Assembly (NCBI RefSeq): GCF_014224355.1
Contig: NZ_VNWP01000001.1
Span: forward strand, 62,001 to 126,000
Source: Synechococcus sp. BSA11S
GTDB taxonomy: Bacteria > Cyanobacteriota > Cyanobacteriia > PCC-6307 > Cyanobiaceae
Direction: 5' to 3'
Length of the DNA stretch: 64,000 nucleotides
Part shown: piece by piece, positions 1-64,000 of the stretch
Layout of the letters: each line of letters opens with the position of its first letter
How positions within the stretch are numbered: the stretch's first letter is position 1
The notes under the pieces: model-generated
What the model was told of the DNA's origin: nothing
The model's database searches: none
What the model saw: only the letters and a program-made list of their open reading frames with translations
Made by a program: the position numbers and the translations under genes

Positions 1-22
1 CGTGGCTTCCGCTGGGGCTGGG

Positions 23-1603
23 TCAGCCCGATGCCACGCGCCGGCGGGCGCCGTAGTGCTCCACCAGCAGTTCCTCCATCACGTCGGGCAGCTGGCTGAG
101 GGGCACGACTTTGTCGTGCAGGGTCGCCAGTTTCGGGTCGGCGTCCATGCTGCCGCCCAGAAAGATCTTGGCGGCCTCCACCATCTGGCCATCCACCCGG
201 GTCTTGGCGCCCATCAGGCCGATCTGGCCCATGTAGGGCTGGCCGCAGGCATTGGGGCAGCCGGTCCAGTGGCTGCGCACCCCATGGGGTAACTCCAGGC
301 GCCGCTCCAGTTCCTCGACCACCGCCTGGGCCGTGCTCTTGGTGGGAATCAGGGCAAAGCTGCAGTACCGGTTGCCGGTGCAGCTCACCGCTTCGGCCTG
401 CAGAGGCCCCGGGCTCACCTGGAAGCGCTCCAGCAGGGGCTCCTGCAGCAGCGCATCCAGCCTGCCTTCGGGCACATCGGCGATCAGGGCGTTCTGGCTT
501 TCGCTCAGCCTCAGCTCGCCGCTGCCGTATTCCCGGGCCAGTCGGGCCAGCTCCAGCATGCTGGCCGCATCCAGGCGGCCCATCGGCACGTGCAGACCGA
601 CCCAGTGCAGGCCCTCCTGCTTCTGAGCGTGGACACCGCAGATGTCACGCGGGGCCCGACAGACCAGGTGGGCCCCGTCGTGGGATGGCGTGGCGGCGGC
701 TTCCTCCGCACCCACGTAGTCCGCGAAGCTCTCCAGCACCTGGGATCGGTAATTCTCCAGGCCGAGGGCATCAATCATGTACATCAACCGTGCCTTGTTG
801 CGGCTCTCGCGGCTGCCTTCCCGTTCGTAGTGCCGCAGCACCGCCAGACTGAACGCAGGCAGCTGCTCGCCCCGCAGCCAGAGCCCCAGGGGGATGGCCA
901 GCTCGTTGCGCTGGGCGGAGAAGAAGCCGCCCACCATCACCGTGAAGCCCAGCTCCCCGTTGTGATGAGCTGGCAAAAAGGCCAGATCGTTGTGCAGCAG
1001 GAAGCTGTCGGGCGCTCCACCCACCGCCACGTTGAACTTGCGGGGGAGGTTCCGGGGGCCGCCGGGGCCCAGCAGGGTCGCCTGGATGGCGCTCACCAGG
1101 GGGCGGGTGTCGATCAATTCCTCAGGATCCAGCCCGGCCAGAGGATTGCCGGTGACATTCCGGGGGTTGTCGTGGCCCGACTGGCGGGTGGTGAGCCCCA
1201 CCGTCTCCAGGGCGCTCAACAGCGGGGCCATGTCCTCCAGCAGCAATCCCCGCAGCTGGATGTTCTGGCGCGTGGTGATGTCGGCACTGCCGTGCTCGCC
1301 GCAGCGATCGACCGCATCCGCCAGCACCTCCAGCTGATCGGCGCTGATCACCCCATTGGGGGTGCGCAGACGCAACATGAAGCGCCCCGGCGTGACGGGC
1401 CGGAAGAAAATGCCCAGCCACTTGAGATGGATCGTGAGGGTGGCCTCATCCAGGGATTCCCATCCCTCCCTGCCGAGCTCCGCCAGGCGTGGTGCCAGAT
1501 CCAGCCCGCAGGCCTCGGCCTTGGCCTGCTCGAGTTTGGAGAGTTTGCGCTCGGATGGAGCCTGGCCCATGGCCGTTGGCGCATCAGGGCTGTCAGCGGC
1601 CAT
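23..1603 (-). CDS. nirA: Ferredoxin-nitrite reductase NirA
   Basis: This enzyme reduces nitrite to ammonium in the cytoplasm with six electrons from reduced ferredoxin, the second step of nitrate assimilation. The 526-residue protein shows the duplicated nitrite/sulfite reductase fold, with a ferredoxin-like half near residues 60-130 and again in the second half. The siroheme/4Fe-4S ligands are seen as CTGNRYC followed by CPNAC about 35 residues later. It lacks the C-terminal ferredoxin extension of some cyanobacterial NirA proteins. Neighbours narM, narB, nrtP and Moco genes favour nitrite over sulfite reductase. The ATG start leaves a full-length protein. Confidence 0.95.
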   Translation of the reverse strand: MAADSPDAPTAMGQAPSERKLSKLEQAKAEACGLDLAPRLAELGREGWESLDEATLTIHLKWLGIFFRPVTPGRFMLRLRTPNGVISADQLEVLADAVDRCGEHGSADITTRQNIQLRGLLLEDMAPLLSALETVGLTTRQSGHDNPRNVTGNPLAGLDPEELIDTRPLVSAIQATLLGPGGPRNLPRKFNVAVGGAPDSFLLHNDLAFLPAHHNGELGFTVMVGGFFSAQRNELAIPLGLWLRGEQLPAFSLAVLRHYEREGSRESRNKARLMYMIDALGLENYRSQVLESFADYVGAEEAAATPSHDGAHLVCRAPRDICGVHAQKQEGLHWVGLHVPMGRLDAASMLELARLAREYGSGELRLSESQNALIADVPEGRLDALLQEPLLERFQVSPGPLQAEAVSCTGNRYCSFALIPTKSTAQAVVEELERRLELPHGVRSHWTGCPNACGQPYMGQIGLMGAKTRVDGQMVEAAKIFLGGSMDADPKLATLHDKVVPLSQLPDVMEELLVEHYGARRRVASG

Positions 1604-1700
1604 GGGGGCTTAAACGAGGAGAACGTTCCGTTCATCCTCAGCTGTTGAAGGCGGCAGGCCTGTGGCCGTGGCTACGACGGCTTCAGGTCTGCTCAGGTCT

Positions 1701-1898
1701 TCAGCGCTCGCCCAGGGTCTGCCAGAGGGTGGAAGGATGAGCCACGACAGGCGCCACCCCGGAGTCGCTCGATGACCCGCGGGAGGTGGAGACCACCAGC
1801 TGAACCGCGAGGGAGCCGAGCACGAACATGCCCAGGAAAGCCGTTGCCAGGCGCAGGGGGCGATCCTGTGACCGGGTCAGAGAAGACAGTGCCGCCAT
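1701..1898 (-). CDS. Small single-pass membrane protein upstream of nirA
   Basis: A 65-residue reading frame begins at an ATG (MAALSSLTRSQ) and contains one clear hydrophobic segment (residues about 15-36, LRLATAFLGMFVLGSLAVQL), then a Ser-rich polar tail. I do not recognise the family. It lies 97 bases upstream of nirA on the same strand and could be cotranscribed with it. The frame stays open upstream for another 87 codons, but that part looks like non-coding translation, so the internal ATG is preferred. It could be spurious. Confidence 0.4.
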   Translation of the reverse strand: MAALSSLTRSQDRPLRLATAFLGMFVLGSLAVQLVVSTSRGSSSDSGVAPVVAHPSTLWQTLGER

Positions 1899-2298
1899 GA
1901 CAGGAAATGGACCATTGGACCCAATCAGTATGGGAAAGCCGGCCCCTGCAGGCCTCGTGGCGACGGCCACCATTCGGTGGCATGAACTGAGCTCGAGAGC
2001 CGCTGCTCGACCGTGATCAGGCCATGGGCCATGCCCAGCAGCAGTCCCAGGCAGGCAGCGAAACGCATCGCTATGACTGAACCGATTCAGACAACCTCCC
2101 CGATCGCGAGGGGGTTGCGATGCAGCGGTTGGTACGGAAGTTCGAGGCCAGAGGCCCACTCCAGGTCAATCAACAAAATTTTGTATCTGTTGATACTTCT
2201 TTGTGCCAGGGATGCGGCACCTGCCCTCCTGGCTCCATCCCTGGCCGCAGAGGGCGGTGCCACAATCGAGTCCTGACCTTCCTCAATCGGTGCTTCTG
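1899..2298. other. Intergenic region between nirA side and TrpD2-like gene
   Basis: About 400 bases separate the small nirA-side gene from the divergent TrpD2-like gene. The only strong signal is a perfect GTA-N8-TAC motif in an AT-rich patch (2171-2203). Other frames crossing the region look like shadows. Confidence 0.5.
2183..2196. promoter_or_regulatory. Candidate NtcA-binding site (GTA-N8-TAC)
   Basis: GTATCTGTTGATAC matches the palindromic consensus of NtcA, the cyanobacterial nitrogen regulator, exactly and sits in a locally AT-rich patch between divergent nitrate genes. It could serve nirA to the left or the TrpD2-narM pair to the right. No convincing -10 hexamer lies 22-23 bases away on either side, so the site is plausible but the promoter it drives is undefined. 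Confidence 0.6.
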
Positions 2299-3405
2299 AT
2301 GCCGCCCATGGCCACGCCATCGACGACATCTGATCTCCAGCACGATCCAGCCACGGCGATCAAGCTGCCGGCCCGCGAGCGGTTCAAGCAGCTGCTGCGC
2401 CGGATCGGAAGTGGGGAGCACACCAGTTCCGGACTGACTCGGGCGGAGGCCCAGGAGGCCCTGGAGCTGATGCTCACCGCTCAGGCCAGTCCAGCCCAGA
2501 TCGGCGCCTTCCTGATCGCTCACCGCATCCGCAGGCCTGAGCCCCAGGAGCTTGCCGGCATGCTCGACCTCTATCACCGGCTGGGCCCGAACCTCAGCAC
2601 CGAGCGGCGGGCCATCTGCTTCGGCATCCCCTTCGACGGCCGCAGCCGCACGGCCCCCGTGTACCCCCTCACCGCCCTGGTGCTGGCCGCGGCAGGGATT
2701 CCCGTGGTGCTGCAGGGCGCAGGGCGGATGCCGGTCAAGTACGGGGTCACGGCCATGGAGCTCTTCAGGGGCCTTGGCCTGAATCTGCTGGGTCTGGATC
2801 TGGGATCCGTGCAGCTGGGACTTGATCAGCACGGGCTGGCTCTCCTCCACCAGCCTGAGCATTTCCCGCTGGCGGAAGCGCTCAACCAGTACCGGGAAGA
2901 GCTGGGCAAGCGCCCCCCCGTGGCCAGCCTCGAGCTGCTCTGGACCGCCCACCGGGGGGATCACCTGATGGTGAGTGGTTTTGTGCACCCCCCCACCGAA
3001 GCCCGGGCCTGGAAGTCTCTGCTGCTCTGCGGTGAGACGGATCTGATCACCGTCAAGGGCCTGGAGGGAAGCACGGATCTTCCCAACAGCCGGGCCTGCA
3101 TCACCGCCAGGGTGCGCCATGGAGAGATGGAGCGATTGATCCTTCACCCCCGCGACCATGGCTGCTACGAATCCGACGCCCCCTGGATCGATCTCGAGAG
3201 CTGGGCCCCGCAGGCGCGGGCGGCGCTGGGCGGCGCTGGGCCTCTGCGGGCACCGTTGCTCTGGAACGCCGGCGCCTATCTCTGGCTGGCGGGCCGGGCT
3301 CCTGATCTCCAGGAGGGGCTCCAAATGGCGCGAGAGCTTCTGAGCAATGGCTCGGTTCTGGCGAAGCTCGACGAGCTGATCGCCTGGAGAAGCCATGCCT
3401 CCTGA
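2299..3405 (+). CDS. TrpD2/YbiB-like anthranilate phosphoribosyltransferase homologue
   Basis: The 368-residue protein has the helical N-terminal and alpha/beta C-terminal layout of the TrpD/nucleoside phosphorylase fold. True TrpD has a phosphate-binding GTGGD loop and a KHGNR motif. Here the matching positions read PFDGRSRTAP and LQGAGR, so the catalytic loops are changed, as in the TrpD2 (YbiB) group, members of which bind nucleic acid rather than make tryptophan. It overlaps narM by 11 bases, so a role linked to nitrate use is likely but unknown. The start may be 2299 or the ATG at 2308. Confidence 0.75.
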   Translation: MPPMATPSTTSDLQHDPATAIKLPARERFKQLLRRIGSGEHTSSGLTRAEAQEALELMLTAQASPAQIGAFLIAHRIRRPEPQELAGMLDLYHRLGPNLSTERRAICFGIPFDGRSRTAPVYPLTALVLAAAGIPVVLQGAGRMPVKYGVTAMELFRGLGLNLLGLDLGSVQLGLDQHGLALLHQPEHFPLAEALNQYREELGKRPPVASLELLWTAHRGDHLMVSGFVHPPTEARAWKSLLLCGETDLITVKGLEGSTDLPNSRACITARVRHGEMERLILHPRDHGCYESDAPWIDLESWAPQARAALGGAGPLRAPLLWNAGAYLWLAGRAPDLQEGLQMARELLSNGSVLAKLDELIAWRSHAS

Positions 3406-3865
3406 GCCCACCAGCCAGGCCAGTCGCTGCTTCGCGTTTGAGCGTGACCTGATCGGGAACTGGCGCTGCATCCCCCTCTGCCTGCGGCGGAAGCTCGACC
3501 TGGCCGGCATCAAACTGCGCCTCACCCACTGGCTCACCCTTGATCAGGCCCAGCGTCAGGAGCTGGTGCTCTGGCCCGACGGGCCCGACGATCTGCGTGC
3601 CATGGCCGACCACATCCGTGCGCTCACCCGCCCGATGGCAGAGGGAGAGGCCAGGGATCTGCCGCCGGTGTTCGCCGAGCCCTGGCAGGGGGCAGCCGCC
3701 CCTCCAGAGCCCGTGCTGCAGGCGGCCGCCGCCCTGGGGAAGCCTCTCAGCCTGGCTGAATGGCATGGCCTGGGCGAGTTGGAGCGGTTTGCGCTCTGCA
3801 AGCTGGCCCGCCCGGGCCACGACCATCACAACCTGCCGGCGGCCTTGCTGGAAGTGCTCGACTGA
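3395..3865 (+). CDS. narM: Nitrate reductase-associated protein NarM
   Basis: This 156-residue soluble protein matches the cyanobacterial NarM family, which is required for active NarB in Synechococcus-type organisms, probably by helping its maturation. Recognisable features are the FAFERDLIGNWRCIPLCLRRKLD segment in parts (FAFE, CIPL, RRKLD) near the N-terminus and a Pro-rich middle. It starts inside the TrpD2-like gene (11-base overlap), suggesting coupled translation, and its 3' end overlaps the convergent narB 3' end by 40 bases. Confidence 0.85.
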   Translation: MPPEPTSQASRCFAFERDLIGNWRCIPLCLRRKLDLAGIKLRLTHWLTLDQAQRQELVLWPDGPDDLRAMADHIRALTRPMAEGEARDLPPVFAEPWQGAAAPPEPVLQAAAALGKPLSLAEWHGLGELERFALCKLARPGHDHHNLPAALLEVLD

Positions 3866-6030
3866 GGGGCGGGGACCACGCGCACGGCCGTGGCCTTGAG
3901 TTCCGGCTGGCCAGACACCTGGCAGGCCTGCTCGTGCATCAGGGCATTGGCCTCGCAGGCCCCCTCCTGCATGAAACCCCAGTGCATCGGCAGAAAGACG
4001 GTTCCCGGCCGGATGCGATCCGTGATCAACACCTTGGTGACCAGGCTGGCCCGGCGTGAGCTCACAGCCGCCATCCAATTCTGCTCGAGGCCAAGGTCAA
4101 GGGCGTCATCGGGATGGATTTCCAGCAGGGGTTCGGGGTGCATGGACATCAGCCGAGGCACCTTCGCCGTGCGCGTCATGGTGTGCCACTGGCCGAGGTA
4201 GCGGCCAACGGTGAGCACCAGGGGGAACGTGTCGCAGGGGGGCTCAGCCAGGCCCAGGGGATGTTCGGCGATGAAGCGGGCCCGGCCGGAGGGGGTGGGG
4301 AAGACCCAGTTCTCGTAAAGGCGCTTGGCCTCGGCTGTCGGGGTGCTGCCGGCGGGGTAAGGCCACTGCTGCGGCCCCTCTGCCTGGAGCAGTTGATGGC
4401 TCAGCCCCGAGAGGTCACAGAGTCGCCCCGCGGTGAGTGCGGCCAGCTCGTCGTAAACCTGATCGGCCGAATCGAAGCTGAACTGGCTCTCGAATCCGAG
4501 GCGCCGGCCCACGGCGGCGAACACCTGCCAGTCAGGCCTGGCCTGTCCGGGAGGGCGCCGGAACTCCGGGCAGAGGGTGACCCGGCGCTCTGAGTTGGTC
4601 ATGGTGCCGCGCTTCTCGCTCCATTGGGCCGCCGGCAGCAGCAGGTGCGCGTACTCGGCCGTCTCGGTGCCGGCGTAGGCCTCGCTGAGCACGACCAGAG
4701 GGCAGCGCTCGACGGCGGCCTTGACGCGCCCCAGGTTGGGCATGCTCACCAGGGGGTTGGTGGCGGCCACCCACCAGAGGTCGAGATCGCCCCGCTCCAT
4801 GGCTTCCACCTGCTGCCAGGCGCTCAGTCCGGGCCGAGGGGAGATGGATCCCATCGGGAAACCCCAGGCTCGCTCCACCTCCTGCCGGTGCGTCTGATCC
4901 GTGACCACCCGGTAGCCCGGCAGCAGATGGGCCAGGCCGCCGGCCTCGCGGCCCCCCATGGCGTTGGGTTGCCCCGTGAGCGAAAAGGGCCCCGCCCCCG
5001 GGCGTCCGATCTGGCCGGTGAGCAGATGGAGGTTGACGATGCCCGACACCGTGGCCGTTCCCTCCACGCTTTGATTCACCCCCATCGACCAGAGGCTGAG
5101 CACGGAATGGGCGGAGCCAAAGAGGCTGGCCAACCCACGAAGGTCGGCTTCCTCGATGCCGCAGATCCCCGCGACCCTGGCCGGGGTCCAGGCCTGGACG
5201 ATGGTGGCGAAGCCCTCGAAGCCCTCGGTGGCCTCATCGATGAAGTCGTGGTCGACCCTGGTCCGGCGCAGGAGCAGGTGGGCGATGCCGTGCAGCAGGA
5301 CCAGATCGGTTCCGGGCCGGATGGCCAGATGTCGATCAGCCGCGTCGGAAGTGGCCGTGGATCGGGGATCCACCACCACGATCTTCAGCTTCCGGGGTTG
5401 ACGCTTCTTGCGCTTGAGCAACCGCTGAAACAACACCGGGTGACAGTCCGCGGTGTTGGTGCCGATCAGAACGGCCAGATCACAGTGGTCGATGTCGTCG
5501 TAGCAGCAGGGGGGGCCATCCGATCCCAGGCTGCGGGTGTAACCGGCCACAGCTGAACTCATGCACAGCCGGGAGTTGGCATCGAAATTGTTGGAGCCAA
5601 TGGCTCCCTTCATCAATTTCTGAGCAACGTAATAATCTTCCGTGTGAAACTGACCGGAGCCATAGATTGCGATGGCGTCAGGGCCTTTGGCCTTCAAGGT
5701 CTGCTGGATCCGGCCGGCAATCAGATCCAGGGCCTCATCCCAGCTGATCGGGGTGAAGGGATCCTGGAGTGATCGCCTGTGCAGAGGGACCTCCAGGCGG
5801 GAGGCATCCAGGGTCTCCCCGACCGTTGCCCCTTTGATGCACACCTGCCCGTGACTGGAGGGATGGAGGCGATCCCCACGTACCCCCCAGATCGGCAGGC
5901 CCTCCTCATTCCTCCGGGTGAGTTGCTTCTTGGCTGCCGGGGGCAGCATCTCCAGACCACACCCCACACCGCAGTAGGGGCATTGGGAGCGCACGGTGGC
6001 AGGGTCTTGCTGTGTCAAGAAAGGGACCAC
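3826..6030 (-). CDS. narB: Ferredoxin-dependent assimilatory nitrate reductase NarB
   Basis: NarB reduces nitrate to nitrite with ferredoxin electrons. The 734-residue protein starts with the 4Fe-4S motif CPYCGVGC and the later fourth ligand in GQVCIKG. The probable molybdenum-ligand cysteine is in NSRLCMSS. The bis-MGD cofactor-binding and C-terminal molybdopterin-dinucleotide domains follow, and the length is normal for NarB. It needs the Moco genes mobA and moaA found nearby and the accessory protein NarM encoded convergently. It lies 43 bases downstream of nrtP and is probably cotranscribed with it. Confidence 0.95.
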   Translation of the reverse strand: MVPFLTQQDPATVRSQCPYCGVGCGLEMLPPAAKKQLTRRNEEGLPIWGVRGDRLHPSSHGQVCIKGATVGETLDASRLEVPLHRRSLQDPFTPISWDEALDLIAGRIQQTLKAKGPDAIAIYGSGQFHTEDYYVAQKLMKGAIGSNNFDANSRLCMSSAVAGYTRSLGSDGPPCCYDDIDHCDLAVLIGTNTADCHPVLFQRLLKRKKRQPRKLKIVVVDPRSTATSDAADRHLAIRPGTDLVLLHGIAHLLLRRTRVDHDFIDEATEGFEGFATIVQAWTPARVAGICGIEEADLRGLASLFGSAHSVLSLWSMGVNQSVEGTATVSGIVNLHLLTGQIGRPGAGPFSLTGQPNAMGGREAGGLAHLLPGYRVVTDQTHRQEVERAWGFPMGSISPRPGLSAWQQVEAMERGDLDLWWVAATNPLVSMPNLGRVKAAVERCPLVVLSEAYAGTETAEYAHLLLPAAQWSEKRGTMTNSERRVTLCPEFRRPPGQARPDWQVFAAVGRRLGFESQFSFDSADQVYDELAALTAGRLCDLSGLSHQLLQAEGPQQWPYPAGSTPTAEAKRLYENWVFPTPSGRARFIAEHPLGLAEPPCDTFPLVLTVGRYLGQWHTMTRTAKVPRLMSMHPEPLLEIHPDDALDLGLEQNWMAAVSSRRASLVTKVLITDRIRPGTVFLPMHWGFMQEGACEANALMHEQACQVSGQPELKATAVRVVPAPQSSTSSKAAGRL

Positions 6031-6073
6031 CAGCCCGGCAGAAACGGAAGGGAAGGACCTGATCCAGCTGGAC

Positions 6074-7630
6074 TCAGACCGCTTCTTTGAGCATCATCTC
6101 TCCTTCGTGCTGCTCATCGAAGGATCCCTTCGGCTCCTTGAGGAAGAAGTAGCACATCAGGCCGACGACGAGACCGGCGATGCCCAGCACCTGGAAGAAG
6201 GCACTGTTGGAGGCGGCGACGATGGCCGGGGTGGGCTCTCCTGCCTCCCCTCCCATCCAGATGGGGAGCAGGCTGTAAATGGTGAGATAAGCCACAGCTC
6301 CAACATTTCCGTAGGCTCCCACCATCCCGGCGATCTGCCCGGTCACCCGTCGCTTCACCAGGGGCACGATGGCGAAGGTGGATCCTTCCCCAGCCTGCAC
6401 GAAGAACGAACAACCCATGGTCAGGATCAGCGCGAGCAGGATTCCTGCCGTACCAATGAAGGTGCCGGGCTTGATCATGCTCATCACCAGGTAGCCGATG
6501 CCAAGTCCGACGGTGAGGAATCCCATGGTCCTGCGCCTCGATCCAAGCCGGTCCGAGATCAGCCCGCCGGCCGGCCTGGCGACGAGATTCACGAAGGCAA
6601 AAGCGGAAGCCAGGATCCCTGCTGTGGCCTTGGGGAGCAGAAACGTCGTTTCGAAGAAGGTGGGAAGCATCGAGACCACAGCCAGCTCGGATCCGAAGTT
6701 GACGATGTAGGTGAGCTCAAGAATGGCCACCTGCTTGAATTCGTAGCGGTCGTCCTTGGGATAGGTGCGACCTCCGAAGACAAGATCCTTGTTGGTGCGT
6801 ACGATCCCGAGGGTCTGAACGACAAAGAAGGCCAGAATGAGCAGCAGGGCGATGGTGTAGCCGGTGTCATTCAGGAACTGGACTTTTTGCAGGCGCCAGG
6901 CCAGCACGCAGAGAATGGCCGCGAAAGGCACGTTCATGCCGATCAGACCCCAGAAGTCTTTGATGGAAGTGACTTCTAGCCCAGCGGTCTTGGCTGGCTT
7001 TTGGTAAATCTTGCCAGGGGGCGTGTCAGTGACATTGAAAAAATAAATAATCCCATACACAGCGGAAATAATGCCTGTGAGCGCAATAGCGCCCCGCCAG
7101 TTGAGAACAACGTCGCCGATCTGAGCGCCCCCGGAGAAAGACAGCCAGCCAGCAATGATCACCATGGTCAGTGCGGAGAAGGCTGAGCCGAAATTCCCCC
7201 ATCCGCCATAGATTCCTTCAGCCAGGCCGATTTCCTTGGGAGGGAACCATTCGGCCACCATGCGGATCCCGATCACAAATCCAGCTCCCACAATCGACAG
7301 CATCAGCCGTGCGATCACCAGCTGGCTGAAGTCCTGGGCGCTCGCAAACAGCAGGCAGGGGATGGCCGAGAAGACCAGGAGGGTGGAGTAGGTGGCTCTA
7401 GGCCCGAATTTGTCCAGCAGCATGCCGATCAGGATGCGCGCAGGGACGGTCAGGGCAACATTGCAGATGGCAAGGGTGCGGATCTGGGACAGGGAGAGCC
7501 CCATGTCGGCCTTGACGGTCGTGGCCAGTGGCGCAAGGTTGAACCAGACGACAAAGGTGAGAAAAAAGGCAAACCAGGTGAGATGAAGCGTCTTGTAACG
7601 CCCCTGGAGAGACCAGAGTTCACTGAGCAT
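6074..7630 (-). CDS. nrtP: Nitrate/nitrite permease, major facilitator type (NrtP/NarK family)
   Basis: A 518-residue inner-membrane transporter with about 12 hydrophobic helices. It belongs to the nitrate/nitrite porter branch of the major facilitator superfamily used for nitrate uptake by many Synechococcus-type cyanobacteria in place of the NrtABCD ABC system. Helix 5 carries the family-type sequence around GGWGNFGSAFS, and a second Gly-rich stretch (GMVGAYGNVGAVAY) occurs in helix 11. The long central loop between halves (about residues 205-300) is typical of NrtP. It heads the nrtP-narB unit, with an NtcA-type promoter in front. Confidence 0.92.
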   Translation of the reverse strand: MLSELWSLQGRYKTLHLTWFAFFLTFVVWFNLAPLATTVKADMGLSLSQIRTLAICNVALTVPARILIGMLLDKFGPRATYSTLLVFSAIPCLLFASAQDFSQLVIARLMLSIVGAGFVIGIRMVAEWFPPKEIGLAEGIYGGWGNFGSAFSALTMVIIAGWLSFSGGAQIGDVVLNWRGAIALTGIISAVYGIIYFFNVTDTPPGKIYQKPAKTAGLEVTSIKDFWGLIGMNVPFAAILCVLAWRLQKVQFLNDTGYTIALLLILAFFVVQTLGIVRTNKDLVFGGRTYPKDDRYEFKQVAILELTYIVNFGSELAVVSMLPTFFETTFLLPKATAGILASAFAFVNLVARPAGGLISDRLGSRRRTMGFLTVGLGIGYLVMSMIKPGTFIGTAGILLALILTMGCSFFVQAGEGSTFAIVPLVKRRVTGQIAGMVGAYGNVGAVAYLTIYSLLPIWMGGEAGEPTPAIVAASNSAFFQVLGIAGLVVGLMCYFFLKEPKGSFDEQHEGEMMLKEAV

Positions 7631-7941
7631 GAATCAATGCGTATCGAGTCCTGGCCTCAGGAAAAAGCGCTCAGGGGTTATTTCCGGCGCCGAATGCTAA
7701 CCGTTTGGGTATTTAAGGTTGTGTCGGCGATTCTTCCATGTGTATCTGGCTACGGAATGACAACTTCGCTGGATCATCCGTTGGACGGTTGTGACCTGCT
7801 GGGCTCGGCCTGTCCTCCTCCGCCGGCCGGCCCTGTGCCCATGGCTTCCATCAGTGAGCCTCATCAAACGCGGATTGATGCATAAGAAAAAGCCGCGTAG
7901 GGTTCGCTCACTGACCTCTCCGGCCGACGAGCCTGATCCCC
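7631..7941. other. Divergent intergenic region nrtP / psiE-like gene
   Basis: This 311-base region has no convincing gene. Its left half holds the NtcA-type promoter for nrtP. The right half, up to the TTG start of the PsiE-like gene, has an A-rich patch (7879-7896) but no clear promoter elements. Confidence 0.5.
7711..7753 (-). promoter_or_regulatory. Candidate NtcA-activated promoter of nrtP-narB
   Basis: Read on the minus strand, GTA-GCCAGATA-CAC (7753-7740) fits the NtcA half-sites with one change (TAC to CAC). It is followed 23 bases later by TTAAAT (7716-7711), the expected spacing to a -10 box in a class II NtcA promoter. A start about 7704 would give a leader near 75 bases. Confidence 0.55.
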
Positions 7942-8517
7942 TTGACCACAGCCATTTCCGACGCCCTTCAGCCGAGCGCCGCTGACCGGCCGCTCGCTCC
8001 GCCCCCAGGCCGGGTTCGCTGGTATCAGCAGTTCCGCCGCGTTCAGATCGTGCAATCCCTCGAGGCGATTCAGGATCTGATTGCTGTCTCCCTCTGTGTG
8101 GGCCTGTTCTGCGTGATGGTGCTGCAGATGCGCATCCTGTTCTCCACGCTGCTCTCAGCGCCCCAGTTTCACGCGATCACAGCCGACATCCTCTTCATCC
8201 TGATTCTGGTGGAGCTGTTTCGCCTGCTGATCATCTATCTGCAGGAGCAGCGGGTCTCCATCGGTGTGTCGGTGGAGATTGCGATCGTTTCGGTGTTGCG
8301 GGAGGTGATCGTGAACGGGGTGCTGGAGACCGACTGGCATCAGATCCTCGCGGTCTGCCTGTTCCTGGCCACCATGGCCCTGCTGATGGTGGTGCGGGTC
8401 TGGCTGCCTCCCACGTTCTCCGGAGTCGATCCGGAGGCGAAGGTGTCGGCGCGGATGAAGGCTGGGCATCCCTCGCGATCAGGGGCGGATCGCCTGCTTG
8501 GCGCACCGTGCCCATGA
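7942..8517 (+). CDS. PsiE-family membrane protein
   Basis: A 191-residue protein with four hydrophobic segments (about residues 42-67, 80-100, 106-122 and 133-152), resembling the phosphate-starvation-inducible PsiE family of unknown biochemical role. The start is a TTG. The next in-frame codons upstream reach a stop (7912-7914) with no better start. Its stop overlaps the mobA start in ATGA, so it is translationally coupled with the Moco genes, which suggests a role in nitrate or molybdate supply rather than phosphate, though this is inference. Confidence 0.7.
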   Translation: MTTAISDALQPSAADRPLAPPPGRVRWYQQFRRVQIVQSLEAIQDLIAVSLCVGLFCVMVLQMRILFSTLLSAPQFHAITADILFILILVELFRLLIIYLQEQRVSIGVSVEIAIVSVLREVIVNGVLETDWHQILAVCLFLATMALLMVVRVWLPPTFSGVDPEAKVSARMKAGHPSRSGADRLLGAPCP

Positions 8518-9194
8518 ATGGATCAGCCGGCGGCCCGTCGCGCCGTGACCACCGATCGCAGCCGGCCATGCTGCGGGCCTGCCTGCTCAGTGGCGGTGAC
8601 AGCCGGCGCATGGGCACCGACAAGGCCATGTTGTCCCACCCCAGCGGCGGCACCTGGCTGGAGCAGGCCCTGACTCTGCTGGCCGGCCTCGGGGTGCCGC
8701 TGACCCTGGTGAGCCGCCACCGCGCCCACGGCAGCCTGGCCCGTCAGCTCAGCGCAAGGCTTGAGCTGGAGATCGAGGTGCTGCTCGAGCCGCCCCCCCG
8801 GGAGGGGCCCCTGCTGGCGCTCACCAGGCTGATGGCTTTGCACCCCGGCCAGCGGCTGCTCCTGGCCCCGGTGGACATGCCCCGCCTGCAGCCCGGGGGC
8901 CTGCGGGCCCTGGTGGCCGCAGCCGAGGCCGGCTTCGACCCCGACACCATCCATCTGGCCCACGATGGCCAACGGCTGCAGCCCCTGCTGGGCCTCTATC
9001 CGGCCACGCCCTCCAACAGGGCGGCGGCCGAGGCCTTCACCGGTCGTGGCGGGCGCAGCCTGCTGCGCTGGCTCGAGCAGACCCGCCGCGTCAGTGCCGT
9101 GAAGCTTGCCCCCGATCAGCTGCTCAATGCCAACACCCCGGGGGATTGCGGGCCAGGGCTGAGCGACGGTTTCAATGGGTCTGCGCCAGGCTGA
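8514..9194 (+). CDS. mobA: Molybdenum cofactor guanylyltransferase MobA
   Basis: MobA joins GMP from GTP to molybdopterin, giving the bis-MGD cofactor needed by NarB. The nucleotide-binding motif is LLSGGDSRRMGTDKA near residue 25, followed by a Rossmann-like core with the metal-binding PVDMP motif. The ATG at 8514 overlaps the previous stop by four bases (ATGA). A second possible start lies at the methionine just before the motif. The gene overlaps moaA by 20 bases, making a tight psiE-like/mobA/moaA operon. Confidence 0.9.
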   Translation: MNGSAGGPSRRDHRSQPAMLRACLLSGGDSRRMGTDKAMLSHPSGGTWLEQALTLLAGLGVPLTLVSRHRAHGSLARQLSARLELEIEVLLEPPPREGPLLALTRLMALHPGQRLLLAPVDMPRLQPGGLRALVAAAEAGFDPDTIHLAHDGQRLQPLLGLYPATPSNRAAAEAFTGRGGRSLLRWLEQTRRVSAVKLAPDQLLNANTPGDCGPGLSDGFNGSAPG

Positions 9195-10305
9195 GCCGCC
9201 AGCCTCCGGCCGCCCAGGTCGCGCAGACGTGGCCGCTCCGACCCCTCCCCTCGATCAGCTGGGCCGTCCCCCGGGGGTGTTGCGCCTGTCCCTCACCGCC
9301 CGCTGCAACCTCGCCTGCCCCTATTGCTGCCCCGACAGCCAGGACCCCCCGGAGCTGCTCACCCTGCCCGAGCGGGTCGAGCTGGTGGCCGCGGTGGCTG
9401 AGCTGGGCTTCAGCCGGCTGCGGCTCACCGGTGGCGAGCCCCTGCTGCATAGGGGTCTGGAGGAACTGGTGGCGGCGCTGCAACCCCTGCGCGGGGCGAG
9501 GGGAAGCTCGGGCTCATCAGGGCTGAGCGAGATCGCCCTCACCACCAACGGGGTGCTGCTCAGCGCCGAGCGGGCCCGGGCGCTCAGGCGGGCGGGCCTG
9601 GATCGGATCACCGTCAGCCTCGATGGCACCGATGGCGCCAGCGTGGGGCGCATGGCGGGCCTGGCCGGTGGGGTGCCTGCCGGAGAGGCCGTGCTCGAGA
9701 AGGTGCTGGCCGCCCTCGACCATGCCCGCAGGGCGGGTTTCGATCCCGCCACAGGGGCGCTCAAGCTCAATGCCGTGATCGCCCGCGGTCTGAATGAGGA
9801 TCAGTTGCTCCCCCTCGCTGCGCTGGCCCGTCAGCGGGGGATCGAGCTGCGCTTGATCGAGTTCATGGACGTGGGCAACCGCAATGGCTGGCAGCCGGAT
9901 CAGGTGCTGCCAGCCGCCGAGATGGTCCGGCGGATCGGCATCCACTGGCCTCTGGAGCCCCTCGGGCGCCAGGCCCATGGCACCGCCAGTCGCTGGCGCT
10001 ACCGCGACGGGGTGGCCCACCTGGCCGTGGTGGCCTCGATCTCCGCCCCCTTCTGCGGCGACTGCGACCGGCTGCGCATCACCGCCGACGGCGTGGCCTA
10101 CACCTGCCTGTTCGCCTCCAGCGGAGTTGATCTCAAGCCATGGCTGCGTCCGTCTTCGTCTGCGGTCGACAGCCTGAGCGGAGCCTTGCGGGGCCTCTGG
10201 AGCCAGCGCCACGACCGTTACAGCGAGGAGCGCAAGTTGGAGCAACCTTCAGGGAATGTCACGACGCCACGTTCCCTTGCTGAGATGGCCTATCTGGGGG
10301 GGTGA
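9175..10305 (+). CDS. moaA: GTP 3',8-cyclase MoaA
   Basis: This radical-SAM enzyme makes the first Moco intermediate from GTP. The 376-residue protein carries the SAM-cluster motif CNLACPYC, the GGEPLLH glycine motif, a second cluster region FCGDCDRLRITADG...CLF, and the C-terminal Gly-Gly needed by the family. The ATG at 9175 lies inside the 3' end of mobA. Its product would feed the nitrate reductase and the second molybdoenzyme at 14.2-16.6 kb. Confidence 0.93.
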   Translation: MGLRQAEPPASGRPGRADVAAPTPPLDQLGRPPGVLRLSLTARCNLACPYCCPDSQDPPELLTLPERVELVAAVAELGFSRLRLTGGEPLLHRGLEELVAALQPLRGARGSSGSSGLSEIALTTNGVLLSAERARALRRAGLDRITVSLDGTDGASVGRMAGLAGGVPAGEAVLEKVLAALDHARRAGFDPATGALKLNAVIARGLNEDQLLPLAALARQRGIELRLIEFMDVGNRNGWQPDQVLPAAEMVRRIGIHWPLEPLGRQAHGTASRWRYRDGVAHLAVVASISAPFCGDCDRLRITADGVAYTCLFASSGVDLKPWLRPSSSAVDSLSGALRGLWSQRHDRYSEERKLEQPSGNVTTPRSLAEMAYLGG

Positions 10306-10353
10306 TGATCGGGCTGACGCGAATGCGTTCAGCCGTCAATCATTTCCATCGTC

Positions 10354-10734
10354 ATGCGCCAGACGTTCAAGGTTGCCCTCACCCTCGCGGCGATCAGCGC
10401 TCCGTTGGCCGCCTTCGCTCTGCCCTTCAAGCCTGATCCCACCTCCTTTGCCAACTACCTCGGCAAGAAATCGATGGAGGATGGATCCAAGGCCACCTTC
10501 TCCAACCTGAGCGGCTGTGCCGCCGGCACCACGGGCGGGAAGGACAGCTACAGCTGCCAGACGGGCGACGCCCTGCTCACAACCCCGAGCGGAGCGCAGC
10601 GCTCCTGCAAGGCGGTGGTTCGTGATGGCCGCCCTGGAATCACCTGGACGGCTCAGCAAACAGGAGGGGGCTCCTGGCAGGGCAACCTGGCGTGCCCGCC
10701 GCTGCCCGAAAGCTCCTCAGGAATGGGGGAGTGA
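10354..10734 (+). CDS. Small secreted protein of unknown function
   Basis: A 126-residue protein with a clear signal peptide (MRQTFKVALTLAAISAPLAAFA, cleavage likely after residue 22). The mature part is about 100 residues and has four cysteines (CAAG, SCQTG, SCKAV, ACPP) that could form two disulfides in the periplasm. I recognise no family. It is 48 bases behind moaA and may be read from the same transcript. Its last 18 bases overlap the convergent isochorismatase gene. Confidence 0.7.
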   Translation: MRQTFKVALTLAAISAPLAAFALPFKPDPTSFANYLGKKSMEDGSKATFSNLSGCAAGTTGGKDSYSCQTGDALLTTPSGAQRSCKAVVRDGRPGITWTAQQTGGGSWQGNLACPPLPESSSGMGE

Positions 10735-11358
10735 GGCCCCACCGCTGAATGCAGCCACAGTGAGCTGTCGGCAGTAGCCACTGAAGCAACGCAGCGCTGC
10801 CCTGTGGCGTTCGGCCGATTCCGCCATGCAGGCATCGATCAGGCAGGTCACGGTGTAACCGCGATCAGCCGCATCCTTGACGGTGTGATCGATGCATTGA
10901 TCGGTGAGCAGGCCCGCCACCACAAGCTCGGTGATGCCCATGTTGCGCAGCAGGTAGTCGAGGCTGGTGGAGTTGAAGGGGGAGGAGGAACTCTTGGGCA
11001 GCACCAGCTCATCGGGGCCGGGGGTGAGGGGCTCGATCACCCTTGACTCCCAGCTGCCCGGAGCAAACCCCAGGCCGGAGCGCTTGTAGTCGAGGCTGCG
11101 ATCGCGCCCGTCGGCGGTGAGGTTGGCGATCACGGTGTGAATCACCTCCAGCCCGCCCTGGCGTGCGTGTGCCAGCGCCTGCTGCAGCCGTGGCAGGACG
11201 GCCTCCTGGAAGTGGGCTTCAAAGCCGGGCGGCCGGGGCGGGGGTGATGCGTTGCTGCCTGCGGGGCCGGCCGGTCCGCAGGTGCCGTTCTGGACATCGA
11301 CCAGGAGCAGGGCCGCGGCAGCCAAGGGCAGGGATGGAGTGGCCGTGGCCTCCACCAT
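10717..11358 (-). CDS. Isochorismatase-family cysteine hydrolase
   Basis: A 213-residue alpha/beta hydrolase of the isochorismatase/nicotinamidase group. The catalytic Asp is in LLLVDVQNG, a Lys in LVLPKSSSSPF, and the nucleophile Cys in GLLTDQCIDHTVKDAADRGY. Such enzymes hydrolyse amides, carbamoyl compounds or isochorismate, and the substrate cannot be read from sequence. The chosen ATG shares a CCATGG hexamer with the ATG of the divergent ligase gene. The pairing with an amine/amino-acid ligase and permease suggests nitrogen-compound breakdown. Confidence 0.85.
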   Translation of the reverse strand: MVEATATPSLPLAAAALLLVDVQNGTCGPAGPAGSNASPPPRPPGFEAHFQEAVLPRLQQALAHARQGGLEVIHTVIANLTADGRDRSLDYKRSGLGFAPGSWESRVIEPLTPGPDELVLPKSSSSPFNSTSLDYLLRNMGITELVVAGLLTDQCIDHTVKDAADRGYTVTCLIDACMAESAERHRAALRCFSGYCRQLTVAAFSGGASLPHS

Positions 11359-12760
11359 GGCCTCTGCCGCCGAATCAGGCAATGATCTCGAGGCCTGTGG
11401 CTGCCCTGCTGTGCCTGACGTTCCCAGCGCCACTGCTCTGACCGCCGAGCTGCTGGAGCGCGGTCTGCGCCGTGTGGCGGTCACCTTCGTGAACCACGCC
11501 GGGTCCGTGCTGGCGAAGGGGGTGCCGCTGGGGCGGTTGCCGCTGGTGGCGAGCCAGGGGCTGGGCTTCTCACCGGTGTCCGATGCCTTCGGGGCCACGG
11601 GCCTGATCGATCCGCAGCAATCCCTGGCCAGGCCCGATGGCGACCTGCGCCTGAAGCCTGATCTCGCGGCCCTGCGCCCGCTCGATCCTGGAAACGGCTG
11701 GGCCTGGGCCCCCGGAATCCGCCACGAGCGCGATGGCGCCATCTACGCCCTGGATCAACGGGGCTTCTGTGCGCGGCAGGAGGCGGCCCTCGCCGCCACC
11801 GGGCTGAGCGCCCTGGCCGGCTTCGAGATCGAGTGGATGGTGGGGCAGCCAGAGCCAGCTGGGGGCTGGATTCCAGCAGTGGCGGGCGGCCCCTACGGCG
11901 CCGATCGTCTGGTGCAGGGGCTGGATTACCTCAGCGCCGTGGCTGAGGCCCTGGATGCCGCCGAGCTGCCCTGGCTTCAGCTGCACCCGGAATACGGCGC
12001 CGGCCAGTTCGAGCTGTCGCTGGCGGCGGCGCAGCCGCTGGAGGCTGCCGATCGCCTGGTGGCCGCGCGCCTGGTGATTCAGCAGGTGAGCCGCCGCTTC
12101 GGCTGGATCTGCAGCTTTGCTCCTGTGGTGACGGCCGATCTGGTGGGCAACGGCGGCCACCTGCATCTGAGCGTGGTGGAGCGGGGCGTGCCGCTGCTGG
12201 CCGGTGGGGCGGGCCCGGCCGGGCTGACGCCAAGGGGGGAAGCACTGCTGGCGGGCCTGCTGGAGCAGCTGCCGGCCCTGATGCCCCTGGCCTGCGCCCT
12301 GGCCGTGTCGTACCGGCGGCTGGCCCCGGGCCGCTGGGCGGCGCCGTTTCAGGTCTGGGGGGTGGAGAACCGGGAGGCGGCGCTGCGCCTGGTGCCTGCC
12401 GCTGGCGGAGAACCGGGTCACCTGGAGATCAAGGTGGCCGATCTCAGCGCCAACCCCTATCTGCTGGTGGGCGGCGTACTGGCCGTGCTCCTGGATGCTC
12501 TGCAGCGCCCCCGGGTCCTGCCGCCCCCGCTGAGCGGGGATCCCTCGGCCGCGCCTGCCGCCGAGGCTCCGAGGCTTCCCAGGACCCTCACCGAGGCGGT
12601 GCGGGCGTTCGAGGCCAGCCCTGTGCTGCGGAACGCCATGGGGGAGGCCCTTCAGCGCACCGTGGTGGAGGCCCGCCTCTCGGAAGTGCGCCGCAGCGAA
12701 CCTCTGGCCGACGACGCCTTGATCATCTCCACCCGCGCCTGGCCCCTCACAGGGATCTGA
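11357..12760 (+). CDS. Glutamine synthetase-like ligase (possible gamma-glutamyl amine ligase)
   Basis: A 467-residue member of the GlnA superfamily. Seen motifs are the metal-ligand EIEW (for EPEF), HPEYGAGQFE, NGGHLHLS with the conserved His, NREAALRLV with the substrate arginines, and LEIKVAD with the last Glu. The usual ammonium-pocket DGSS loop is not recognisable (VSDAFGATG). That loss points to a GlnA-like ligase acting on an amine or amino acid, not housekeeping GlnA. The following APC permease recalls the PuuA-PuuP pair of putrescine breakdown, which is an analogy only. It starts at the CCATGG shared with the hydrolase. Confidence 0.8.
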   Translation: MASAAESGNDLEACGCPAVPDVPSATALTAELLERGLRRVAVTFVNHAGSVLAKGVPLGRLPLVASQGLGFSPVSDAFGATGLIDPQQSLARPDGDLRLKPDLAALRPLDPGNGWAWAPGIRHERDGAIYALDQRGFCARQEAALAATGLSALAGFEIEWMVGQPEPAGGWIPAVAGGPYGADRLVQGLDYLSAVAEALDAAELPWLQLHPEYGAGQFELSLAAAQPLEAADRLVAARLVIQQVSRRFGWICSFAPVVTADLVGNGGHLHLSVVERGVPLLAGGAGPAGLTPRGEALLAGLLEQLPALMPLACALAVSYRRLAPGRWAAPFQVWGVENREAALRLVPAAGGEPGHLEIKVADLSANPYLLVGGVLAVLLDALQRPRVLPPPLSGDPSAAPAAEAPRLPRTLTEAVRAFEASPVLRNAMGEALQRTVVEARLSEVRRSEPLADDALIISTRAWPLTGI

Positions 12761-12885
12761 AAACGAATTGGGTCTCCGGCCCGCCGTGCGATCACGACCG
12801 GCGCCGGCTCTGCACGCCCTGACGCCCAGCAGACTCGTCGCTGGTGGGAGCCTGCTCCGCTCCCGCGGCAATCGCACGGTGCCTG

Positions 12886-14247
12886 ATGTCCACACCTGAG
12901 AAATCGGGCTCCCTGCTGCAGATCCTGGGAGTCAGTTTCGGGATCGCCGGGGCAGTGGGGGGCACGATCGGCGCCGGCATCCTGCGCACTCCCGGCCTGG
13001 TGGCCGAGCAGCTCGGCAGTGTTCCCCTGATCGTGGCCGCCTGGGTGGCGGGGGCGCTCTATGCCCTGCTCGGGGCCTTCGCCGTGGCTGAACTGAGCAC
13101 CAGCCTGCCCCGGGCTGGTGGTTGGACGGTCTACGCCCGACGGGCCCTGGGGGATCAGGCCGGCTTTTCGGTGGGCTGGATCGACTGGGTGGGCCACTGC
13201 GCCGGTCTGGCCTGGGTGGCAGTGACCATCGGCGACTACACGATCGGCCTGTTGCCGGCCCTTCCCGTGGGCAGCAAGGTGGTGGCCCTGCTGGTGCTGG
13301 TGGCCTTTGCGCTGATCCAGCGGCTCGGCCTGGAGGCCGGAAGCCTCAGCCAGAAGATCCTCAGCCTGGGCAAGGCTCTGGCCTTCCTCGGCCTGATCAC
13401 GGCCTGTTTTCTGCATGCCCCGGTCAGGGAGCTGGCGGGGGGGGCCGAACCGTTGCTGGAGGCTGCCGACCCCGGGGGCCGGGCGGCGGGGGGCGGGGTC
13501 AGCCTCGGCATCGGCACGGGGTTCGCCATGCAGGCCGTGATCACCACCTACGACGGCTGGCACAGCCCGATCTACTTCGCTGAGGAATTCGCCCAGCCCA
13601 GCCAGGATCTGCCCCGCTCGCTGGTGGGGGGTGTACTCAGTGTGGCGGGGCTCTACCTGCTCGTGAATCTGGCACTGCTTCGGCTGCTGCCGGTCTCGCG
13701 GATCGCAGGGTCGGTGCTGCCCCTGGCCGATGCCGCCGAGGTGATCTTCGGGGCCTGGAGTGCTCAGCTGATCGTGGTGCTGGCGCTGATCTCCTCGTTC
13801 GGTCTGGTCAATGCCGTGGTGATGGGTGCACCGCGCATCCTCTATGGCCTCAGCCGGGATGGCTTGTTCCTGCCCCAGTTCGCCGCGGTCAGCACCAGCG
13901 GGACCCCCGTGCTCGGGCTGGCGCTGACGACCGCCACCGCCGGGTTGCTGGTGAGCTTCGGCGATTTCACGGTCCTGCTGGGCATCGCCTCCTTCCTTTA
14001 TGTGCTGCTGTATCTGAGCGGCATCACGGCATTGCTGCTGCTGCGCTGGCGAGAGCCCGAGCTGGAGCGGCCCTTCCGGGATCCGGGCTATCCGCTCAGC
14101 GCGGTGATCGTCTGGCTGGGTTCGCTGGCGTTCCTGATCGCCGCGATCCGCAACGACACCGCCAACAGCATTTGGGCCCTGGGACTGATCCTGCTCAGCC
14201 TGCCCCTGCACCAGCTGACGCGGCGCCTGGCGCCGCCACCGGCCTGA
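12886..14247 (+). CDS. APC-family amino acid/amine permease
   Basis: A 453-residue inner-membrane carrier with about 12 hydrophobic helices. The first helix carries the substrate-binding motif GGTIGAGILRTPG typical of the amino acid-polyamine-organocation superfamily. It lies 125 bases after the glutamine-synthetase-like gene on the same strand, so the ligase may process the imported substrate. The start chosen is MSTPEKSG. An upstream in-frame start at 12844 would add 14 unlikely residues. Its 3' end overlaps the convergent molybdoenzyme gene by 53 bases. Confidence 0.88.
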   Translation: MSTPEKSGSLLQILGVSFGIAGAVGGTIGAGILRTPGLVAEQLGSVPLIVAAWVAGALYALLGAFAVAELSTSLPRAGGWTVYARRALGDQAGFSVGWIDWVGHCAGLAWVAVTIGDYTIGLLPALPVGSKVVALLVLVAFALIQRLGLEAGSLSQKILSLGKALAFLGLITACFLHAPVRELAGGAEPLLEAADPGGRAAGGGVSLGIGTGFAMQAVITTYDGWHSPIYFAEEFAQPSQDLPRSLVGGVLSVAGLYLLVNLALLRLLPVSRIAGSVLPLADAAEVIFGAWSAQLIVVLALISSFGLVNAVVMGAPRILYGLSRDGLFLPQFAAVSTSGTPVLGLALTTATAGLLVSFGDFTVLLGIASFLYVLLYLSGITALLLLRWREPELERPFRDPGYPLSAVIVWLGSLAFLIAAIRNDTANSIWALGLILLSLPLHQLTRRLAPPPA

Positions 14248-16582
14248 TCCCGCCGCGCACCAACACCGGCACCCGTTTGAACCCTGGCGTGCCACTGCGG
14301 GGATCCGCCGGGGCGCGGATGATCGCATTCACCTCCGGATAGAACATCAGTGCGGCGCCCTCGCGGATCTCACCGGGGATGATCTCGATGCCCTCCAGTT
14401 GGCCGGCCTCCCCCTGCACCGTCACCCGCTGGTGGGCGGCCAGGCCGGATCGGGCCAGATCGGCGCGGTTCATCAGGATCGTCTGGCGGTGCGGCATGCC
14501 CCGGTAGGCATCGCCGACCTTGTACACCACCGTGTTGTGCTGGCCGTAGCTGCGGGCGGTGATCAGCGCCAGCACCAGGCCGGATTCCCCCGGCGCCAGG
14601 CCACCGAAATGGTCCGGCTCGGGGAGCTGCAGCGCCGGCAGGGGTGTGGGCTCCATCCGTGCTTTCCCTGAGGGCGTGGGGAAGCTGGGCTGCTCGAACA
14701 CCCGCCCTTCCACGCTGAATTCGCGCCTGGTGGCATCGATCTCCGCGATCGGGCCGTAGCCGGGCACGGTGCGGGCGATCAGCTGGCGCACATAGACGGG
14801 GTCCTGCAGGCGCCCCCAGTCGATCGGATCGTTGCCCATCAGCCGCCGGGCCAGTTCGGCCAGGAAGCCCACCTCGCTGATCAGATCGGCCTGCTCGAGG
14901 TGGGTGGTGCCGGGCTCGTTGAGGCGCACGAAGTTGTTGCCCGATTCGGTGGTGGTGCGGTGGGGGGTCTCGAAGCGGTTGAACACCGGCAGCACCAGGG
15001 TCTGGCGGGCCGCCAGGCCATGGAAGTGGCCCTGGTTGGGCTTGGTGGCCAGATACATCACGGTGTCGATGCGCCCCAGGGCGTGGCGGGCCTGCTCGGA
15101 ATCGGGGTTGGCCCCCCAGAGGTTGCCCCCCAGGCAGAGCAGGGTGTCCACATCTCCGGCTTCCGCCGCTTCGATCAGGGCGCGGGTGTCGTAGCCGGGC
15201 ACCCGGCTGAGCGGGCGCCCCAGCAGGGCTTCGAGGGCCTGCTGCATTGCGGCGCGCAGCTTCACCGTCACGCCCATCGAGCCGAAGCCCTGCACGTTGG
15301 AGTGGCCGCGGATCGGCATCGTGCCGGCTCCGGGCCGGCCCACGTTGCCGCTGAGCAGGGCGGTGTTGGCAATGGCATGGACGTTGGCGGTGCCGTTGGC
15401 GTGGTGGGTGATCCCCATTGCCCAGGCGAACACCACACCGCTGGAGCGGGCGATCACGGCGGCGGCGTGCTCCAGCTCCTCGCGGCTGAGGCCGCAGCAG
15501 GCGCAGATCGACTCCCAGGAGGTGGCTTGCAGCGGCTCCACCACCGCCTGCCAGTTCTCGGTGTGGGATTTGAGGAAGTCCCACTGGATCGAGCCGGCCT
15601 CCAGCAACGCCTTCTGGAGGCCCAGAAACACGGCGGTGTCGCTGCCCGGCACCGGCTGCAGGAACAGCGAGGCGATCTCCGAGCCCCGCAGCATCGACTT
15701 GATCGGAAAGGCGGGCGAGCCGAACCTGAGCAGGCCCACCTCCAGCACCGGGTTGATCACGATCACGCTGCCGCCGCGCTCGCGCAGGCGGATCAGCTCG
15801 TTCATCAGCCGCGGGTGGTTGGCCGGAGCGTTGGATCCCACCAGCACCACGCACTCCGCCTGTCGCAGGCTCTCCAGGCTCACCATCGAGGTGCCGGAGC
15901 CGAACACCTCGCTCAGCCCCACGGTGGAGGGGGCGTGGCAGAGATCGGAGCAGTCGGCCAGGTTATTCGAGCCCCAGGCCCGCAGCAGCAGCTGCAGCAG
16001 GTAGGCGGCCTCATTGGAGGAGCGGCCGGAGCTGTAGGAGGCCACCCGCTCCGGCGGGTGCCGGAAGGCCGCTTCGGCCAGCTCCAGCACGTCGTCCCAG
16101 CTGAGGCGCTCGTAGTGGCTGCGGCCCTCCCGCAGGATCAGGGGATGGCTGAGGCGGCCGAGGCGATCGGCCTCCTGGGAGGTGAGGCGTTGCAGCTCCT
16201 GGAGGCTGCGCTGGCCGAAGACCTCCTGGATCACCGCCGGCTGCAGCTCGGCGCTGATCGCCTCCACGCTCTTGAGGCAGCGCTGCAGGGGTTCCCCCAG
16301 CTCATCGCGGAAGCCTCCGTTCTGGCCGCCTGTGCCCCAGGCGCAGGAGAGGCAGGCGCTCTTGTGCAGCAGGGTCTGCCAGAGCAGGGGGCCTTTGGGG
16401 GAGAGGGTGGCCTTGGCCCAGCCTTCGATCACCGGCCAGCCGCCGCCCAGCTCAGGGGCGCCTGGATCAGGAGCACTGTTGGACCTGCGCGATTCTGCCT
16501 TCACGATCTTCGCGGCGGGGTCCACCTCTTCAGGATGGCGCGCCCCGCCCCAGGCACCGATAGGACCCATCACACAGATCAC
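14195..16582 (-). CDS. FdhF/YdeP-family molybdopterin oxidoreductase
   Basis: A 795-residue molybdoenzyme of the formate dehydrogenase-alpha-like YdeP family. An N-terminal CLSC pair remains of the iron-sulphur binding region. Cys in SDLCHAPSTVGL aligns with the selenocysteine of E. coli FdhF and is the likely molybdenum ligand. Bis-MGD-binding segments (GVVFAWAMGITHHANG, GRPGAG) and a C-terminal dinucleotide-binding domain (ITARSYGQHN) follow. The substrate is unknown, since several family members have no confirmed formate dehydrogenase activity. It uses the same cofactor as NarB, whose genes are nearby. The C-terminal Ala/Gly tail overlaps the permease gene. Confidence 0.88.
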   Translation of the reverse strand: MICVMGPIGAWGGARHPEEVDPAAKIVKAESRRSNSAPDPGAPELGGGWPVIEGWAKATLSPKGPLLWQTLLHKSACLSCAWGTGGQNGGFRDELGEPLQRCLKSVEAISAELQPAVIQEVFGQRSLQELQRLTSQEADRLGRLSHPLILREGRSHYERLSWDDVLELAEAAFRHPPERVASYSSGRSSNEAAYLLQLLLRAWGSNNLADCSDLCHAPSTVGLSEVFGSGTSMVSLESLRQAECVVLVGSNAPANHPRLMNELIRLRERGGSVIVINPVLEVGLLRFGSPAFPIKSMLRGSEIASLFLQPVPGSDTAVFLGLQKALLEAGSIQWDFLKSHTENWQAVVEPLQATSWESICACCGLSREELEHAAAVIARSSGVVFAWAMGITHHANGTANVHAIANTALLSGNVGRPGAGTMPIRGHSNVQGFGSMGVTVKLRAAMQQALEALLGRPLSRVPGYDTRALIEAAEAGDVDTLLCLGGNLWGANPDSEQARHALGRIDTVMYLATKPNQGHFHGLAARQTLVLPVFNRFETPHRTTTESGNNFVRLNEPGTTHLEQADLISEVGFLAELARRLMGNDPIDWGRLQDPVYVRQLIARTVPGYGPIAEIDATRREFSVEGRVFEQPSFPTPSGKARMEPTPLPALQLPEPDHFGGLAPGESGLVLALITARSYGQHNTVVYKVGDAYRGMPHRQTILMNRADLARSGLAAHQRVTVQGEAGQLEGIEIIPGEIREGAALMFYPEVNAIIRAPADPRSGTPGFKRVPVLVRGGIRPVAAPGAASAGAGAG

Positions 16583-17028
16583 CGACGATGACCACCGGGT
16601 TGCCTCGCTTCAGGGCTGGGGTGGGCACAGAGATGGGCATCGGGGCAATCCCCCCGGCCTGGGAGAGCTCCTGGTGCGGAAGTGCAGCGTGGAGGTCCAG
16701 CACGTTTGCCACCCCGCCCGCAGAGGCGGCACAGCTGCGTGCGCACTCCTGCTGGTTTCCAACTCCACAATGAACGTTCTGGTGTTGCGATAAACGCTTG
16801 ACGGAATGCCAGGAAATGTGTATTCTTAGTTGATAAATTAAATAATAAAAAAGTTGCCTCATTACGCTTCTCAGCAGGCTTTTGTGCCAACGCTTTTTCC
16901 GTTTGCTTGATCTTCTCGGTTTTGGCTTTCGCATCAGTGTTCAGGGCGATTGCCGGCAACGGCGATTCCTGCCCAGTCGCTTCTGGCCGGTTGCCAGGCA
17001 TTCTTGAATCACTTTCCCCCAGGCGATC
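16583..17028. other. Promoter and leader region of the sucrose operon
   Basis: This 446-base region holds no convincing gene. Its left half is GC-rich and featureless. The centre (16795-16862) is strongly AT-rich and carries the spsA promoter, followed by an untranslated leader of about 195 bases. Confidence 0.6.
16798..16826 (+). promoter_or_regulatory. Sigma70-type promoter for spsA-spp-amylosucrase
   Basis: TTGACG (16798-16803) is separated by exactly 17 bases from TATTCT (16821-16826), a near-consensus housekeeping promoter. It is followed by an A/T-rich initial transcribed sequence. Transcription should begin about 16833, giving a leader near 195 bases that could host salt or osmotic control. 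Confidence 0.7.
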
Positions 17029-19167
17029 ATGGTTGATATGGCCCGCTCCGGTGGTCTCTATATCCTGCTCATCAGTATCCATGGCCTGATCCGAGGCCAT
17101 AACCTGGAGCTGGGTCGTGACGCCGATACGGGCGGCCAGACGAAATACGTGGTTGAACTGGCCAAAGCCCTGGCCAGGAAGGAAGGCGTTGAGCGTGTGG
17201 ATCTGGTCACCCGACTGGTTGTGGATGATCACGTCAGCCCCGACTATGCAGTTCCCATTGAGAAGTTAGCAGAGAATCTTCAGATTGTACGAGTCAAGGC
17301 AGGTCCGAATGAATACTTGCCCAAGGAGCAGCTCTGGCCCCACATGGACAGCTTTGCTGATCACCTCTCCACCTGGTTGGCGGAACAGCCCAGGCTGCCC
17401 GATGTTGTTCATACCCACTATGCCGATGCTGGCTATGTAGGAGTCCGCCTTTCGAATCTCACCGGCCTGCCGTTGATTCACACCGGTCACTCCCTCGGTC
17501 GCGACAAATACCGCCGCCTGCTTGCCGTGGGCATGGACATCGAGCAGATCGAGAAGCGCTATCACATGCAGGCGCGGATCAGCGCTGAGGAAGATACCCT
17601 GAGCTGTGCTGAGCTGGTGATCACCAGCACGCGGAATGAAATCGAGAGTCAATATGAGCTTTACGACTACTACACACCAGAGAAGATGGCGGTGATCCCT
17701 CCGGGCACCGACCTCGAGCAGTTCCACCCCCCCACGAACAGTCAGACTTCAGACGCACCAGAATTTCTGGACAGGCTCAATCCGTTTCTGCGGGATCCAG
17801 CCAAGCCGATGATCCTGGCCCTGTCACGGCCGGATCAACGAAAGAACATTGTGTCGCTTCTGGAGGCCTATGGCCAGAACAAGCGTCTGCAGGGCCTGGC
17901 CAATCTGGTGATCGTCGCCGGAAATCGGGATGACATTCGCGAGCTCAATGAAGGGGCCCAGTCGGTGTTGACGGAACTGCTCTGGGTGATCGATTTCCAT
18001 GACCTGTATGGCCGAGTGGCCCTCCCCAAGCACCACAGCGGCGAGGAGGTGCCCGAGATCTATCGCCTGGCCGCAGCCTCGAGGGGCGTGTTCGTCAATC
18101 CTGCTCTCACCGAGCCGTTCGGCCTGACCCTCCTGGAAGCGGCGGCCAGTGGTCTGCCCCTGGTGGCCACCGAGAATGGTGGCCCGGTCGACATCATCGG
18201 CAATTGCCGCAATGGCTTGCTCGTGGATCCCCTCAGCCGGGAGGCCATTGCCGACGCCATCCTCTCCATCCTGGAGAAGCCCCGGCGCTGGAGAGAACTC
18301 TCCGGAAACGGGCTGCGCAACATCGCCCGCTTCTATTCCTGGGAAGCCCATGCCCAGGCCTATCTGGCCATGCTGCAGCCGGTGGTATCCAAGCAGAAAC
18401 CGCTGGCCCAGTCCCCAGCCACCCATCAATTCAGCAGTTACAGGAACCGAGCCCTGTTCACGGCCATCGACAACACCTTGCTGGGCGATGCCGAAGCCCT
18501 GGAGCAGTTTTCCAAGGTGGTGCGCACCCATCGTCGCCAGTTCCTGTTCGGGATCGCCACAGGCCGCCGCCTTGATTCCGTGTTGACCATCCTGAAACGT
18601 AACAATATTCCGACTCCGGATGTGTTGATTACCAGCCTTGGAACAGAGATTTATTATACCTCTGAACTGTTCGCTGATATTGCCTGGAGCCATCACATCG
18701 ATCACTCCTGGACACCGCAGGTGTTGCGCCGAGTGCTCGAGCCGGTGCCAGGGCTGTCCCCCCAGCCTAAGAACGAGCAGAGCCGATTCAAGGTCTCGTA
18801 CTACTACGATTCCGAGCACGCGCCTCCCCTCGACGACATCCATGCCTTGTTGCGTCAGAAGGAACTGTCGGTGAATGCCACGCTCTCCTTCGGGCAATAC
18901 CTGGATATCGTCCCGGCCCGGGCCTCCAAGGGCCAGGCTTTGCGATACGTCTCCAGTCAGTACAACATTCCGCTCGAGCGCACCCTGGTCACGGGCGGCT
19001 CCGGAGGGGACGCCGACATGCTGAGAGGCAACACCCTGGGGGTGGTGGTCTCCAACAGGCATCAGGAAGAACTTTCCAACCTCAGTGGGAATGAACAGGT
19101 TTACTTCGCCAATGGAGCCCATGCCTGGGGAATTCTTGAGGCCATCAGGCACTACGGCTTTTTCTGA
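17029..19167 (+). CDS. spsA: Sucrose-phosphate synthase (two-domain, SPP-like tail)
   Basis: This enzyme makes sucrose-6-phosphate from a nucleotide-glucose and fructose-6-phosphate. The 712-residue protein has a GT4 glycosyltransferase part (residues 1 to about 465) with SIHGLIRG, DTGGQTKYVVELA near the N-terminus and TEPFGLTLLEAAASGLPLVAT for sugar-nucleotide binding. The C-terminal HAD domain resembles sucrose phosphatase, but its motif I reads AIDNT where active phosphatases have DxDxT, so the nucleophile is lost. The phosphatase step is supplied by the next gene. Start may be 17029 or the ATG at 17038. Confidence 0.93.
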   Translation: MVDMARSGGLYILLISIHGLIRGHNLELGRDADTGGQTKYVVELAKALARKEGVERVDLVTRLVVDDHVSPDYAVPIEKLAENLQIVRVKAGPNEYLPKEQLWPHMDSFADHLSTWLAEQPRLPDVVHTHYADAGYVGVRLSNLTGLPLIHTGHSLGRDKYRRLLAVGMDIEQIEKRYHMQARISAEEDTLSCAELVITSTRNEIESQYELYDYYTPEKMAVIPPGTDLEQFHPPTNSQTSDAPEFLDRLNPFLRDPAKPMILALSRPDQRKNIVSLLEAYGQNKRLQGLANLVIVAGNRDDIRELNEGAQSVLTELLWVIDFHDLYGRVALPKHHSGEEVPEIYRLAAASRGVFVNPALTEPFGLTLLEAAASGLPLVATENGGPVDIIGNCRNGLLVDPLSREAIADAILSILEKPRRWRELSGNGLRNIARFYSWEAHAQAYLAMLQPVVSKQKPLAQSPATHQFSSYRNRALFTAIDNTLLGDAEALEQFSKVVRTHRRQFLFGIATGRRLDSVLTILKRNNIPTPDVLITSLGTEIYYTSELFADIAWSHHIDHSWTPQVLRRVLEPVPGLSPQPKNEQSRFKVSYYYDSEHAPPLDDIHALLRQKELSVNATLSFGQYLDIVPARASKGQALRYVSSQYNIPLERTLVTGGSGGDADMLRGNTLGVVVSNRHQEELSNLSGNEQVYFANGAHAWGILEAIRHYGFF

Positions 19168-19282
19168 TCACAACCTCACCCACATCACAACGGATCAGAA
19201 CACGATCTGTTGAATCTGAATGGCTGTGGTCGCCCACGACTGGATCACCACACCCCGATCAATCCATGCCACGGCCTCTGCC

Positions 19283-20122
19283 ATGACGCGTCTCCTTCTC
19301 TGCACGGACCTGGATCGCACCTTGCTGCCCAATGGGGAGCCCCAGGAGTCACCAGGGGCCCGGGATCGCTTTGCGGCCGTGGTGGCCCGCCCTGAGGTGA
19401 CCCTGGCCTACGTCTCCGGTCGTCATCTGGCTCTGGTGGAGCAGGCGATCAAGCAGTACGGCATCCCCACGCCTGATTGGGTGATCAGCGATGTCGGAAG
19501 CCGGATGCACCAGCTGAAGTCCCCGGGGACATGGGTCCGTTCCCTGGCCTGGGACGAGGAGATCTCCAGGGACTGGCCTGGGCTGAGCCGTGGACAGATC
19601 GCTGAGGTCTTCTCCTCCCTTGAAGGCCTGACCCTGCAGGAGGAGGACCGCCAGAGCCGCTACAAACTCAGTTATTTCTTGCCCCTGGGCTTCGATCTGG
19701 GCAGCCTCCGGCGGAGGATGGAAGCTCGGCTGCAGGAGCTGAAGGCCCGCTCCAGCTGGATCTACAGTGTGGATGAGCAAGCTCAGGTGGGCCTTCTCGA
19801 CATCCTGCCCGAGCGTGCCACCAAGTTGCATGCGGTGGAGTTCCTGATGCAGGAGCAGGGTTTTGGCCCCACCACCACCGTCTTCGCCGGAGACAGCGGC
19901 AATGATCTACCGATTCTGGTCAGCTCCATTCCCTCCGTTCTCGTGGCCAATGCTCACCCCGACGTCCTGCGGCAGGCCAGCGAGGGCTCCAGGAAACGGG
20001 GAACCGATAAGGCTTTGTATCTCGCAAAGGGTGACTTCCTGGGTATGAACGGTAATTACAGCGCCGGGATTCTTGAGGGCCTTGTTCATTTTCAACCAGC
20101 CACAAAGGACTGGATTACGTAG
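19283..20122 (+). CDS. spp: Sucrose-6-phosphate phosphatase
   Basis: A 279-residue HAD hydrolase that removes phosphate from sucrose-6-phosphate. Motif I (DLDRTLL, both aspartates present) is at residues 9-15, and motif IV is GDSGNDLPIL. The cap domain and YKLSYFLP segment match sucrose phosphatases. It lies 115 bases behind spsA and provides the activity that the degenerate HAD tail of SpsA cannot. The start at MTRLLL places motif I correctly. An upstream ATG at 19220 would add 21 residues unlike the family. Confidence 0.9.
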   Translation: MTRLLLCTDLDRTLLPNGEPQESPGARDRFAAVVARPEVTLAYVSGRHLALVEQAIKQYGIPTPDWVISDVGSRMHQLKSPGTWVRSLAWDEEISRDWPGLSRGQIAEVFSSLEGLTLQEEDRQSRYKLSYFLPLGFDLGSLRRRMEARLQELKARSSWIYSVDEQAQVGLLDILPERATKLHAVEFLMQEQGFGPTTTVFAGDSGNDLPILVSSIPSVLVANAHPDVLRQASEGSRKRGTDKALYLAKGDFLGMNGNYSAGILEGLVHFQPATKDWIT

Positions 20123-20223
20123 GCCCAGCCCAGCCGTACCCCAGCTTCATCGCCATCCCTGCTTCAGGCCGGTGCTTCTCAGAGCTTTGCCCATAGACCC
20201 CTCCACCCTTCGTTGACTTCCTG

Positions 20224-22176
20224 ATGTACGAGCAGATTTCCCACTCCCTGCTGAATTCGATTCTGGATGAATTGAAGCCAGAAATCAAACGACAGAATCT
20301 TCGCTATTTCTACACAAGGCTAGGCGCAAACTTTTATGCTATCCACTCGCTCTTCTCCACCCTTTATGGAGATCGCGACGACTTCCAGGCACAGATGGTC
20401 CGCCTCGTGGAGACGATGGCTGAGGGCTACATCTACCGATCGGAGGAGTCCGAGCGGATCGACATGAGTCGGGAGCAAGACCACAACTGGTTCCTCTCGC
20501 AGAAATGGGTGGGCATGGCGCTGTATACCAACGGATTTGCCAATGACCTGGCTGACCTGGCCACCAAGATCACTTACTTCCAGGAGCTCGGTGTGAACAT
20601 GGTTCACATCATGCCGATCCTGAAGTGCCCTGTCGGCAAGAGCGATGGAGGCTATGCCATCAGCAGCTTTCGCGAGATCGACAGCCGAGTTGGTGATCTG
20701 AATGATATCCAGAGGATTTCCGAACAATTCAGAAAGAATGGAATCCTATTGGTTCTTGATATCGTCCTTAACCACACCTCCGATGAGCACGAATGGGCCT
20801 TGAAGGCTAAAGATGGCGACACTCGCTATCAGAACTACTACCTCACGTTTGAGGATCGTTCTGTGCCTGATGTGTTCGAACAGGGCATGCCGTGGGTTTT
20901 CCCGGAGACTGACCCAGGGAATTTCACCTGGAATGAGGAGATGAGGCGCTGGGTGATGACAGTGTTCCACGACTACCAGTGGGATCTGAATTACAGAAAC
21001 CCCGAAGTTTTTATCGAAATCCTCTCGATCGTATTGTTCTGGGCCAACCAGGGCGTGGATGTGCTCAGGCTTGATGCTGTGGCCTTCCTCTGGAAGAAGA
21101 TGGGATCAACCTGCCAGAATGAGCGCAAGGCCCATCTGATTCTCCAGTTGCTCAAGGACTGCTGCCAGGTCACGGCTCCTGGAGTTCTGTTCATCGCTGA
21201 AGCCATTGTAGCTCCAAGTGAGGTGGCTAAATACTTCGGCGAGGATGCGATCGTTGCCAAAGAATGTGAAATTGCCTACAACGCTACGCTGATGGCACTT
21301 CTCTGGGATGGCATTGCGACGCGCAACACCAAGCTGTTACGCGAAGGCATCAAGAGTTTGCCCACCAAGCTGGATCGTGCCACCTGGCTGACCTATGTCC
21401 GCTGTCATGACGACATCGGCTTTGGTTTCGATGACAAGGACATTGCGGCCGCAGGCTATGAGCCTTATTCCCATCGCAAGTTCCTGATCGACTATTTTAT
21501 CGGAAAATATGATGATACTGCCAGAGGCCTTGAGTTCATGCGCAACGATTCAACAGGAGATGCGAGAATCTGTGGGTCGCTGGCCTCGCTGGCGGGGCTT
21601 GAGTCGGCGCTTGAAAAGGGAGATAAGGCCTTGATCGATATGGCGGTCAATAAGATACTGCTGCTCAACGGAATCATGTTCTCCTTCGGCGGAATTCCGC
21701 TGATTTATAACGGTGATGCGCTGGGGCTTCTCAACGACTACAGCTATACCAGTGATCCAAGCAAGGACAATGACAGCCGCTGGGTGCACCGAGCCAAGAT
21801 CGATTGGGAGAAAGCTGCGCTTCGCCATCAGCGGGGCACCGTGGAGTGCACGATCTTCACGGCCATGAAGCGGATGATTGCCATTCGTAAGGAGATCTCC
21901 GCCTTTGCAGACTTCAACAACCGTGAGCTTCTGCACTCTGACAACGAACATCTTCTCTGCTACCTCCGCTACAACCATCTCAGAAGTTCCGAAAAGGTGT
22001 TCGTGATTGCCAACTTCGACGATCACCCCCAGCAGTTGGAGTTGGAGAGCTACAGCCGCTATGGCATCAATCCAAGGGCCAACTACACGGATCTCTACAC
22101 CGGAGTCAAGCCCTCCCAGTACGAAGGTGTGATCGCTCTCCAGGGGGGGCAGTTCTACTGGCTCAGCGAGAGCTGA
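20224..22176 (+). CDS. ams: Amylosucrase (GH13)
   Basis: Amylosucrase splits sucrose, moving glucose to an alpha-1,4-glucan and releasing fructose. The 650-residue protein matches amylosucrase throughout: nucleophile Asp in VLRLDAVAFLWKKMG, acid/base Glu in LFIAEAIV, transition-state Asp in RCHDDIGFGF, and the DIVLNHTSDEHEWA motif. Clusters of sps, spp and ams genes are known in Synechococcus-type cyanobacteria. Cotranscription would join synthesis and use of sucrose and link the pool to glycogen. Its codon use includes more A/T-ending codons than the neighbours. It converges on the MOSC gene with a 42-base gap. Confidence 0.93.
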   Translation: MYEQISHSLLNSILDELKPEIKRQNLRYFYTRLGANFYAIHSLFSTLYGDRDDFQAQMVRLVETMAEGYIYRSEESERIDMSREQDHNWFLSQKWVGMALYTNGFANDLADLATKITYFQELGVNMVHIMPILKCPVGKSDGGYAISSFREIDSRVGDLNDIQRISEQFRKNGILLVLDIVLNHTSDEHEWALKAKDGDTRYQNYYLTFEDRSVPDVFEQGMPWVFPETDPGNFTWNEEMRRWVMTVFHDYQWDLNYRNPEVFIEILSIVLFWANQGVDVLRLDAVAFLWKKMGSTCQNERKAHLILQLLKDCCQVTAPGVLFIAEAIVAPSEVAKYFGEDAIVAKECEIAYNATLMALLWDGIATRNTKLLREGIKSLPTKLDRATWLTYVRCHDDIGFGFDDKDIAAAGYEPYSHRKFLIDYFIGKYDDTARGLEFMRNDSTGDARICGSLASLAGLESALEKGDKALIDMAVNKILLLNGIMFSFGGIPLIYNGDALGLLNDYSYTSDPSKDNDSRWVHRAKIDWEKAALRHQRGTVECTIFTAMKRMIAIRKEISAFADFNNRELLHSDNEHLLCYLRYNHLRSSEKVFVIANFDDHPQQLELESYSRYGINPRANYTDLYTGVKPSQYEGVIALQGGQFYWLSES

Positions 22177-22218
22177 GAGCGTCCTCGCCACCCCCAGCGG
22201 ACCCTGCCGCCATCGCGT

Positions 22219-23070
22219 TCAGCCCAGCAGGACCACCGGATCACCCACGTGCACATCTCCGGGGTTGTTCACGCTCAGGCGGATTCCAGCCACCACATTG
22301 TTGTGCCGTGCCGTGGCCCGCAGGATCTCCAGGTCTTCCGGCAGTTCGCCCTGGCTGAGGGTGGTCACCACACAGCGCGGGCAGCCATCGCTGACGTGGA
22401 GCTGCAGGTCATCGCCGAGGGCGAGGTTGTGGCCGATCCAGGACTCCTCCACAAAGCCGCTGGCGCCCGCTTCCGGGCGGATCAGCAGGTTCGGGCGAAA
22501 GCGCTCCACGGCGAAGTCGAGCAGGGGTTCCAGCTGCCGCAGCCGCTCCAGGCTGGCCGTGCTGATGGCGTGAATCGGGCAGGAGTCGAAGAAGGTGCCG
22601 GGCGGCAGCACCAGCTCGTTGACCACATCCTGAAACTCCCGCTGCTGTACCGCTGGCCAGTACTGATCCAGGCTGGCTCCCTGCGGAGACTGGTCCAGCA
22701 GGCTCACCTCCCGGCCGAGGCGTTGGCTGAGCCAGCTGTCCACGGCGGCATCGCTGCTGATCATGCGGGCGCCCTCGGAGGGCTCCTGCCCTCCGGCCGG
22801 GGCGGTGATCGCCACCGCCGGTGGCGCCGCTTCTGCCTGCGGTGGCTCCAGGCACCGGGCCGCATAGCCGAGCAGGTCACGCCACAACCTTGGATTCTTG
22901 GCGCTGGCCACCCGGCCCGTGGCGTGGTCCCAGAGGGCATAGGCCCGATCGCCGACGAGCCCGCCGCTGCCGATCGTGGCGGCTTCGAGGCGCTCTCCCA
23001 GCATCGATTTCACCGGGTAGCGCCAGATCGCCTCCACCCGTCCGACGATCTGTCCCACCCTCTGCTCCAC
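22219..23070 (-). CDS. MOSC-domain protein
   Basis: A 283-residue protein with an N-terminal MOSC beta-barrel (about residues 8-130, beginning IWRYPVKSMLGERL) and a C-terminal MOSC domain with RPNLLIRPE and the single likely cofactor-ligand cysteine in SDGCPRCVVTT. Related proteins (mARC type) bind molybdenum cofactor and reduce N-hydroxylated compounds or transfer sulfur. The gene stands 50 bases downstream of moaB on the same strand, in keeping with a Moco role. The exact substrate is unknown. Confidence 0.85.
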   Translation of the reverse strand: MEQRVGQIVGRVEAIWRYPVKSMLGERLEAATIGSGGLVGDRAYALWDHATGRVASAKNPRLWRDLLGYAARCLEPPQAEAAPPAVAITAPAGGQEPSEGARMISSDAAVDSWLSQRLGREVSLLDQSPQGASLDQYWPAVQQREFQDVVNELVLPPGTFFDSCPIHAISTASLERLRQLEPLLDFAVERFRPNLLIRPEAGASGFVEESWIGHNLALGDDLQLHVSDGCPRCVVTTLSQGELPEDLEILRATARHNNVVAGIRLSVNNPGDVHVGDPVVLLG

Positions 23071-23120
23071 TGGCTTCGCTCACCACAGCATTTCAACCGC
23101 CGACCCGGGCCAGGCGGGGT

Positions 23121-23675
23121 TCAGCCCACACCTTTTCCAACGCCCGGGCTGGTCGCCGGGCGACGGGGATCTTCATTCAGCCGTGGCAGCAGCTGCACCA
23201 GGTTGCAGGGCTGCGTGGCGTCATCGAGCTGGGCTCGGATCAGCCGGTCCCAGGCCGTGGCCACCGCATCGAGAGAGCCAGGCAGCACGAACAGGATCGT
23301 GCCGTTGGCCACCCCCGCCAGGCAGCGGCTCTGCAGGGTGCTGGTGCCGATCGACTCGAAGGAGAGCACCCGGAACAGCTCCCCGAACCCCTCGATCGTC
23401 TTGTCGAGCAGGGGCGCCACCGCTTCCGGTGTGCCGTCACGGCCGGTGAGGCCCGTGCCGCCGCTGCTGATCACCACCTGCACGGCCGGATCGGCGATCC
23501 AGGTGCTCAGGGCGGCGCGGATGGCGTAGCGGTTGTCGGGCACCAGCCGGCGTTCCACCAGGTGGTGGCCAGCGGACTCCAGCCGCTGGCGCAGGGCATC
23601 GCCGGAGGGGTCACCACTGGAGGGATCGGCGCTGCGGCGATCCGACACCGTGAGCAGGGCGATGGCGAGGGACAC
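23121..23675 (-). CDS. moaB: Molybdenum cofactor biosynthesis protein MoaB/MogA family
   Basis: A 184-residue MoaB/MogA-type protein, expected to adenylate molybdopterin before molybdenum insertion. The substrate-binding motifs SSGGTGLTGRDGTPEAV and the GTILFVLPGS loop are clear. The length is typical for MoaB. The unusual C-terminal tail (after LVQLLPRLNED) is short and polar. With the MOSC gene it forms a second Moco locus 13 kb from mobA-moaA. Confidence 0.9.
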   Translation of the reverse strand: MSLAIALLTVSDRRSADPSSGDPSGDALRQRLESAGHHLVERRLVPDNRYAIRAALSTWIADPAVQVVISSGGTGLTGRDGTPEAVAPLLDKTIEGFGELFRVLSFESIGTSTLQSRCLAGVANGTILFVLPGSLDAVATAWDRLIRAQLDDATQPCNLVQLLPRLNEDPRRPATSPGVGKGVG

Positions 23676-23863
23676 CGGGGCAGGGGCGGTTTGACCTTGT
23701 TTACAGGCAGATCGGCACCACTGGGACCACTGCGCATCAGCTCAAGCCAAAACACATCGACGCCGGCCCAGCGGAAGGTGGAGCAGCGGTTGGGCAGAGG
23801 TCGTAGGTCCGATCCTGGCGCCGTAACGCGACAAGCCGGTGTCCCCCAGGGTCATTGCCGGAC

Positions 23864-25168
23864 TCAGTCCACGGGGAGAGGGACGAACACCGTCAGCGCC
23901 CCGTCCAGGCAGACGATGTTGATCGGTTCGGCCTCGATCAGTTCGCCGTCGATCACCAGTTTCTGGGGTGGATCGGTGCTGATCGTGATCGCGTGCGCCC
24001 GCAGGCAGAGCAGATCGGGCCGGTTGGTGGGTGTGCGGACCACGGCGGAGGCCACCAGGGAGGCGAAGGTGTTCAGCCCCTGCAGCCGGTTGACGGGGGA
24101 GGCGATGGTGATCTCCAGCAGGCCGTCGTCGGGGATCACCTGGCCGAATCCCTGCGCCAGAACTGAGGTGGCCGGGGCCACATTCGCCACCGTGATCGCC
24201 CCGGTCTGCAACTCGGTCACCTGTCCCTCGATGGTCAGCCTCGCCTGGAAGGGCTCCTGGGTGGCCAGTTGCTGGGCGCCGGCCAGCACGTAGGCCAGGG
24301 GGCCCAGCATGGTCTTGAGCTCCCGGGTGGCCCGGTCCACCATCCCCGCCTCGAAGCCGAGGCCCGCCAGCAGGATCATCGGCGTGTCGTTGCAACGGGC
24401 CGCGTCCACCACCCGGGTGTGTCCGGCCAGAATCGTGCGGCAGGCCCACTCCAGGTCGGTGGGGATGTCCAGGGCGTTGGCGAAGGCGTTGGCGGTGCCC
24501 CGGGGGATCACCCCCAGGGGAATGCCGGTCTCGATCACGGCACCCGCCACGGCCGAGACCGTGCCATCACCACCGCTGGCCAGGATCATCACGCTGCCGC
24601 TCTCGGGTTCGGGCCGTGCCTGCAGGATGTCCACCAGCTCCCGTGTCTGATCGGCAGGGTCACGATCCGGGCGGGTCATCACCACGTTGAGCACCAGCTG
24701 CGGCTCCAGCAGGGCCCGGATCAGGGCCAGATCCTCATTGGGGTCCCCCTGGCCGGCCACCGGGTTGAAGATCAGGTAGGCCAGCCGGCAGCGACCCAGG
24801 CCTCGCAGGGCCAGGGTGGCGGTGGCCTCGTTCAGGGCCAGGGGCGTGTCGGCCAGGGCGCAGACCCGCAGCAGCAGGCGCAGGTCGGGGGTGCCGGCCA
24901 GGGCGGTGGCTGGATCCACGAAGAACAGCACGGCGCTGACCGCGCCGCTCAGGATCCGCTCGGCCAGCTGGATGTCGCCGCCGGCAGCCAATCCCCCCTC
25001 CGGGGTCAGCTTCAGGCCGGCGGTGCGTTCATCCCGGGCCAGATCGCCGGCCAATTCAGCGGGGGCCAGCAGGGGGAATCCATCGAGCAGGGGCTGGTGA
25101 TGATCCAGCCAGTCGAGCAGCCTTGGGGTGCCGTTCCCGTCGGCCAGCAGAACAATCGCTCCGGCCAT
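23864..25168 (-). CDS. Methylglyoxal synthase-like domain fused to YegS-type lipid kinase
   Basis: A 434-residue fusion. Residues 1 to about 125 follow the methylglyoxal synthase fold (HHQPLL, GGDIQL, LFFVDP, TPDLRLLLRV). However, the family's HDxxK and TGTTG phosphate-binding motifs and the catalytic His before the second Asp (GTPD instead of HDPD) are missing. Residues about 130-434 form a diacylglycerol/sphingosine-kinase catalytic domain with NPVAGQG, ASGGDGTVSAV and PRGTANAFA. The second half probably phosphorylates a lipid, and the first may be a binding or regulatory domain. Start at MAGAIVLL leaves 7 bases after the SNF2 gene. Confidence 0.85.
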   Translation of the reverse strand: MAGAIVLLADGNGTPRLLDWLDHHQPLLDGFPLLAPAELAGDLARDERTAGLKLTPEGGLAAGGDIQLAERILSGAVSAVLFFVDPATALAGTPDLRLLLRVCALADTPLALNEATATLALRGLGRCRLAYLIFNPVAGQGDPNEDLALIRALLEPQLVLNVVMTRPDRDPADQTRELVDILQARPEPESGSVMILASGGDGTVSAVAGAVIETGIPLGVIPRGTANAFANALDIPTDLEWACRTILAGHTRVVDAARCNDTPMILLAGLGFEAGMVDRATRELKTMLGPLAYVLAGAQQLATQEPFQARLTIEGQVTELQTGAITVANVAPATSVLAQGFGQVIPDDGLLEITIASPVNRLQGLNTFASLVASAVVRTPTNRPDLLCLRAHAITISTDPPQKLVIDGELIEAEPINIVCLDGALTVFVPLPVD

Positions 25169-25175
25169 CACCGGA

Positions 25176-28100
25176 TCACTCCTCAAGGGACACCAGATCG
25201 CGCAGCTGGCCGGGGTCGAGGCCACCCAGCCACTCCTCACCGCTGCCCACGATGTCTTCGGCCAGTCGGGCCTTCTCCCGGATCATGCGGTCGATCTTCT
25301 CCTCCACCGAGCCGCTGGTGATGAACTTGTGAACCATCACCCGGTTGGTCTGGCCGATGCGGTAGGCGCGGTCGGTGGCCTGGTTCTCCACTGCCGGATT
25401 CCACCAGCGGTCGATGTGGAACACGTGGCTGGCCCTGGTGAGGTTGAGGCCCACGCCGCCTGCCTTGAGCGAGAGCAGGAACAATTGAGGGCCCCGGGGG
25501 TCCTCCTGGAAGCGATCCACCATCGCCTGACGCTCCGCCTTGCTGGTGCTGCCGTAGAGGAAGGGCACCTCCTGGTGAAAGCGCTGCTGCAGGTGGGTCT
25601 GGAGCAGGTGCCCCCATTCGGCGAATTGCGTGAAGAGCAGGGCCCGGTCGCCGGCCTCAATCACTTCCTCCACGATTTCCTCAAGGCGCTGCAACTTGGC
25701 TGAGCGGGCGCTGAAGCCTGTCCCCACCTCCGGTTCCTTGAGCATCAGGGCCGGGTGGTTGCAGACCTGCTTGAGCTTGGTGAGCAGGCCCAGCACCTGG
25801 CCGTGCTTCTTGCCCACGGGTGCCCGCGCGATCGCATCGAGGGTCTCCTCCACGGTGCGGCGGTAGAGCTTCACCTGTTCGGGGGAGAGCCCCACCCATT
25901 CGCTCAGTTCCACCTTCTCGGGCAGGTCGGAGATGATCGAGCGGTCGGTCTTGAGGCGCCGCAGGATGAACGGACCCACCCGGGCCTTGAGGTCGCTCAC
26001 CGACGCCATGTCGCCGTAGCGCTCGATCGGCAGGCGGTAGCGCTGGCGGAAGAACTCCTCCTCCCCCAGCACCTTCGGGTTGAGAAAGTCCATCAGGGCC
26101 CAGAGCTCGCTCACCCTGTTCTCCACCGGCGTGCCGGTGAGGGCGATGCGGAAACGGCTCTGCTTGAGCGGCCGTGCCAGATCGCGGGCTGCCTGCGACT
26201 GCCGGGCCGATGAATTCTTGATTGCCTGGGCTTCATCGATCACCAGCCCCTGCCAGTCGAGGCTGCTCAGCAGTGCGCTGTCGCGCTGCAGCAGGCCGTA
26301 GCTGGTGAGGACCAGATCCACCCCCTCCAGCTTCTTCTTCAGGGCGGCGGGGGTGGACGGCCGCCGGGGGCCGTAGTGCTCCACCACGCTCAGTTCCGGG
26401 GTGAAGCCCTTCGCCTCCCGCAGCCAGTTGGTGAGCACCGAGGTGGGGGCCACCAGCAACACCGGACGTTTCAGTTCCTTCTCCGCCTTGAGGTGCTGCA
26501 GGAAGGCCAGCAGCTGGATGGTCTTGCCCAGGCCCATGTCGTCGGCCAGGCAGGCCCCCTGATCGAAGCGGTGCAGGAAGGCCAGCCAGCCCAGCCCCCG
26601 TTCCTGGTAGGGCCGCAGCTGCCCGGCGAAGCCCTCGGGAGCCGGCAGGGGATCGGGAGCCTTCTGCTGGTGGTACTGCTCCAGCACCGCCTGCAGCCTC
26701 GGGCCGGCGATGAAACGGTGCACCGGCAGCCGCTGCAGGGTCTCTCCTTCGTTGCCGGTCAGGCGCAGGGCGTCATCGAGGCTGAGAACAGGATCGAGGG
26801 CGCAGAACTTCTCGGCATGGCGCAGATCACCGGGACGCAGCTCGATCCAGGCCCCTTTGTGCTGCACCAGGGGGCTGCGTTTGCCAGCCAGCCGCTCCAG
26901 GTCGCGCAGGGTGAGCGTGACTCCGCCGATCATCAGCTCCCAGTGCCATTGCAGGCTTTCGCCGAGGCTGAAGCCCCGGGAGCGCTCGGGCAGATCGGCT
27001 TCGATCGAGAGGCCGAGCCGGCTGGCAAGGCCTCCGCTGAGGCTGGGGGGCAGCACCACCCCCACACCCACATCGCGCAGCTTCAACGCGGCGGTGCGCA
27101 CCAGCACGAAGGCTTCGGCCGGGGTGAGCGCCATCCGCTCGGGTGTGGCCGTGTCGAGGCCCCGTTCGATCGGCTCAAACACCTGCAGGGCCCGTCCCAG
27201 GCCCTCCAGCAGCAGTTCGCCGGGCTGCTGGAGTTCAGCTTCACCGAGCTGCAGGGCGCCGGCCCCGGCGGCCCAGACGCCGGCGGCGGGCAGCAGCAAG
27301 CTTGGGTCGGCTTCGGCCTGCAGGCTGAAGCGCAGGGGCCACAACTCCTCCCCCTCGCCGGGGGTGTCGAGCTCGAGGCAGGCCCGGGCCGGCTCCACCC
27401 GGCCGGCCACCGCTTCGCGCCAGTGGTGGGTGGCCACCTGCAGGCGCTCGCAGTCGTCGTCATCCAGATCGAGGCGCCCGTCTCCGGGTCCGAGGGCCCG
27501 CTGCCAGGCCGCCAGCAGTGGGTCCAGCCCCTCCGGCGCAGGGGTGAAGCCCGCGCGCATGCGCGCATCCACCAGATCCGTGAGGATCGAAGCCAGCCGT
27601 CGCCGTCCGGACCCCGGCCGCCAGCAGGCCAGTGAAACGCCGGCGTCTCCCAGGCCGGGCTCCAGGGCCGCCAGGGCCACCTGGGGCAGGCGCGAGGCCA
27701 GATCCTCCAGGCGACGCCGGTCGTCCTCGCGGTTGATCAGTGGCAGCCAGCGGGCGCGTCCCGCCTCCACCTGGGGCAGCAGCCGGCCCCGCGAGAGCAG
27801 GCTCAGCGACCAGCGCTGCAGGTGGCTCCACCAGCGCAGGTCATCGGCCAGGTCGGGATGGTCGCCCGAGAGGGGCAGGCGGCCCAGCCAGATCGTGGCG
27901 GCACCAGGCTCCAGCCACCAGCCCTCCACGCGCCAGGGCCACCACTCCACCGATTTCGGGATCGGCTCACCCGCCTGCAGCGGCAGGCCGCTCCAGGTGC
28001 TGCTGTCGGTTTTCCTTTTCCCCCTGGCGCCCTGCCGGCGGCTGGGCAGGCAGAGGTTGGCCCCTGCGGGGCGGAAATCCTCGGTCCAGAGGTCTGCTTC

Positions 28101-28289
28101 CTCCAGCCAGGCGCCGAGGTCGTCCTGATCGAGGCTGAGGGGGTGCAGCGGCGGCTCGCTTGCCGGGGCCTGTGGTTCCGCCACGCGCCAGGTGTCCCCC
28201 CAGAGCAGCAACCCTGGCCTGTAACCACCGCCAAGGGCGGGCACGGCCGCGGTTTCCCTCGACAGCCAGGTGGCGTGCAGCAGGCTCAT
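25176..28289 (-). CDS. SNF2/HepA-family DNA-dependent ATPase
   Basis: A 1037-residue Swi2/Snf2-type helicase-like ATPase. The N-terminal 560 residues are a cyanobacterial/bacterial extension with no recognised motif. The ATPase core starts near residue 565 with LADDMGLGKT (Walker A), VIDEAQAIKN (motif II) and LTGTPVEN, and continues to the second RecA lobe with LLSLKAGGVGLNLTRA and TDRAYRIGQT (motif VI). Such proteins remodel DNA-protein or RNA polymerase complexes. It is the first gene of a likely three-gene leftward set with the lipid-kinase fusion. Confidence 0.9.
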   Translation of the reverse strand: MSLLHATWLSRETAAVPALGGGYRPGLLLWGDTWRVAEPQAPASEPPLHPLSLDQDDLGAWLEEADLWTEDFRPAGANLCLPSRRQGARGKRKTDSSTWSGLPLQAGEPIPKSVEWWPWRVEGWWLEPGAATIWLGRLPLSGDHPDLADDLRWWSHLQRWSLSLLSRGRLLPQVEAGRARWLPLINREDDRRRLEDLASRLPQVALAALEPGLGDAGVSLACWRPGSGRRRLASILTDLVDARMRAGFTPAPEGLDPLLAAWQRALGPGDGRLDLDDDDCERLQVATHHWREAVAGRVEPARACLELDTPGEGEELWPLRFSLQAEADPSLLLPAAGVWAAGAGALQLGEAELQQPGELLLEGLGRALQVFEPIERGLDTATPERMALTPAEAFVLVRTAALKLRDVGVGVVLPPSLSGGLASRLGLSIEADLPERSRGFSLGESLQWHWELMIGGVTLTLRDLERLAGKRSPLVQHKGAWIELRPGDLRHAEKFCALDPVLSLDDALRLTGNEGETLQRLPVHRFIAGPRLQAVLEQYHQQKAPDPLPAPEGFAGQLRPYQERGLGWLAFLHRFDQGACLADDMGLGKTIQLLAFLQHLKAEKELKRPVLLVAPTSVLTNWLREAKGFTPELSVVEHYGPRRPSTPAALKKKLEGVDLVLTSYGLLQRDSALLSSLDWQGLVIDEAQAIKNSSARQSQAARDLARPLKQSRFRIALTGTPVENRVSELWALMDFLNPKVLGEEEFFRQRYRLPIERYGDMASVSDLKARVGPFILRRLKTDRSIISDLPEKVELSEWVGLSPEQVKLYRRTVEETLDAIARAPVGKKHGQVLGLLTKLKQVCNHPALMLKEPEVGTGFSARSAKLQRLEEIVEEVIEAGDRALLFTQFAEWGHLLQTHLQQRFHQEVPFLYGSTSKAERQAMVDRFQEDPRGPQLFLLSLKAGGVGLNLTRASHVFHIDRWWNPAVENQATDRAYRIGQTNRVMVHKFITSGSVEEKIDRMIREKARLAEDIVGSGEEWLGGLDPGQLRDLVSLEE

Positions 28290-28435
28290 GGCTGCTGGGA
28301 CCCCTCAGAGCATGGGTGGCGTCGCATCGAGAACACCGGCAGCAACCACGGACATCGACCACGGACATCGCCTCGGCTCGCGTGAGCGGAGCGACTCCCC
28401 GGGCACTCTGCCGGATGGCGCGCCCACCGGCCCGC

Positions 28436-28900
28436 TCAGGGCCTCAGGGCCGACAGCCGGCGCTGCAGTGAGTGAAGCACCAGGGCACTGCCCGCCAGAG
28501 GCAGCCAGAGCGGCAGCCAGACCAGCAGCAGCTCCAGCGCCAGGCCCGGCAGCAACCGCAGCCCGCCTGCGTCCATCAGGGCACCGATGGCAGGCAGATC
28601 GGGGCTGGTGCCCAGGCTGCGGATGCCGCAGACCGCCCCCACCAGGCCGGCCTGCAGGTGGCTGTCGTCGGGATCGACCCGCTGCAGATGAAAGGCCAGC
28701 AACCCGTAGAAAAAGCCGCAGCCACCAGCCCTCAGGGCCGGCCTCAACCCCAGCACCAGGGCCAGCGCCAGGGCCGTGGCGCCTGCCAGCAGGGCCCAGG
28801 CAATCGACTGCAGGCGCAGCTGGGCGCGGTGGTCGGATGGGGCCGTCAGGGCGGGCACGGGGAGCGGGCGGAACGGGAGGGGCCTGTGCTGGGCGATCAT
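28436..28900 (-). CDS. Small membrane protein upstream of alaS
   Basis: A 154-residue protein with hydrophobic segments at about residues 33-53 ([19 protein letters not shown]), 58-70, 84-92 and 118-142 ([20 protein letters not shown]). It looks like a real integral membrane protein, but I do not recognise a family. It is divergent from alaS, with only 33 bases between start codons, and lies 146 bases upstream of the SNF2 gene on the same strand. Confidence 0.6.
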
Positions 28901-28933
28901 GCCCTCTCCAGGGTTGATTTGCCGCGTCCGGCC

Positions 28934-31624
28934 ATGGCTGCCACCTCATCCGCCCGCTCCGAGCGGCACCCACGCCCCCGCAGCGGCGCCGAGATCCGCG
29001 AGGCCTTCCTGGCCTTCTACGAAGCCCGGGGGCACCGCCGCATGGCCAGCGCCTCGCTGGTGCCTGATGACCCCACGGTGCTGCTCACCATCGCCGGAAT
29101 GCTGCCTTTCAAGCCGGTGTTCCTGGGACAGGCGCCGAGGCCGGCCGCGCGGGCCACCACCAGCCAGAAGTGCATCCGCACCAACGACATCGAGAACGTG
29201 GGCCGCACGGCCCGGCATCACACGTTCTTCGAGATGCTCGGCAACTTCTCCTTCGGCGATTACTTCAAGGCCGAGGCGATGACCTGGGCCTGGGAGCTCT
29301 CCACAGGGGTGTTCGGCCTCGATCCGAAGCATCTGGTGGTCAGTGTCTTTCGCGACGACGACGAAGCGGCGGCGATCTGGCGCGACACGGTGGGGGTCGA
29401 CCCCCGGCGGATCGTGCGCCTGGGTGAGGCCGACAACTTCTGGGTGTCGGGTCCCACAGGACCCTGCGGTCCCTGCTCCGAGATCTATTACGACTTCCGA
29501 CCCGAGCTCGGTGACGACCACCTCGACCTGGAGGACGACAGCCGCTTCATCGAGTTCTACAACCTGGTGTTCATGCAGTTCAACCGCGACGCCGAGGGCA
29601 ACCTCACGCCGCTGGAGAATCGCAACATCGACACCGGCATGGGCCTGGAACGCATGGCCCAGATCCTGCAGGGGGTTTCGAACAACTACGAAACCGACCT
29701 GATCTATCCGCTGATCGAAACCGCTGCCACCCTGGCTGGGATCGACTACCGGCAGCTGGACCCCCGCGGCCAGACCTCCCTGAAGGTGATCGGCGACCAC
29801 AGCCGCGCCATCACCCAGCTGATCGCCGATGGGGTGACCGCCTCCAATCTGGGCCGTGGGTACATCCTGAGGCGGCTGCTTCGGCGGGTGGTGCGTCATG
29901 GCCGGTTGCTGGGCATCGACACTCCCTTCCTGCCGTCCATGGGGCAGGCGGCGATCGCCCTGATGGCGGAGGCCTATCCCCAGCTGGAGGAGCGGCGCGA
30001 GGCGATCATGGCTGAGCTGGCCCGGGAGGAGGCCCGTTTCCTGGAAACCCTCGAGCGTGGCGAGAAGCTTCTGGCGGAGGTGCTCTCGGCCCGGCCTGAT
30101 CAGATCAGCGGGGAGCAGGCCTTCGAGCTCTACGACACCTACGGCTTCCCCCTGGAGCTCACCGAGGAGATCGCCGAGGAGCATGGGCTGGCCGTCGACC
30201 TGGCCGGCTTCGAGGCGGCGATGGAGGCCCAGCGCCAGCGGGCCAAGGCCGCCTCGGTGCGGCTGGATCTCACCCTGCAGGGGGCGATCGAGGCGATGGC
30301 CGAGCACTTGTCCCCCACCGACTTTCGCGGCTACGAGGCCCTGGAGCACCCCAGCCAGGTGATGGCCCTGGTGGTGAATGGTGAGCAGGCCCAGGCTGCG
30401 GTGGCGGGCGATGCCGTCCAGATCGTGCTGGATTCCACCCCGTTCTACGGCGAATCCGGAGGGCAGATCGGTGATCGCGGCGTGCTGGCGGGCGGTGCTC
30501 CGGGCGCTGGGCCCGAGGCCGGGGTGATCGTGCGGATCGAAGCGGTCAGCCACCAGCGCAAGCTGATCGTCCACCACGGCCGGATCGAGCGGGGCGAGCT
30601 GACCCTGGGGGACACCCTGACCGCCCTGGTGGACCGTGCCTGTCGCCGGCGTGTCCAGGCCCATCACACCGCCACCCATCTGCTGCAGGCGGCTCTCAAG
30701 CAGCTGGTGGATGCCTCGATCTCCCAGGCCGGCTCCCTGGTGGATTTTGAGCGGCTGCGCTTCGATTTCCATTGTCCCCGTGCCCTGAGCGCCGAGGAAC
30801 TGGAGCGGATCGAGGAGCGGATCAACGGCTGGATCGCCGAGGCCCACGCCCTGGAGGTGCAAGAGATGGATCTGGAGCGGGCCCGTGCCGCCGGGGCCGT
30901 GGCCATGTTCGGGGAAAAGTATGGGGAGACGGTGCGGGTGGTGGATGTCCCGGGGGTCTCGATGGAGCTCTGCGGCGGCACCCATGTGGCCAACACCGCC
31001 GAGATCGGCCTGTTCCGGATCGTGAGCGAGACCGGCGTGGCGGCCGGCATCCGACGCATCGAAGCGGTGGCCGGCCCGGCGGTGCTCGATTACCTCAGGG
31101 AACGCGACAGCGTGGTGCGGGCCCTTACGGAACGCTTCAAGGTGCAGCCCGTCGAGATCCTGGCGCGGGTGAGCGGTCTTCAGGACGACCTCAAGGCCAC
31201 GGCCAGGGCCCTGGAGGCCGCTCGCTCGGAGCTGGCCAGGGCCAGGGTCGCGGCACTGGCGGCCCAGACGCAGGAGGCGGGAGCGTTCCGGGTGCTGGTA
31301 GCGCGCCTCGATGGGGTGGAGGGTGCCGCCCTTCAGCCGGCCGCCCAGCAGCTCCAGGAGACGCTTGGCCCGGCCGGCGCCGTCGTCCTCGGTGGCCTGC
31401 CTGACACCGCCGAGTCCAGCAAGCTGATCCTGGTGGCAGCCTTCGGTGCTCAGGTGATCGACGCCGGGCCGAAAGCCGGGCCTTTCATCGCTGCGGTGGC
31501 CAAGCGCTGTGGAGGTGGTGGTGGCGGTCGTCCGCACCTGGCCCAGGCGGGAGGCCGTGATGCCGCCGCCCTTGACCCGGCCCTCGAGCAGGCCCGAGCC
31601 GACCTGATCGCTCGGCTCTCCTGA
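28934..31624 (+). CDS. alaS: Alanyl-tRNA synthetase
   Basis: This class II synthetase charges tRNA-Ala in the cytoplasm. The 896-residue protein has the catalytic core (motif 2 region [21 protein letters not shown], motif 3 GMGLERM), the tRNA-recognition region, an editing domain with HHTATHLL and CGGTH zinc-binding residues, and a C-terminal oligomerisation domain. Length is a little above the usual 870-880 residues. Start ATG ([11 protein letters not shown]) is preceded by a short leader. The open frame continuing upstream is shadow of the membrane gene. Confidence 0.96.
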
Positions 31625-31635
31625 ATGGTTGCTAC

Positions 31636-31649
31636 GTATTGCCCGCTAC
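31636..31649. promoter_or_regulatory. Candidate NtcA-binding site before the glutaminase gene
   Basis: GTATTGCCCGCTAC is an exact GTA-N8-TAC match 70 bases before the glutaminase ATG and just behind the alaS stop. A weak -10-like TATCTG starts at 31676, 26 bases after the site (22-23 is usual). Exact matches are expected by chance several times in a window this size, but the position in front of a nitrogen gene raises its value. Confidence 0.45.
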
Positions 31650-31718
31650 AGACTGACCCGCCCGACACCGATTGGTATCTGTGCTCACCGGTATCCCACC
31701 CCGCTTGAGCCTGCTCGC

Positions 31719-33581
31719 ATGATCGATACCCCCAGCAGCACGGCCGATGTCATTCAAGGGCTGCTGGCGGATCTCCACCGTCGCTACTCCCTGCTTGAGG
31801 ACGGCGCTCCAGCCGACTACATCCCCGAGCTGGCCAAGGCGAATCCCTCTGATTTCGGCATCTCGATCGCCACAGTCGATGGCCGCCTCTACGAAGTGGG
31901 CGACACCCGCAAGCCGTTCACGATCCAGTCGATCTCCAAGCCGTTTGCCTATGGCCTGGCCCTGAAGTTGTTTTCAGGCCAGCACCTGGCCACGAAGGTG
32001 GGTGTGGAGCCCTCAGGGGATGCCTTCAACGCCATCAGCCTTGATCAGAAGACGGGTCGCCCCCGCAATCCGATGATCAACGCCGGAGCCATCGCCACCA
32101 CGGCGCAGATCTGGAACCACGATCCGCATCAGGCCGAAGCTCTGATGCTCGACTTCTTCAGCGAACTGGCCGGACGTCGTCTGAGCATCGACCGGGAGGT
32201 GTTCCAGTCGGAGCGCTCCACCGGCCATCGCAACCGGGCGATCGGACACCTGCTGCGCAATTTCGGAATCATTGAGGATGATCCGGAAGAGTCGCTCGAT
32301 CTCTACTTCAAGCAGTGTTCGATCACCGTCACCTGCCACGATCTGGCGGTGATGGCCGCCACCCTCGCCTGCCAGGGTCACAATCCCTTCACCGGCGCCA
32401 GGCCACTCACGCCGGAGATCACTGTGCGCATGCTGGCGTTGATGGCCACCTGCGGCACCTACGACTTCGCCGGTCAGTGGCTCTACGACGTGGGCATGCC
32501 CGCCAAGAGTGGCGTGGGCGGCGGGGTGCTGGCCGTGGTGCCCGGTCGGCTCGGCATCGCCACCTATTCGCCGCCTCTGGATGTGCTGGGCAACAGTGTG
32601 CGCGGCATTGCGGTCTGCAATGAGCTCTCCGACAGCCTCGGACTCAGTCTCTTCAACCAATACCCCCAGACCAGTTCCACGATCCGCCGTTCCTACAAGG
32701 GCACCCAGCGGCAGTCGCGGCGTTGGCGTGCAGTTGACCAGGCCAGGCTCCTGCAGGAGCGGCGGGATGCGATCCGAATCGTGCACGCCCAGGGAGTGCT
32801 TGATTTCGCCGCGATCGAGCGGCTGCTCTCCGAACTCAGCGAGATCATGGCCGACGCCTGGATCCTGGTGCTGGATGTGGCTCACGTCACCGAATTGCCG
32901 GAGGAATCCAGAGGGTTGTTCCTGAACGAGCTCACGTCCCTGCGGCGCAGTGGCGTGATCGTTCTGCTGGCCAGGGCCCAACATCTCGATCTTCCACGGA
33001 CCCTGAGCGTGGCCAGTGAAGAGGAGGAGATGCCGAAGTTCACTCAATTGGATCAGGCACTGGAGTGGGCCGAGGATTTACTCCTGAACTCAAGAGGTGA
33101 TGAGGACCGCACCCCTCCCTTCACCACGGAGATCGATCAGACGCTGGGCTTTCTGGGCATGCTGCAGCCCGGCCATCGCCAGACCCTGGCCGACCTGATG
33201 AAGTGCCGCACCTTTGCCAAGGATGACCTGGTGATCACCAAAGGTGATCCAGGCCATGAGCTCTTTCTGGTCAGGGAGGGACGCTTCACGATCACCGTTG
33301 AAATGCGGAGCAGCGATGGCCAGACCCATCAATCCCGCCTGGCCACCTTCGAGCCGGGGATGTGCTTCGGCGAGATTTCCTTTCTTTCCGGCGCGCCCCG
33401 CACCGCCAATGTCACTGCTGATCTCGACGGCAGCTGCTGGGTGCTGGAGCGCCATGATTTCGATACCCTGCGTCAGTGGGAGCCAGATGCCGTCACGGAA
33501 CTGTTGCTGGCCCTCACCCGCGATCTGGGCACCAAGCTTGCCCTCACCAGCTATCAGCTCACGTTGATGGAGCATCTTTGA
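31719..33581 (+). CDS. glsA: Glutaminase fused to STAS and cyclic-nucleotide-binding domains
   Basis: A 620-residue three-domain protein. Residues about 1-310 are a serine-dependent glutaminase (glutamine to glutamate and ammonium) with the SxxK catalytic pair SISK at 71-74, NPMINAGAIA and KSGVGGGVLAVVPGRLGIA. Residues about 350-455 are a STAS-like domain (LVLDVAHVTELPEES, GVIVLLAR). Residues about 490-610 are a CNB domain with phosphate-binding cassette FGEISFLSGAPRTANVTA, keeping both Glu and Arg needed to bind cAMP. Plain GlsA is about 310 residues, so the tail is probably regulatory. It is 13 bases in front of the first CHASE2 cyclase and probably cotranscribed with it. Confidence 0.9.
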   Translation: MIDTPSSTADVIQGLLADLHRRYSLLEDGAPADYIPELAKANPSDFGISIATVDGRLYEVGDTRKPFTIQSISKPFAYGLALKLFSGQHLATKVGVEPSGDAFNAISLDQKTGRPRNPMINAGAIATTAQIWNHDPHQAEALMLDFFSELAGRRLSIDREVFQSERSTGHRNRAIGHLLRNFGIIEDDPEESLDLYFKQCSITVTCHDLAVMAATLACQGHNPFTGARPLTPEITVRMLALMATCGTYDFAGQWLYDVGMPAKSGVGGGVLAVVPGRLGIATYSPPLDVLGNSVRGIAVCNELSDSLGLSLFNQYPQTSSTIRRSYKGTQRQSRRWRAVDQARLLQERRDAIRIVHAQGVLDFAAIERLLSELSEIMADAWILVLDVAHVTELPEESRGLFLNELTSLRRSGVIVLLARAQHLDLPRTLSVASEEEEMPKFTQLDQALEWAEDLLLNSRGDEDRTPPFTTEIDQTLGFLGMLQPGHRQTLADLMKCRTFAKDDLVITKGDPGHELFLVREGRFTITVEMRSSDGQTHQSRLATFEPGMCFGEISFLSGAPRTANVTADLDGSCWVLERHDFDTLRQWEPDAVTELLLALTRDLGTKLALTSYQLTLMEHL

Positions 33582-33594
33582 AGCCCCTGAGCCC

Positions 33595-35499
33595 ATGACC
33601 TCCCGAGCGATCACATGGCTGCGCCGCTACGGGGTGTTCGTGGGCTGGGCAGGAGCCTGCGCGCTCGGCTTCGGGTTGTTCCCCGACATCTACGAGCGCT
33701 GGCAGCTGAATCTGTCCTCCCGCACCCAGGAGCTGCGCGGTCCGCGCCAGCCTCCGGGCGGTGTGGTGATCGTCGGCATCGACGACTACAGCCTGGTTCA
33801 GGGGCAGAACGCCGACCTGAGCCAGGACAAGGAGCTGCGACGCCTGGCGGCCTGGCCATGGCCGCGGGCCATCTACGACCGTGTGCTGGATCGCCTGTTT
33901 TCCGCCGGTGCCCGGGTGGTGGGTTTCGACCTTCTCTTCGATGCCCCCAGCAGCCATGGCCCGGAGGATGATCAGGCTCTGACCGAGGCCCTGCAGCGCC
34001 ACAGCGGCAAGGTGGTGCTCGGTGCCCAGGTGTTTGAAAGCCGCGGCCGGGTGGGGGGGCTGACCCTCAGCGCTGCGATGCCCTTCCTTAGCGAGGCCGC
34101 AGGGGCCCGCAGCTCTGGACTTCTCAATGGCCTGCAGGATCCTGATGGCTACATCCGTCTGCGTCCCAGCACCTATGCCGAGCAGCTGCGTCAGTCCGGC
34201 ATGTTGGATGTGCCACCGGGGCTCTCCACCCAGCTGATCACCAAGGGCGGTCTGGAAGAAATTCAGCCGCCGCCGCTGCTGGCCAACTGGCGCCCCCTGG
34301 TGGACCCCTATGGCCCGCCGCGCACGATCCCCACGATTCCGATCTGGGAGGTGCTGGAGTCGGGCAGCTTCTCCCGGCTCGATCAGCAGGGTGTTTTCAG
34401 CGATCAGGTGGTGCTGATCGGCCCCACCGCCAGCGTGCTGCAGGACATTCACCGCACGGCGTTCGCGGGAGCCGAGGGCATGCCCGGCGTGGAGATTCAC
34501 GCCGCCGAGATCGCCAACCGACTGGAGGGCCGGGCTCTCTACATTCCCCCCACGGCCTGGTACGTGGCACCGTTGCTCGGGCTGGGGATGCTGGCCCTGG
34601 GCCTGGCCAGTGCCCGAGCTGAAAAACCCCTGGTTCGTCTCGGCGTCCTGGCGCTTCTCTCCGGCGGGATGGTGATCCTGGGCCTGATCCTGGTGAGCGC
34701 CTCCGGGACAGGGATCGGCATGGTGGGTCTCTCGGTCCTCACCCTCGCCACCGGTCTGGTCAGTGCCGGGGATGCCACGGTGCGCCTTCAATGGAATCGG
34801 CTGCGCCTGCGGCGGATGCTGGAGCGTTACCTCTCCCCTGCGGTGGCTGCTCAGATCGCCAGTCAGCCTGAGGAAGCTGATGAAATGCTGGGTGGCAAGG
34901 TCTCGGAGGTGGTGGTGTTCATCTGCGACGTGCGTGGCTTCACCCAGCGCACCACCCAGATGAGCAAGGAAGGCAAGGCCAGTGAATTGGTACAGCAATT
35001 GAATGAGTATTTCGCTGTCGTCGTTGATACGCTTCAGCGGAAAGGGGCGATCATCGACAAGTACATGGGCGACGCCGTCCTGGCTGTGTTCGGTGTCCCC
35101 CTGAACCGGGGAATCGCCGTCGAGGTCCAGTCGGCCCTGGAAGCGATTCTGGAGCTCCAGCACCAGATGGACTCCCTCAACGATCGCTGGGCCACCCAGG
35201 GGAAGGACCCCTGGGAGCAGGTGATGATTCTCAGTGGCGGGCCTGTGATCAGCGGCAACATCGGCTGCGCCTCACGGATGGATTACACGGTGATCGGCGA
35301 CACGGTGAACATGGCCAGTCGCCTGGAGGGCGTGGCCAAGCAGTCGGGACGCGACATCATCCTCAGCAGGGTGGTGGCGGCCAATGCCGACCCCGCATGG
35401 AATCTGGAGCGGGTGGGCGAGTATGAGATCAGGGGTCAGGGAGCCCAGGAGGTGTTCACCATGCAACCGAGTGAGTATTACGAGCAGAATCAGGGTTAG
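33595..35499 (+). CDS. CHASE2-domain adenylate cyclase (first copy)
   Basis: A 634-residue membrane sensor. A short N-terminal helix (about residues 13-28) leads to a CHASE2 sensory domain outside the membrane (about 40-315), then three hydrophobic helices (about 322-395). The class III cyclase domain (about 425-625) keeps both metal aspartates (FICDVRGFT and KYMGDAVLAVFG), the adenine-specifying Lys in DKYMGD with Thr in YTVIGD, and NMASR. The Lys/Thr pair is that of cyanobacterial adenylate cyclases, so cAMP is the likely product. It lies between glutaminase-CNB and a FecR-domain gene. Confidence 0.9.
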   Translation: MTSRAITWLRRYGVFVGWAGACALGFGLFPDIYERWQLNLSSRTQELRGPRQPPGGVVIVGIDDYSLVQGQNADLSQDKELRRLAAWPWPRAIYDRVLDRLFSAGARVVGFDLLFDAPSSHGPEDDQALTEALQRHSGKVVLGAQVFESRGRVGGLTLSAAMPFLSEAAGARSSGLLNGLQDPDGYIRLRPSTYAEQLRQSGMLDVPPGLSTQLITKGGLEEIQPPPLLANWRPLVDPYGPPRTIPTIPIWEVLESGSFSRLDQQGVFSDQVVLIGPTASVLQDIHRTAFAGAEGMPGVEIHAAEIANRLEGRALYIPPTAWYVAPLLGLGMLALGLASARAEKPLVRLGVLALLSGGMVILGLILVSASGTGIGMVGLSVLTLATGLVSAGDATVRLQWNRLRLRRMLERYLSPAVAAQIASQPEEADEMLGGKVSEVVVFICDVRGFTQRTTQMSKEGKASELVQQLNEYFAVVVDTLQRKGAIIDKYMGDAVLAVFGVPLNRGIAVEVQSALEAILELQHQMDSLNDRWATQGKDPWEQVMILSGGPVISGNIGCASRMDYTVIGDTVNMASRLEGVAKQSGRDIILSRVVAANADPAWNLERVGEYEIRGQGAQEVFTMQPSEYYEQNQG

Positions 35500-35529
35500 T
35501 CTTGATCAGATCGTTCAGTGACTGGCCTC

Positions 35530-36240
35530 ATGAACCGTCGCGTTGGTGCAACGTTTGCTGGACTCCTTCAGGTTGGCCTGCTGCAGGCCGTGCTGATGGC
35601 TCCCGCTTCTCCGCTTCATGCCGCAGCGTTTCAGCAGGCCACCATCAAGAGGTTGGTGGATGGTCGCGAGGTCTACATCAATGGAAAGGCCGCCCGGGTC
35701 AACCAGGTGGCCCGCTCCGGGCAGCAGGTGCGCACCGGCAAGAGCAGGGCCGAGCTCCTCTTCGATGGCCGCGCCACGGGCTTCATGGGCCGCTCCAGCG
35801 TGATCACTCTCGGCAACAGCTGCTTTCGCCTGAGCAAGGGTGCCGTGCTGGTGAGTGGTCCCCAGAAGGCCTGCCTCGGCTCCAAGGTACTGGGCGTGAA
35901 GGGCACCACCTACGTGCTCACCCGAGCTGACGACGGCCTGTACGACTTCGTGGTGCTGGAAGGTCAGGGCTATGTGGGCCCTGAAGACGGCTACGAGGAG
36001 AACCAGGACTCCACCTCCTCAGGCTCTGGAGCCGTGGCGGCGGGTGATCCATCCGGCAACACCACCTACGTCTGCAGCTGTGAAGTGGCCCGCTTCACAG
36101 CCGATGGTGAATTCGTCAGTCAGGGCAAGATGAGCAGCAGCCAATACCAGGCACTGCTGGGGCGGCATACTTCGGGTCAGTCCCAGTTGCCCAAAAGCTC
36201 AGCGATCCAGGAGGCCTTCTCCCGCTGCTACAGCGGCTGA
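35530..36240 (+). CDS. Secreted FecR-domain protein (first copy)
   Basis: A 236-residue protein with a signal peptide (hydrophobic stretch TFAGLLQVGLLQAVLM, cleavage near LHAAA). A FecR-like beta-rich domain follows, with SRAELLFDGRATGFMGRSSVITLG and VLGVKGTTYVLT near the middle and a Ser/Gly linker. The C-terminal part holds CSC and a final RCYSG, giving possible disulfides. FecR domains often act in periplasmic signalling. It follows the CHASE2 cyclase by 30 bases, so it may modulate the cyclase sensor. A GTG at 35518 is an alternative start. Confidence 0.8.
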   Translation: MNRRVGATFAGLLQVGLLQAVLMAPASPLHAAAFQQATIKRLVDGREVYINGKAARVNQVARSGQQVRTGKSRAELLFDGRATGFMGRSSVITLGNSCFRLSKGAVLVSGPQKACLGSKVLGVKGTTYVLTRADDGLYDFVVLEGQGYVGPEDGYEENQDSTSSGSGAVAAGDPSGNTTYVCSCEVARFTADGEFVSQGKMSSSQYQALLGRHTSGQSQLPKSSAIQEAFSRCYSG

Positions 36241-36248
36241 GGCCGGCA

Positions 36249-37727
36249 TCAGAGGGTGAGGTTCTCGAACAGTTGCTTCATGCGCCTGAGCAACTGATTC
36301 TCATGAGCCTTCACCTTCTCGCGCTCCATCCCCTCCAGTTCACCCCGGCGTTTGCTCACCAGGTGGGCCAGCCGGTCCATCAGGGGAGGGTTGTTCAGCA
36401 GAAGGGGTCCCAGGCTGGGCCGTGACACCTCCAGCAGCAGGCATTCCTCCAGGGCCCGCACGGTGGCGCTGCGTCGGCTGTCGGTGAGCATCGACATCTC
36501 GCCGAAGACATCCCCGTGCCTGAGGCAGGCCACCTGGAACGGCTCGGCCTCCTCCTGGTTCTTGAGCACCTCGACCACCCCCTGAACCACCTGGAAGAGA
36601 GAGTCGCCCGGGTTCCCTTCCCGCACCACCACCTCTCCAGGGGCGAAACGCAGGCAGCGGGTGGTCGTGGCCAGTTGGAACATCTCCTCTTCACTGAGGT
36701 CGCCGAACAGGGGGTTGCGGCTGAGCAGGCTGCGCCGATGCTCCATGCCGCGCTGCTCGGGATGTCCGGCATCGAGGATGCTGCGCTTCGGCCGCAGTTC
36801 ACGCACCGGATAGGGAACGCTCTGGCCGGCCCGCTCGAGGGTGAACCAGATCTGCTCGAGCAGTTCACTGCGCAGGTCGAGCAGATCGCTCTGGTTTCCT
36901 GGCCTCTGGAAGGCCAGGATGTCGTAGGTGATGGCGCTGTCGGCAAAGGCCTGCACCCTCACCGCCGGAGGGGGCTCATCGAGCACCCGGGGATGCTTGT
37001 CCAGCACATCCAGCAGGAACTGACGGGCCCTGGAGGGGGGGAGGCTGTAGTCGAGCCCGATGTCGAAACGGTTGCCCATCACGCCAAAGGCCACGTGGTT
37101 GCGCACCACCACCTCGGTGACCTGGGTGTTGGGAACAACCACCAGCGAGCCGGTGATGTCCTTCAGGCAGGTGTCGCGCCAGTTGATCGACACCACCACC
37201 CCCATGGTCCCGTCACCAAGGTCGAGGAAATCACCCACGGTGAAGACATCATCGAACTGGAGCTCCAGACCCGCGAAGAGATCCTTGAGAGGTTCCTGGG
37301 CCGCCAGGCCCACCATGGCGGTGAGCACGGCCGAGGTGGTGACCAGGCTGACCAGGTTGAAGCGGGCCTGCTCCTGCACGAGGATCACCGTGGCCACGGT
37401 GCCGCCTCCCAGCATCAACAACTGCAGCAGAATCTGCGCCGGTTCCTTTCTCAGGCCCAGGGCGGCGGGTAGCTCCAGGAATCCCCAGAGGGCCATGCGG
37501 ATGCCCAGATAGCTGAACATCAATTCGTCGATGGTGGAGATCCAGGTCCGGTAATGGAGGGGCAGGAGGATCAGCGGCAGGGTGCGCACCAGCGCCCAGC
37601 TCAGAATCGACAGGGTCGCCAGCTGGATGGGCAGCTTCGGCAGTCGAAGTCGCCGGACCAGGATCTGCAGCGGCAACAGCAGAACCATCACGACGATGGC
37701 TGAGACCCATACCTCCAGCAATGACAT
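36249..37727 (-). CDS. MscS-type mechanosensitive channel with cyclic-nucleotide-binding domain
   Basis: A 492-residue inner-membrane protein. N-terminal hydrophobic helices (to about residue 150) lead into the MscS pore helix (TTSAVLTAMVGLAAQEPLKDLFAGLEL) and the cytoplasmic beta domain (VGDFLDLGDGTMGVVVSINWR). Residues about 340-460 are a CNB domain with the cassette FGEMSMLTDSRRSATVRA, retaining Glu and Arg. This layout fits the bacterial cyclic-nucleotide-gated MscS-like (bCNG) group, in which the nucleotide can modulate the channel. It converges on the FecR gene with an 8-base gap, inside the cyclase cluster. Confidence 0.9.
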   Translation of the reverse strand: MSLLEVWVSAIVVMVLLLPLQILVRRLRLPKLPIQLATLSILSWALVRTLPLILLPLHYRTWISTIDELMFSYLGIRMALWGFLELPAALGLRKEPAQILLQLLMLGGGTVATVILVQEQARFNLVSLVTTSAVLTAMVGLAAQEPLKDLFAGLELQFDDVFTVGDFLDLGDGTMGVVVSINWRDTCLKDITGSLVVVPNTQVTEVVVRNHVAFGVMGNRFDIGLDYSLPPSRARQFLLDVLDKHPRVLDEPPPAVRVQAFADSAITYDILAFQRPGNQSDLLDLRSELLEQIWFTLERAGQSVPYPVRELRPKRSILDAGHPEQRGMEHRRSLLSRNPLFGDLSEEEMFQLATTTRCLRFAPGEVVVREGNPGDSLFQVVQGVVEVLKNQEEAEPFQVACLRHGDVFGEMSMLTDSRRSATVRALEECLLLEVSRPSLGPLLLNNPPLMDRLAHLVSKRRGELEGMEREKVKAHENQLLRRMKQLFENLTL

Positions 37728-37903
37728 CCTGAGGTTCAGCGCTCAAAGGGGGAACGACCGGCCAGGGCCTTGCCTGGACAGCCTGTCGCGCAGGATAGGT
37801 GGCGAAGTTGGGCTCATTCCGCTCCCTGCGGCCCTTCTTGGGCCTCAGTTTTCGCTCCGACCATCACCATGGTCTTCAACACGTTCTTCACCATCGTCTG
37901 CCC

Positions 37904-38605
37904 ATGGTTAGCCCCGGTCGCCCCATGGTCTTGTGGCCCCTGGCCCTGCTGCTTCTTCCGCTCGCTCCGCCAGCGGAAGCCCAGCAGGTGCAGCTGCGCT
38001 GTGATGGGACGCTGCTTGAAGCCAGGGGCATGGCTGAGCAGAAGCGCAGCATCGCCTTACTGAGGGTGTCTCTGGCGCTTTCGGGCGAAGCCGCCAGCTC
38101 CGATGGGGCCCTGGGCGAGCTGCAGCGACGGCTGGCTGATGTGCGCCAGGCCCTGCAGCGTCTGGAGGTGACGGAGCTGGCGGTGAGTTCCCCTTCGACC
38201 CGGCGGCGGGAGGCGAGCCCGAAACGCCCTGCGGCCGTGGAGGCCAGTCTGCAGGTGAGCGGGGTGCTAGCCCCGGCCCGGTTGCAGGCGCTGATCCGCT
38301 CGGTGGGGTCGTTGCCCGGTGTCCGCCTCAACCCGGTGCAACCCCAGGCCGATGAGAACGCAGATGCCGCCATCCGCGCTGCCTTGCTGCGGCTTGCCTA
38401 TCGGGATGCCCTGCTCCAGGCCAGGCAGCTGGCCGAGGCGATTGGGCTGGGGACACCGACCCCGCTGGAGGTGCAGATCGAAGCGGGATCCCGGCCGATG
38501 CTGGCCAGGGGAGTGATGGCGGATGCCCCCCCCCCGTTCGAGGCCGACGAGTTGCCATCACCGATGGATCGGCTCGCGCTGCAGGTGCGCTTCTGCGCCC
38601 GCTGA
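37904..38605 (+). CDS. Secreted SIMPL-domain (DUF541) protein
   Basis: A 233-residue protein with a signal peptide (MVLWPLALLLLPLAPPAEAQQ, cleavage near AEA-QQ). The mature part fits the SIMPL/DUF541 family, beta-alpha proteins of the bacterial envelope that often form ring-shaped oligomers. Recognisable pieces are the long central helix region (LGELQRRLADVRQALQRL) and the alanine-rich YRDALLQARQLAEAIGL typical of the family. The start may be 37904 or the ATG at 37925. It is divergent from the MscS-CNB gene. Function is unknown. Confidence 0.75.
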   Translation: MVSPGRPMVLWPLALLLLPLAPPAEAQQVQLRCDGTLLEARGMAEQKRSIALLRVSLALSGEAASSDGALGELQRRLADVRQALQRLEVTELAVSSPSTRRREASPKRPAAVEASLQVSGVLAPARLQALIRSVGSLPGVRLNPVQPQADENADAAIRAALLRLAYRDALLQARQLAEAIGLGTPTPLEVQIEAGSRPMLARGVMADAPPPFEADELPSPMDRLALQVRFCAR

Positions 38606-38701
38606 GTGCTGACCAGTGAGTTCTCCGGGGCCGATGGTGGCCATGCATCCAGCGGAGCGGTCCCTTGAAGCGGCAAGCTGAGTGGATAGCTGATCACCGC
38701 C

Positions 38702-39091
38702 ATGGCATTGGATGGTGCCCAGGCCATTGTCGGCCTAGGGCTTTTCACCCTGTTGGCCATGGGCCACTTCGTTGCTGACTTCGGCCTCCAGAGTGATCGG
38801 ATGGCGGTGGAGAAGTGTCCCGGCAAAGATCACACCCTCCCCTGGCCCTGGTGGTTGCTGGCCCATTCCGGGATTCACGCCTTCTTCGTGAGCGTGATCA
38901 CGGGCGTGATCTGGCTTGGTCTGGCCGAGTGGGGCCTCCATGCCCTGATCGATTACGGCAAGTGCCGCCACCGCTACGGGCTGGGGGTGGATCAATCCCT
39001 GCACATGGCCTGCAAGCTGATCTGGGTGCTGATCCTGCTGAGCTTCGGCCCCATTCCCACCGGAGCCCTGCTGCAGGCCTTCCCCCGCTAA
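38702..39091 (+). CDS. DUF3307 membrane protein
   Basis: A 129-residue protein with three to four hydrophobic segments, starting FTLLAMGHFVADFGLQSDRMA, which matches the DUF3307 family (short polytopic proteins of unknown function). Conserved His and Asp occur in HFVADF, AHSGIHAF and HALIDYGKC, suggesting a polar site within the membrane. Its TAA stop interlocks with the convergent CNB gene (the two stop codons share bases 39089-39090). Confidence 0.75.
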   Translation: MALDGAQAIVGLGLFTLLAMGHFVADFGLQSDRMAVEKCPGKDHTLPWPWWLLAHSGIHAFFVSVITGVIWLGLAEWGLHALIDYGKCRHRYGLGVDQSLHMACKLIWVLILLSFGPIPTGALLQAFPR

Positions 39092-39684
39092 GGCTTGATG
39101 GCCGGGGAGGAAGGATGGGGCGAGCGCGCTTTGCCGATCGTCACCAGCCGCTCCATCGCTGTGTTCAGGCAGTAATTCAGGGGTTGGATCGCCTTCTCCA
39201 GCTGGCTCAGCTGCGTCGTGTCGCCCCTCTCGCCGGCGGCAATGCCACTGAGCAGCAGGGCGATCACCTCATTGCTGCGCATGCAGCGCTGGCTCACCAG
39301 CGCCAGCATCTCCATGGCCAGGTCCACATCAAAGAGCAGGGTCTTGAGGAAGTTATCCACGCTCACCTCCACCAGCTCGGCGGGGCCCTCGACCACCCGC
39401 ACATCGGCGGAGTGCTGACCTGAGCCGAACAGTCCCATCTCCCCCAGCAGTTCCTCGGCCTCGATCACGGCCAGAGTGTGGGGCTCGGGTTCGATCAACC
39501 GTACCTGGATCGCCACCTTGCCGCTGGTGAGCAGCATCAGGCTTTCGGCAGGATCCCCCTGCCGCATGATCAGCTCCCCGATGGCAACGAGACGGCGCAC
39601 CGGTGCCAGCTCCTCATGGTGGATGTCCAGGAGCAGTTTCATGCGCTCCCGTACCACCTTCAGCTGCGGCTCATCTCCCCACAT
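39088..39684 (-). CDS. Stand-alone cyclic-nucleotide-binding-domain protein
   Basis: A 198-residue protein with a single CNB domain (about residues 25-125) and a helical C-terminal part (about 130-185) without a helix-turn-helix that I can see. The phosphate-binding cassette reads LGEMGLFGSGQHSADVRV: the Glu is kept, but the key Arg is replaced by His, so binding of cAMP may be weak or absent. It lies 12 bases downstream of speA and is probably cotranscribed with it. It may regulate by protein contact rather than DNA binding. Confidence 0.8.
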   Translation of the reverse strand: MWGDEPQLKVVRERMKLLLDIHHEELAPVRRLVAIGELIMRQGDPAESLMLLTSGKVAIQVRLIEPEPHTLAVIEAEELLGEMGLFGSGQHSADVRVVEGPAELVEVSVDNFLKTLLFDVDLAMEMLALVSQRCMRSNEVIALLLSGIAAGERGDTTQLSQLEKAIQPLNYCLNTAMERLVTIGKARSPHPSSPAIKP

Positions 39685-39696
39685 GGTTGGCTCCTC

Positions 39697-41694
39697 TCAG
39701 GTCTGCAGGTAGGTGCTCTGGCGCAGACTGCTCTCCAGATGGGCCATCAGCCGACCGGCATCGGGCAGCGGCAAGGTGCCGCGGTGAATGGCCGCTTCGC
39801 TGGCCACCCGCAGGCGCTCCAGCAGGGCATCGGGATCGTGTTCCATCGCTTCGAGCACCTGGGCGTTGCTGTTACCCCTCACCACATGGTCGACCCGGTA
39901 GCGCCCGTTGGCACCCAGACGGATATGGACCGCATTGGTGCTGCCGAACAGGTTGTGAAGGTTGCCCATCACTTCCTGGTAGGCGCCTCCCAGAAACAGG
40001 CCGATCCAGTAGGGCTCTCCGGCCCGCGGCTCATGCAGTTCCAGCAGCGGCTTGGCCTGGCCGGCGCCGATGAAGCGGGCCAGCTTGCCGTCGGAGTCGC
40101 AGGTGAGGTCAGCGAAGCTGCCCAGGCGGGTGGGTCGTTCCTCGAGCCGGTGGATGGGCATCACCGGAAAGAGCTGATCGATCGCCCAGGTGTCGGGAGC
40201 GGAGCGGAAGATCGAAAGGTTGGCGTAGTAGGTGCCCGCCAGGGTGGCCTGCAGGGTCCGAAGGTCGTCGGGAATGGGGGTGTCGGTGCTCCAGCGATCC
40301 AGCTGCTCCGCAATCGCCTGGCAGCAGGCCCAGTAGAGCTGCTCAGCCGCTCCCCGTTCGGTGAGGCTGAGGTAGCCCAGCCGGAAGGCGGAGAGGGCGT
40401 CCTGCTTGAACTTGATGGCGTCAGTCCAGCCTTCCTGCAGGTGGTCAACGTTGCCTGGCGTGTCCCGCACAGCGGCCCGGATCGAGGCCAGGGTGTCGCG
40501 CAGGTTGCGCACGATCAGCGGTTCCTCCGGCTGTCCCGCCGGCTCCTCCCCGGGCACCCCGGCGGTGCCGAGCACGTCGAAGACGAGCACACTGAAGTGG
40601 CTGACGATGGCGCGGCCGCTCTCGCTCACCAGGGTGGGCACCGGCACCCCGCGCGGCTCGCAGCATTCCCGCACCGTGGCCACCACGTCGTTGGCGTAGT
40701 TCTGCAGGGAATAGTTGGTGGAAGCGGCCGTGGCGGTGCGGCTGCCGTCGTAGTCGATGCCGAGGCCACCGCCCACATCCAGATAGCCCATCGGCGCCCC
40801 GAGCTCCGCCAGTTGCACATAGATCTGGCCCGCTTCCTGCAGGGCGTCCTTGAGCACGGCAATGTCGTTGATCTGGCTGCCCACGTGGAAATGGAGCAGG
40901 CGCAGCTCGCCGAGCAGATCGGCCCGACGCAGGGCCTCCACGGTGGCCAGCAGATCGGGCACCGAGAGGCCGAACTTGGCGCGCTCGCCCACTGAGCTTC
41001 CCCAGCGGCCGGTGCTGCGGCTGGCCAGCTTGGCGCGCACCCCGATCAGGGGGGCGGCCCCCAGCTCCCGACTGGCGGTGATGATCCGCTCCACCTCATC
41101 GGGTTGCTCGATCACCACCACCGGCTGGCGGCCGAGCCGACGGGCCAGGATCGCCGTCTCGATGTAGCGCTGGTCCTTGTAGCCGTTGCAGATCAGCAGG
41201 GCCTCGGGATCGTCCACCAGGGAGAGGGCGATCAGCAGTTCCGCCTTGCTGCCGGCCTCCAGGCCGAAATGCCACTGGCGGCCGCTCTCCACCAGCTGTT
41301 CCACCACGTGGCGTTGCTGGTTGCATTTCACCGGAAACACCCCCTGGTAGCGGCCGCCGTAGCCGTACTGGGCGATGGCCCGCTCAAAGGCGGCATGGAG
41401 CCTCTCCAGCCGGTCTTCGAGAATGTCGTCGAAGCGGATCAGCAGCGGCAGGGTGAGATCGCGCCCCTGAAGGCCCTGCACCAGCTCCACCAGATCCAGG
41501 CAGCCACCCCGCTCCCCCCGCGGCTGCACCATTACGTGCCCGCGGGCGCTCACGGAGAAATAGGGCTCACCCCAGCCGTCGAGGCCGTAGAGCCGGCTGC
41601 TGTCGGCCACGCTCCAGCCATCGCCGGCAGGAGCAGGGGGGGCGGAGCCGCGGGTCGGGTCGGCCCCCATGGCCGTGGGATCGGCGAGAACCAT
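39697..41694 (-). CDS. speA: Biosynthetic arginine decarboxylase
   Basis: SpeA removes CO2 from arginine to give agmatine, the first step to putrescine and a route of arginine nitrogen use. The 665-residue PLP enzyme has the cofactor lysine in FPVKCNQQRHVVEQL, the Gly-rich LDVGGGLGIDYDGSR phosphate-binding region, and C-terminal CDSDGKL and NLFGSTNAVH motifs. Its length is typical of the long biosynthetic type. The gene diverges from ndk. The start ATG (MVLADPTAMG) may be one Met too early. Confidence 0.94.
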   Translation of the reverse strand: MVLADPTAMGADPTRGSAPPAPAGDGWSVADSSRLYGLDGWGEPYFSVSARGHVMVQPRGERGGCLDLVELVQGLQGRDLTLPLLIRFDDILEDRLERLHAAFERAIAQYGYGGRYQGVFPVKCNQQRHVVEQLVESGRQWHFGLEAGSKAELLIALSLVDDPEALLICNGYKDQRYIETAILARRLGRQPVVVIEQPDEVERIITASRELGAAPLIGVRAKLASRSTGRWGSSVGERAKFGLSVPDLLATVEALRRADLLGELRLLHFHVGSQINDIAVLKDALQEAGQIYVQLAELGAPMGYLDVGGGLGIDYDGSRTATAASTNYSLQNYANDVVATVRECCEPRGVPVPTLVSESGRAIVSHFSVLVFDVLGTAGVPGEEPAGQPEEPLIVRNLRDTLASIRAAVRDTPGNVDHLQEGWTDAIKFKQDALSAFRLGYLSLTERGAAEQLYWACCQAIAEQLDRWSTDTPIPDDLRTLQATLAGTYYANLSIFRSAPDTWAIDQLFPVMPIHRLEERPTRLGSFADLTCDSDGKLARFIGAGQAKPLLELHEPRAGEPYWIGLFLGGAYQEVMGNLHNLFGSTNAVHIRLGANGRYRVDHVVRGNSNAQVLEAMEHDPDALLERLRVASEAAIHRGTLPLPDAGRLMAHLESSLRQSTYLQT

Positions 41695-41816
41695 GGCGGA
41701 GCGGAGGGATCCCGGTGTGAGGCGTCAACAGGGAATCTAAGTAGGGTGGCCGCTGGTGCTTGCCAAGGGGTGGGGCCGGCGCGGACGATGGGCCGGATCC
41801 GCCGTCCTTCCTTGTC

Positions 41817-42275
41817 ATGGCCGTTGAACGCACTTTCCTGGCCATCAAGCCCGATGGGGTGCAGCGGGGGCTGGTGGGGGAGATCCTCGGTCGCTTCGAG
41901 CGCAAGGGCTTCAAGCTGGTGGGGCTCAAGCAACTGGTGCCCAGCCGCGAGCTGGCCGAGAGCCACTACGGCGTGCACCGCGAGCGCCCCTTCTTCGCCG
42001 GCCTGGTCGACTTCATCACCAGTGGTCCGGTGGTGGCGATGGTGTGGGAAGGCGACGGCGTGATCGCCAGTGCCCGCAAGCTGATCGGTGCCACCAAGCC
42101 CCTGGAGGCTGAACCCGGCACCATTCGCGGTGACCTGGCGGTGAACATCGGCCGCAACGTGATTCACGGTTCCGATGCGCCCGAAACCGCCGTCTTCGAG
42201 ATCGGTCTCTGGTTCCAGCCCTCCGAGCTGAGCGACTGGACGCCCGCCGATCAGGTGTGGCGCAGCGAAGACTGA
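41817..42275 (+). CDS. ndk: Nucleoside diphosphate kinase
   Basis: This 152-residue enzyme equalises nucleoside triphosphate pools using a phosphohistidine. Seen motifs are the opening [18 protein letters not shown] and the active-site [12 protein letters not shown] with the catalytic His. The length is exactly that of the family. The ATG at 41817 gives MAVERTFL. An upstream in-frame ATG would add an atypical tail. It stands between speA and the second FecR-cyclase pair. Confidence 0.96.
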
Positions 42276-42309
42276 GCGGCCACGATTGGGCGAGGTTCTC
42301 ATTGAGGCC

Positions 42310-42981
42310 ATGCCCCGTCTCAATCCTCTGATTCCATTCGCCCTCGGCGGCCTTGCAGCGGTCGCCGGGATCCTCCCGGTCGAGGCCCGTGGCGGCCTGC
42401 CTACCTTGCCGCAGGTGGTGGAGATCCCCTCCCGGCCGGCCTACGTCACCCCGCCCAAGGGTCAGGAATCAGATGCGCGCAGGGGCCAGCGGCTTGAGCC
42501 CTCCACCCTGCTGCGCACCCGCAAACCCGGCAGGCTGCAGGTCGCTTTCCCCGATGGACGCCGGTTCCGTCTGGGAGGCGATTCCCTCGCCCTGATCGGG
42601 AACCGCAGCGTGGAACTCAAGCGCGGTCAGATCATCGGCTGGTTGCTGCCCGGAAGACCTGACGGCGCCCCTCTGAGGATCAGAACCCGGGTCGGCACCG
42701 CTTCGATTTCGGGCACCACGGTGTTTCTCGAAGCCAGCTCCGAGCTCCTGAGGATTTTCAGCTGGGAAGGACCGGTGCAGGTGGAGGCCCGTGACGGCCA
42801 GCGCTTCAGCCTCAGCACAGGAGAAGAGGTGGTGTACAGCGATGGAGCCTGGAGTCCGCCGCGTCGACTGAGCCGCGCCGAGGCGGCGCGCCGCCGCCGT
42901 GCCAGTGCCTTGCTCAATGGCTTCTCCAGCCCGATGGAGACCCTGCCCGAACTGGAGCGTCAGCTCGACAATCTGCCGTGA
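42310..42981 (+). CDS. Secreted FecR-domain protein (second copy)
   Basis: A 223-residue protein with a signal peptide (PLIPFALGGLAAVAGILPVEA) and a FecR-like domain (LQVAFPDGRRFRLGGDSLALIG, then TRVGTASISGTTVFLE and FSLSTGEEVVYSDG). The basic C-terminus (RRLSRAEAARRRRASALL) is unlike the first copy. Its stop codon overlaps the start of the following cyclase (GTGA), a sign of coupled translation and probably of a working pair. Similarity with the first FecR gene is in layout rather than close sequence. Confidence 0.8.
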   Translation: MPRLNPLIPFALGGLAAVAGILPVEARGGLPTLPQVVEIPSRPAYVTPPKGQESDARRGQRLEPSTLLRTRKPGRLQVAFPDGRRFRLGGDSLALIGNRSVELKRGQIIGWLLPGRPDGAPLRIRTRVGTASISGTTVFLEASSELLRIFSWEGPVQVEARDGQRFSLSTGEEVVYSDGAWSPPRRLSRAEAARRRRASALLNGFSSPMETLPELERQLDNLP

Positions 42982-44810
42982 GGCGCTTCCGCGTCTGGTG
43001 GCTGGCGCTGGCCCTGCCCCTGGTCGTGGCGCTCCCCGTCTGGCGCGACTCCCCTCCTGGAAGAGCCCTCGCCCGTCTCGACAGCCCGGCCCGCCGGGCT
43101 TTCTTTCGCTGGCGGGGGCCCAGGGAGGCGCCGGAGAATCCCCTGCTCCTGGCGATCGACTCCGAGTCCCTGGGGCTGGCTGATCTGCTCACGGCTGAGG
43201 AACGTCGGGCCTCGCCGCTCTGGCGGCGGATGGGGCCGTGGCCCTGGCCCCGCGCCCTGCAGGCGGAGCTCGCCGCCATCACCCTGCGTGGAGGTGCCAC
43301 GCGGGTGCTGGTGAACATCGAATTCAGCCAGCCCAGTCGCTACGGGCCCGCCGATGACGCGGCCGCCCAGGCCGTGCTGGCTCCCTGGCGGGAGCGGGTG
43401 CATCTGGTCAGCGGGTATCAGCTCGAGCGGCGACAGGGGATGGATCAGATCAAGCTGAGCCGCCCTGTGCTGGATCTGGGCCCGGCGGGTCTTGCCGTCC
43501 TGCTGCAGAGCGATGACGGGCTGGCGGAGGCGGTGCCCGGACGGCGCTGGTGGCGCGAGCAGCTGGTGGGATTCGCTCCTCCCCATCCACTGCCGATGGC
43601 CTTCCTGGTCCGGCCGGAAGCTCTGACGGAGGAGCCGCTTGGCCTCAACTTCCGCGGCCCGGCGGGAACGCTGCCATCCCTGCCGGCCTGGCGCATCCAG
43701 CAGGTTCCCCCGGAAACCTGGAACGACCGCACGGTGGTGATCGGGGCGACGACGCCAGAGCTGGGGGATCAGCAGGAAACGCCCTACGGCGCCATGAGCG
43801 GCAGCGAGGTGCTGGCCACGGCCGTCGGAAACGTGCTCGTCGGTGATGGGCTGCGGCCACTTCCGGCGCTGGGTTCGGGGCTGCTGCTGCTGCTCTGGGG
43901 CGTTACCGCTCTGGCGGTGCTCACGCGCCCGATCACCGCCCTGGGCACGGCCACCGCGGCCATCGCGCTGATGGCCAGCGGTCTGGGTGTGGCCTACGGA
44001 TTCTGGCTCTGGGCCCAGCTCAGCCTGCCCCTGGCGGCCCTGCTGCTGAGCCCCCTGCTCGGGGGCGGCCTGCGCGTGGCCGCCCAGGCCCGGGAGGAAC
44101 TGCGCGAGCGGGCCTACCTGCACCAGGTGCTGGCCCACCGGATCTCCCCGACTCTGCTCAACGACATTTTGCGCAACCCCGGGCCCCTCTGGAACCGGGC
44201 CGGCGGCCAGCGCTGCCGCTGCGTGCTGCTGTTCAGCGATCTGGTCGCGTTCACCCCCCTGAGCGCGGTTCTGGATCCCGGGGAGCTGTTCGCGCTGCTC
44301 AACCGCTACTTCGAGGTCATGGCTGAGGCGGTGCTGGCGGAGCAGGGCCTGCTTGACAAGTTCATCGGCGATTCGGTGATGGCGGAGTTCGGCGTGCCCC
44401 GCAGTCGCGGCGACCGGCTCGAGGCCAGGGCGGCGGTGCGCGCTGCCCTGGCGATGCAGCGTGGCCTGGAGGGCATCAATCGCGAGCTGGCCGCCAGGAA
44501 TCGACCCCCCCTGCGCCATGGCATCGGCCTGCATGTGGGTGAGGTGATCGCCGGCAACCTCGGCTCCAGCCAGCGGCTCGAGTTCACGGTGGTGGGGGCC
44601 AGTGTGAATGTGGCCAGCCGCCTGGAGGGCCTTACCCGCCGTTATCCCCAGCACCCGATTCTGATCAGTGCCGCCCTGCAGGCGCTGCTGCCGGGGGAGC
44701 TGGAGGTGGAACCGCTGGGGGCCCACTTCCTCAAGGGCTGGCCCGAGCCCCTGGAGGTGCTGGCTCTGCAGGGGCTGCGTGGCCCGGAGTCCAACGTGCA
44801 GCCTGGATGA
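42978..44810 (+). CDS. CHASE2-domain adenylate cyclase (second copy)
   Basis: A 610-residue membrane sensor of the same plan as the first: N-terminal helix, CHASE2 domain (about residues 40-285), three hydrophobic helices (about 295-365), and a class III cyclase domain (about 400-600). Both metal aspartates (LLFSDLVAFT, KFIGDSVMAEFG), the Lys in DKFIGD, Thr in FTVVGA and NVASR are present, predicting adenylate cyclase. It starts with GTG inside the stop of the FecR-domain gene. The 3' end lies 20 bases from the convergent thiO end. Confidence 0.9.
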   Translation: MRRFRVWWLALALPLVVALPVWRDSPPGRALARLDSPARRAFFRWRGPREAPENPLLLAIDSESLGLADLLTAEERRASPLWRRMGPWPWPRALQAELAAITLRGGATRVLVNIEFSQPSRYGPADDAAAQAVLAPWRERVHLVSGYQLERRQGMDQIKLSRPVLDLGPAGLAVLLQSDDGLAEAVPGRRWWREQLVGFAPPHPLPMAFLVRPEALTEEPLGLNFRGPAGTLPSLPAWRIQQVPPETWNDRTVVIGATTPELGDQQETPYGAMSGSEVLATAVGNVLVGDGLRPLPALGSGLLLLLWGVTALAVLTRPITALGTATAAIALMASGLGVAYGFWLWAQLSLPLAALLLSPLLGGGLRVAAQAREELRERAYLHQVLAHRISPTLLNDILRNPGPLWNRAGGQRCRCVLLFSDLVAFTPLSAVLDPGELFALLNRYFEVMAEAVLAEQGLLDKFIGDSVMAEFGVPRSRGDRLEARAAVRAALAMQRGLEGINRELAARNRPPLRHGIGLHVGEVIAGNLGSSQRLEFTVVGASVNVASRLEGLTRRYPQHPILISAALQALLPGELEVEPLGAHFLKGWPEPLEVLALQGLRGPESNVQPG

Positions 44811-44830
44811 CCTCTCGGAGGCTCTTCTGG

Positions 44831-45985
44831 TCAGCGGGGTGATTCCTCCGCGCCCACCGGAAAGCGATCCCAGCGGAAGTTGTTGAGCAGCGACGCCCCT
44901 TCAGGCGAGATGGTCTGGGAAGAGCCGGCCGGGGCGCCCGCCCGGGGGATCACCGCCGCGATCAGCTCCGCGGTGATCGCCGCCAGCAGCACGCCGTTGC
45001 GGTAGTGTCCCGTAGCCAGCCAAAGCCCTGGGATCGGGCTTTGACCGAGCAGGGGGGCCTGGTCAGGCGTGCCCGGGCGAAAGCCCCACCAGCGCTCCAT
45101 CGGCGGCCAGCTGGCCGCTTCCGGCAGCAGCGCCTCGATGCCGGCCTGCAGCTGGCGTTGCCCGAAGGGGGTGAGCCCTTCCGCGAAGCCCGCTTCCGGC
45201 TCGCTGGTTGCCCCCACCACCAGCAGACCGTCTTCGCGGGGGACCAGATAGGTGCCGGGACCGAACAACACCCGCTGCAGGGCCGCTCGGGGCCCCTGCA
45301 GGGAGAGCATCTGGCCTTTGATGGGTGCCACCGGCAGCTCGTGCATCAGCCGGGCGCTCCAGGCGCCGCAGGCCAGCACCGCTCGCTGGCAGGGGATGGT
45401 GGCGTCATCCCCCTGGGCGCGGCGGATGCGCACCGCTTCGAGCGCACCGCCCCGGTGACGGGAGAGCTCCTGCACCTCGGCCCCTTCCTCGAAGGCCACG
45501 CCCCGCTCCACGCAGGCCCGCTCCAGGGACCGCATCAGCTGGCGGCGGTTGTCGATCTGCCCATCCTGGGGGAAGAGCAGCCCGGCCCGCCAGCGCTGGC
45601 CTATGCCCGGAATTTCCCGCTCCAGATCAGCCCGCGACAGGGGTTGCCCGAAGCAGGCGGTCGGGTAGGCATCACGCTGCTCGGCTGCTGTGAAGGGCAC
45701 CACGATTCCGCAGGGGCGCAGCCCGCAACCAAGACCGCTGTCGGTTTCGATCCGCCTCACCCAGGCGGGAATCCGCGCCAGGCTGGCCTGGCCCAGTGCC
45801 AGCAGCGGGCCCGACAGCCCCTCGGCATGGGGGGCGAGCATGCCGGCGGCCACGAACCCGGCGGCCTCGCTGCGCCGCCGACTCAGCACCAGCACCCGCT
45901 CCCCCCGGCTGGCCAGCTGGTGGGCCACCCCCAGGCCGATCAAGCCGCCACCGAGGATCAGCACGGGGTCGTTCTCGACGCTCAT
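44831..45985 (-). CDS. thiO: Glycine oxidase ThiO (thiamine thiazole synthesis)
   Basis: A 384-residue FAD-dependent amine oxidase that oxidises glycine to the imine used for the thiazole ring of thiamine. The FAD-binding fingerprint ILGGGLIGLGVAHQLASRG is at residues 9-27, and the C-terminal GATSEPEAGFAEGLT and GHYRNGVLLAA match ThiO. It is divergent from gatB. Without neighbouring thiG, other D-amino acid oxidase roles cannot be excluded. Confidence 0.85.
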   Translation of the reverse strand: MSVENDPVLILGGGLIGLGVAHQLASRGERVLVLSRRRSEAAGFVAAGMLAPHAEGLSGPLLALGQASLARIPAWVRRIETDSGLGCGLRPCGIVVPFTAAEQRDAYPTACFGQPLSRADLEREIPGIGQRWRAGLLFPQDGQIDNRRQLMRSLERACVERGVAFEEGAEVQELSRHRGGALEAVRIRRAQGDDATIPCQRAVLACGAWSARLMHELPVAPIKGQMLSLQGPRAALQRVLFGPGTYLVPREDGLLVVGATSEPEAGFAEGLTPFGQRQLQAGIEALLPEAASWPPMERWWGFRPGTPDQAPLLGQSPIPGLWLATGHYRNGVLLAAITAELIAAVIPRAGAPAGSSQTISPEGASLLNNFRWDRFPVGAEESPR

Positions 45986-46099
45986 GGGGCCGGCTCAGGA
46001 GTCCGCAGGGTTTCGTTCAGCTTCAACCATCGAGCGCCCCGGCCCGCGACGGTTCGGCGAGGCCCGCTGCATAGGATCAGCCCAGGTGGGATGCAGGTC

Positions 46100-47581
46100 A
46101 TGACAGCGGCGAGCGGACAGGGCGGATGGGAGGCCGTGATCGGCCTGGAAACCCATGTGCAGCTGGGCACCGCCAGCAAGATCTTCACCGCCGCCTCCAC
46201 CAACTTCGGCGACGATCCCAACACCCACATCGATCCCGTGGTGCTCGGGCTCCCCGGCACTCTGCCGGTGCTGAATGAAAAGGTGCTGGAGTATGCGGTG
46301 AAGGCGGCCCTGGCCCTTAATCTGCAGGTGGCCGAGCACAGCAAGTTCGACCGCAAACAATACTTCTATCCCGATCTGCCCAAGAACTACCAGATCTCCC
46401 AGTACGACCAGCCGATCGCCGAGAATGGCTGGATTGAGGTGGAGGTGGCCGAGAAGGGCAAGGACACCTACCTCAAGACGATCGGCATCGAGCGGCTGCA
46501 CATGGAGGAAGACGCCGGCAAGCTCGTGCACGCCGGCAGTGATCGCCTGGCGGGCAGTACCCACTCCCTGGTGGATTACAACCGCGCCGGAGTGGCCCTT
46601 GCTGAAATCGTGAGCAAGCCCGATCTGCGCACCGGCCGGGAGGCGGCGGAATACGCCTCCGAGATCCGCCGGATCATGCGCTATCTGGGCGTGAGCGACG
46701 GCAACATGCAGGAAGGATCTCTGCGCTGCGATGTGAATATCTCGGTGCGGCGCGGACCGGATGAACCTTTTGGCGTGAAGGTGGAGATCAAGAACATGAA
46801 CTCCTTCTCGGCGATCCAGAAGGCCTGTGATCATGAGATCGCCCGGCAGATCAAGGCGATCGAAGCCGGTGAGCCGATCCGGCAGGAAACGCGTCTCTGG
46901 GATGAGAGCAAGCAGCTCACCAAAAGCATGCGCAGCAAGGAGGGCAGCAGCGACTACCGCTACTTTCCCGAGCCGGATCTGGGCCCGATCGAGGTCACGG
47001 CCGAGCGGCGCGAGGGATGGCGTGGTGAACTGCCCGAGCTGCCCGCGGCCAAGCGTCATCGCTATGCCGAACAGTTGGGACTCTCGATCTACGACGCCCG
47101 GGTGCTCACCGATGAGCGCGCCATGGCCGAATACTTCGAAGCCGCCGTGGCCGCCGGAGCCGAGCCCAAGGGGGTGGCCAACTGGGTCACCGGTGACATC
47201 GCCGCCCACCTCAACGCCAGCAAGCTCTCGATCACCGAACTGCCCCTGAAGCCCCAGCAACTGGCGGAGCTGGTGGGCCTGATCGAAGACGGCACCATCA
47301 GCGGCAAGATCGCCAAGGAGATCCTTCCCGAGCTGCTGGCGCAGGGCGGTTCAGCCAAGGCGATCGTGGCGGAGCGAGGCCTGGGCATGATCAGCGACCC
47401 CGCGGCCATCACCGAGGTGGTGCAGGAGCTGCTGGCGGCCCACCCGGCGGAGGTGGAGGCCTTCCGCGGCGGCAAGACCAAACTGCAGGGCTTCTTCGTG
47501 GGGCAGCTGATGAAGCGCACCGGCGGCCGCGCTGATCCGAAGCTCGCCAACCGCATCCTCAGCGAGCAGTTGAAAGGCTGA
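46100..47581 (+). CDS. gatB: Aspartyl/glutamyl-tRNA amidotransferase subunit B
   Basis: GatB helps convert misacylated Glu-tRNA-Gln to Gln-tRNA-Gln. The 493-residue protein has the kinase-like cradle domain (VIGLETHVQLGTASKIF, KQYFYPDLPKNYQISQYD, VDYNRAGVALAEIVS, MQEGSLRCDVNIS) and the tRNA-binding tail (KIAKEILPELL, KLQGFFVGQLMKRTGGRADPKL). Length and order are normal. Starts at 46091 and 46100 are in frame, and the second is preferred. Confidence 0.95.
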   Translation: MTAASGQGGWEAVIGLETHVQLGTASKIFTAASTNFGDDPNTHIDPVVLGLPGTLPVLNEKVLEYAVKAALALNLQVAEHSKFDRKQYFYPDLPKNYQISQYDQPIAENGWIEVEVAEKGKDTYLKTIGIERLHMEEDAGKLVHAGSDRLAGSTHSLVDYNRAGVALAEIVSKPDLRTGREAAEYASEIRRIMRYLGVSDGNMQEGSLRCDVNISVRRGPDEPFGVKVEIKNMNSFSAIQKACDHEIARQIKAIEAGEPIRQETRLWDESKQLTKSMRSKEGSSDYRYFPEPDLGPIEVTAERREGWRGELPELPAAKRHRYAEQLGLSIYDARVLTDERAMAEYFEAAVAAGAEPKGVANWVTGDIAAHLNASKLSITELPLKPQQLAELVGLIEDGTISGKIAKEILPELLAQGGSAKAIVAERGLGMISDPAAITEVVQELLAAHPAEVEAFRGGKTKLQGFFVGQLMKRTGGRADPKLANRILSEQLKG

Positions 47582-47610
47582 GGATCACCTCGGAAATCCG
47601 TGCCACCCAA

Positions 47611-47889
47611 ATGAGCGACCACAACGACCAGAAACTGTCTCCGCGGGAAATGATCCGGGCTCATGCGGGGATCATTCTTCAGTTGGCCACCAGCATCAGC
47701 GCTGTCGTCATCGCTGCATCACTGGTCCCCATGGCCCGGCAGGCGAAACTCTGGGAGGCCTGCCATGACACCTCCTTGAAGTGGCACGTTGAGTGGCACG
47801 TCGAGAACAGCACTGGCGATACGAAGGACGTGCATCAGGCGTGGGCGACACGCTTCTGCAATGGCGGCTCCCTCAGGCCCAGAGAGTGA
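47611..47889 (+). CDS. Small membrane-anchored protein
   Basis: A 92-residue protein with a hydrophobic segment at about residues 20-40 (IILQLATSISAVVIAASLV) and a polar, Trp/His-rich tail with two cysteines (LWEACHD, TRFCNGG). I recognise no family. It is 29 bases after gatB in the same direction and may be read from the gatB transcript. The gap from here to the kinase-like gene (about 180 bases) shows only one short unsupported frame. Confidence 0.5.
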   Translation: MSDHNDQKLSPREMIRAHAGIILQLATSISAVVIAASLVPMARQAKLWEACHDTSLKWHVEWHVENSTGDTKDVHQAWATRFCNGGSLRPRE

Positions 47890-48071
47890 AAAAGAGTGAC
47901 GCCAGGTCGCGAGGTGGCCGGGCTCTGATCGACAGGGATTGTTGTTCGCGTTGCTTGCGCAAGGCCTGCTCAGGGCTCTGGCCCGCAATGCCGCCGTCCA
48001 GATCAGGCTGGAGAAGTTGAAGGGCTGAGCGCGCGGGATAGCCTCGAAAGGCTGGAAATCAGGGGTACGAC

Positions 48072-48674
48072 GTGGACTGGCCTGACGTCATCCTTGTCAA
48101 CGGGCCGTCCAGTGCGGGCAAGTCCACCCTCTGTCGCCGGCTGCAGGCGCGGATCGAGCACCCCTATCTCTGCCTGGGCTTCGACGACCTGCTCTTTTTC
48201 GCTGCTCCTCGCTATTACAAAGGGGCAGACACGCCCCGGCAGGGCGATTCCGATCCGTTCACCGCCCAGGGTGTGCAGATGCATCGGGTGTCCGCTGAGG
48301 GAGAGCCCCTGGATATGCGGCCCGTGTTCGGACCCGTCTTCCGGCGCCTGATCGCGGCCATGGCGCCTGTCGTGCGAACGCTGGTGGAGGGCGGCAACGC
48401 GGTGATTTTCGATCATGTCCTGCATGATCAGGGGATGATGGACAGCTGCACGGCCGCTTTCGCAGGGCTGCGGGTGTTCTCCGTGGGCATCACCTGTGAT
48501 CTGGCCATCCTCGAGGCCCGCGAGCGGGCTCGCGGCGACCGCGTCCTTGGTCGGGCGCGTGGTCTTGCGGACGTGGTGCACGGCTTCTGCGCCTACGACC
48601 TGATGGTGGATTCCGGGCAAATGGAGCCAGAGGCCTGCGTGGATCTGGTGGTCTCCGCTCTGCACGAGGGCTGA
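48072..48674 (+). CDS. Chloramphenicol phosphotransferase-like kinase
   Basis: A 200-residue P-loop kinase with NGPSSAGKST (Walker A, residues 10-19), a catalytic-type Asp in LGFDDLL, and the C-terminal RERARGDRVLGRARGL and VDSG segments. These match the CPT family of Streptomyces, which phosphorylates chloramphenicol. The substrate in a cyanobacterium is unknown, and a different small hydroxyl compound is quite possible. The start is GTG. It faces the convergent membrane-protein gene with a 12-base gap. Confidence 0.8.
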   Translation: MDWPDVILVNGPSSAGKSTLCRRLQARIEHPYLCLGFDDLLFFAAPRYYKGADTPRQGDSDPFTAQGVQMHRVSAEGEPLDMRPVFGPVFRRLIAAMAPVVRTLVEGGNAVIFDHVLHDQGMMDSCTAAFAGLRVFSVGITCDLAILEARERARGDRVLGRARGLADVVHGFCAYDLMVDSGQMEPEACVDLVVSALHEG

Positions 48675-48686
48675 GCCAGCCGCTGG

Positions 48687-49622
48687 TCATCGGCTCGGCG
48701 TCGGCTGTTCAGGCACACCAGGCTTGATGAATCCCCGGATTGTCTGAAAGGAGTCCTCGGCGAAGGAGGCGTCGCCTGTGAACTCCGGTTTGTTGATGAC
48801 TCGGAGCCGCTCATCCACGTGGCCGATCAGTTTGGCCATGTCCGGCTTGCTGGCCAGGTTGAGCGTGGTCGGCTCCTGGTTGGCGCTGATCTGGGCGGAG
48901 CCATTGGCCACGGCGCTTTCGATCGTGGCGATCAGATCATTGGCCAGCACATATTTACGGCTGTAGTTCTCATAGTTCGCGGCCTGTCCATAGAGCTGGC
49001 TGAAGGTCCAGGCTGAATAGAGCACCAGCCCGGAGGTGATGCCGATGTTGATGATGGCGTTGTTGGACTTCTCCCAACCCTGCTTGCTGATCAGGGCCAG
49101 GGAGCTGAGGGCGAGGATCCCGGCCGCGGTGCTCAGAGAGAGGGCGGCGTAGCGGTGGGAGAAGTAGAACACCCCCACGGTGCAGGCCAGTCGCCTCCCC
49201 TGATCCAGCTGCCGGATCTGTTCCTTGAGCCGCATGGTCTGGCCCGGTGTGATCGATGCGTCCACAACTGCGCTGAGCCGCCCGATGCGGGCATCGAGGT
49301 TGACGAGCCGGTTGTTGAGCTCCCCGAGTTGCCGCTGTTCATCCTCTTCCGTCTGCGGTTGACCCTGGCAGATGGTCCAGCGGCTGGAGATGCCGGACAC
49401 CGTGAAGAACACCCCCCAATACAGGACTGAGGCCAGCAGGATCAGGCCGGTGCTGATGGCCAGATGGCCCACAAGGGTGGGATTGGCACTGGGGCCCTCC
49501 TTGCCTTCTGTCTCCTTGATCAACCACTGCCGCAACTGATGGCAGGAGCGGCTCCAGGCCACGATCAGCGCCTTGGGCAACCGCGGCCAGCCTGCCTGAG
49601 GCGATCCGGACTCGGCATCCAT
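48687..49622 (-). CDS. Membrane protein with coiled-coil loop, unknown function
   Basis: A 311-residue protein with three hydrophobic helices: about residues 51-76 (VGHLAISTGLILLASVLYW), 155-180 (YAALSLSTAAGILALSSLAL) and 188-212. A polar, coiled-coil-prone stretch (about 88-135, EEDEQRQLGELNNRLVNLDARI) lies between the first two. The C-terminal 100 residues are soluble. No family is recognised. The chosen ATG (MDAESGSP) avoids running into the coaE-containing gene upstream. An earlier ATG at 49673 would overlap it. Confidence 0.65.
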   Translation of the reverse strand: MDAESGSPQAGWPRLPKALIVAWSRSCHQLRQWLIKETEGKEGPSANPTLVGHLAISTGLILLASVLYWGVFFTVSGISSRWTICQGQPQTEEDEQRQLGELNNRLVNLDARIGRLSAVVDASITPGQTMRLKEQIRQLDQGRRLACTVGVFYFSHRYAALSLSTAAGILALSSLALISKQGWEKSNNAIINIGITSGLVLYSAWTFSQLYGQAANYENYSRKYVLANDLIATIESAVANGSAQISANQEPTTLNLASKPDMAKLIGHVDERLRVINKPEFTGDASFAEDSFQTIRGFIKPGVPEQPTPSR

Positions 49623-49647
49623 GCAGACCTTCACGCGAAAAGTCAGG

Positions 49648-51126
49648 CTAGGAACGTTGCGCTGCGTCGTCATCAGCCCCTGCCGACAGAGCTTTCTCCA
49701 CCTGCCGCTCCAGGGCCTCGCTCACGCCACGGTTGTCGATCACCCGATCAGCCAGCGGACGTTTTCGCTCCATGGGCCACTGGGCCGCCAGGCGGGGCAG
49801 GGCCTCGGTTGCGCTCAGGCCATCGCGGGCCATCAGTCGCCGGAGCTGTTGCTCGGCCTCGCAGTCCACCAGCCAGACCTCGCTGCACAACCCCTCGAGG
49901 CCCGCTTCAAACAGCAGCGGGATCATCAGCACCACCACCGGAGCGGCCGCCAGCTGCTCCAGCTCCGCTTCGAACCGCTGGCGCACCAGCGGATGGACCA
50001 GCTGCTCCAGCCAGGCGCGCTCCGCCTGGTCGCTGAACACGATTCGCCCGAGGGCGGAGCGATCGATGCCTCCCACTGGCTGTTGCACCCCGGAGCCGAG
50101 GCGCTCCAGCACGGCCTGCTCTCCACGGCTGCCAGGAGCCAGGGCTTCGCGGGCATAGCGGTCGGCATCCAGCACAGGGAGCCCATGCCGTTCCGCGAGC
50201 AACCGGCCCACGCTGCTCTTGCCGCTGGCAATGCCGCCGGTGAGGCCGATCCGCCGCTGGTGGCCCCGCCAGCGCGGCCGATTCAGCCGCTCCAGCATGG
50301 CCGGCGGCCCCAGTTGCTCCAGGTGGAAGCGGGCGCCATAGCTGGGGGTGGGGCGTTCCGAGTAGAAGCGGGTGGTGCCCTGGCCCTGGGGCCAACGGCG
50401 GGACAGGCGGCTGCGCAGGCGCAACCCGCCCAGCACAAGCTGCTGCAGCCAGTTAGGGCTGCAGCTCCACCCGAGGCTGGCGCACACATCACGGCTCACC
50501 AGCGCCAGCAGCACCCTGCGCAGGGCCGGCCGCAGGGGAGCCGGCCAGTCGGCCAGCAACATCGCCAGGGTCGACTCGGCGATCTGCCGGTTGCTGGGGG
50601 CGCTCTGGAACGCCTCTCGCTCAAAGCGGCGGTTGAACGCCAGCAGCGCCTCCAGGTTGTCGGGGATGGCCTCCAGGCCCATCGCTTCGCCCACCTGGCG
50701 CCAGAACAGGTAGAGGCATGTCTGCTCCCGCGCGCTCAGGGGCCGCCAGCCGTAGCGGGCCAGCCAGCGGATCGGCTCGGCCACGAAGGTGGAGAGCACG
50801 TAGAGGAAATCCCGGTTGCTGATCGCATAGGCGCCATGGATGCGGTTCATCCGGGTGATCACCGCCTGACCCTGGGGGCTGTCAGGGCCCCAGCGCAGCA
50901 GCTCCGCCACCATCAGGCCGGTGTCGTCGTAGCGCTTGCGGGGTCTGTGGGTGAATTCACCCGTGCGCTGCAGCAGGGCGGAGATCGAGGGGACGCAGAA
51001 GGTCTTGAGCAGGGCCAGCTCAAGGGAGCGCGTGGTGTCCCAGGGAAAGAGGTCGCCGGCCAGCTCCCGGCAGAGGGCCTCCACCTGCTTCGGCGTCGGC
51101 GATTCAGGCGTGGTCGGCTCCACCAC
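49648..51126 (-). CDS. coaE: DUF2236/MpaB-like oxygenase domain fused to dephospho-CoA kinase
   Basis: One uninterrupted 492-residue frame encodes two unrelated parts. Residues about 1-265 fit the MpaB/DUF2236 (rubber-oxygenase-like, haem-binding) family: YDDTGLMVAELLRWG, NRIHGAYAISNRDFLYVLSTF and EPIRWLARYGWR. Residues 277-492 are a complete dephospho-CoA kinase (last step of CoA synthesis) with GGIASGKS at 297-304, LDADRYAREAL and DNRGV. CoaE is normally about 200 residues and stands alone. An ATG at 50298 could start a separate CoaE from the same mRNA. It is divergent from argJ, as in related genomes. Confidence 0.85.
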   Translation of the reverse strand: MVEPTTPESPTPKQVEALCRELAGDLFPWDTTRSLELALLKTFCVPSISALLQRTGEFTHRPRKRYDDTGLMVAELLRWGPDSPQGQAVITRMNRIHGAYAISNRDFLYVLSTFVAEPIRWLARYGWRPLSAREQTCLYLFWRQVGEAMGLEAIPDNLEALLAFNRRFEREAFQSAPSNRQIAESTLAMLLADWPAPLRPALRRVLLALVSRDVCASLGWSCSPNWLQQLVLGGLRLRSRLSRRWPQGQGTTRFYSERPTPSYGARFHLEQLGPPAMLERLNRPRWRGHQRRIGLTGGIASGKSSVGRLLAERHGLPVLDADRYAREALAPGSRGEQAVLERLGSGVQQPVGGIDRSALGRIVFSDQAERAWLEQLVHPLVRQRFEAELEQLAAAPVVVLMIPLLFEAGLEGLCSEVWLVDCEAEQQLRRLMARDGLSATEALPRLAAQWPMERKRPLADRVIDNRGVSEALERQVEKALSAGADDDAAQRS

Positions 51127-51163
51127 GGCGGCTCGGCAGGATGGTGCGAGTCATCCTGCCGCC

Positions 51164-52393
51164 GTGACCCATCCCTGGCACCCGATCCCCGGCGGCATCT
51201 CCGCTCCGGCGGGATTCCTGGCCGCCGCCATCACCGCAGGCCTCAAGGCTTCCGGCAAACCCGATCTGTCGTTGTTGCTGGCTCCCCACGACGCTGTCTG
51301 TGCCGGCAGCTTCACCACCAACCACGTGCGGGCGGCCTGCGTGGACCTCTGCGCCCAGCGCCTGGCGGCCAGCGGTGGCCGGGCCCGGGCGGTGCTCACC
51401 AATTCCGGCCAGGCCAATGCCTGCACCGGTGAGCGGGGGCTGACCGACAGCCTGCGGGCCACCCAGGCCACCGCCGATCGCCTCGGCCTATCGGCCGGGG
51501 AGGTGCTGATCTGCTCCACCGGCGTGATCGGCGTCCCGATCCCGATGGACACCCTGCTGGCGGGCCTTGATCCCCTGGTGGCGGCCCTCAGCCCCGAGGG
51601 AGGGGGCGCCGCCGCCACGGCCATTCTCACCACCGATCTGATCGACAAGCAGATCGCCCTGGAGGCCGACCTGGGCGGTCGCCGGGTCCGCCTCGGCGGC
51701 ATGGCCAAGGGCTCCGGGATGATCCACCCCACCATGGCCACGATGCTGGGGTATCTCAGCTGCGATGCCGGCGTGCCGCCGGATATCTGGCTGGCGATGG
51801 TGCGGCGGGCCGTGGATCGCTCCTTCAATGCGATCACCGTCGACGGCGACACCAGCACCAACGACACGTACCTGGCCTTTGCCGCCGGGGAACCCCTGAG
51901 CCCCGAGCACTTCGACGCGCTGGAGGCCGGCCTGACGGCGGTGTCGCAGCACCTGGCCAGAGCGATCGCCCGCGATGGCGAGGGGGCCACCTGCCTGATT
52001 GCCGTGCAGGTGGAGGGCGCCGCCGATGAGGCCGGCGCGAGAGCGATGGCCCGCACCATCTGCGGCTCCTCGCTGGTCAAATGCGCCGTCCACGGCCGCG
52101 ACCCCAACTGGGGCCGGATCGTGGCCGCGGCGGGTCGCGCCGGTGTGGCCTTCGACCCCGAGGCGGTGGCCCTGTGGCTGGGGGAGCACCAGCTGATGGC
52201 CGCCGGTCAGCCTGTGCCCTTCGACCGCCCGGCCGCCTCCCGCTACATGGCCGATCGGGCCGCCGGCGCCTATCTGCTCGACGACACCGTGGCCATCCGC
52301 CTGGTGGTGGGCGACGGCCCGGGCCACGGCGAGGCCTGGGGCTGTGATCTCTCCGATCAGTACGTGCGCATCAACGCCGACTACACCACCTGA
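51164..52393 (+). CDS. argJ: Bifunctional ornithine acetyltransferase/N-acetylglutamate synthase
   Basis: ArgJ recycles the acetyl group in arginine synthesis. The 409-residue precursor self-cleaves before a Thr, here in MIHPTMATMLGY (expected between Ala and the following Thr). Other family motifs are VLTNSGQANACTG, ICSTGVIG and the C-terminal DPNWGRIVAAAGRAG. The GTG at 51164 gives the normal length. An upstream open frame inside the divergent gene is shadow. Arginine made here could feed SpeA (about 10 kb away). Confidence 0.93.
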   Translation: MTHPWHPIPGGISAPAGFLAAAITAGLKASGKPDLSLLLAPHDAVCAGSFTTNHVRAACVDLCAQRLAASGGRARAVLTNSGQANACTGERGLTDSLRATQATADRLGLSAGEVLICSTGVIGVPIPMDTLLAGLDPLVAALSPEGGGAAATAILTTDLIDKQIALEADLGGRRVRLGGMAKGSGMIHPTMATMLGYLSCDAGVPPDIWLAMVRRAVDRSFNAITVDGDTSTNDTYLAFAAGEPLSPEHFDALEAGLTAVSQHLARAIARDGEGATCLIAVQVEGAADEAGARAMARTICGSSLVKCAVHGRDPNWGRIVAAAGRAGVAFDPEAVALWLGEHQLMAAGQPVPFDRPAASRYMADRAAGAYLLDDTVAIRLVVGDGPGHGEAWGCDLSDQYVRINADYTT

Positions 52394-52419
52394 AGGCTTG
52401 CAGCTGCGGGCAGGATGGG

Positions 52420-53010
52420 ATGTCTTCGACAGCCAGCCCCATGCCCGAGGCCGGAGCCCGGCGCCGATCCCGTCGGTCCAGTCCCGAGGAGGTGCCTGCC
52501 CCCCCGAAGCGCTGGGCCCCGTGGGTACTCCCCCTGGTGGCGGGCCTTGGCTTCGGCGGGGGCTACGGCATCACCGATCGCCTGCTGGCGGTCCAGACCG
52601 GAGGGCCGGCGAAGCTGGACCAGGGGTTCGAGGTCAAGCCGTTTCCCGGCACCACGCTGGAGAGCCTGCGCCTCCGTTACGGGGCCGACCGGGAGGAGCT
52701 GCGGGGCGATCTGGAGCTGATCGAGCTGGAACGCAAGCAGGAGGAAGAGGAGGCGGCTGAGAAGGCGAAAGCGGAGGACGCGAAGGCAAAAGCGGAACAG
52801 GCCAGGCGCGAGGCCGCCCAGAAGGAGAAGGAAGCGCCGAAGCCGCAAGCCCCCCGCCCTCAGCCGGAGGCCCCTGCTCGCGGATCCTCGCCGGAGTCAG
52901 CCCCGAACCCCGGCACCGCTGCTGACGCTCCGCGCTCCGAGGCCCCACCTGAGCCCGTGCCGCCTGCGCTGTCCGCGCCGCCGCCGCCTTCTCCCGAGCC
53001 CCTGCCCTGA
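52420..53010 (+). CDS. Single-pass membrane protein with Lys/Glu helix and Pro-rich tail
   Basis: A 196-residue protein: a basic N-terminus, one hydrophobic helix (about residues 31-50, RWAPWVLPLVAGLGFGGGYG), then a region with LDQGFEVKPFPGTTLESL, a long charged Lys/Glu/Ala helix (about 105-145), and a very Pro/Ser-rich C-terminus. It looks like an envelope-spanning structural or adaptor protein. No family name is recognised. It is the first of three same-strand genes ending with the UbiB-family kinase. Confidence 0.6.
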   Translation: MSSTASPMPEAGARRRSRRSSPEEVPAPPKRWAPWVLPLVAGLGFGGGYGITDRLLAVQTGGPAKLDQGFEVKPFPGTTLESLRLRYGADREELRGDLELIELERKQEEEEAAEKAKAEDAKAKAEQARREAAQKEKEAPKPQAPRPQPEAPARGSSPESAPNPGTAADAPRSEAPPEPVPPALSAPPPPSPEPLP

Positions 53011-53046
53011 TCTGCCACAGTTTGCCGAGAGCGGACGGTCCTTTCG

Positions 53047-53388
53047 ATGCATGCCCCCCAATCGCTGCTGCAGGCTGCGTTGAATCGGCTGGGGGCGCGT
53101 CTCGGCAGTGGCTTCGCTGATTCGGCGGCCAACCTCGCTGTGCTGGCCCAGGAGGCGCCCGAGCGCCTGCGCCGTGAACTGGAGCTGTTCTGGAGCGAGG
53201 TGGAGCAGGAGGCCGAGCGCCTTGAAACCGAGGCCGGCGACGACTCCTCCGGGGCCGAGTCTGGAGCCGGCGCAACCGCTGGCAGCACCAGTCCCTCAGG
53301 CTGGGCCGTTGCCTCGCCCCAGGATCAGATCGACGATCTGCGCGCCCGCGTCGCTGAGCTTTCACGCCAGCTCGAGGACCGGGGTTGA
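53047..53388 (+). CDS. Small coiled-coil protein coupled to UbiB-family kinase
   Basis: A 113-residue acidic soluble protein. The N-terminal helix region (LLQAALNRLGARLGSGF), a coiled-coil-like stretch (RLRRELELFWSEVEQEAERLE), a Ser/Gly/Ala linker and a final short coiled coil (DQIDDLRARVAELSRQLED) are visible. The stop codon overlaps the ATG of the UbiB-like gene by one base (TGATG), suggesting joint translation. No family is recognised. Confidence 0.65.
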   Translation: MHAPQSLLQAALNRLGARLGSGFADSAANLAVLAQEAPERLRRELELFWSEVEQEAERLETEAGDDSSGAESGAGATAGSTSPSGWAVASPQDQIDDLRARVAELSRQLEDRG

Positions 53389-55058
53389 TGGGGGGCTTGC
53401 GCCAGCAGTGGCGGGGCCTGGCCCGTTCGCTGCGCATCTGGTGGGCTGTGCTGCGCCTGCTGGGCGGCCTCTGGTGGGATGGGAGGGACTGGACCTACCC
53501 CGGTGGCGCCAGTGAGCAGCGACGGGAAGAAAGGCAGAACAGGCGAGCCCGCTGGCTCACCCAGGAGTTGCTGGGGCTGGGTTCGGCCTTCATCAAGTTG
53601 GGACAGTTGCTCTCCGCCCGTCCCGATGTGCTGCCGGCGGGTTACGTCGAAGAGCTCTCCCACCTGCAGGACCAGGTGCCCTCCTTCCCCTTCGCGGTGG
53701 TGCAGGCCCGGCTCGAGGAGGAGTTGGGCGAGCGCTGTGCCGAGATCGTCGATCTTGAGGAGCGGCCCCTGGGCTCGGCCAGCCTCGCCCAGGTGCATCG
53801 CGCCAGCCTGCGCAGTGGCCGTCAGGTGGTCTTCAAGATCCAGCGACCCGGGTTGGAGCGGCTGTTTCGCCTCGATCTGGAGGTGATGCAGCAGGTGGCG
53901 GCGGTGATGCAGCGCCATCCCCGCTGGGGCGAGGGCCGCGACTGGGTCTCGATCGCCCAGGAATGCCGGCGGGTGCTGCTGCGGGAACTGGATTTCCGCC
54001 TTGAGGCGGAACATGCGGCCCGCTTCCGCCAGCAGTTTCTCGATGACTCCGGCATCCGCATCCCCGCGGTGATCTGGGAGCTCAGCACCCGCCGGGTGCT
54101 CTGCCTTGATTTTCTGCCCGGCATCAAGATCACCGATCGCACGGCCCTGGTGGAGGCGGGCATCGACCCGTCGGCCGTGGCCGAGAAGGGGGCCGCCAGC
54201 TACCTGCAGCAGTTGGTGCGCTTCGGCTTCTTTCACGCCGATCCTCACCCCGGCAACCTGGCGGTGGCCGCCGACGGCGCCCTCATCTACTACGACTTCG
54301 GGATGATGGGTCAGCTGTCCTCGCGGCTGCGCAGCCGCCTGGGACGGATGGTGCGTGCCGCGGCGGCCCGTGATGCTTCCGGTCTGGTGGACGAGTTGCA
54401 GGGTGCCGGTCTGATCGCCCGAGACGTGGATCCGGGCCCGGTCCGGCGTCTGGTGCGGGTGATGCTCACCGAGGCGCTCACGCCGCCCTTCTCCTCGAAC
54501 GTGATCGAGAAGCTCTCCGGCGACCTCTACGACCTGGTCTACGGCCAGCCGTTCCGCCTTCCCGCCGAGCTGATCTTCGTGATGCGGGCCCTCTCCACTT
54601 TCGAGGGGGTGGGCCGCAGCCTCGACCCTGCCTTTAGCCTGATGGCGATTGCCCGCCCCTACCTGCTGCCCCTGATGACCTCAAGTGGGAACGGACCCAG
54701 CGATTTTCTGGGGGAACTCAGCCGTCAGGCGGCGGACGTGGGCAGCCGTGCCCTTGGGCTGCCGCGCCGGCTGGAGGACAGCCTGGCCCGGGTGGAGCAG
54801 GGCGATCTCCAGGTGCAGATCCGTGCCGGTGAAACCGACCGGCTTCTGCGGCGCCTGGCCCTGGCCCAGCAGTCGAGTGGCCAGTCGATCCTGTTGGGTG
54901 GGCTGGCTGTGGCGGCATCGGTGCTGGCGGCCAGCGCGCGCCCGGCTCTCTGCGCCGTTCCACTGGTGCTGGGCTTGCCGGTGGGATTCAGCTGGCTGAA
55001 GCTCCAGGGCCGCCTCCGCCGTGATGGCCGCCTTGACAGGCTCCCCGGCACCGGCTGA
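53388..55058 (+). CDS. UbiB/ABC1 (AarF)-family atypical kinase
   Basis: A 556-residue protein of the ABC1/UbiB/ADCK family, linked to quinone synthesis or stability and lipid homeostasis. The family K-x-G-Q motif is in FIKLGQLLSARPD, the Ala-rich loop in PLGSASLAQVHRA, the catalytic HADPHPGN and the metal-binding DFGMMG are intact. Two C-terminal hydrophobic segments (about 500-540) anchor it in the membrane. Cyanobacteria encode several paralogues, so the exact role is open. Start is the ATG overlapping the previous stop. Confidence 0.9.
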   Translation: MGGLRQQWRGLARSLRIWWAVLRLLGGLWWDGRDWTYPGGASEQRREERQNRRARWLTQELLGLGSAFIKLGQLLSARPDVLPAGYVEELSHLQDQVPSFPFAVVQARLEEELGERCAEIVDLEERPLGSASLAQVHRASLRSGRQVVFKIQRPGLERLFRLDLEVMQQVAAVMQRHPRWGEGRDWVSIAQECRRVLLRELDFRLEAEHAARFRQQFLDDSGIRIPAVIWELSTRRVLCLDFLPGIKITDRTALVEAGIDPSAVAEKGAASYLQQLVRFGFFHADPHPGNLAVAADGALIYYDFGMMGQLSSRLRSRLGRMVRAAAARDASGLVDELQGAGLIARDVDPGPVRRLVRVMLTEALTPPFSSNVIEKLSGDLYDLVYGQPFRLPAELIFVMRALSTFEGVGRSLDPAFSLMAIARPYLLPLMTSSGNGPSDFLGELSRQAADVGSRALGLPRRLEDSLARVEQGDLQVQIRAGETDRLLRRLALAQQSSGQSILLGGLAVAASVLAASARPALCAVPLVLGLPVGFSWLKLQGRLRRDGRLDRLPGTG

Positions 55059-55064
55059 TTGCCC

Positions 55065-55582
55065 TCATGCGGGTGAGCCGAACGCCTCCTGGCAGACGGC
55101 ATTGACCAGCTGGGCCTGGGCGACCGTGGCCGGAATCTGGCCATTCAGCAGGCCCTCCAGGCAGTTCACCCCCCGAAGAGGTTGCCCTTCCCGTCGGTGC
55201 TGTAGGAGAAGCTTGCTCCGTACTGGCCAACGGGCTCGACCGAGGCGAAATGGAGCTGGTAAGGCGTCTGCGGCGCAACGAACGCCGTTGCCTGCTGCTC
55301 GGCGGCTGTGTTCACCAGGGAACTGATCGTGGCGGCACTGGCCAGGCCGGCCACCCCCCAGGCGGCATGCCATCCGTTGTACGGACGGTCATAGAAGCGG
55401 GCACCCTCGGCGCCCAGCCTGCCGAAGCCCACGCCACCCCTGAAGCCCCCGCGGGCCGTGGCCGGCGATGGAATGGCCAGGGGACCTCCTGCCAGCAGCA
55501 GGGCCAGCGCCAGGACCAGCGGCCTGGGGCGGGGAAGCGACCTGTGTCGGAAACATCCTGCCTGGAATGGATGGTTGGTCAT
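55065..55582 (-). pseudogene. Secreted protein gene with one-base frameshift in a C6/G6 tract
   Basis: From the ATG at 55582, a signal peptide (PLVLALALLLAGGPLAIPSPATA) leads to a Gly-rich mature part ending in GASFSYSTDGKGNLFGG and a stop at 55166-55168. That stop follows six G on the coding strand (55174-55169). Adding one G would continue into VNCLEGLLNGQIPATVAQAQ and on to the stop at 55065, adding about 34 residues with two cysteines. The tail reads as genuine coding sequence. The gene is therefore a recent frameshift mutant, a phase-variable or slippage case, or a sequencing error. Confidence 0.6.
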
Positions 55583-56191
55583 GGCCTGTTCCTGATTTCC
55601 GGGTCGTGCTGTCACCGAGCCAGTGGTGAATCAGGATAATGATTAACAAAGAGAATTTCATGCCGATATCGATATCCTTCTCCATCAATGCCGTGGTGCT
55701 GATGATCCTGATGGCCTTGGTGTTTGGGAGAATGCTCCTGTTGCGGCCGGCTCCAACTCCTCACGGGCAAGCCTGGGTTCAGCACGGAACATGGAGAATC
55801 TGGAATGGGATGAAAGCTTCGGCATCGGCTCTGACGCGATCACCGGCATCAACGACGCGGATGATCTGCCACCCTTCTTGCTCACCGCGGAGCTCAACTA
55901 ACTGACGATCAGGATTGATCGCCTGCAATTCTTGCCGGAAGATATCAGGACGCTGGCAGCGAGCATGAAGACAGCAGCTCTCGGGATTCAATAACCCAGC
56001 GCATCTTAACGTCTACCCAGACTGCTTGATGCTGCAGTCCACCACCGATGGGGAAGCCCCCGAGGGGAGAGACGCTGTGGACCTTCCCCATCGGCGGTGT
56101 GGAGCACCTGATGAACGCGCCGGATGGCTTCCACCACTACCAACCACCGAGAGACCCATCGATACGTTGAATCTTTCAGGTTGGAGTGGCA
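55583..56191. other. Sparse region with a probable gene remnant
   Basis: About 600 bases lie between the frameshifted secreted-protein gene and the NDH-2 gene. The left part (55616-55700) is AT-rich for this genome and may hold promoter material. The middle holds a two-part open frame (separate entry). The right part (55995-56185) shows no gene or clear signal. Confidence 0.4.
55791..55994 (+). pseudogene. Possible gene remnant interrupted by an in-frame stop
   Basis: An ATG frame encodes 36 acidic residues (MENLEWDESFGIGSD and on to LLTAELN), then a TAA (55899-55901). The same frame reopens at once for 30 more codons (LTIRIDRLQFLPEDIRTLAAS onward) to a second TAA. Both halves look like coding sequence. 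The start weakly recalls haemerythrin N-termini (WDxSxxxG), but there is too little to name it. An opposite-strand frame over the same bases also looks plausible, so strand is uncertain. Confidence 0.25.
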
Positions 56192-57610
56192 ATGGCACCG
56201 GAACGCTTCTTCCTGGAGCTGGACCCCCCCGCCTGCGCCCTGCGGGACTGGCCCCACGTGGTGATCGTGGGCGGCGGCTTTGCCGGGCTCAAGGCCTGTC
56301 ATGCCCTGGCCGGCAAACCCGTGCGGGTAACCCTGATCGACAAGCGCAACTTCAACCTGTTTCAGCCCCTGCTGTATCAGGTGGCCTCGGGGCTCGTGTC
56401 GGAGGCTGACGTGGCCTCCCCGCTTCGCCAGATGGTGGGCCAGGCCCCGAACATTCAGGTGTTGCTGGGGGAGGTGGTCGACATTGACCCCCAGGCCAGG
56501 GAGGTGGTGTTCAACGACCACCGCTACGGCTACGACCACCTGATCCTGGCCAGTGGCTCCGGCAGCACCTACTTCGGCCGGGAGGAATGGCGGCCGCTGG
56601 CACCACCGATGAAGATCCTTGAGCACGCCGATGAGATCCGGCGCCGCCTGCTGATGGCCCTGGAGGAGGCCGAGCAGACCCTCGACCCCGAGCGCCGTCG
56701 CTTCCTCCAGACCGTGGTGGTGGTGGGAGCCGGCCCGGCTGGCTGTGAGCTGGCTGGCTCCCTGATCGAGCTGATGCACCGCGCCATCCGCCGGGATTTC
56801 AAGCAGCTCGACCATGACCTCTGCCGGGTGGTTCTGGTGGATCCACTCGAGCGGGTGCTGCCCACAATGCATCCGAAGCTGTCGGCCGCTGCGGCGGGAT
56901 ACCTCCAGCAGGCCGGCGTGGAGCTGCGGCTGCAGGCGAAGGTGGAGGCGATCGCCCCCGGGCGGGTGAGCCTGCGGGGGGCAGATGGGCTGCAGCCGCT
57001 GGAGGCCGCCACCATCTGCTGGACCGCCGGCGTAAGGGCTTCCCGGCTGGGAGTCCTCCTGGCCGAACGCACCGGCTGCCCCGTCGACCGGGGCGGGCGA
57101 CTGTTGGTGGAGCCCGATTTCTCGGTGCCGGGCCATCCCGACATCCATGCTGTGGGTGACCTCTGCGCCTACCTCCACACCAGCGATGGCAAGCCCCTGC
57201 CCGGCATGGCCGGCCCCGCCGTGCAGATGGGCGGCTGGGTGGCGGCCCACATCCTGGCCAGGAGGGAGGGCCGCTCCCTGGAACCTTTCCGCTTCACCGA
57301 CCTGGGCAGCATGGCCGTGATCGGCCCTTGGTATGCCGTCGCCGACCTGAGGGGTCTTCATGTCACGGGGCTGGCAGGTTGGATCCTGTGGGCGCTGGCC
57401 CACCTGGCCTTCATCCCGGACTCGGAGAACCGCATCACCCTGTTCACCAAATGGATGTGGCAGATCGCCACCCGACAGCGCACGGCCCTGCTGATCACCG
57501 GCCGGCCCGACCAGCACCTGGGCGTGGATGTGGGGCTGTTTCGGGCCGAACTGCACGCCGAACCCGACGCCGCTGACATGGACGAGGACTCAGCACCCCT
57601 GGCCGCCTGA
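56192..57610 (+). CDS. Type II NADH dehydrogenase (NDH-2)
   Basis: A 472-residue single-subunit flavoprotein that passes electrons from NAD(P)H to quinone without proton pumping. The FAD-binding motif VVIVGGGFAGLKACHAL is at about residues 20-36, the NADH-binding motif VVVVGAGPAGCELAGSL near 175-191, and the DIHAVGDLCAY motif near 310. LFQPLLYQVASG is typical for NDH-2. A C-terminal amphipathic/hydrophobic segment (LAGWILWALAHLAFI) serves membrane association. The ATG at 56192 is preceded by a GGAG ribosome site. A GTG two codons earlier is possible. Confidence 0.9.
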   Translation: MAPERFFLELDPPACALRDWPHVVIVGGGFAGLKACHALAGKPVRVTLIDKRNFNLFQPLLYQVASGLVSEADVASPLRQMVGQAPNIQVLLGEVVDIDPQAREVVFNDHRYGYDHLILASGSGSTYFGREEWRPLAPPMKILEHADEIRRRLLMALEEAEQTLDPERRRFLQTVVVVGAGPAGCELAGSLIELMHRAIRRDFKQLDHDLCRVVLVDPLERVLPTMHPKLSAAAAGYLQQAGVELRLQAKVEAIAPGRVSLRGADGLQPLEAATICWTAGVRASRLGVLLAERTGCPVDRGGRLLVEPDFSVPGHPDIHAVGDLCAYLHTSDGKPLPGMAGPAVQMGGWVAAHILARREGRSLEPFRFTDLGSMAVIGPWYAVADLRGLHVTGLAGWILWALAHLAFIPDSENRITLFTKWMWQIATRQRTALLITGRPDQHLGVDVGLFRAELHAEPDAADMDEDSAPLAA

Positions 57611-57654
57611 ACTGCTCTGGACCCCCTACCATCTGTCCCGTTGGGGTGGAGAGT

Positions 57655-58980
57655 ATGAGACTCCAGGCGCCCCTCAGGAAAAGAGCCCGGCCGTTGGTTG
57701 TGGGTCGTGCCCAGCTCGCAGCCGCCCTGGCATGGTCCCTGCTGGTGGCCCCCGCCCTGGCCAGCGCCCCATTGGCATCGGAGTCCGAACCGGCCGAAGC
57801 CTCCCCTCAGCCGGCGTCAAGGCAGCAGCGGCTGCAGCAGAGCCTGCTGCTGATCAAGGCCATGCCCGACGCAAGGCCCAAGGCTCTGCTGCTGCTGGAA
57901 CTGGTCGACACCTGCCTGGTGGGGTTCTGCGGCATGGAGCCGGGCCCCCTGCTGGATCAGGCCCTGCGGATCATCAAAGACGAGAAGGATCCGGAACAAC
58001 GGGTCAACGACCTGATCCGAGTCGCCCGGACCTATGGCCGGCTGGAGCAACCCCAGCAGGCGGAGCAGGTGTTGGCCGATGCCCAGCGCCAGGCGCTTCT
58101 GCTGCATACCGACGCCACGGAAGAGGAGCGCATTCGCAGGGCCCGGCTCCTGCTCCGGATCAGCCTCGCCCAGGAGGTCATCGATGGCTCTGGCGCAACC
58201 TCGGACCTGCTGGCGGAAAGCCGTGCCCTGCTGAAGCAGCCCACCGGCCCGGAACCCTTCCCCTTCCAGGAGCGGCCCGCCAGGGTGGAGTTGGGTGTGG
58301 GGGCCGGTGGCAATTCTTTTACCGACACCAGTATTCGGGCTGATCTGAGCGTGGATCTCTACAAGCAGTGGCCCAGGCAGGACGCGTATCTCGATGGATT
58401 GTTTGCCCTTGATTACGACAGCAGCCGCTCGGTGGTGAATGGCCGACCGATTGGTATTGCCACCTTGATCTACCGCCGTCACCTCTCGAGCAAGTGGAAT
58501 CTCTTTTACGATCACCTGCTGGCGGTGAATTCCACAGGATTTGCCGTCGCCGATGATGATGAAGATCTTTCGGCTGTTTCCAGTTCACTCGTGGGCGCGG
58601 GGCTCAACCTCTGGCGTGGGGGTCATCCTGGCAGTTTTCTCGATCTTCAGCTGGGCATTGGGCTGCGCTATCAATATGAATACGTCGATTTTCAACGGCT
58701 AAAGGACAAGTTGGGTGCAGACCTCAGCCTGATCCTGGTGGGCAGGGAGCTTCCCATCGGTGGATCTAAGCTGGCCATTCTGTTTGGTGGTGGCAGTTAT
58801 CTCGATGATTGGAATGACGGCTTCGCTTTGCTCGATACCACGATCGATATTCCCCTCAGCAGGCGATGGTCGTGGAGCAACAGCCTGGTCTTGCGCTACC
58901 AAACCGATACAGTGATTAAGCAAAATCCAAACCTCAGCTCAGTTTTTTCTTCACGCTTTACGTTTAAGTTCACGCCTTGA
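57655..58980 (+). CDS. Secreted helical-repeat plus beta-barrel-like protein
   Basis: A 441-residue protein with a signal peptide (AQLAAALAWSLLVAPALASA). Residues about 55-190 are a helical region with TPR-like spacing (LLLIKAMPDARPKALLLLELV, LIRVARTYGRLEQPQQAEQVLADA). Residues about 205-441 alternate in the way of beta strands (RVELGVGAGGNSFTDTSIRADLSV) and end in SSRFTFKFTP, resembling DUF481-type outer-membrane barrels. It begins 44 bases after NDH-2 on the same strand. Function is unknown; an outer-membrane location is inferred. Confidence 0.7.
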   Translation: MRLQAPLRKRARPLVVGRAQLAAALAWSLLVAPALASAPLASESEPAEASPQPASRQQRLQQSLLLIKAMPDARPKALLLLELVDTCLVGFCGMEPGPLLDQALRIIKDEKDPEQRVNDLIRVARTYGRLEQPQQAEQVLADAQRQALLLHTDATEEERIRRARLLLRISLAQEVIDGSGATSDLLAESRALLKQPTGPEPFPFQERPARVELGVGAGGNSFTDTSIRADLSVDLYKQWPRQDAYLDGLFALDYDSSRSVVNGRPIGIATLIYRRHLSSKWNLFYDHLLAVNSTGFAVADDDEDLSAVSSSLVGAGLNLWRGGHPGSFLDLQLGIGLRYQYEYVDFQRLKDKLGADLSLILVGRELPIGGSKLAILFGGGSYLDDWNDGFALLDTTIDIPLSRRWSWSNSLVLRYQTDTVIKQNPNLSSVFSSRFTFKFTP

Positions 58981-59445
58981 TAGTACTCGGAGTCCATGGA
59001 CTATGTACCTGGCCGGCCGCTTCTCCCGGGCCACTTCCAGCAGGTCATGGGATTGGGAATCCACTCTGTTGAGGAACCCTCGAAAACCGGATGGAATCGG
59101 CTCAGTTCCAAGACGGAGGCTGTCAATGGATGCCCCCCCCCCTCTTCCCCTCGCCTGCGCAGGGTGGGCGAGCAGGATCCTGATAGGCATTCGTTCGCCA
59201 AGGGACACCAGTGAGTTCACTGCTGCCCGGAGAGCGCTGCGTCCTACTGCCTGCAGCGAAAACCCTTGATCAGTTGTGGATTTAGCCGTGATCGCCTAGA
59301 TATCTTCATGTCCGCTCGGCCGGAACGTCCCTGAGGGCCCTCAAGTCCCCCCTGGGCTTGCATGCGTTGGAGACCCACTTCTCGGTTGGCCCCCTTCGTG
59401 ATTCCCGCGGGCGGGTGGGGTCCTCTCAATTCTGGTGTTCCACGC
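58981..59445. other. Intergenic region before the enolase 3' end
   Basis: This 465-base region between two convergent genes holds no convincing gene. Small frames in it look like chance. A C9 run lies at about 59132-59140, and short inverted repeats such as GAGGGCCCTC (59334-59343) occur without a following T-run, so no terminator is called. Confidence 0.5.
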
Positions 59446-60771
<1,326 letters not shown>

Positions 60772-60876
60772 TTATGGGGCGCCCCGGGGAGCTCCGATGT
60801 GACGGTCGGTACCGACAGACCAGACGCCGCCGACAGGGCCGACGCCAGAATCGACGCAACGAATCCGGAAACCCCC

Positions 60877-61267
60877 ATGCGCCTGCTGCACACCATGCTC
60901 CGGGTGGGAGACCTGGAACGCTCGCTCGCTTTCTACACGGAGGTGTTGGGCATGCGGCTGCTGCGCCGCAAGGACTATCCCTCAGGCCGGTTCACGCTGG
61001 CGTTCGTGGGCTATGGCGATGAGAGCGACCACAGCGTGCTGGAGCTCACCCACAACTGGGATACTCCGGCCTACGACATCGGCAGCGGCTATGGCCACAT
61101 CGCCCTTGGCGTCGACGATATCTACAGCACCTGTGCGGCGATCACCGGCAAGGGGGGACGGGTGGTGCGTGAGCCGGGGCCGATGAAGCACGGCAGCACC
61201 GTGATCGCTTTTGTGGAAGACCCTGATGGGTACAAGGTGGAACTGATTCAGTTGTCATCCAGGGCCG

Positions 61268-61281
<14 letters not shown>
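60877..61281 (+). CDS. gloA: Lactoylglutathione lyase (glyoxalase I)
   Basis: This 134-residue metalloenzyme turns the methylglyoxal-glutathione adduct into lactoylglutathione. Metal ligands are His in [18 protein letters not shown], Glu in SVLELTHNW, His in GYGHIALGV and Glu in GYKVELIQ, all kept. The length matches the bacterial nickel-type enzyme. The ATG at 60877 is preferred over the longer open frame running through the divergent eno. Its 3' end overlaps the next gene by 14 bases. Methylglyoxal is a by-product of the triose pool next to eno. Confidence 0.93.

Positions 61282-64000
<2,719 letters not shown>

Follow-up and report, generated by a model that had tools for sequence, protein, structure and literature searches.

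The glutaminase gene and its protein product

We analyzed a 64,000-nucleotide stretch of the Synechococcus sp. BSA11S genome, hereafter the window, in which a gene encoding a three-domain glutaminase follows alaS and is itself followed by genes related to cyclic nucleotide signaling. The features of this locus are as follows.

31636-31649, plus strand: NtcA-type box GTATTGCCCGCTAC (GTA-N8-TAC), an exact match conserved before orthologs
31673-31678, plus strand: putative -10 element TGGTAT, separated from the box by 23 bases, of the T-N3-[AT]T pattern found in the aligned promoters
31719-33581, plus strand: glutaminase-STAS-CNB fusion (P0001), 620 amino acids, an open frame with an ATG start and Pfam domains
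31803-32654, plus strand: glutaminase domain, residues 29-312, from Pfam, residue conservation and fold similarity to the human and Micrococcus enzymes
32757-32981, plus strand: STAS domain, residues 347-421, marginal in Pfam and seen in the Micrococcus luteus glutaminase alignment
33207-33470, plus strand: cyclic nucleotide-binding (CNB) domain, residues 497-584, from Pfam, a conserved cassette and PKG/PKA relatives
33595-35499, plus strand: CHASE2 class III nucleotidyl cyclase, from Pfam CHASE2 and Guanylate_cyc matches and catalytic motifs
35518-36240, plus strand: FecR-like protein, without a Pfam family and named by resemblance only
36249-37727, minus strand: MscS-type channel with a C-terminal CNB domain (bCNG type), from Pfam, a convergent neighbor
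42286-42981, plus strand: FecR protein before the second cyclase, forming a FecR and CHASE2-cyclase pair
42978-44810, plus strand: second CHASE2 class III cyclase, a PF00211 match

The initial annotation had described the product as a glutaminase with a STAS domain and a cAMP-binding tail, and Pfam searches returned all three domains. The Glutaminase model (PF04960) matches with 389.8 bits over profile positions 1-286 of 286, and in the 2.88-Mb genome it is matched once, by the fusion gene only. The cNMP_binding model scores 60.8 bits over residues 497-584. The window protein only just passes the STAS cut-off of 22.6 bits, with a marginal score of 22.9, and L049, a distant cyanobacterial relative with the full architecture, gives a clear match (31.9 bits). 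A catalytic pair, Ser71-x-x-Lys74, lies inside the glutaminase domain. By its full-length Pfam match and its catalytic and substrate residues the protein is a serine-dependent glutaminase, with glutamine hydrolysis as its predicted activity.

The structure predicted for the fusion is moderately reliable (mean pLDDT 72.6, pTM 0.49), and its comparison with solved structures hardly probed the parts beyond residue 371. The salt-tolerant glutaminase of M. luteus (Mglu; 3if5 and 3agd, among other structures) likewise consists of a glutaminase followed by another domain, to which the STAS part of the fusion aligns. Mglu 3if5 aligned with model residues 6-425 (Z 33.8, 374 residues, rmsd 9.8), and 3iha_A showed 36% identity over the Foldseek alignment. 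The combination of a glutaminase with a STAS-like domain is therefore a known and structurally solved arrangement, since the M. luteus chains align past model residue 420. They align no further than approximately residue 426, and hence are without the CNB domain; no link of Mglu to cAMP or NtcA was seen. For residues 476-586 of the fusion, the best-scoring solved sequence relatives were PKG and PKA regulatory domains, together with one very large Toxoplasma chain. The CNB domains of the PKA/PKG type share the cassette FGE..PR.A with the fusion, but are attached to a kinase or a kinase inhibitor rather than to a glutaminase. Among bacterial enzymes controlled by a CNB domain is the mycobacterial acetyltransferase Pat. 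The match of the Pat model (NCBIfam NF058543) to the fusion is weak and confined to the CNB part (30.1 bits, with a cut-off of 460); the two proteins differ in their catalytic domain, and the CNB domain of the fusion is C-terminal, after STAS.

Conservation was assessed among 53 full-length loci encoding 38 distinct orthologous proteins, leaving out matches that spanned fewer than 560 residues; alignment A1 contains 16 of the 38 sequences. The ortholog from Synechococcus sp. RedBA-s (L007, 6001-7860) carries an in-frame stop at codon 256, which reflects either gene decay or a sequencing error; it was excluded from A1 and kept in the counts. The closest named relative found was Synechococcus sp. 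WH 5701 (L002), with a protein 92% identical. In the glutaminase domain, Ser71 is kept in 37 of the 38 orthologs and K74, N121, E165, N172, Y248 and V266 in every one; we take these seven positions to have catalytic or substrate-binding roles.

The phosphate-binding cassette of the CNB domain, FGEISFLSGAPRTA, occupies residues 550-563. Its G551, R561 and A563 are invariant in the 38 orthologs, and an acidic residue always occupies position 552 (Glu in 34, Asp in the other 4), in agreement with the intact cassette noted in the initial annotation. The residue after the cassette Arg varies (position 562: T in 24 orthologs, M in 6, S in 4, others in 4), so that the sequence does not tell cAMP from cGMP as the ligand. 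We consider it probable that the CNB domain binds a cyclic nucleotide, and control of the glutaminase activity by that nucleotide is predicted with somewhat less confidence. The domain could instead be a structural, ligand-independent module or bind some other ligand, leaving an ordinary glutaminase that is regulated only transcriptionally, by NtcA. CNB-less glutaminases with a STAS-like part do exist: those of Embleya (L155) and Luteimonas (L019) gave a Pfam glutaminase match, a STAS match below the cut-off and no CNB match. The CNB domain is also more variable than the catalytic domain (mean identity to the window protein of 0.61 and 0.79, respectively, over the 38 orthologs). However, the cassette Arg and Gly are invariant although neighboring positions vary, and a domain that had lost binding would be expected to show a degenerate cassette. 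We regard the structural alternative as unlikely, though it is the strongest of those considered here.

Full-length fusions are encoded in 44 of 300 genomes of the family; a further genome, G536, in which the match is split in two pieces, is not included in the 44. Across 386 genomes of the phylum, near-full-query matches were listed in nine, eight from the same family and one (G187) that holds L049. One scan of genome contigs yielded 19 loci, among them L015, which is labeled Planctomycetia. The L015 fusion and its upstream DNA are almost identical to those of Synechococcus sp. CS-1331 (L016), and the contig, filed under a Planctomycetia MAG, is probably a misbinned cyanobacterial one. L015 apart, the full glutaminase-STAS-CNB architecture was seen only in cyanobacteria, the relatives from elsewhere that were scanned for domains being L019 and L155. 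None of the 216 matching plasmid records covers 80% of the query, and our searches of open-licence PMC papers found no description of the combination. Two further observations were made during this survey. In genome G427, one contig of ~3 Mb carries the fusion twice, close to each of its ends and with the same score (G427:C1:13674-15509 and G427:C1:2978532-2980367), owing either to a duplication or to a circular overlap that the assembly did not resolve. The same family also contains a second kind of long glutaminase (~585 amino acids; L157, L158 and L159), whose glutaminase domain is preceded by an N-terminal extension and followed by a C-terminal part that, in our judgment, is reminiscent of TerB domains.

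The probable NtcA-type promoter and its conservation

The exact GTA-N8-TAC box, already noted in the initial annotation and verified here in the sequence, begins 11 bases past the end of alaS (31624) and 83 bases ahead of the glutaminase ATG. The putative -10 element TGGTAT follows at a spacing of N23 and has the form TGN3T, which differs from the strict TAN3T located ~22 bases after the palindrome; its position predicts a transcription start near 31685. The box, the N22/23 spacing and the putative TGN3T -10 element match the geometry published for NtcA promoters of marine Synechococcus, and TGN3T serves as -10 in the predicted NtcA promoters of strain WH7803, including the predicted nrtP promoter, GTAACAACGGCTAC-N22-TGTGAT (PMC9430850). 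The gene driven here is a glutaminase, a word absent from the main text of that paper. NtcA itself is encoded in the genome (374 bits against a cut-off of 244.95 in a profile search). A search for sigma-70 promoters in 31400-33700 found none where 0.2 were expected, and hence was uninformative; no Rfam element reached the gathering threshold in the 64-kb window.

The initial annotation had cautioned that chance matches to the motif are to be expected in 64 kb. Shuffled sequences contain 0.25 exact GTAN8TAC matches on average, as compared to two in the window (3 of 100 shuffles reach two). The second perfect box (2183-2196) lies between two genes of a nitrate-assimilation cluster, ~580 bases before the nirA start, and has no evident -10 element at N22 on the minus strand.

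23-1603, minus strand: nirA-type nitrite reductase gene, 641 bits against a cut-off of 594
3826-6030, minus strand: molybdopterin oxidoreductase gene, read as narB, for which no model reached its cut-off

The box taken alone would be weak evidence, and its conservation before orthologs is what makes it a credible element. An exact GTAN8TAC occurs within 100 bp upstream of 19 of the 38 orthologs, representing 5 of 13 clusters at 85% identity, and GTAN8GAC occurs in 6 further orthologs. From these 25 loci with GTAN8[TG]AC, we aligned 17 promoters, leaving out L093, which has an exact box without a -10 element, and seven loci with a box at the start codon. The pattern T-N3-[AT]T follows at N22 or N23 after the box in 16 of the 17. 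Within those 16 promoters, the box is variable at its four central bases but keeps the arms GTAGC/GC(T/G)AC, and its flanks drift as well, in contrast to the conserved box and -10 element. Both arms are changed in L009 (GTAAC...GTTAC).

The composite pattern GTAN8NAC-N22/23-TN3[AT]T was found in 18 of the 38 orthologs, which fall into 7 of the 13 clusters, as against none of 6154 background windows; it was not found in the other 20 orthologs. A looser GTN10AC composite was present in 19 of the 38 (8 of 13 clusters), compared to 8 of the 6154 background windows. The background consisted of half-overlapping windows of 130 bases, taken on both strands elsewhere in 15 long loci. Since the composite pattern was fixed after inspecting these promoters, it is the contrast with the background, rather than a p-value, that counts. 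In the window and the 15 long loci together (268 kb), eight of the nine exact boxes are at the glutaminase gene, the ninth being the window box at 2183-2196. The element is also present in L010, L011 and L013, with alaS at a distance of over 2 kb, and in L008 and L012, in whose flanks no alaS was found, which indicates that it travels with the glutaminase gene. The possibility that the box is a chance match or part of the alaS end, for which one could cite the 63 exact matches across the whole genome, is rejected as having practically no likelihood, given that the box and -10 element are conserved in 7 of 13 clusters and also away from alaS.

The quality of the box by itself fails to define the regulon in these organisms. 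Exact boxes were found before 3 of 22 glnA loci of relatives, with none within 500 bp in any of the 9 of these loci that belong to the same genus, and before 2 of 17 amt loci of relatives. GTTN8TAC lies upstream of glnA in the window genome, and GTGN8TAC precedes 9 of 17 ntcA loci of relatives. Since this calibration on glnA, amt and ntcA gave little, the argument is based on conservation at the glutaminase gene. On this basis, the NtcA-type promoter is very probably genuine, and NtcA is likely, with only slightly less assurance, to bind it. The nitrogen control predicted in the initial annotation is better supported than had been claimed there, because the box and a correctly spaced -10 element are conserved while their surroundings drift.

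The box could also be recognized by another protein of the CRP family, or NtcA could act there as a repressor. Besides NtcA itself, the NtcA model has four lower-scoring matches in the genome, including a 253-amino acid frame at 76 bits. In addition, in one clade (L042, L043, L087, L089, L090, L091 and L096), an exact box ends 3 bases before the likely ATG, a position that suits repression. These seven boxes seem to overlap the last codons of an upstream frame; they cannot work as class II activator sites, their geometry is not counted as support, and they may be repressor sites or a coincidence. The half-sites GTA(G/A)C and the -10 spacing agree with the activator sites predicted for NtcA in WH7803, for example at nrtP (PMC9430850), and we consider this alternative to be the least likely of those that accept the box as genuine, with activation by NtcA as the preferred reading.

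Cyclases and CNB proteins near the fusion

The first cyclase gene begins 13 bp after the glutaminase stop, in the same direction, and from this gene order the two are probably co-transcribed. The cyclase contains the motifs ICDVRGFT, DKYMGD and DYTVIGDTVNMASR, with two metal Asp, Lys, Thr, Asn and Arg in place. We take these residues to be the metal-binding Asp, the purine-recognizing Lys/Thr pair and the Asn/Arg of the catalytic center, and Lys together with Thr to be specific for adenylate cyclases of class IIIb. PF00211 has only two matches in the genome, both within the window (33595-35499 and 42978-44810). Of the ten PF00027 hits in the genome (nine over the cut-off), three are in the window; both class III cyclases and these three CNB hits fall within one 13-kb stretch. 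A small CNB protein (39088-39684, minus strand; 198 amino acids) adjoins speA (39697-41694) and contains little beyond its CNB domain. Its cassette Arg is replaced (LGEMGLFGSGQHSADV), and it may thus be without the usual cAMP binding. This protein illustrates the degenerate cassette that would be expected of the fusion if binding had been lost.

The order of glutaminase, cyclase, FecR-like and convergent MscS-CNB genes is common to L002, L003, L006, L007 and L017, and the FecR-like gene is conserved together with the cyclase in five loci. In L004, the cyclase and FecR-like genes are absent from their place (after 7860), and in L005 the cyclase is reduced to a remnant (7875-8137); the glutaminase and MscS-CNB genes remain in both, a pattern that looks like cyclase loss. 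A cyclase is not adjacent to the glutaminase in L008-L013, L016 and L018. The cyclase is therefore not an obligate partner of the fusion, being missing, a remnant or non-adjacent in those loci.

On a larger scale, a class III cyclase was located within 16 kb of the fusion in at least 24 of the 44 fusion genomes, a count that omits the adjacent cyclases of L002, L003 and L006 (genomes G521, G476 and G459, respectively), as compared to approximately 1.2 expected by random placement. The linkage arises by selection or by descent; since the genomes are related, shared synteny inflates the count. A cyclase anywhere in the genome was found in 43 of 44 genomes with the fusion and 31 of 36 without it, in a sample of 80 genomes chosen for size and completeness. 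This difference is too weak, and co-occurrence was dropped as evidence.

The clustering of cyclases at the glutaminase locus counts against the CNB domain as a structural module. Together with the conservation of the cassette, it supports an intact CNB pocket in the predicted protein; this linkage was not part of the finding in the initial annotation. A CHASE2 cyclase beside a FecR protein is also found in the cAMP module of Campylobacterota (PMC9239204). Unlike that module, as far as it is described there, the pair is here accompanied by CNB effectors, the glutaminase and the MscS channel.

In 11 loci, the MscS-CNB gene adjoins either the glutaminase gene or the cyclase and FecR-like genes that go with it, and in all 11 the channel has the cassette FGEMSM..RSA. 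This arrangement bears on a further alternative, in which the locus is an osmotic or salt device, with cAMP setting the glutamate pool via the glutaminase and the channel, and nitrogen control being secondary. The channel gene is retained near the glutaminase or its cyclase and FecR-like genes also in loci without a cyclase, which supports the osmotic alternative, as does the name salt-tolerant carried by the molecule from Micrococcus. The Synechocystis glutaminase is reportedly regulated by sodium, again in favor of an osmotic role. Support of the same kind comes from Synechococcus PCC 7942, in which glutamate release depends in part on a putative mechanosensitive channel (PMC13312541). However, the promoter that is conserved belongs to the nitrogen type rather than to a known osmotic one, and no complete MscS-CNB channel was found close to the fusion in L010, L012, L016 or L018. 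We consider the osmotic alternative improbable, more so than a structural CNB domain and slightly less so than a box bound by another regulator or repressed by NtcA, and retain nitrogen control as the primary reading.

Proposed control of glutamine hydrolysis

Each part of the system is of a known kind, from the NtcA promoter and the CHASE2-FecR module to enzymes controlled by a CNB domain and glutaminases carrying a STAS-like domain. At this locus, nitrogen state and cAMP signaling are probably brought together in a single enzyme. A possible physiological connection is provided by Anabaena, in which nitrogen starvation raises cAMP, as stated in a 2014 review.

In the best reading, to which we give an even chance, NtcA would set the amount of glutaminase and locally made cAMP would set the activity of glutamine hydrolysis. 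NtcA with 2-oxoglutarate would bind GTAN8TAC ~41 bases before the start point and activate the TGN3T -10 promoter under nitrogen limitation. In the window species and five close relatives, a single transcript would then continue to the CHASE2 adenylate cyclase and FecR-like genes. The cAMP produced by the clustered CHASE2 cyclases could bind the CNB tail of the fusion, and this binding would move the STAS-CNB tail and switch the glutaminase, most likely by releasing autoinhibition. Only with the two signals in agreement would glutamine be converted to glutamate and ammonium, which would limit futile cycling against glutamine synthetase. The neighboring MscS-CNB channel may draw on this cAMP pool as well and let out solutes, glutamate among them. 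The interpretation offered in the initial annotation is, as a whole, partly supported, with direct cAMP control and NtcA binding standing as predictions from sequence.

A more extended version is a two-key switch, in which the NtcA promoter drives a cAMP-gated glutaminase along with its cyclase, while cAMP also opens the MscS-CNB channel to release glutamate. We regard this extended version as speculative and unlikely in full. If true, nitrogen state would license, and cAMP would trigger, both the conversion of glutamine to glutamate and glutamate efflux in this picocyanobacterium and its close relatives.

To our knowledge, the cyanobacterial effectors of cAMP described so far are transcription factors. 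If the predicted control is true, the fusion of a receptor domain to the glutaminase would constitute a post-translational link from cAMP to nitrogen metabolism. The cAMP output at this locus is directly testable, with two cyclases and few candidate effectors in one 13-kb stretch. The proposed mechanism also makes a concrete prediction as to how NtcA-bearing cells could avoid running glutaminase against glutamine synthetase.
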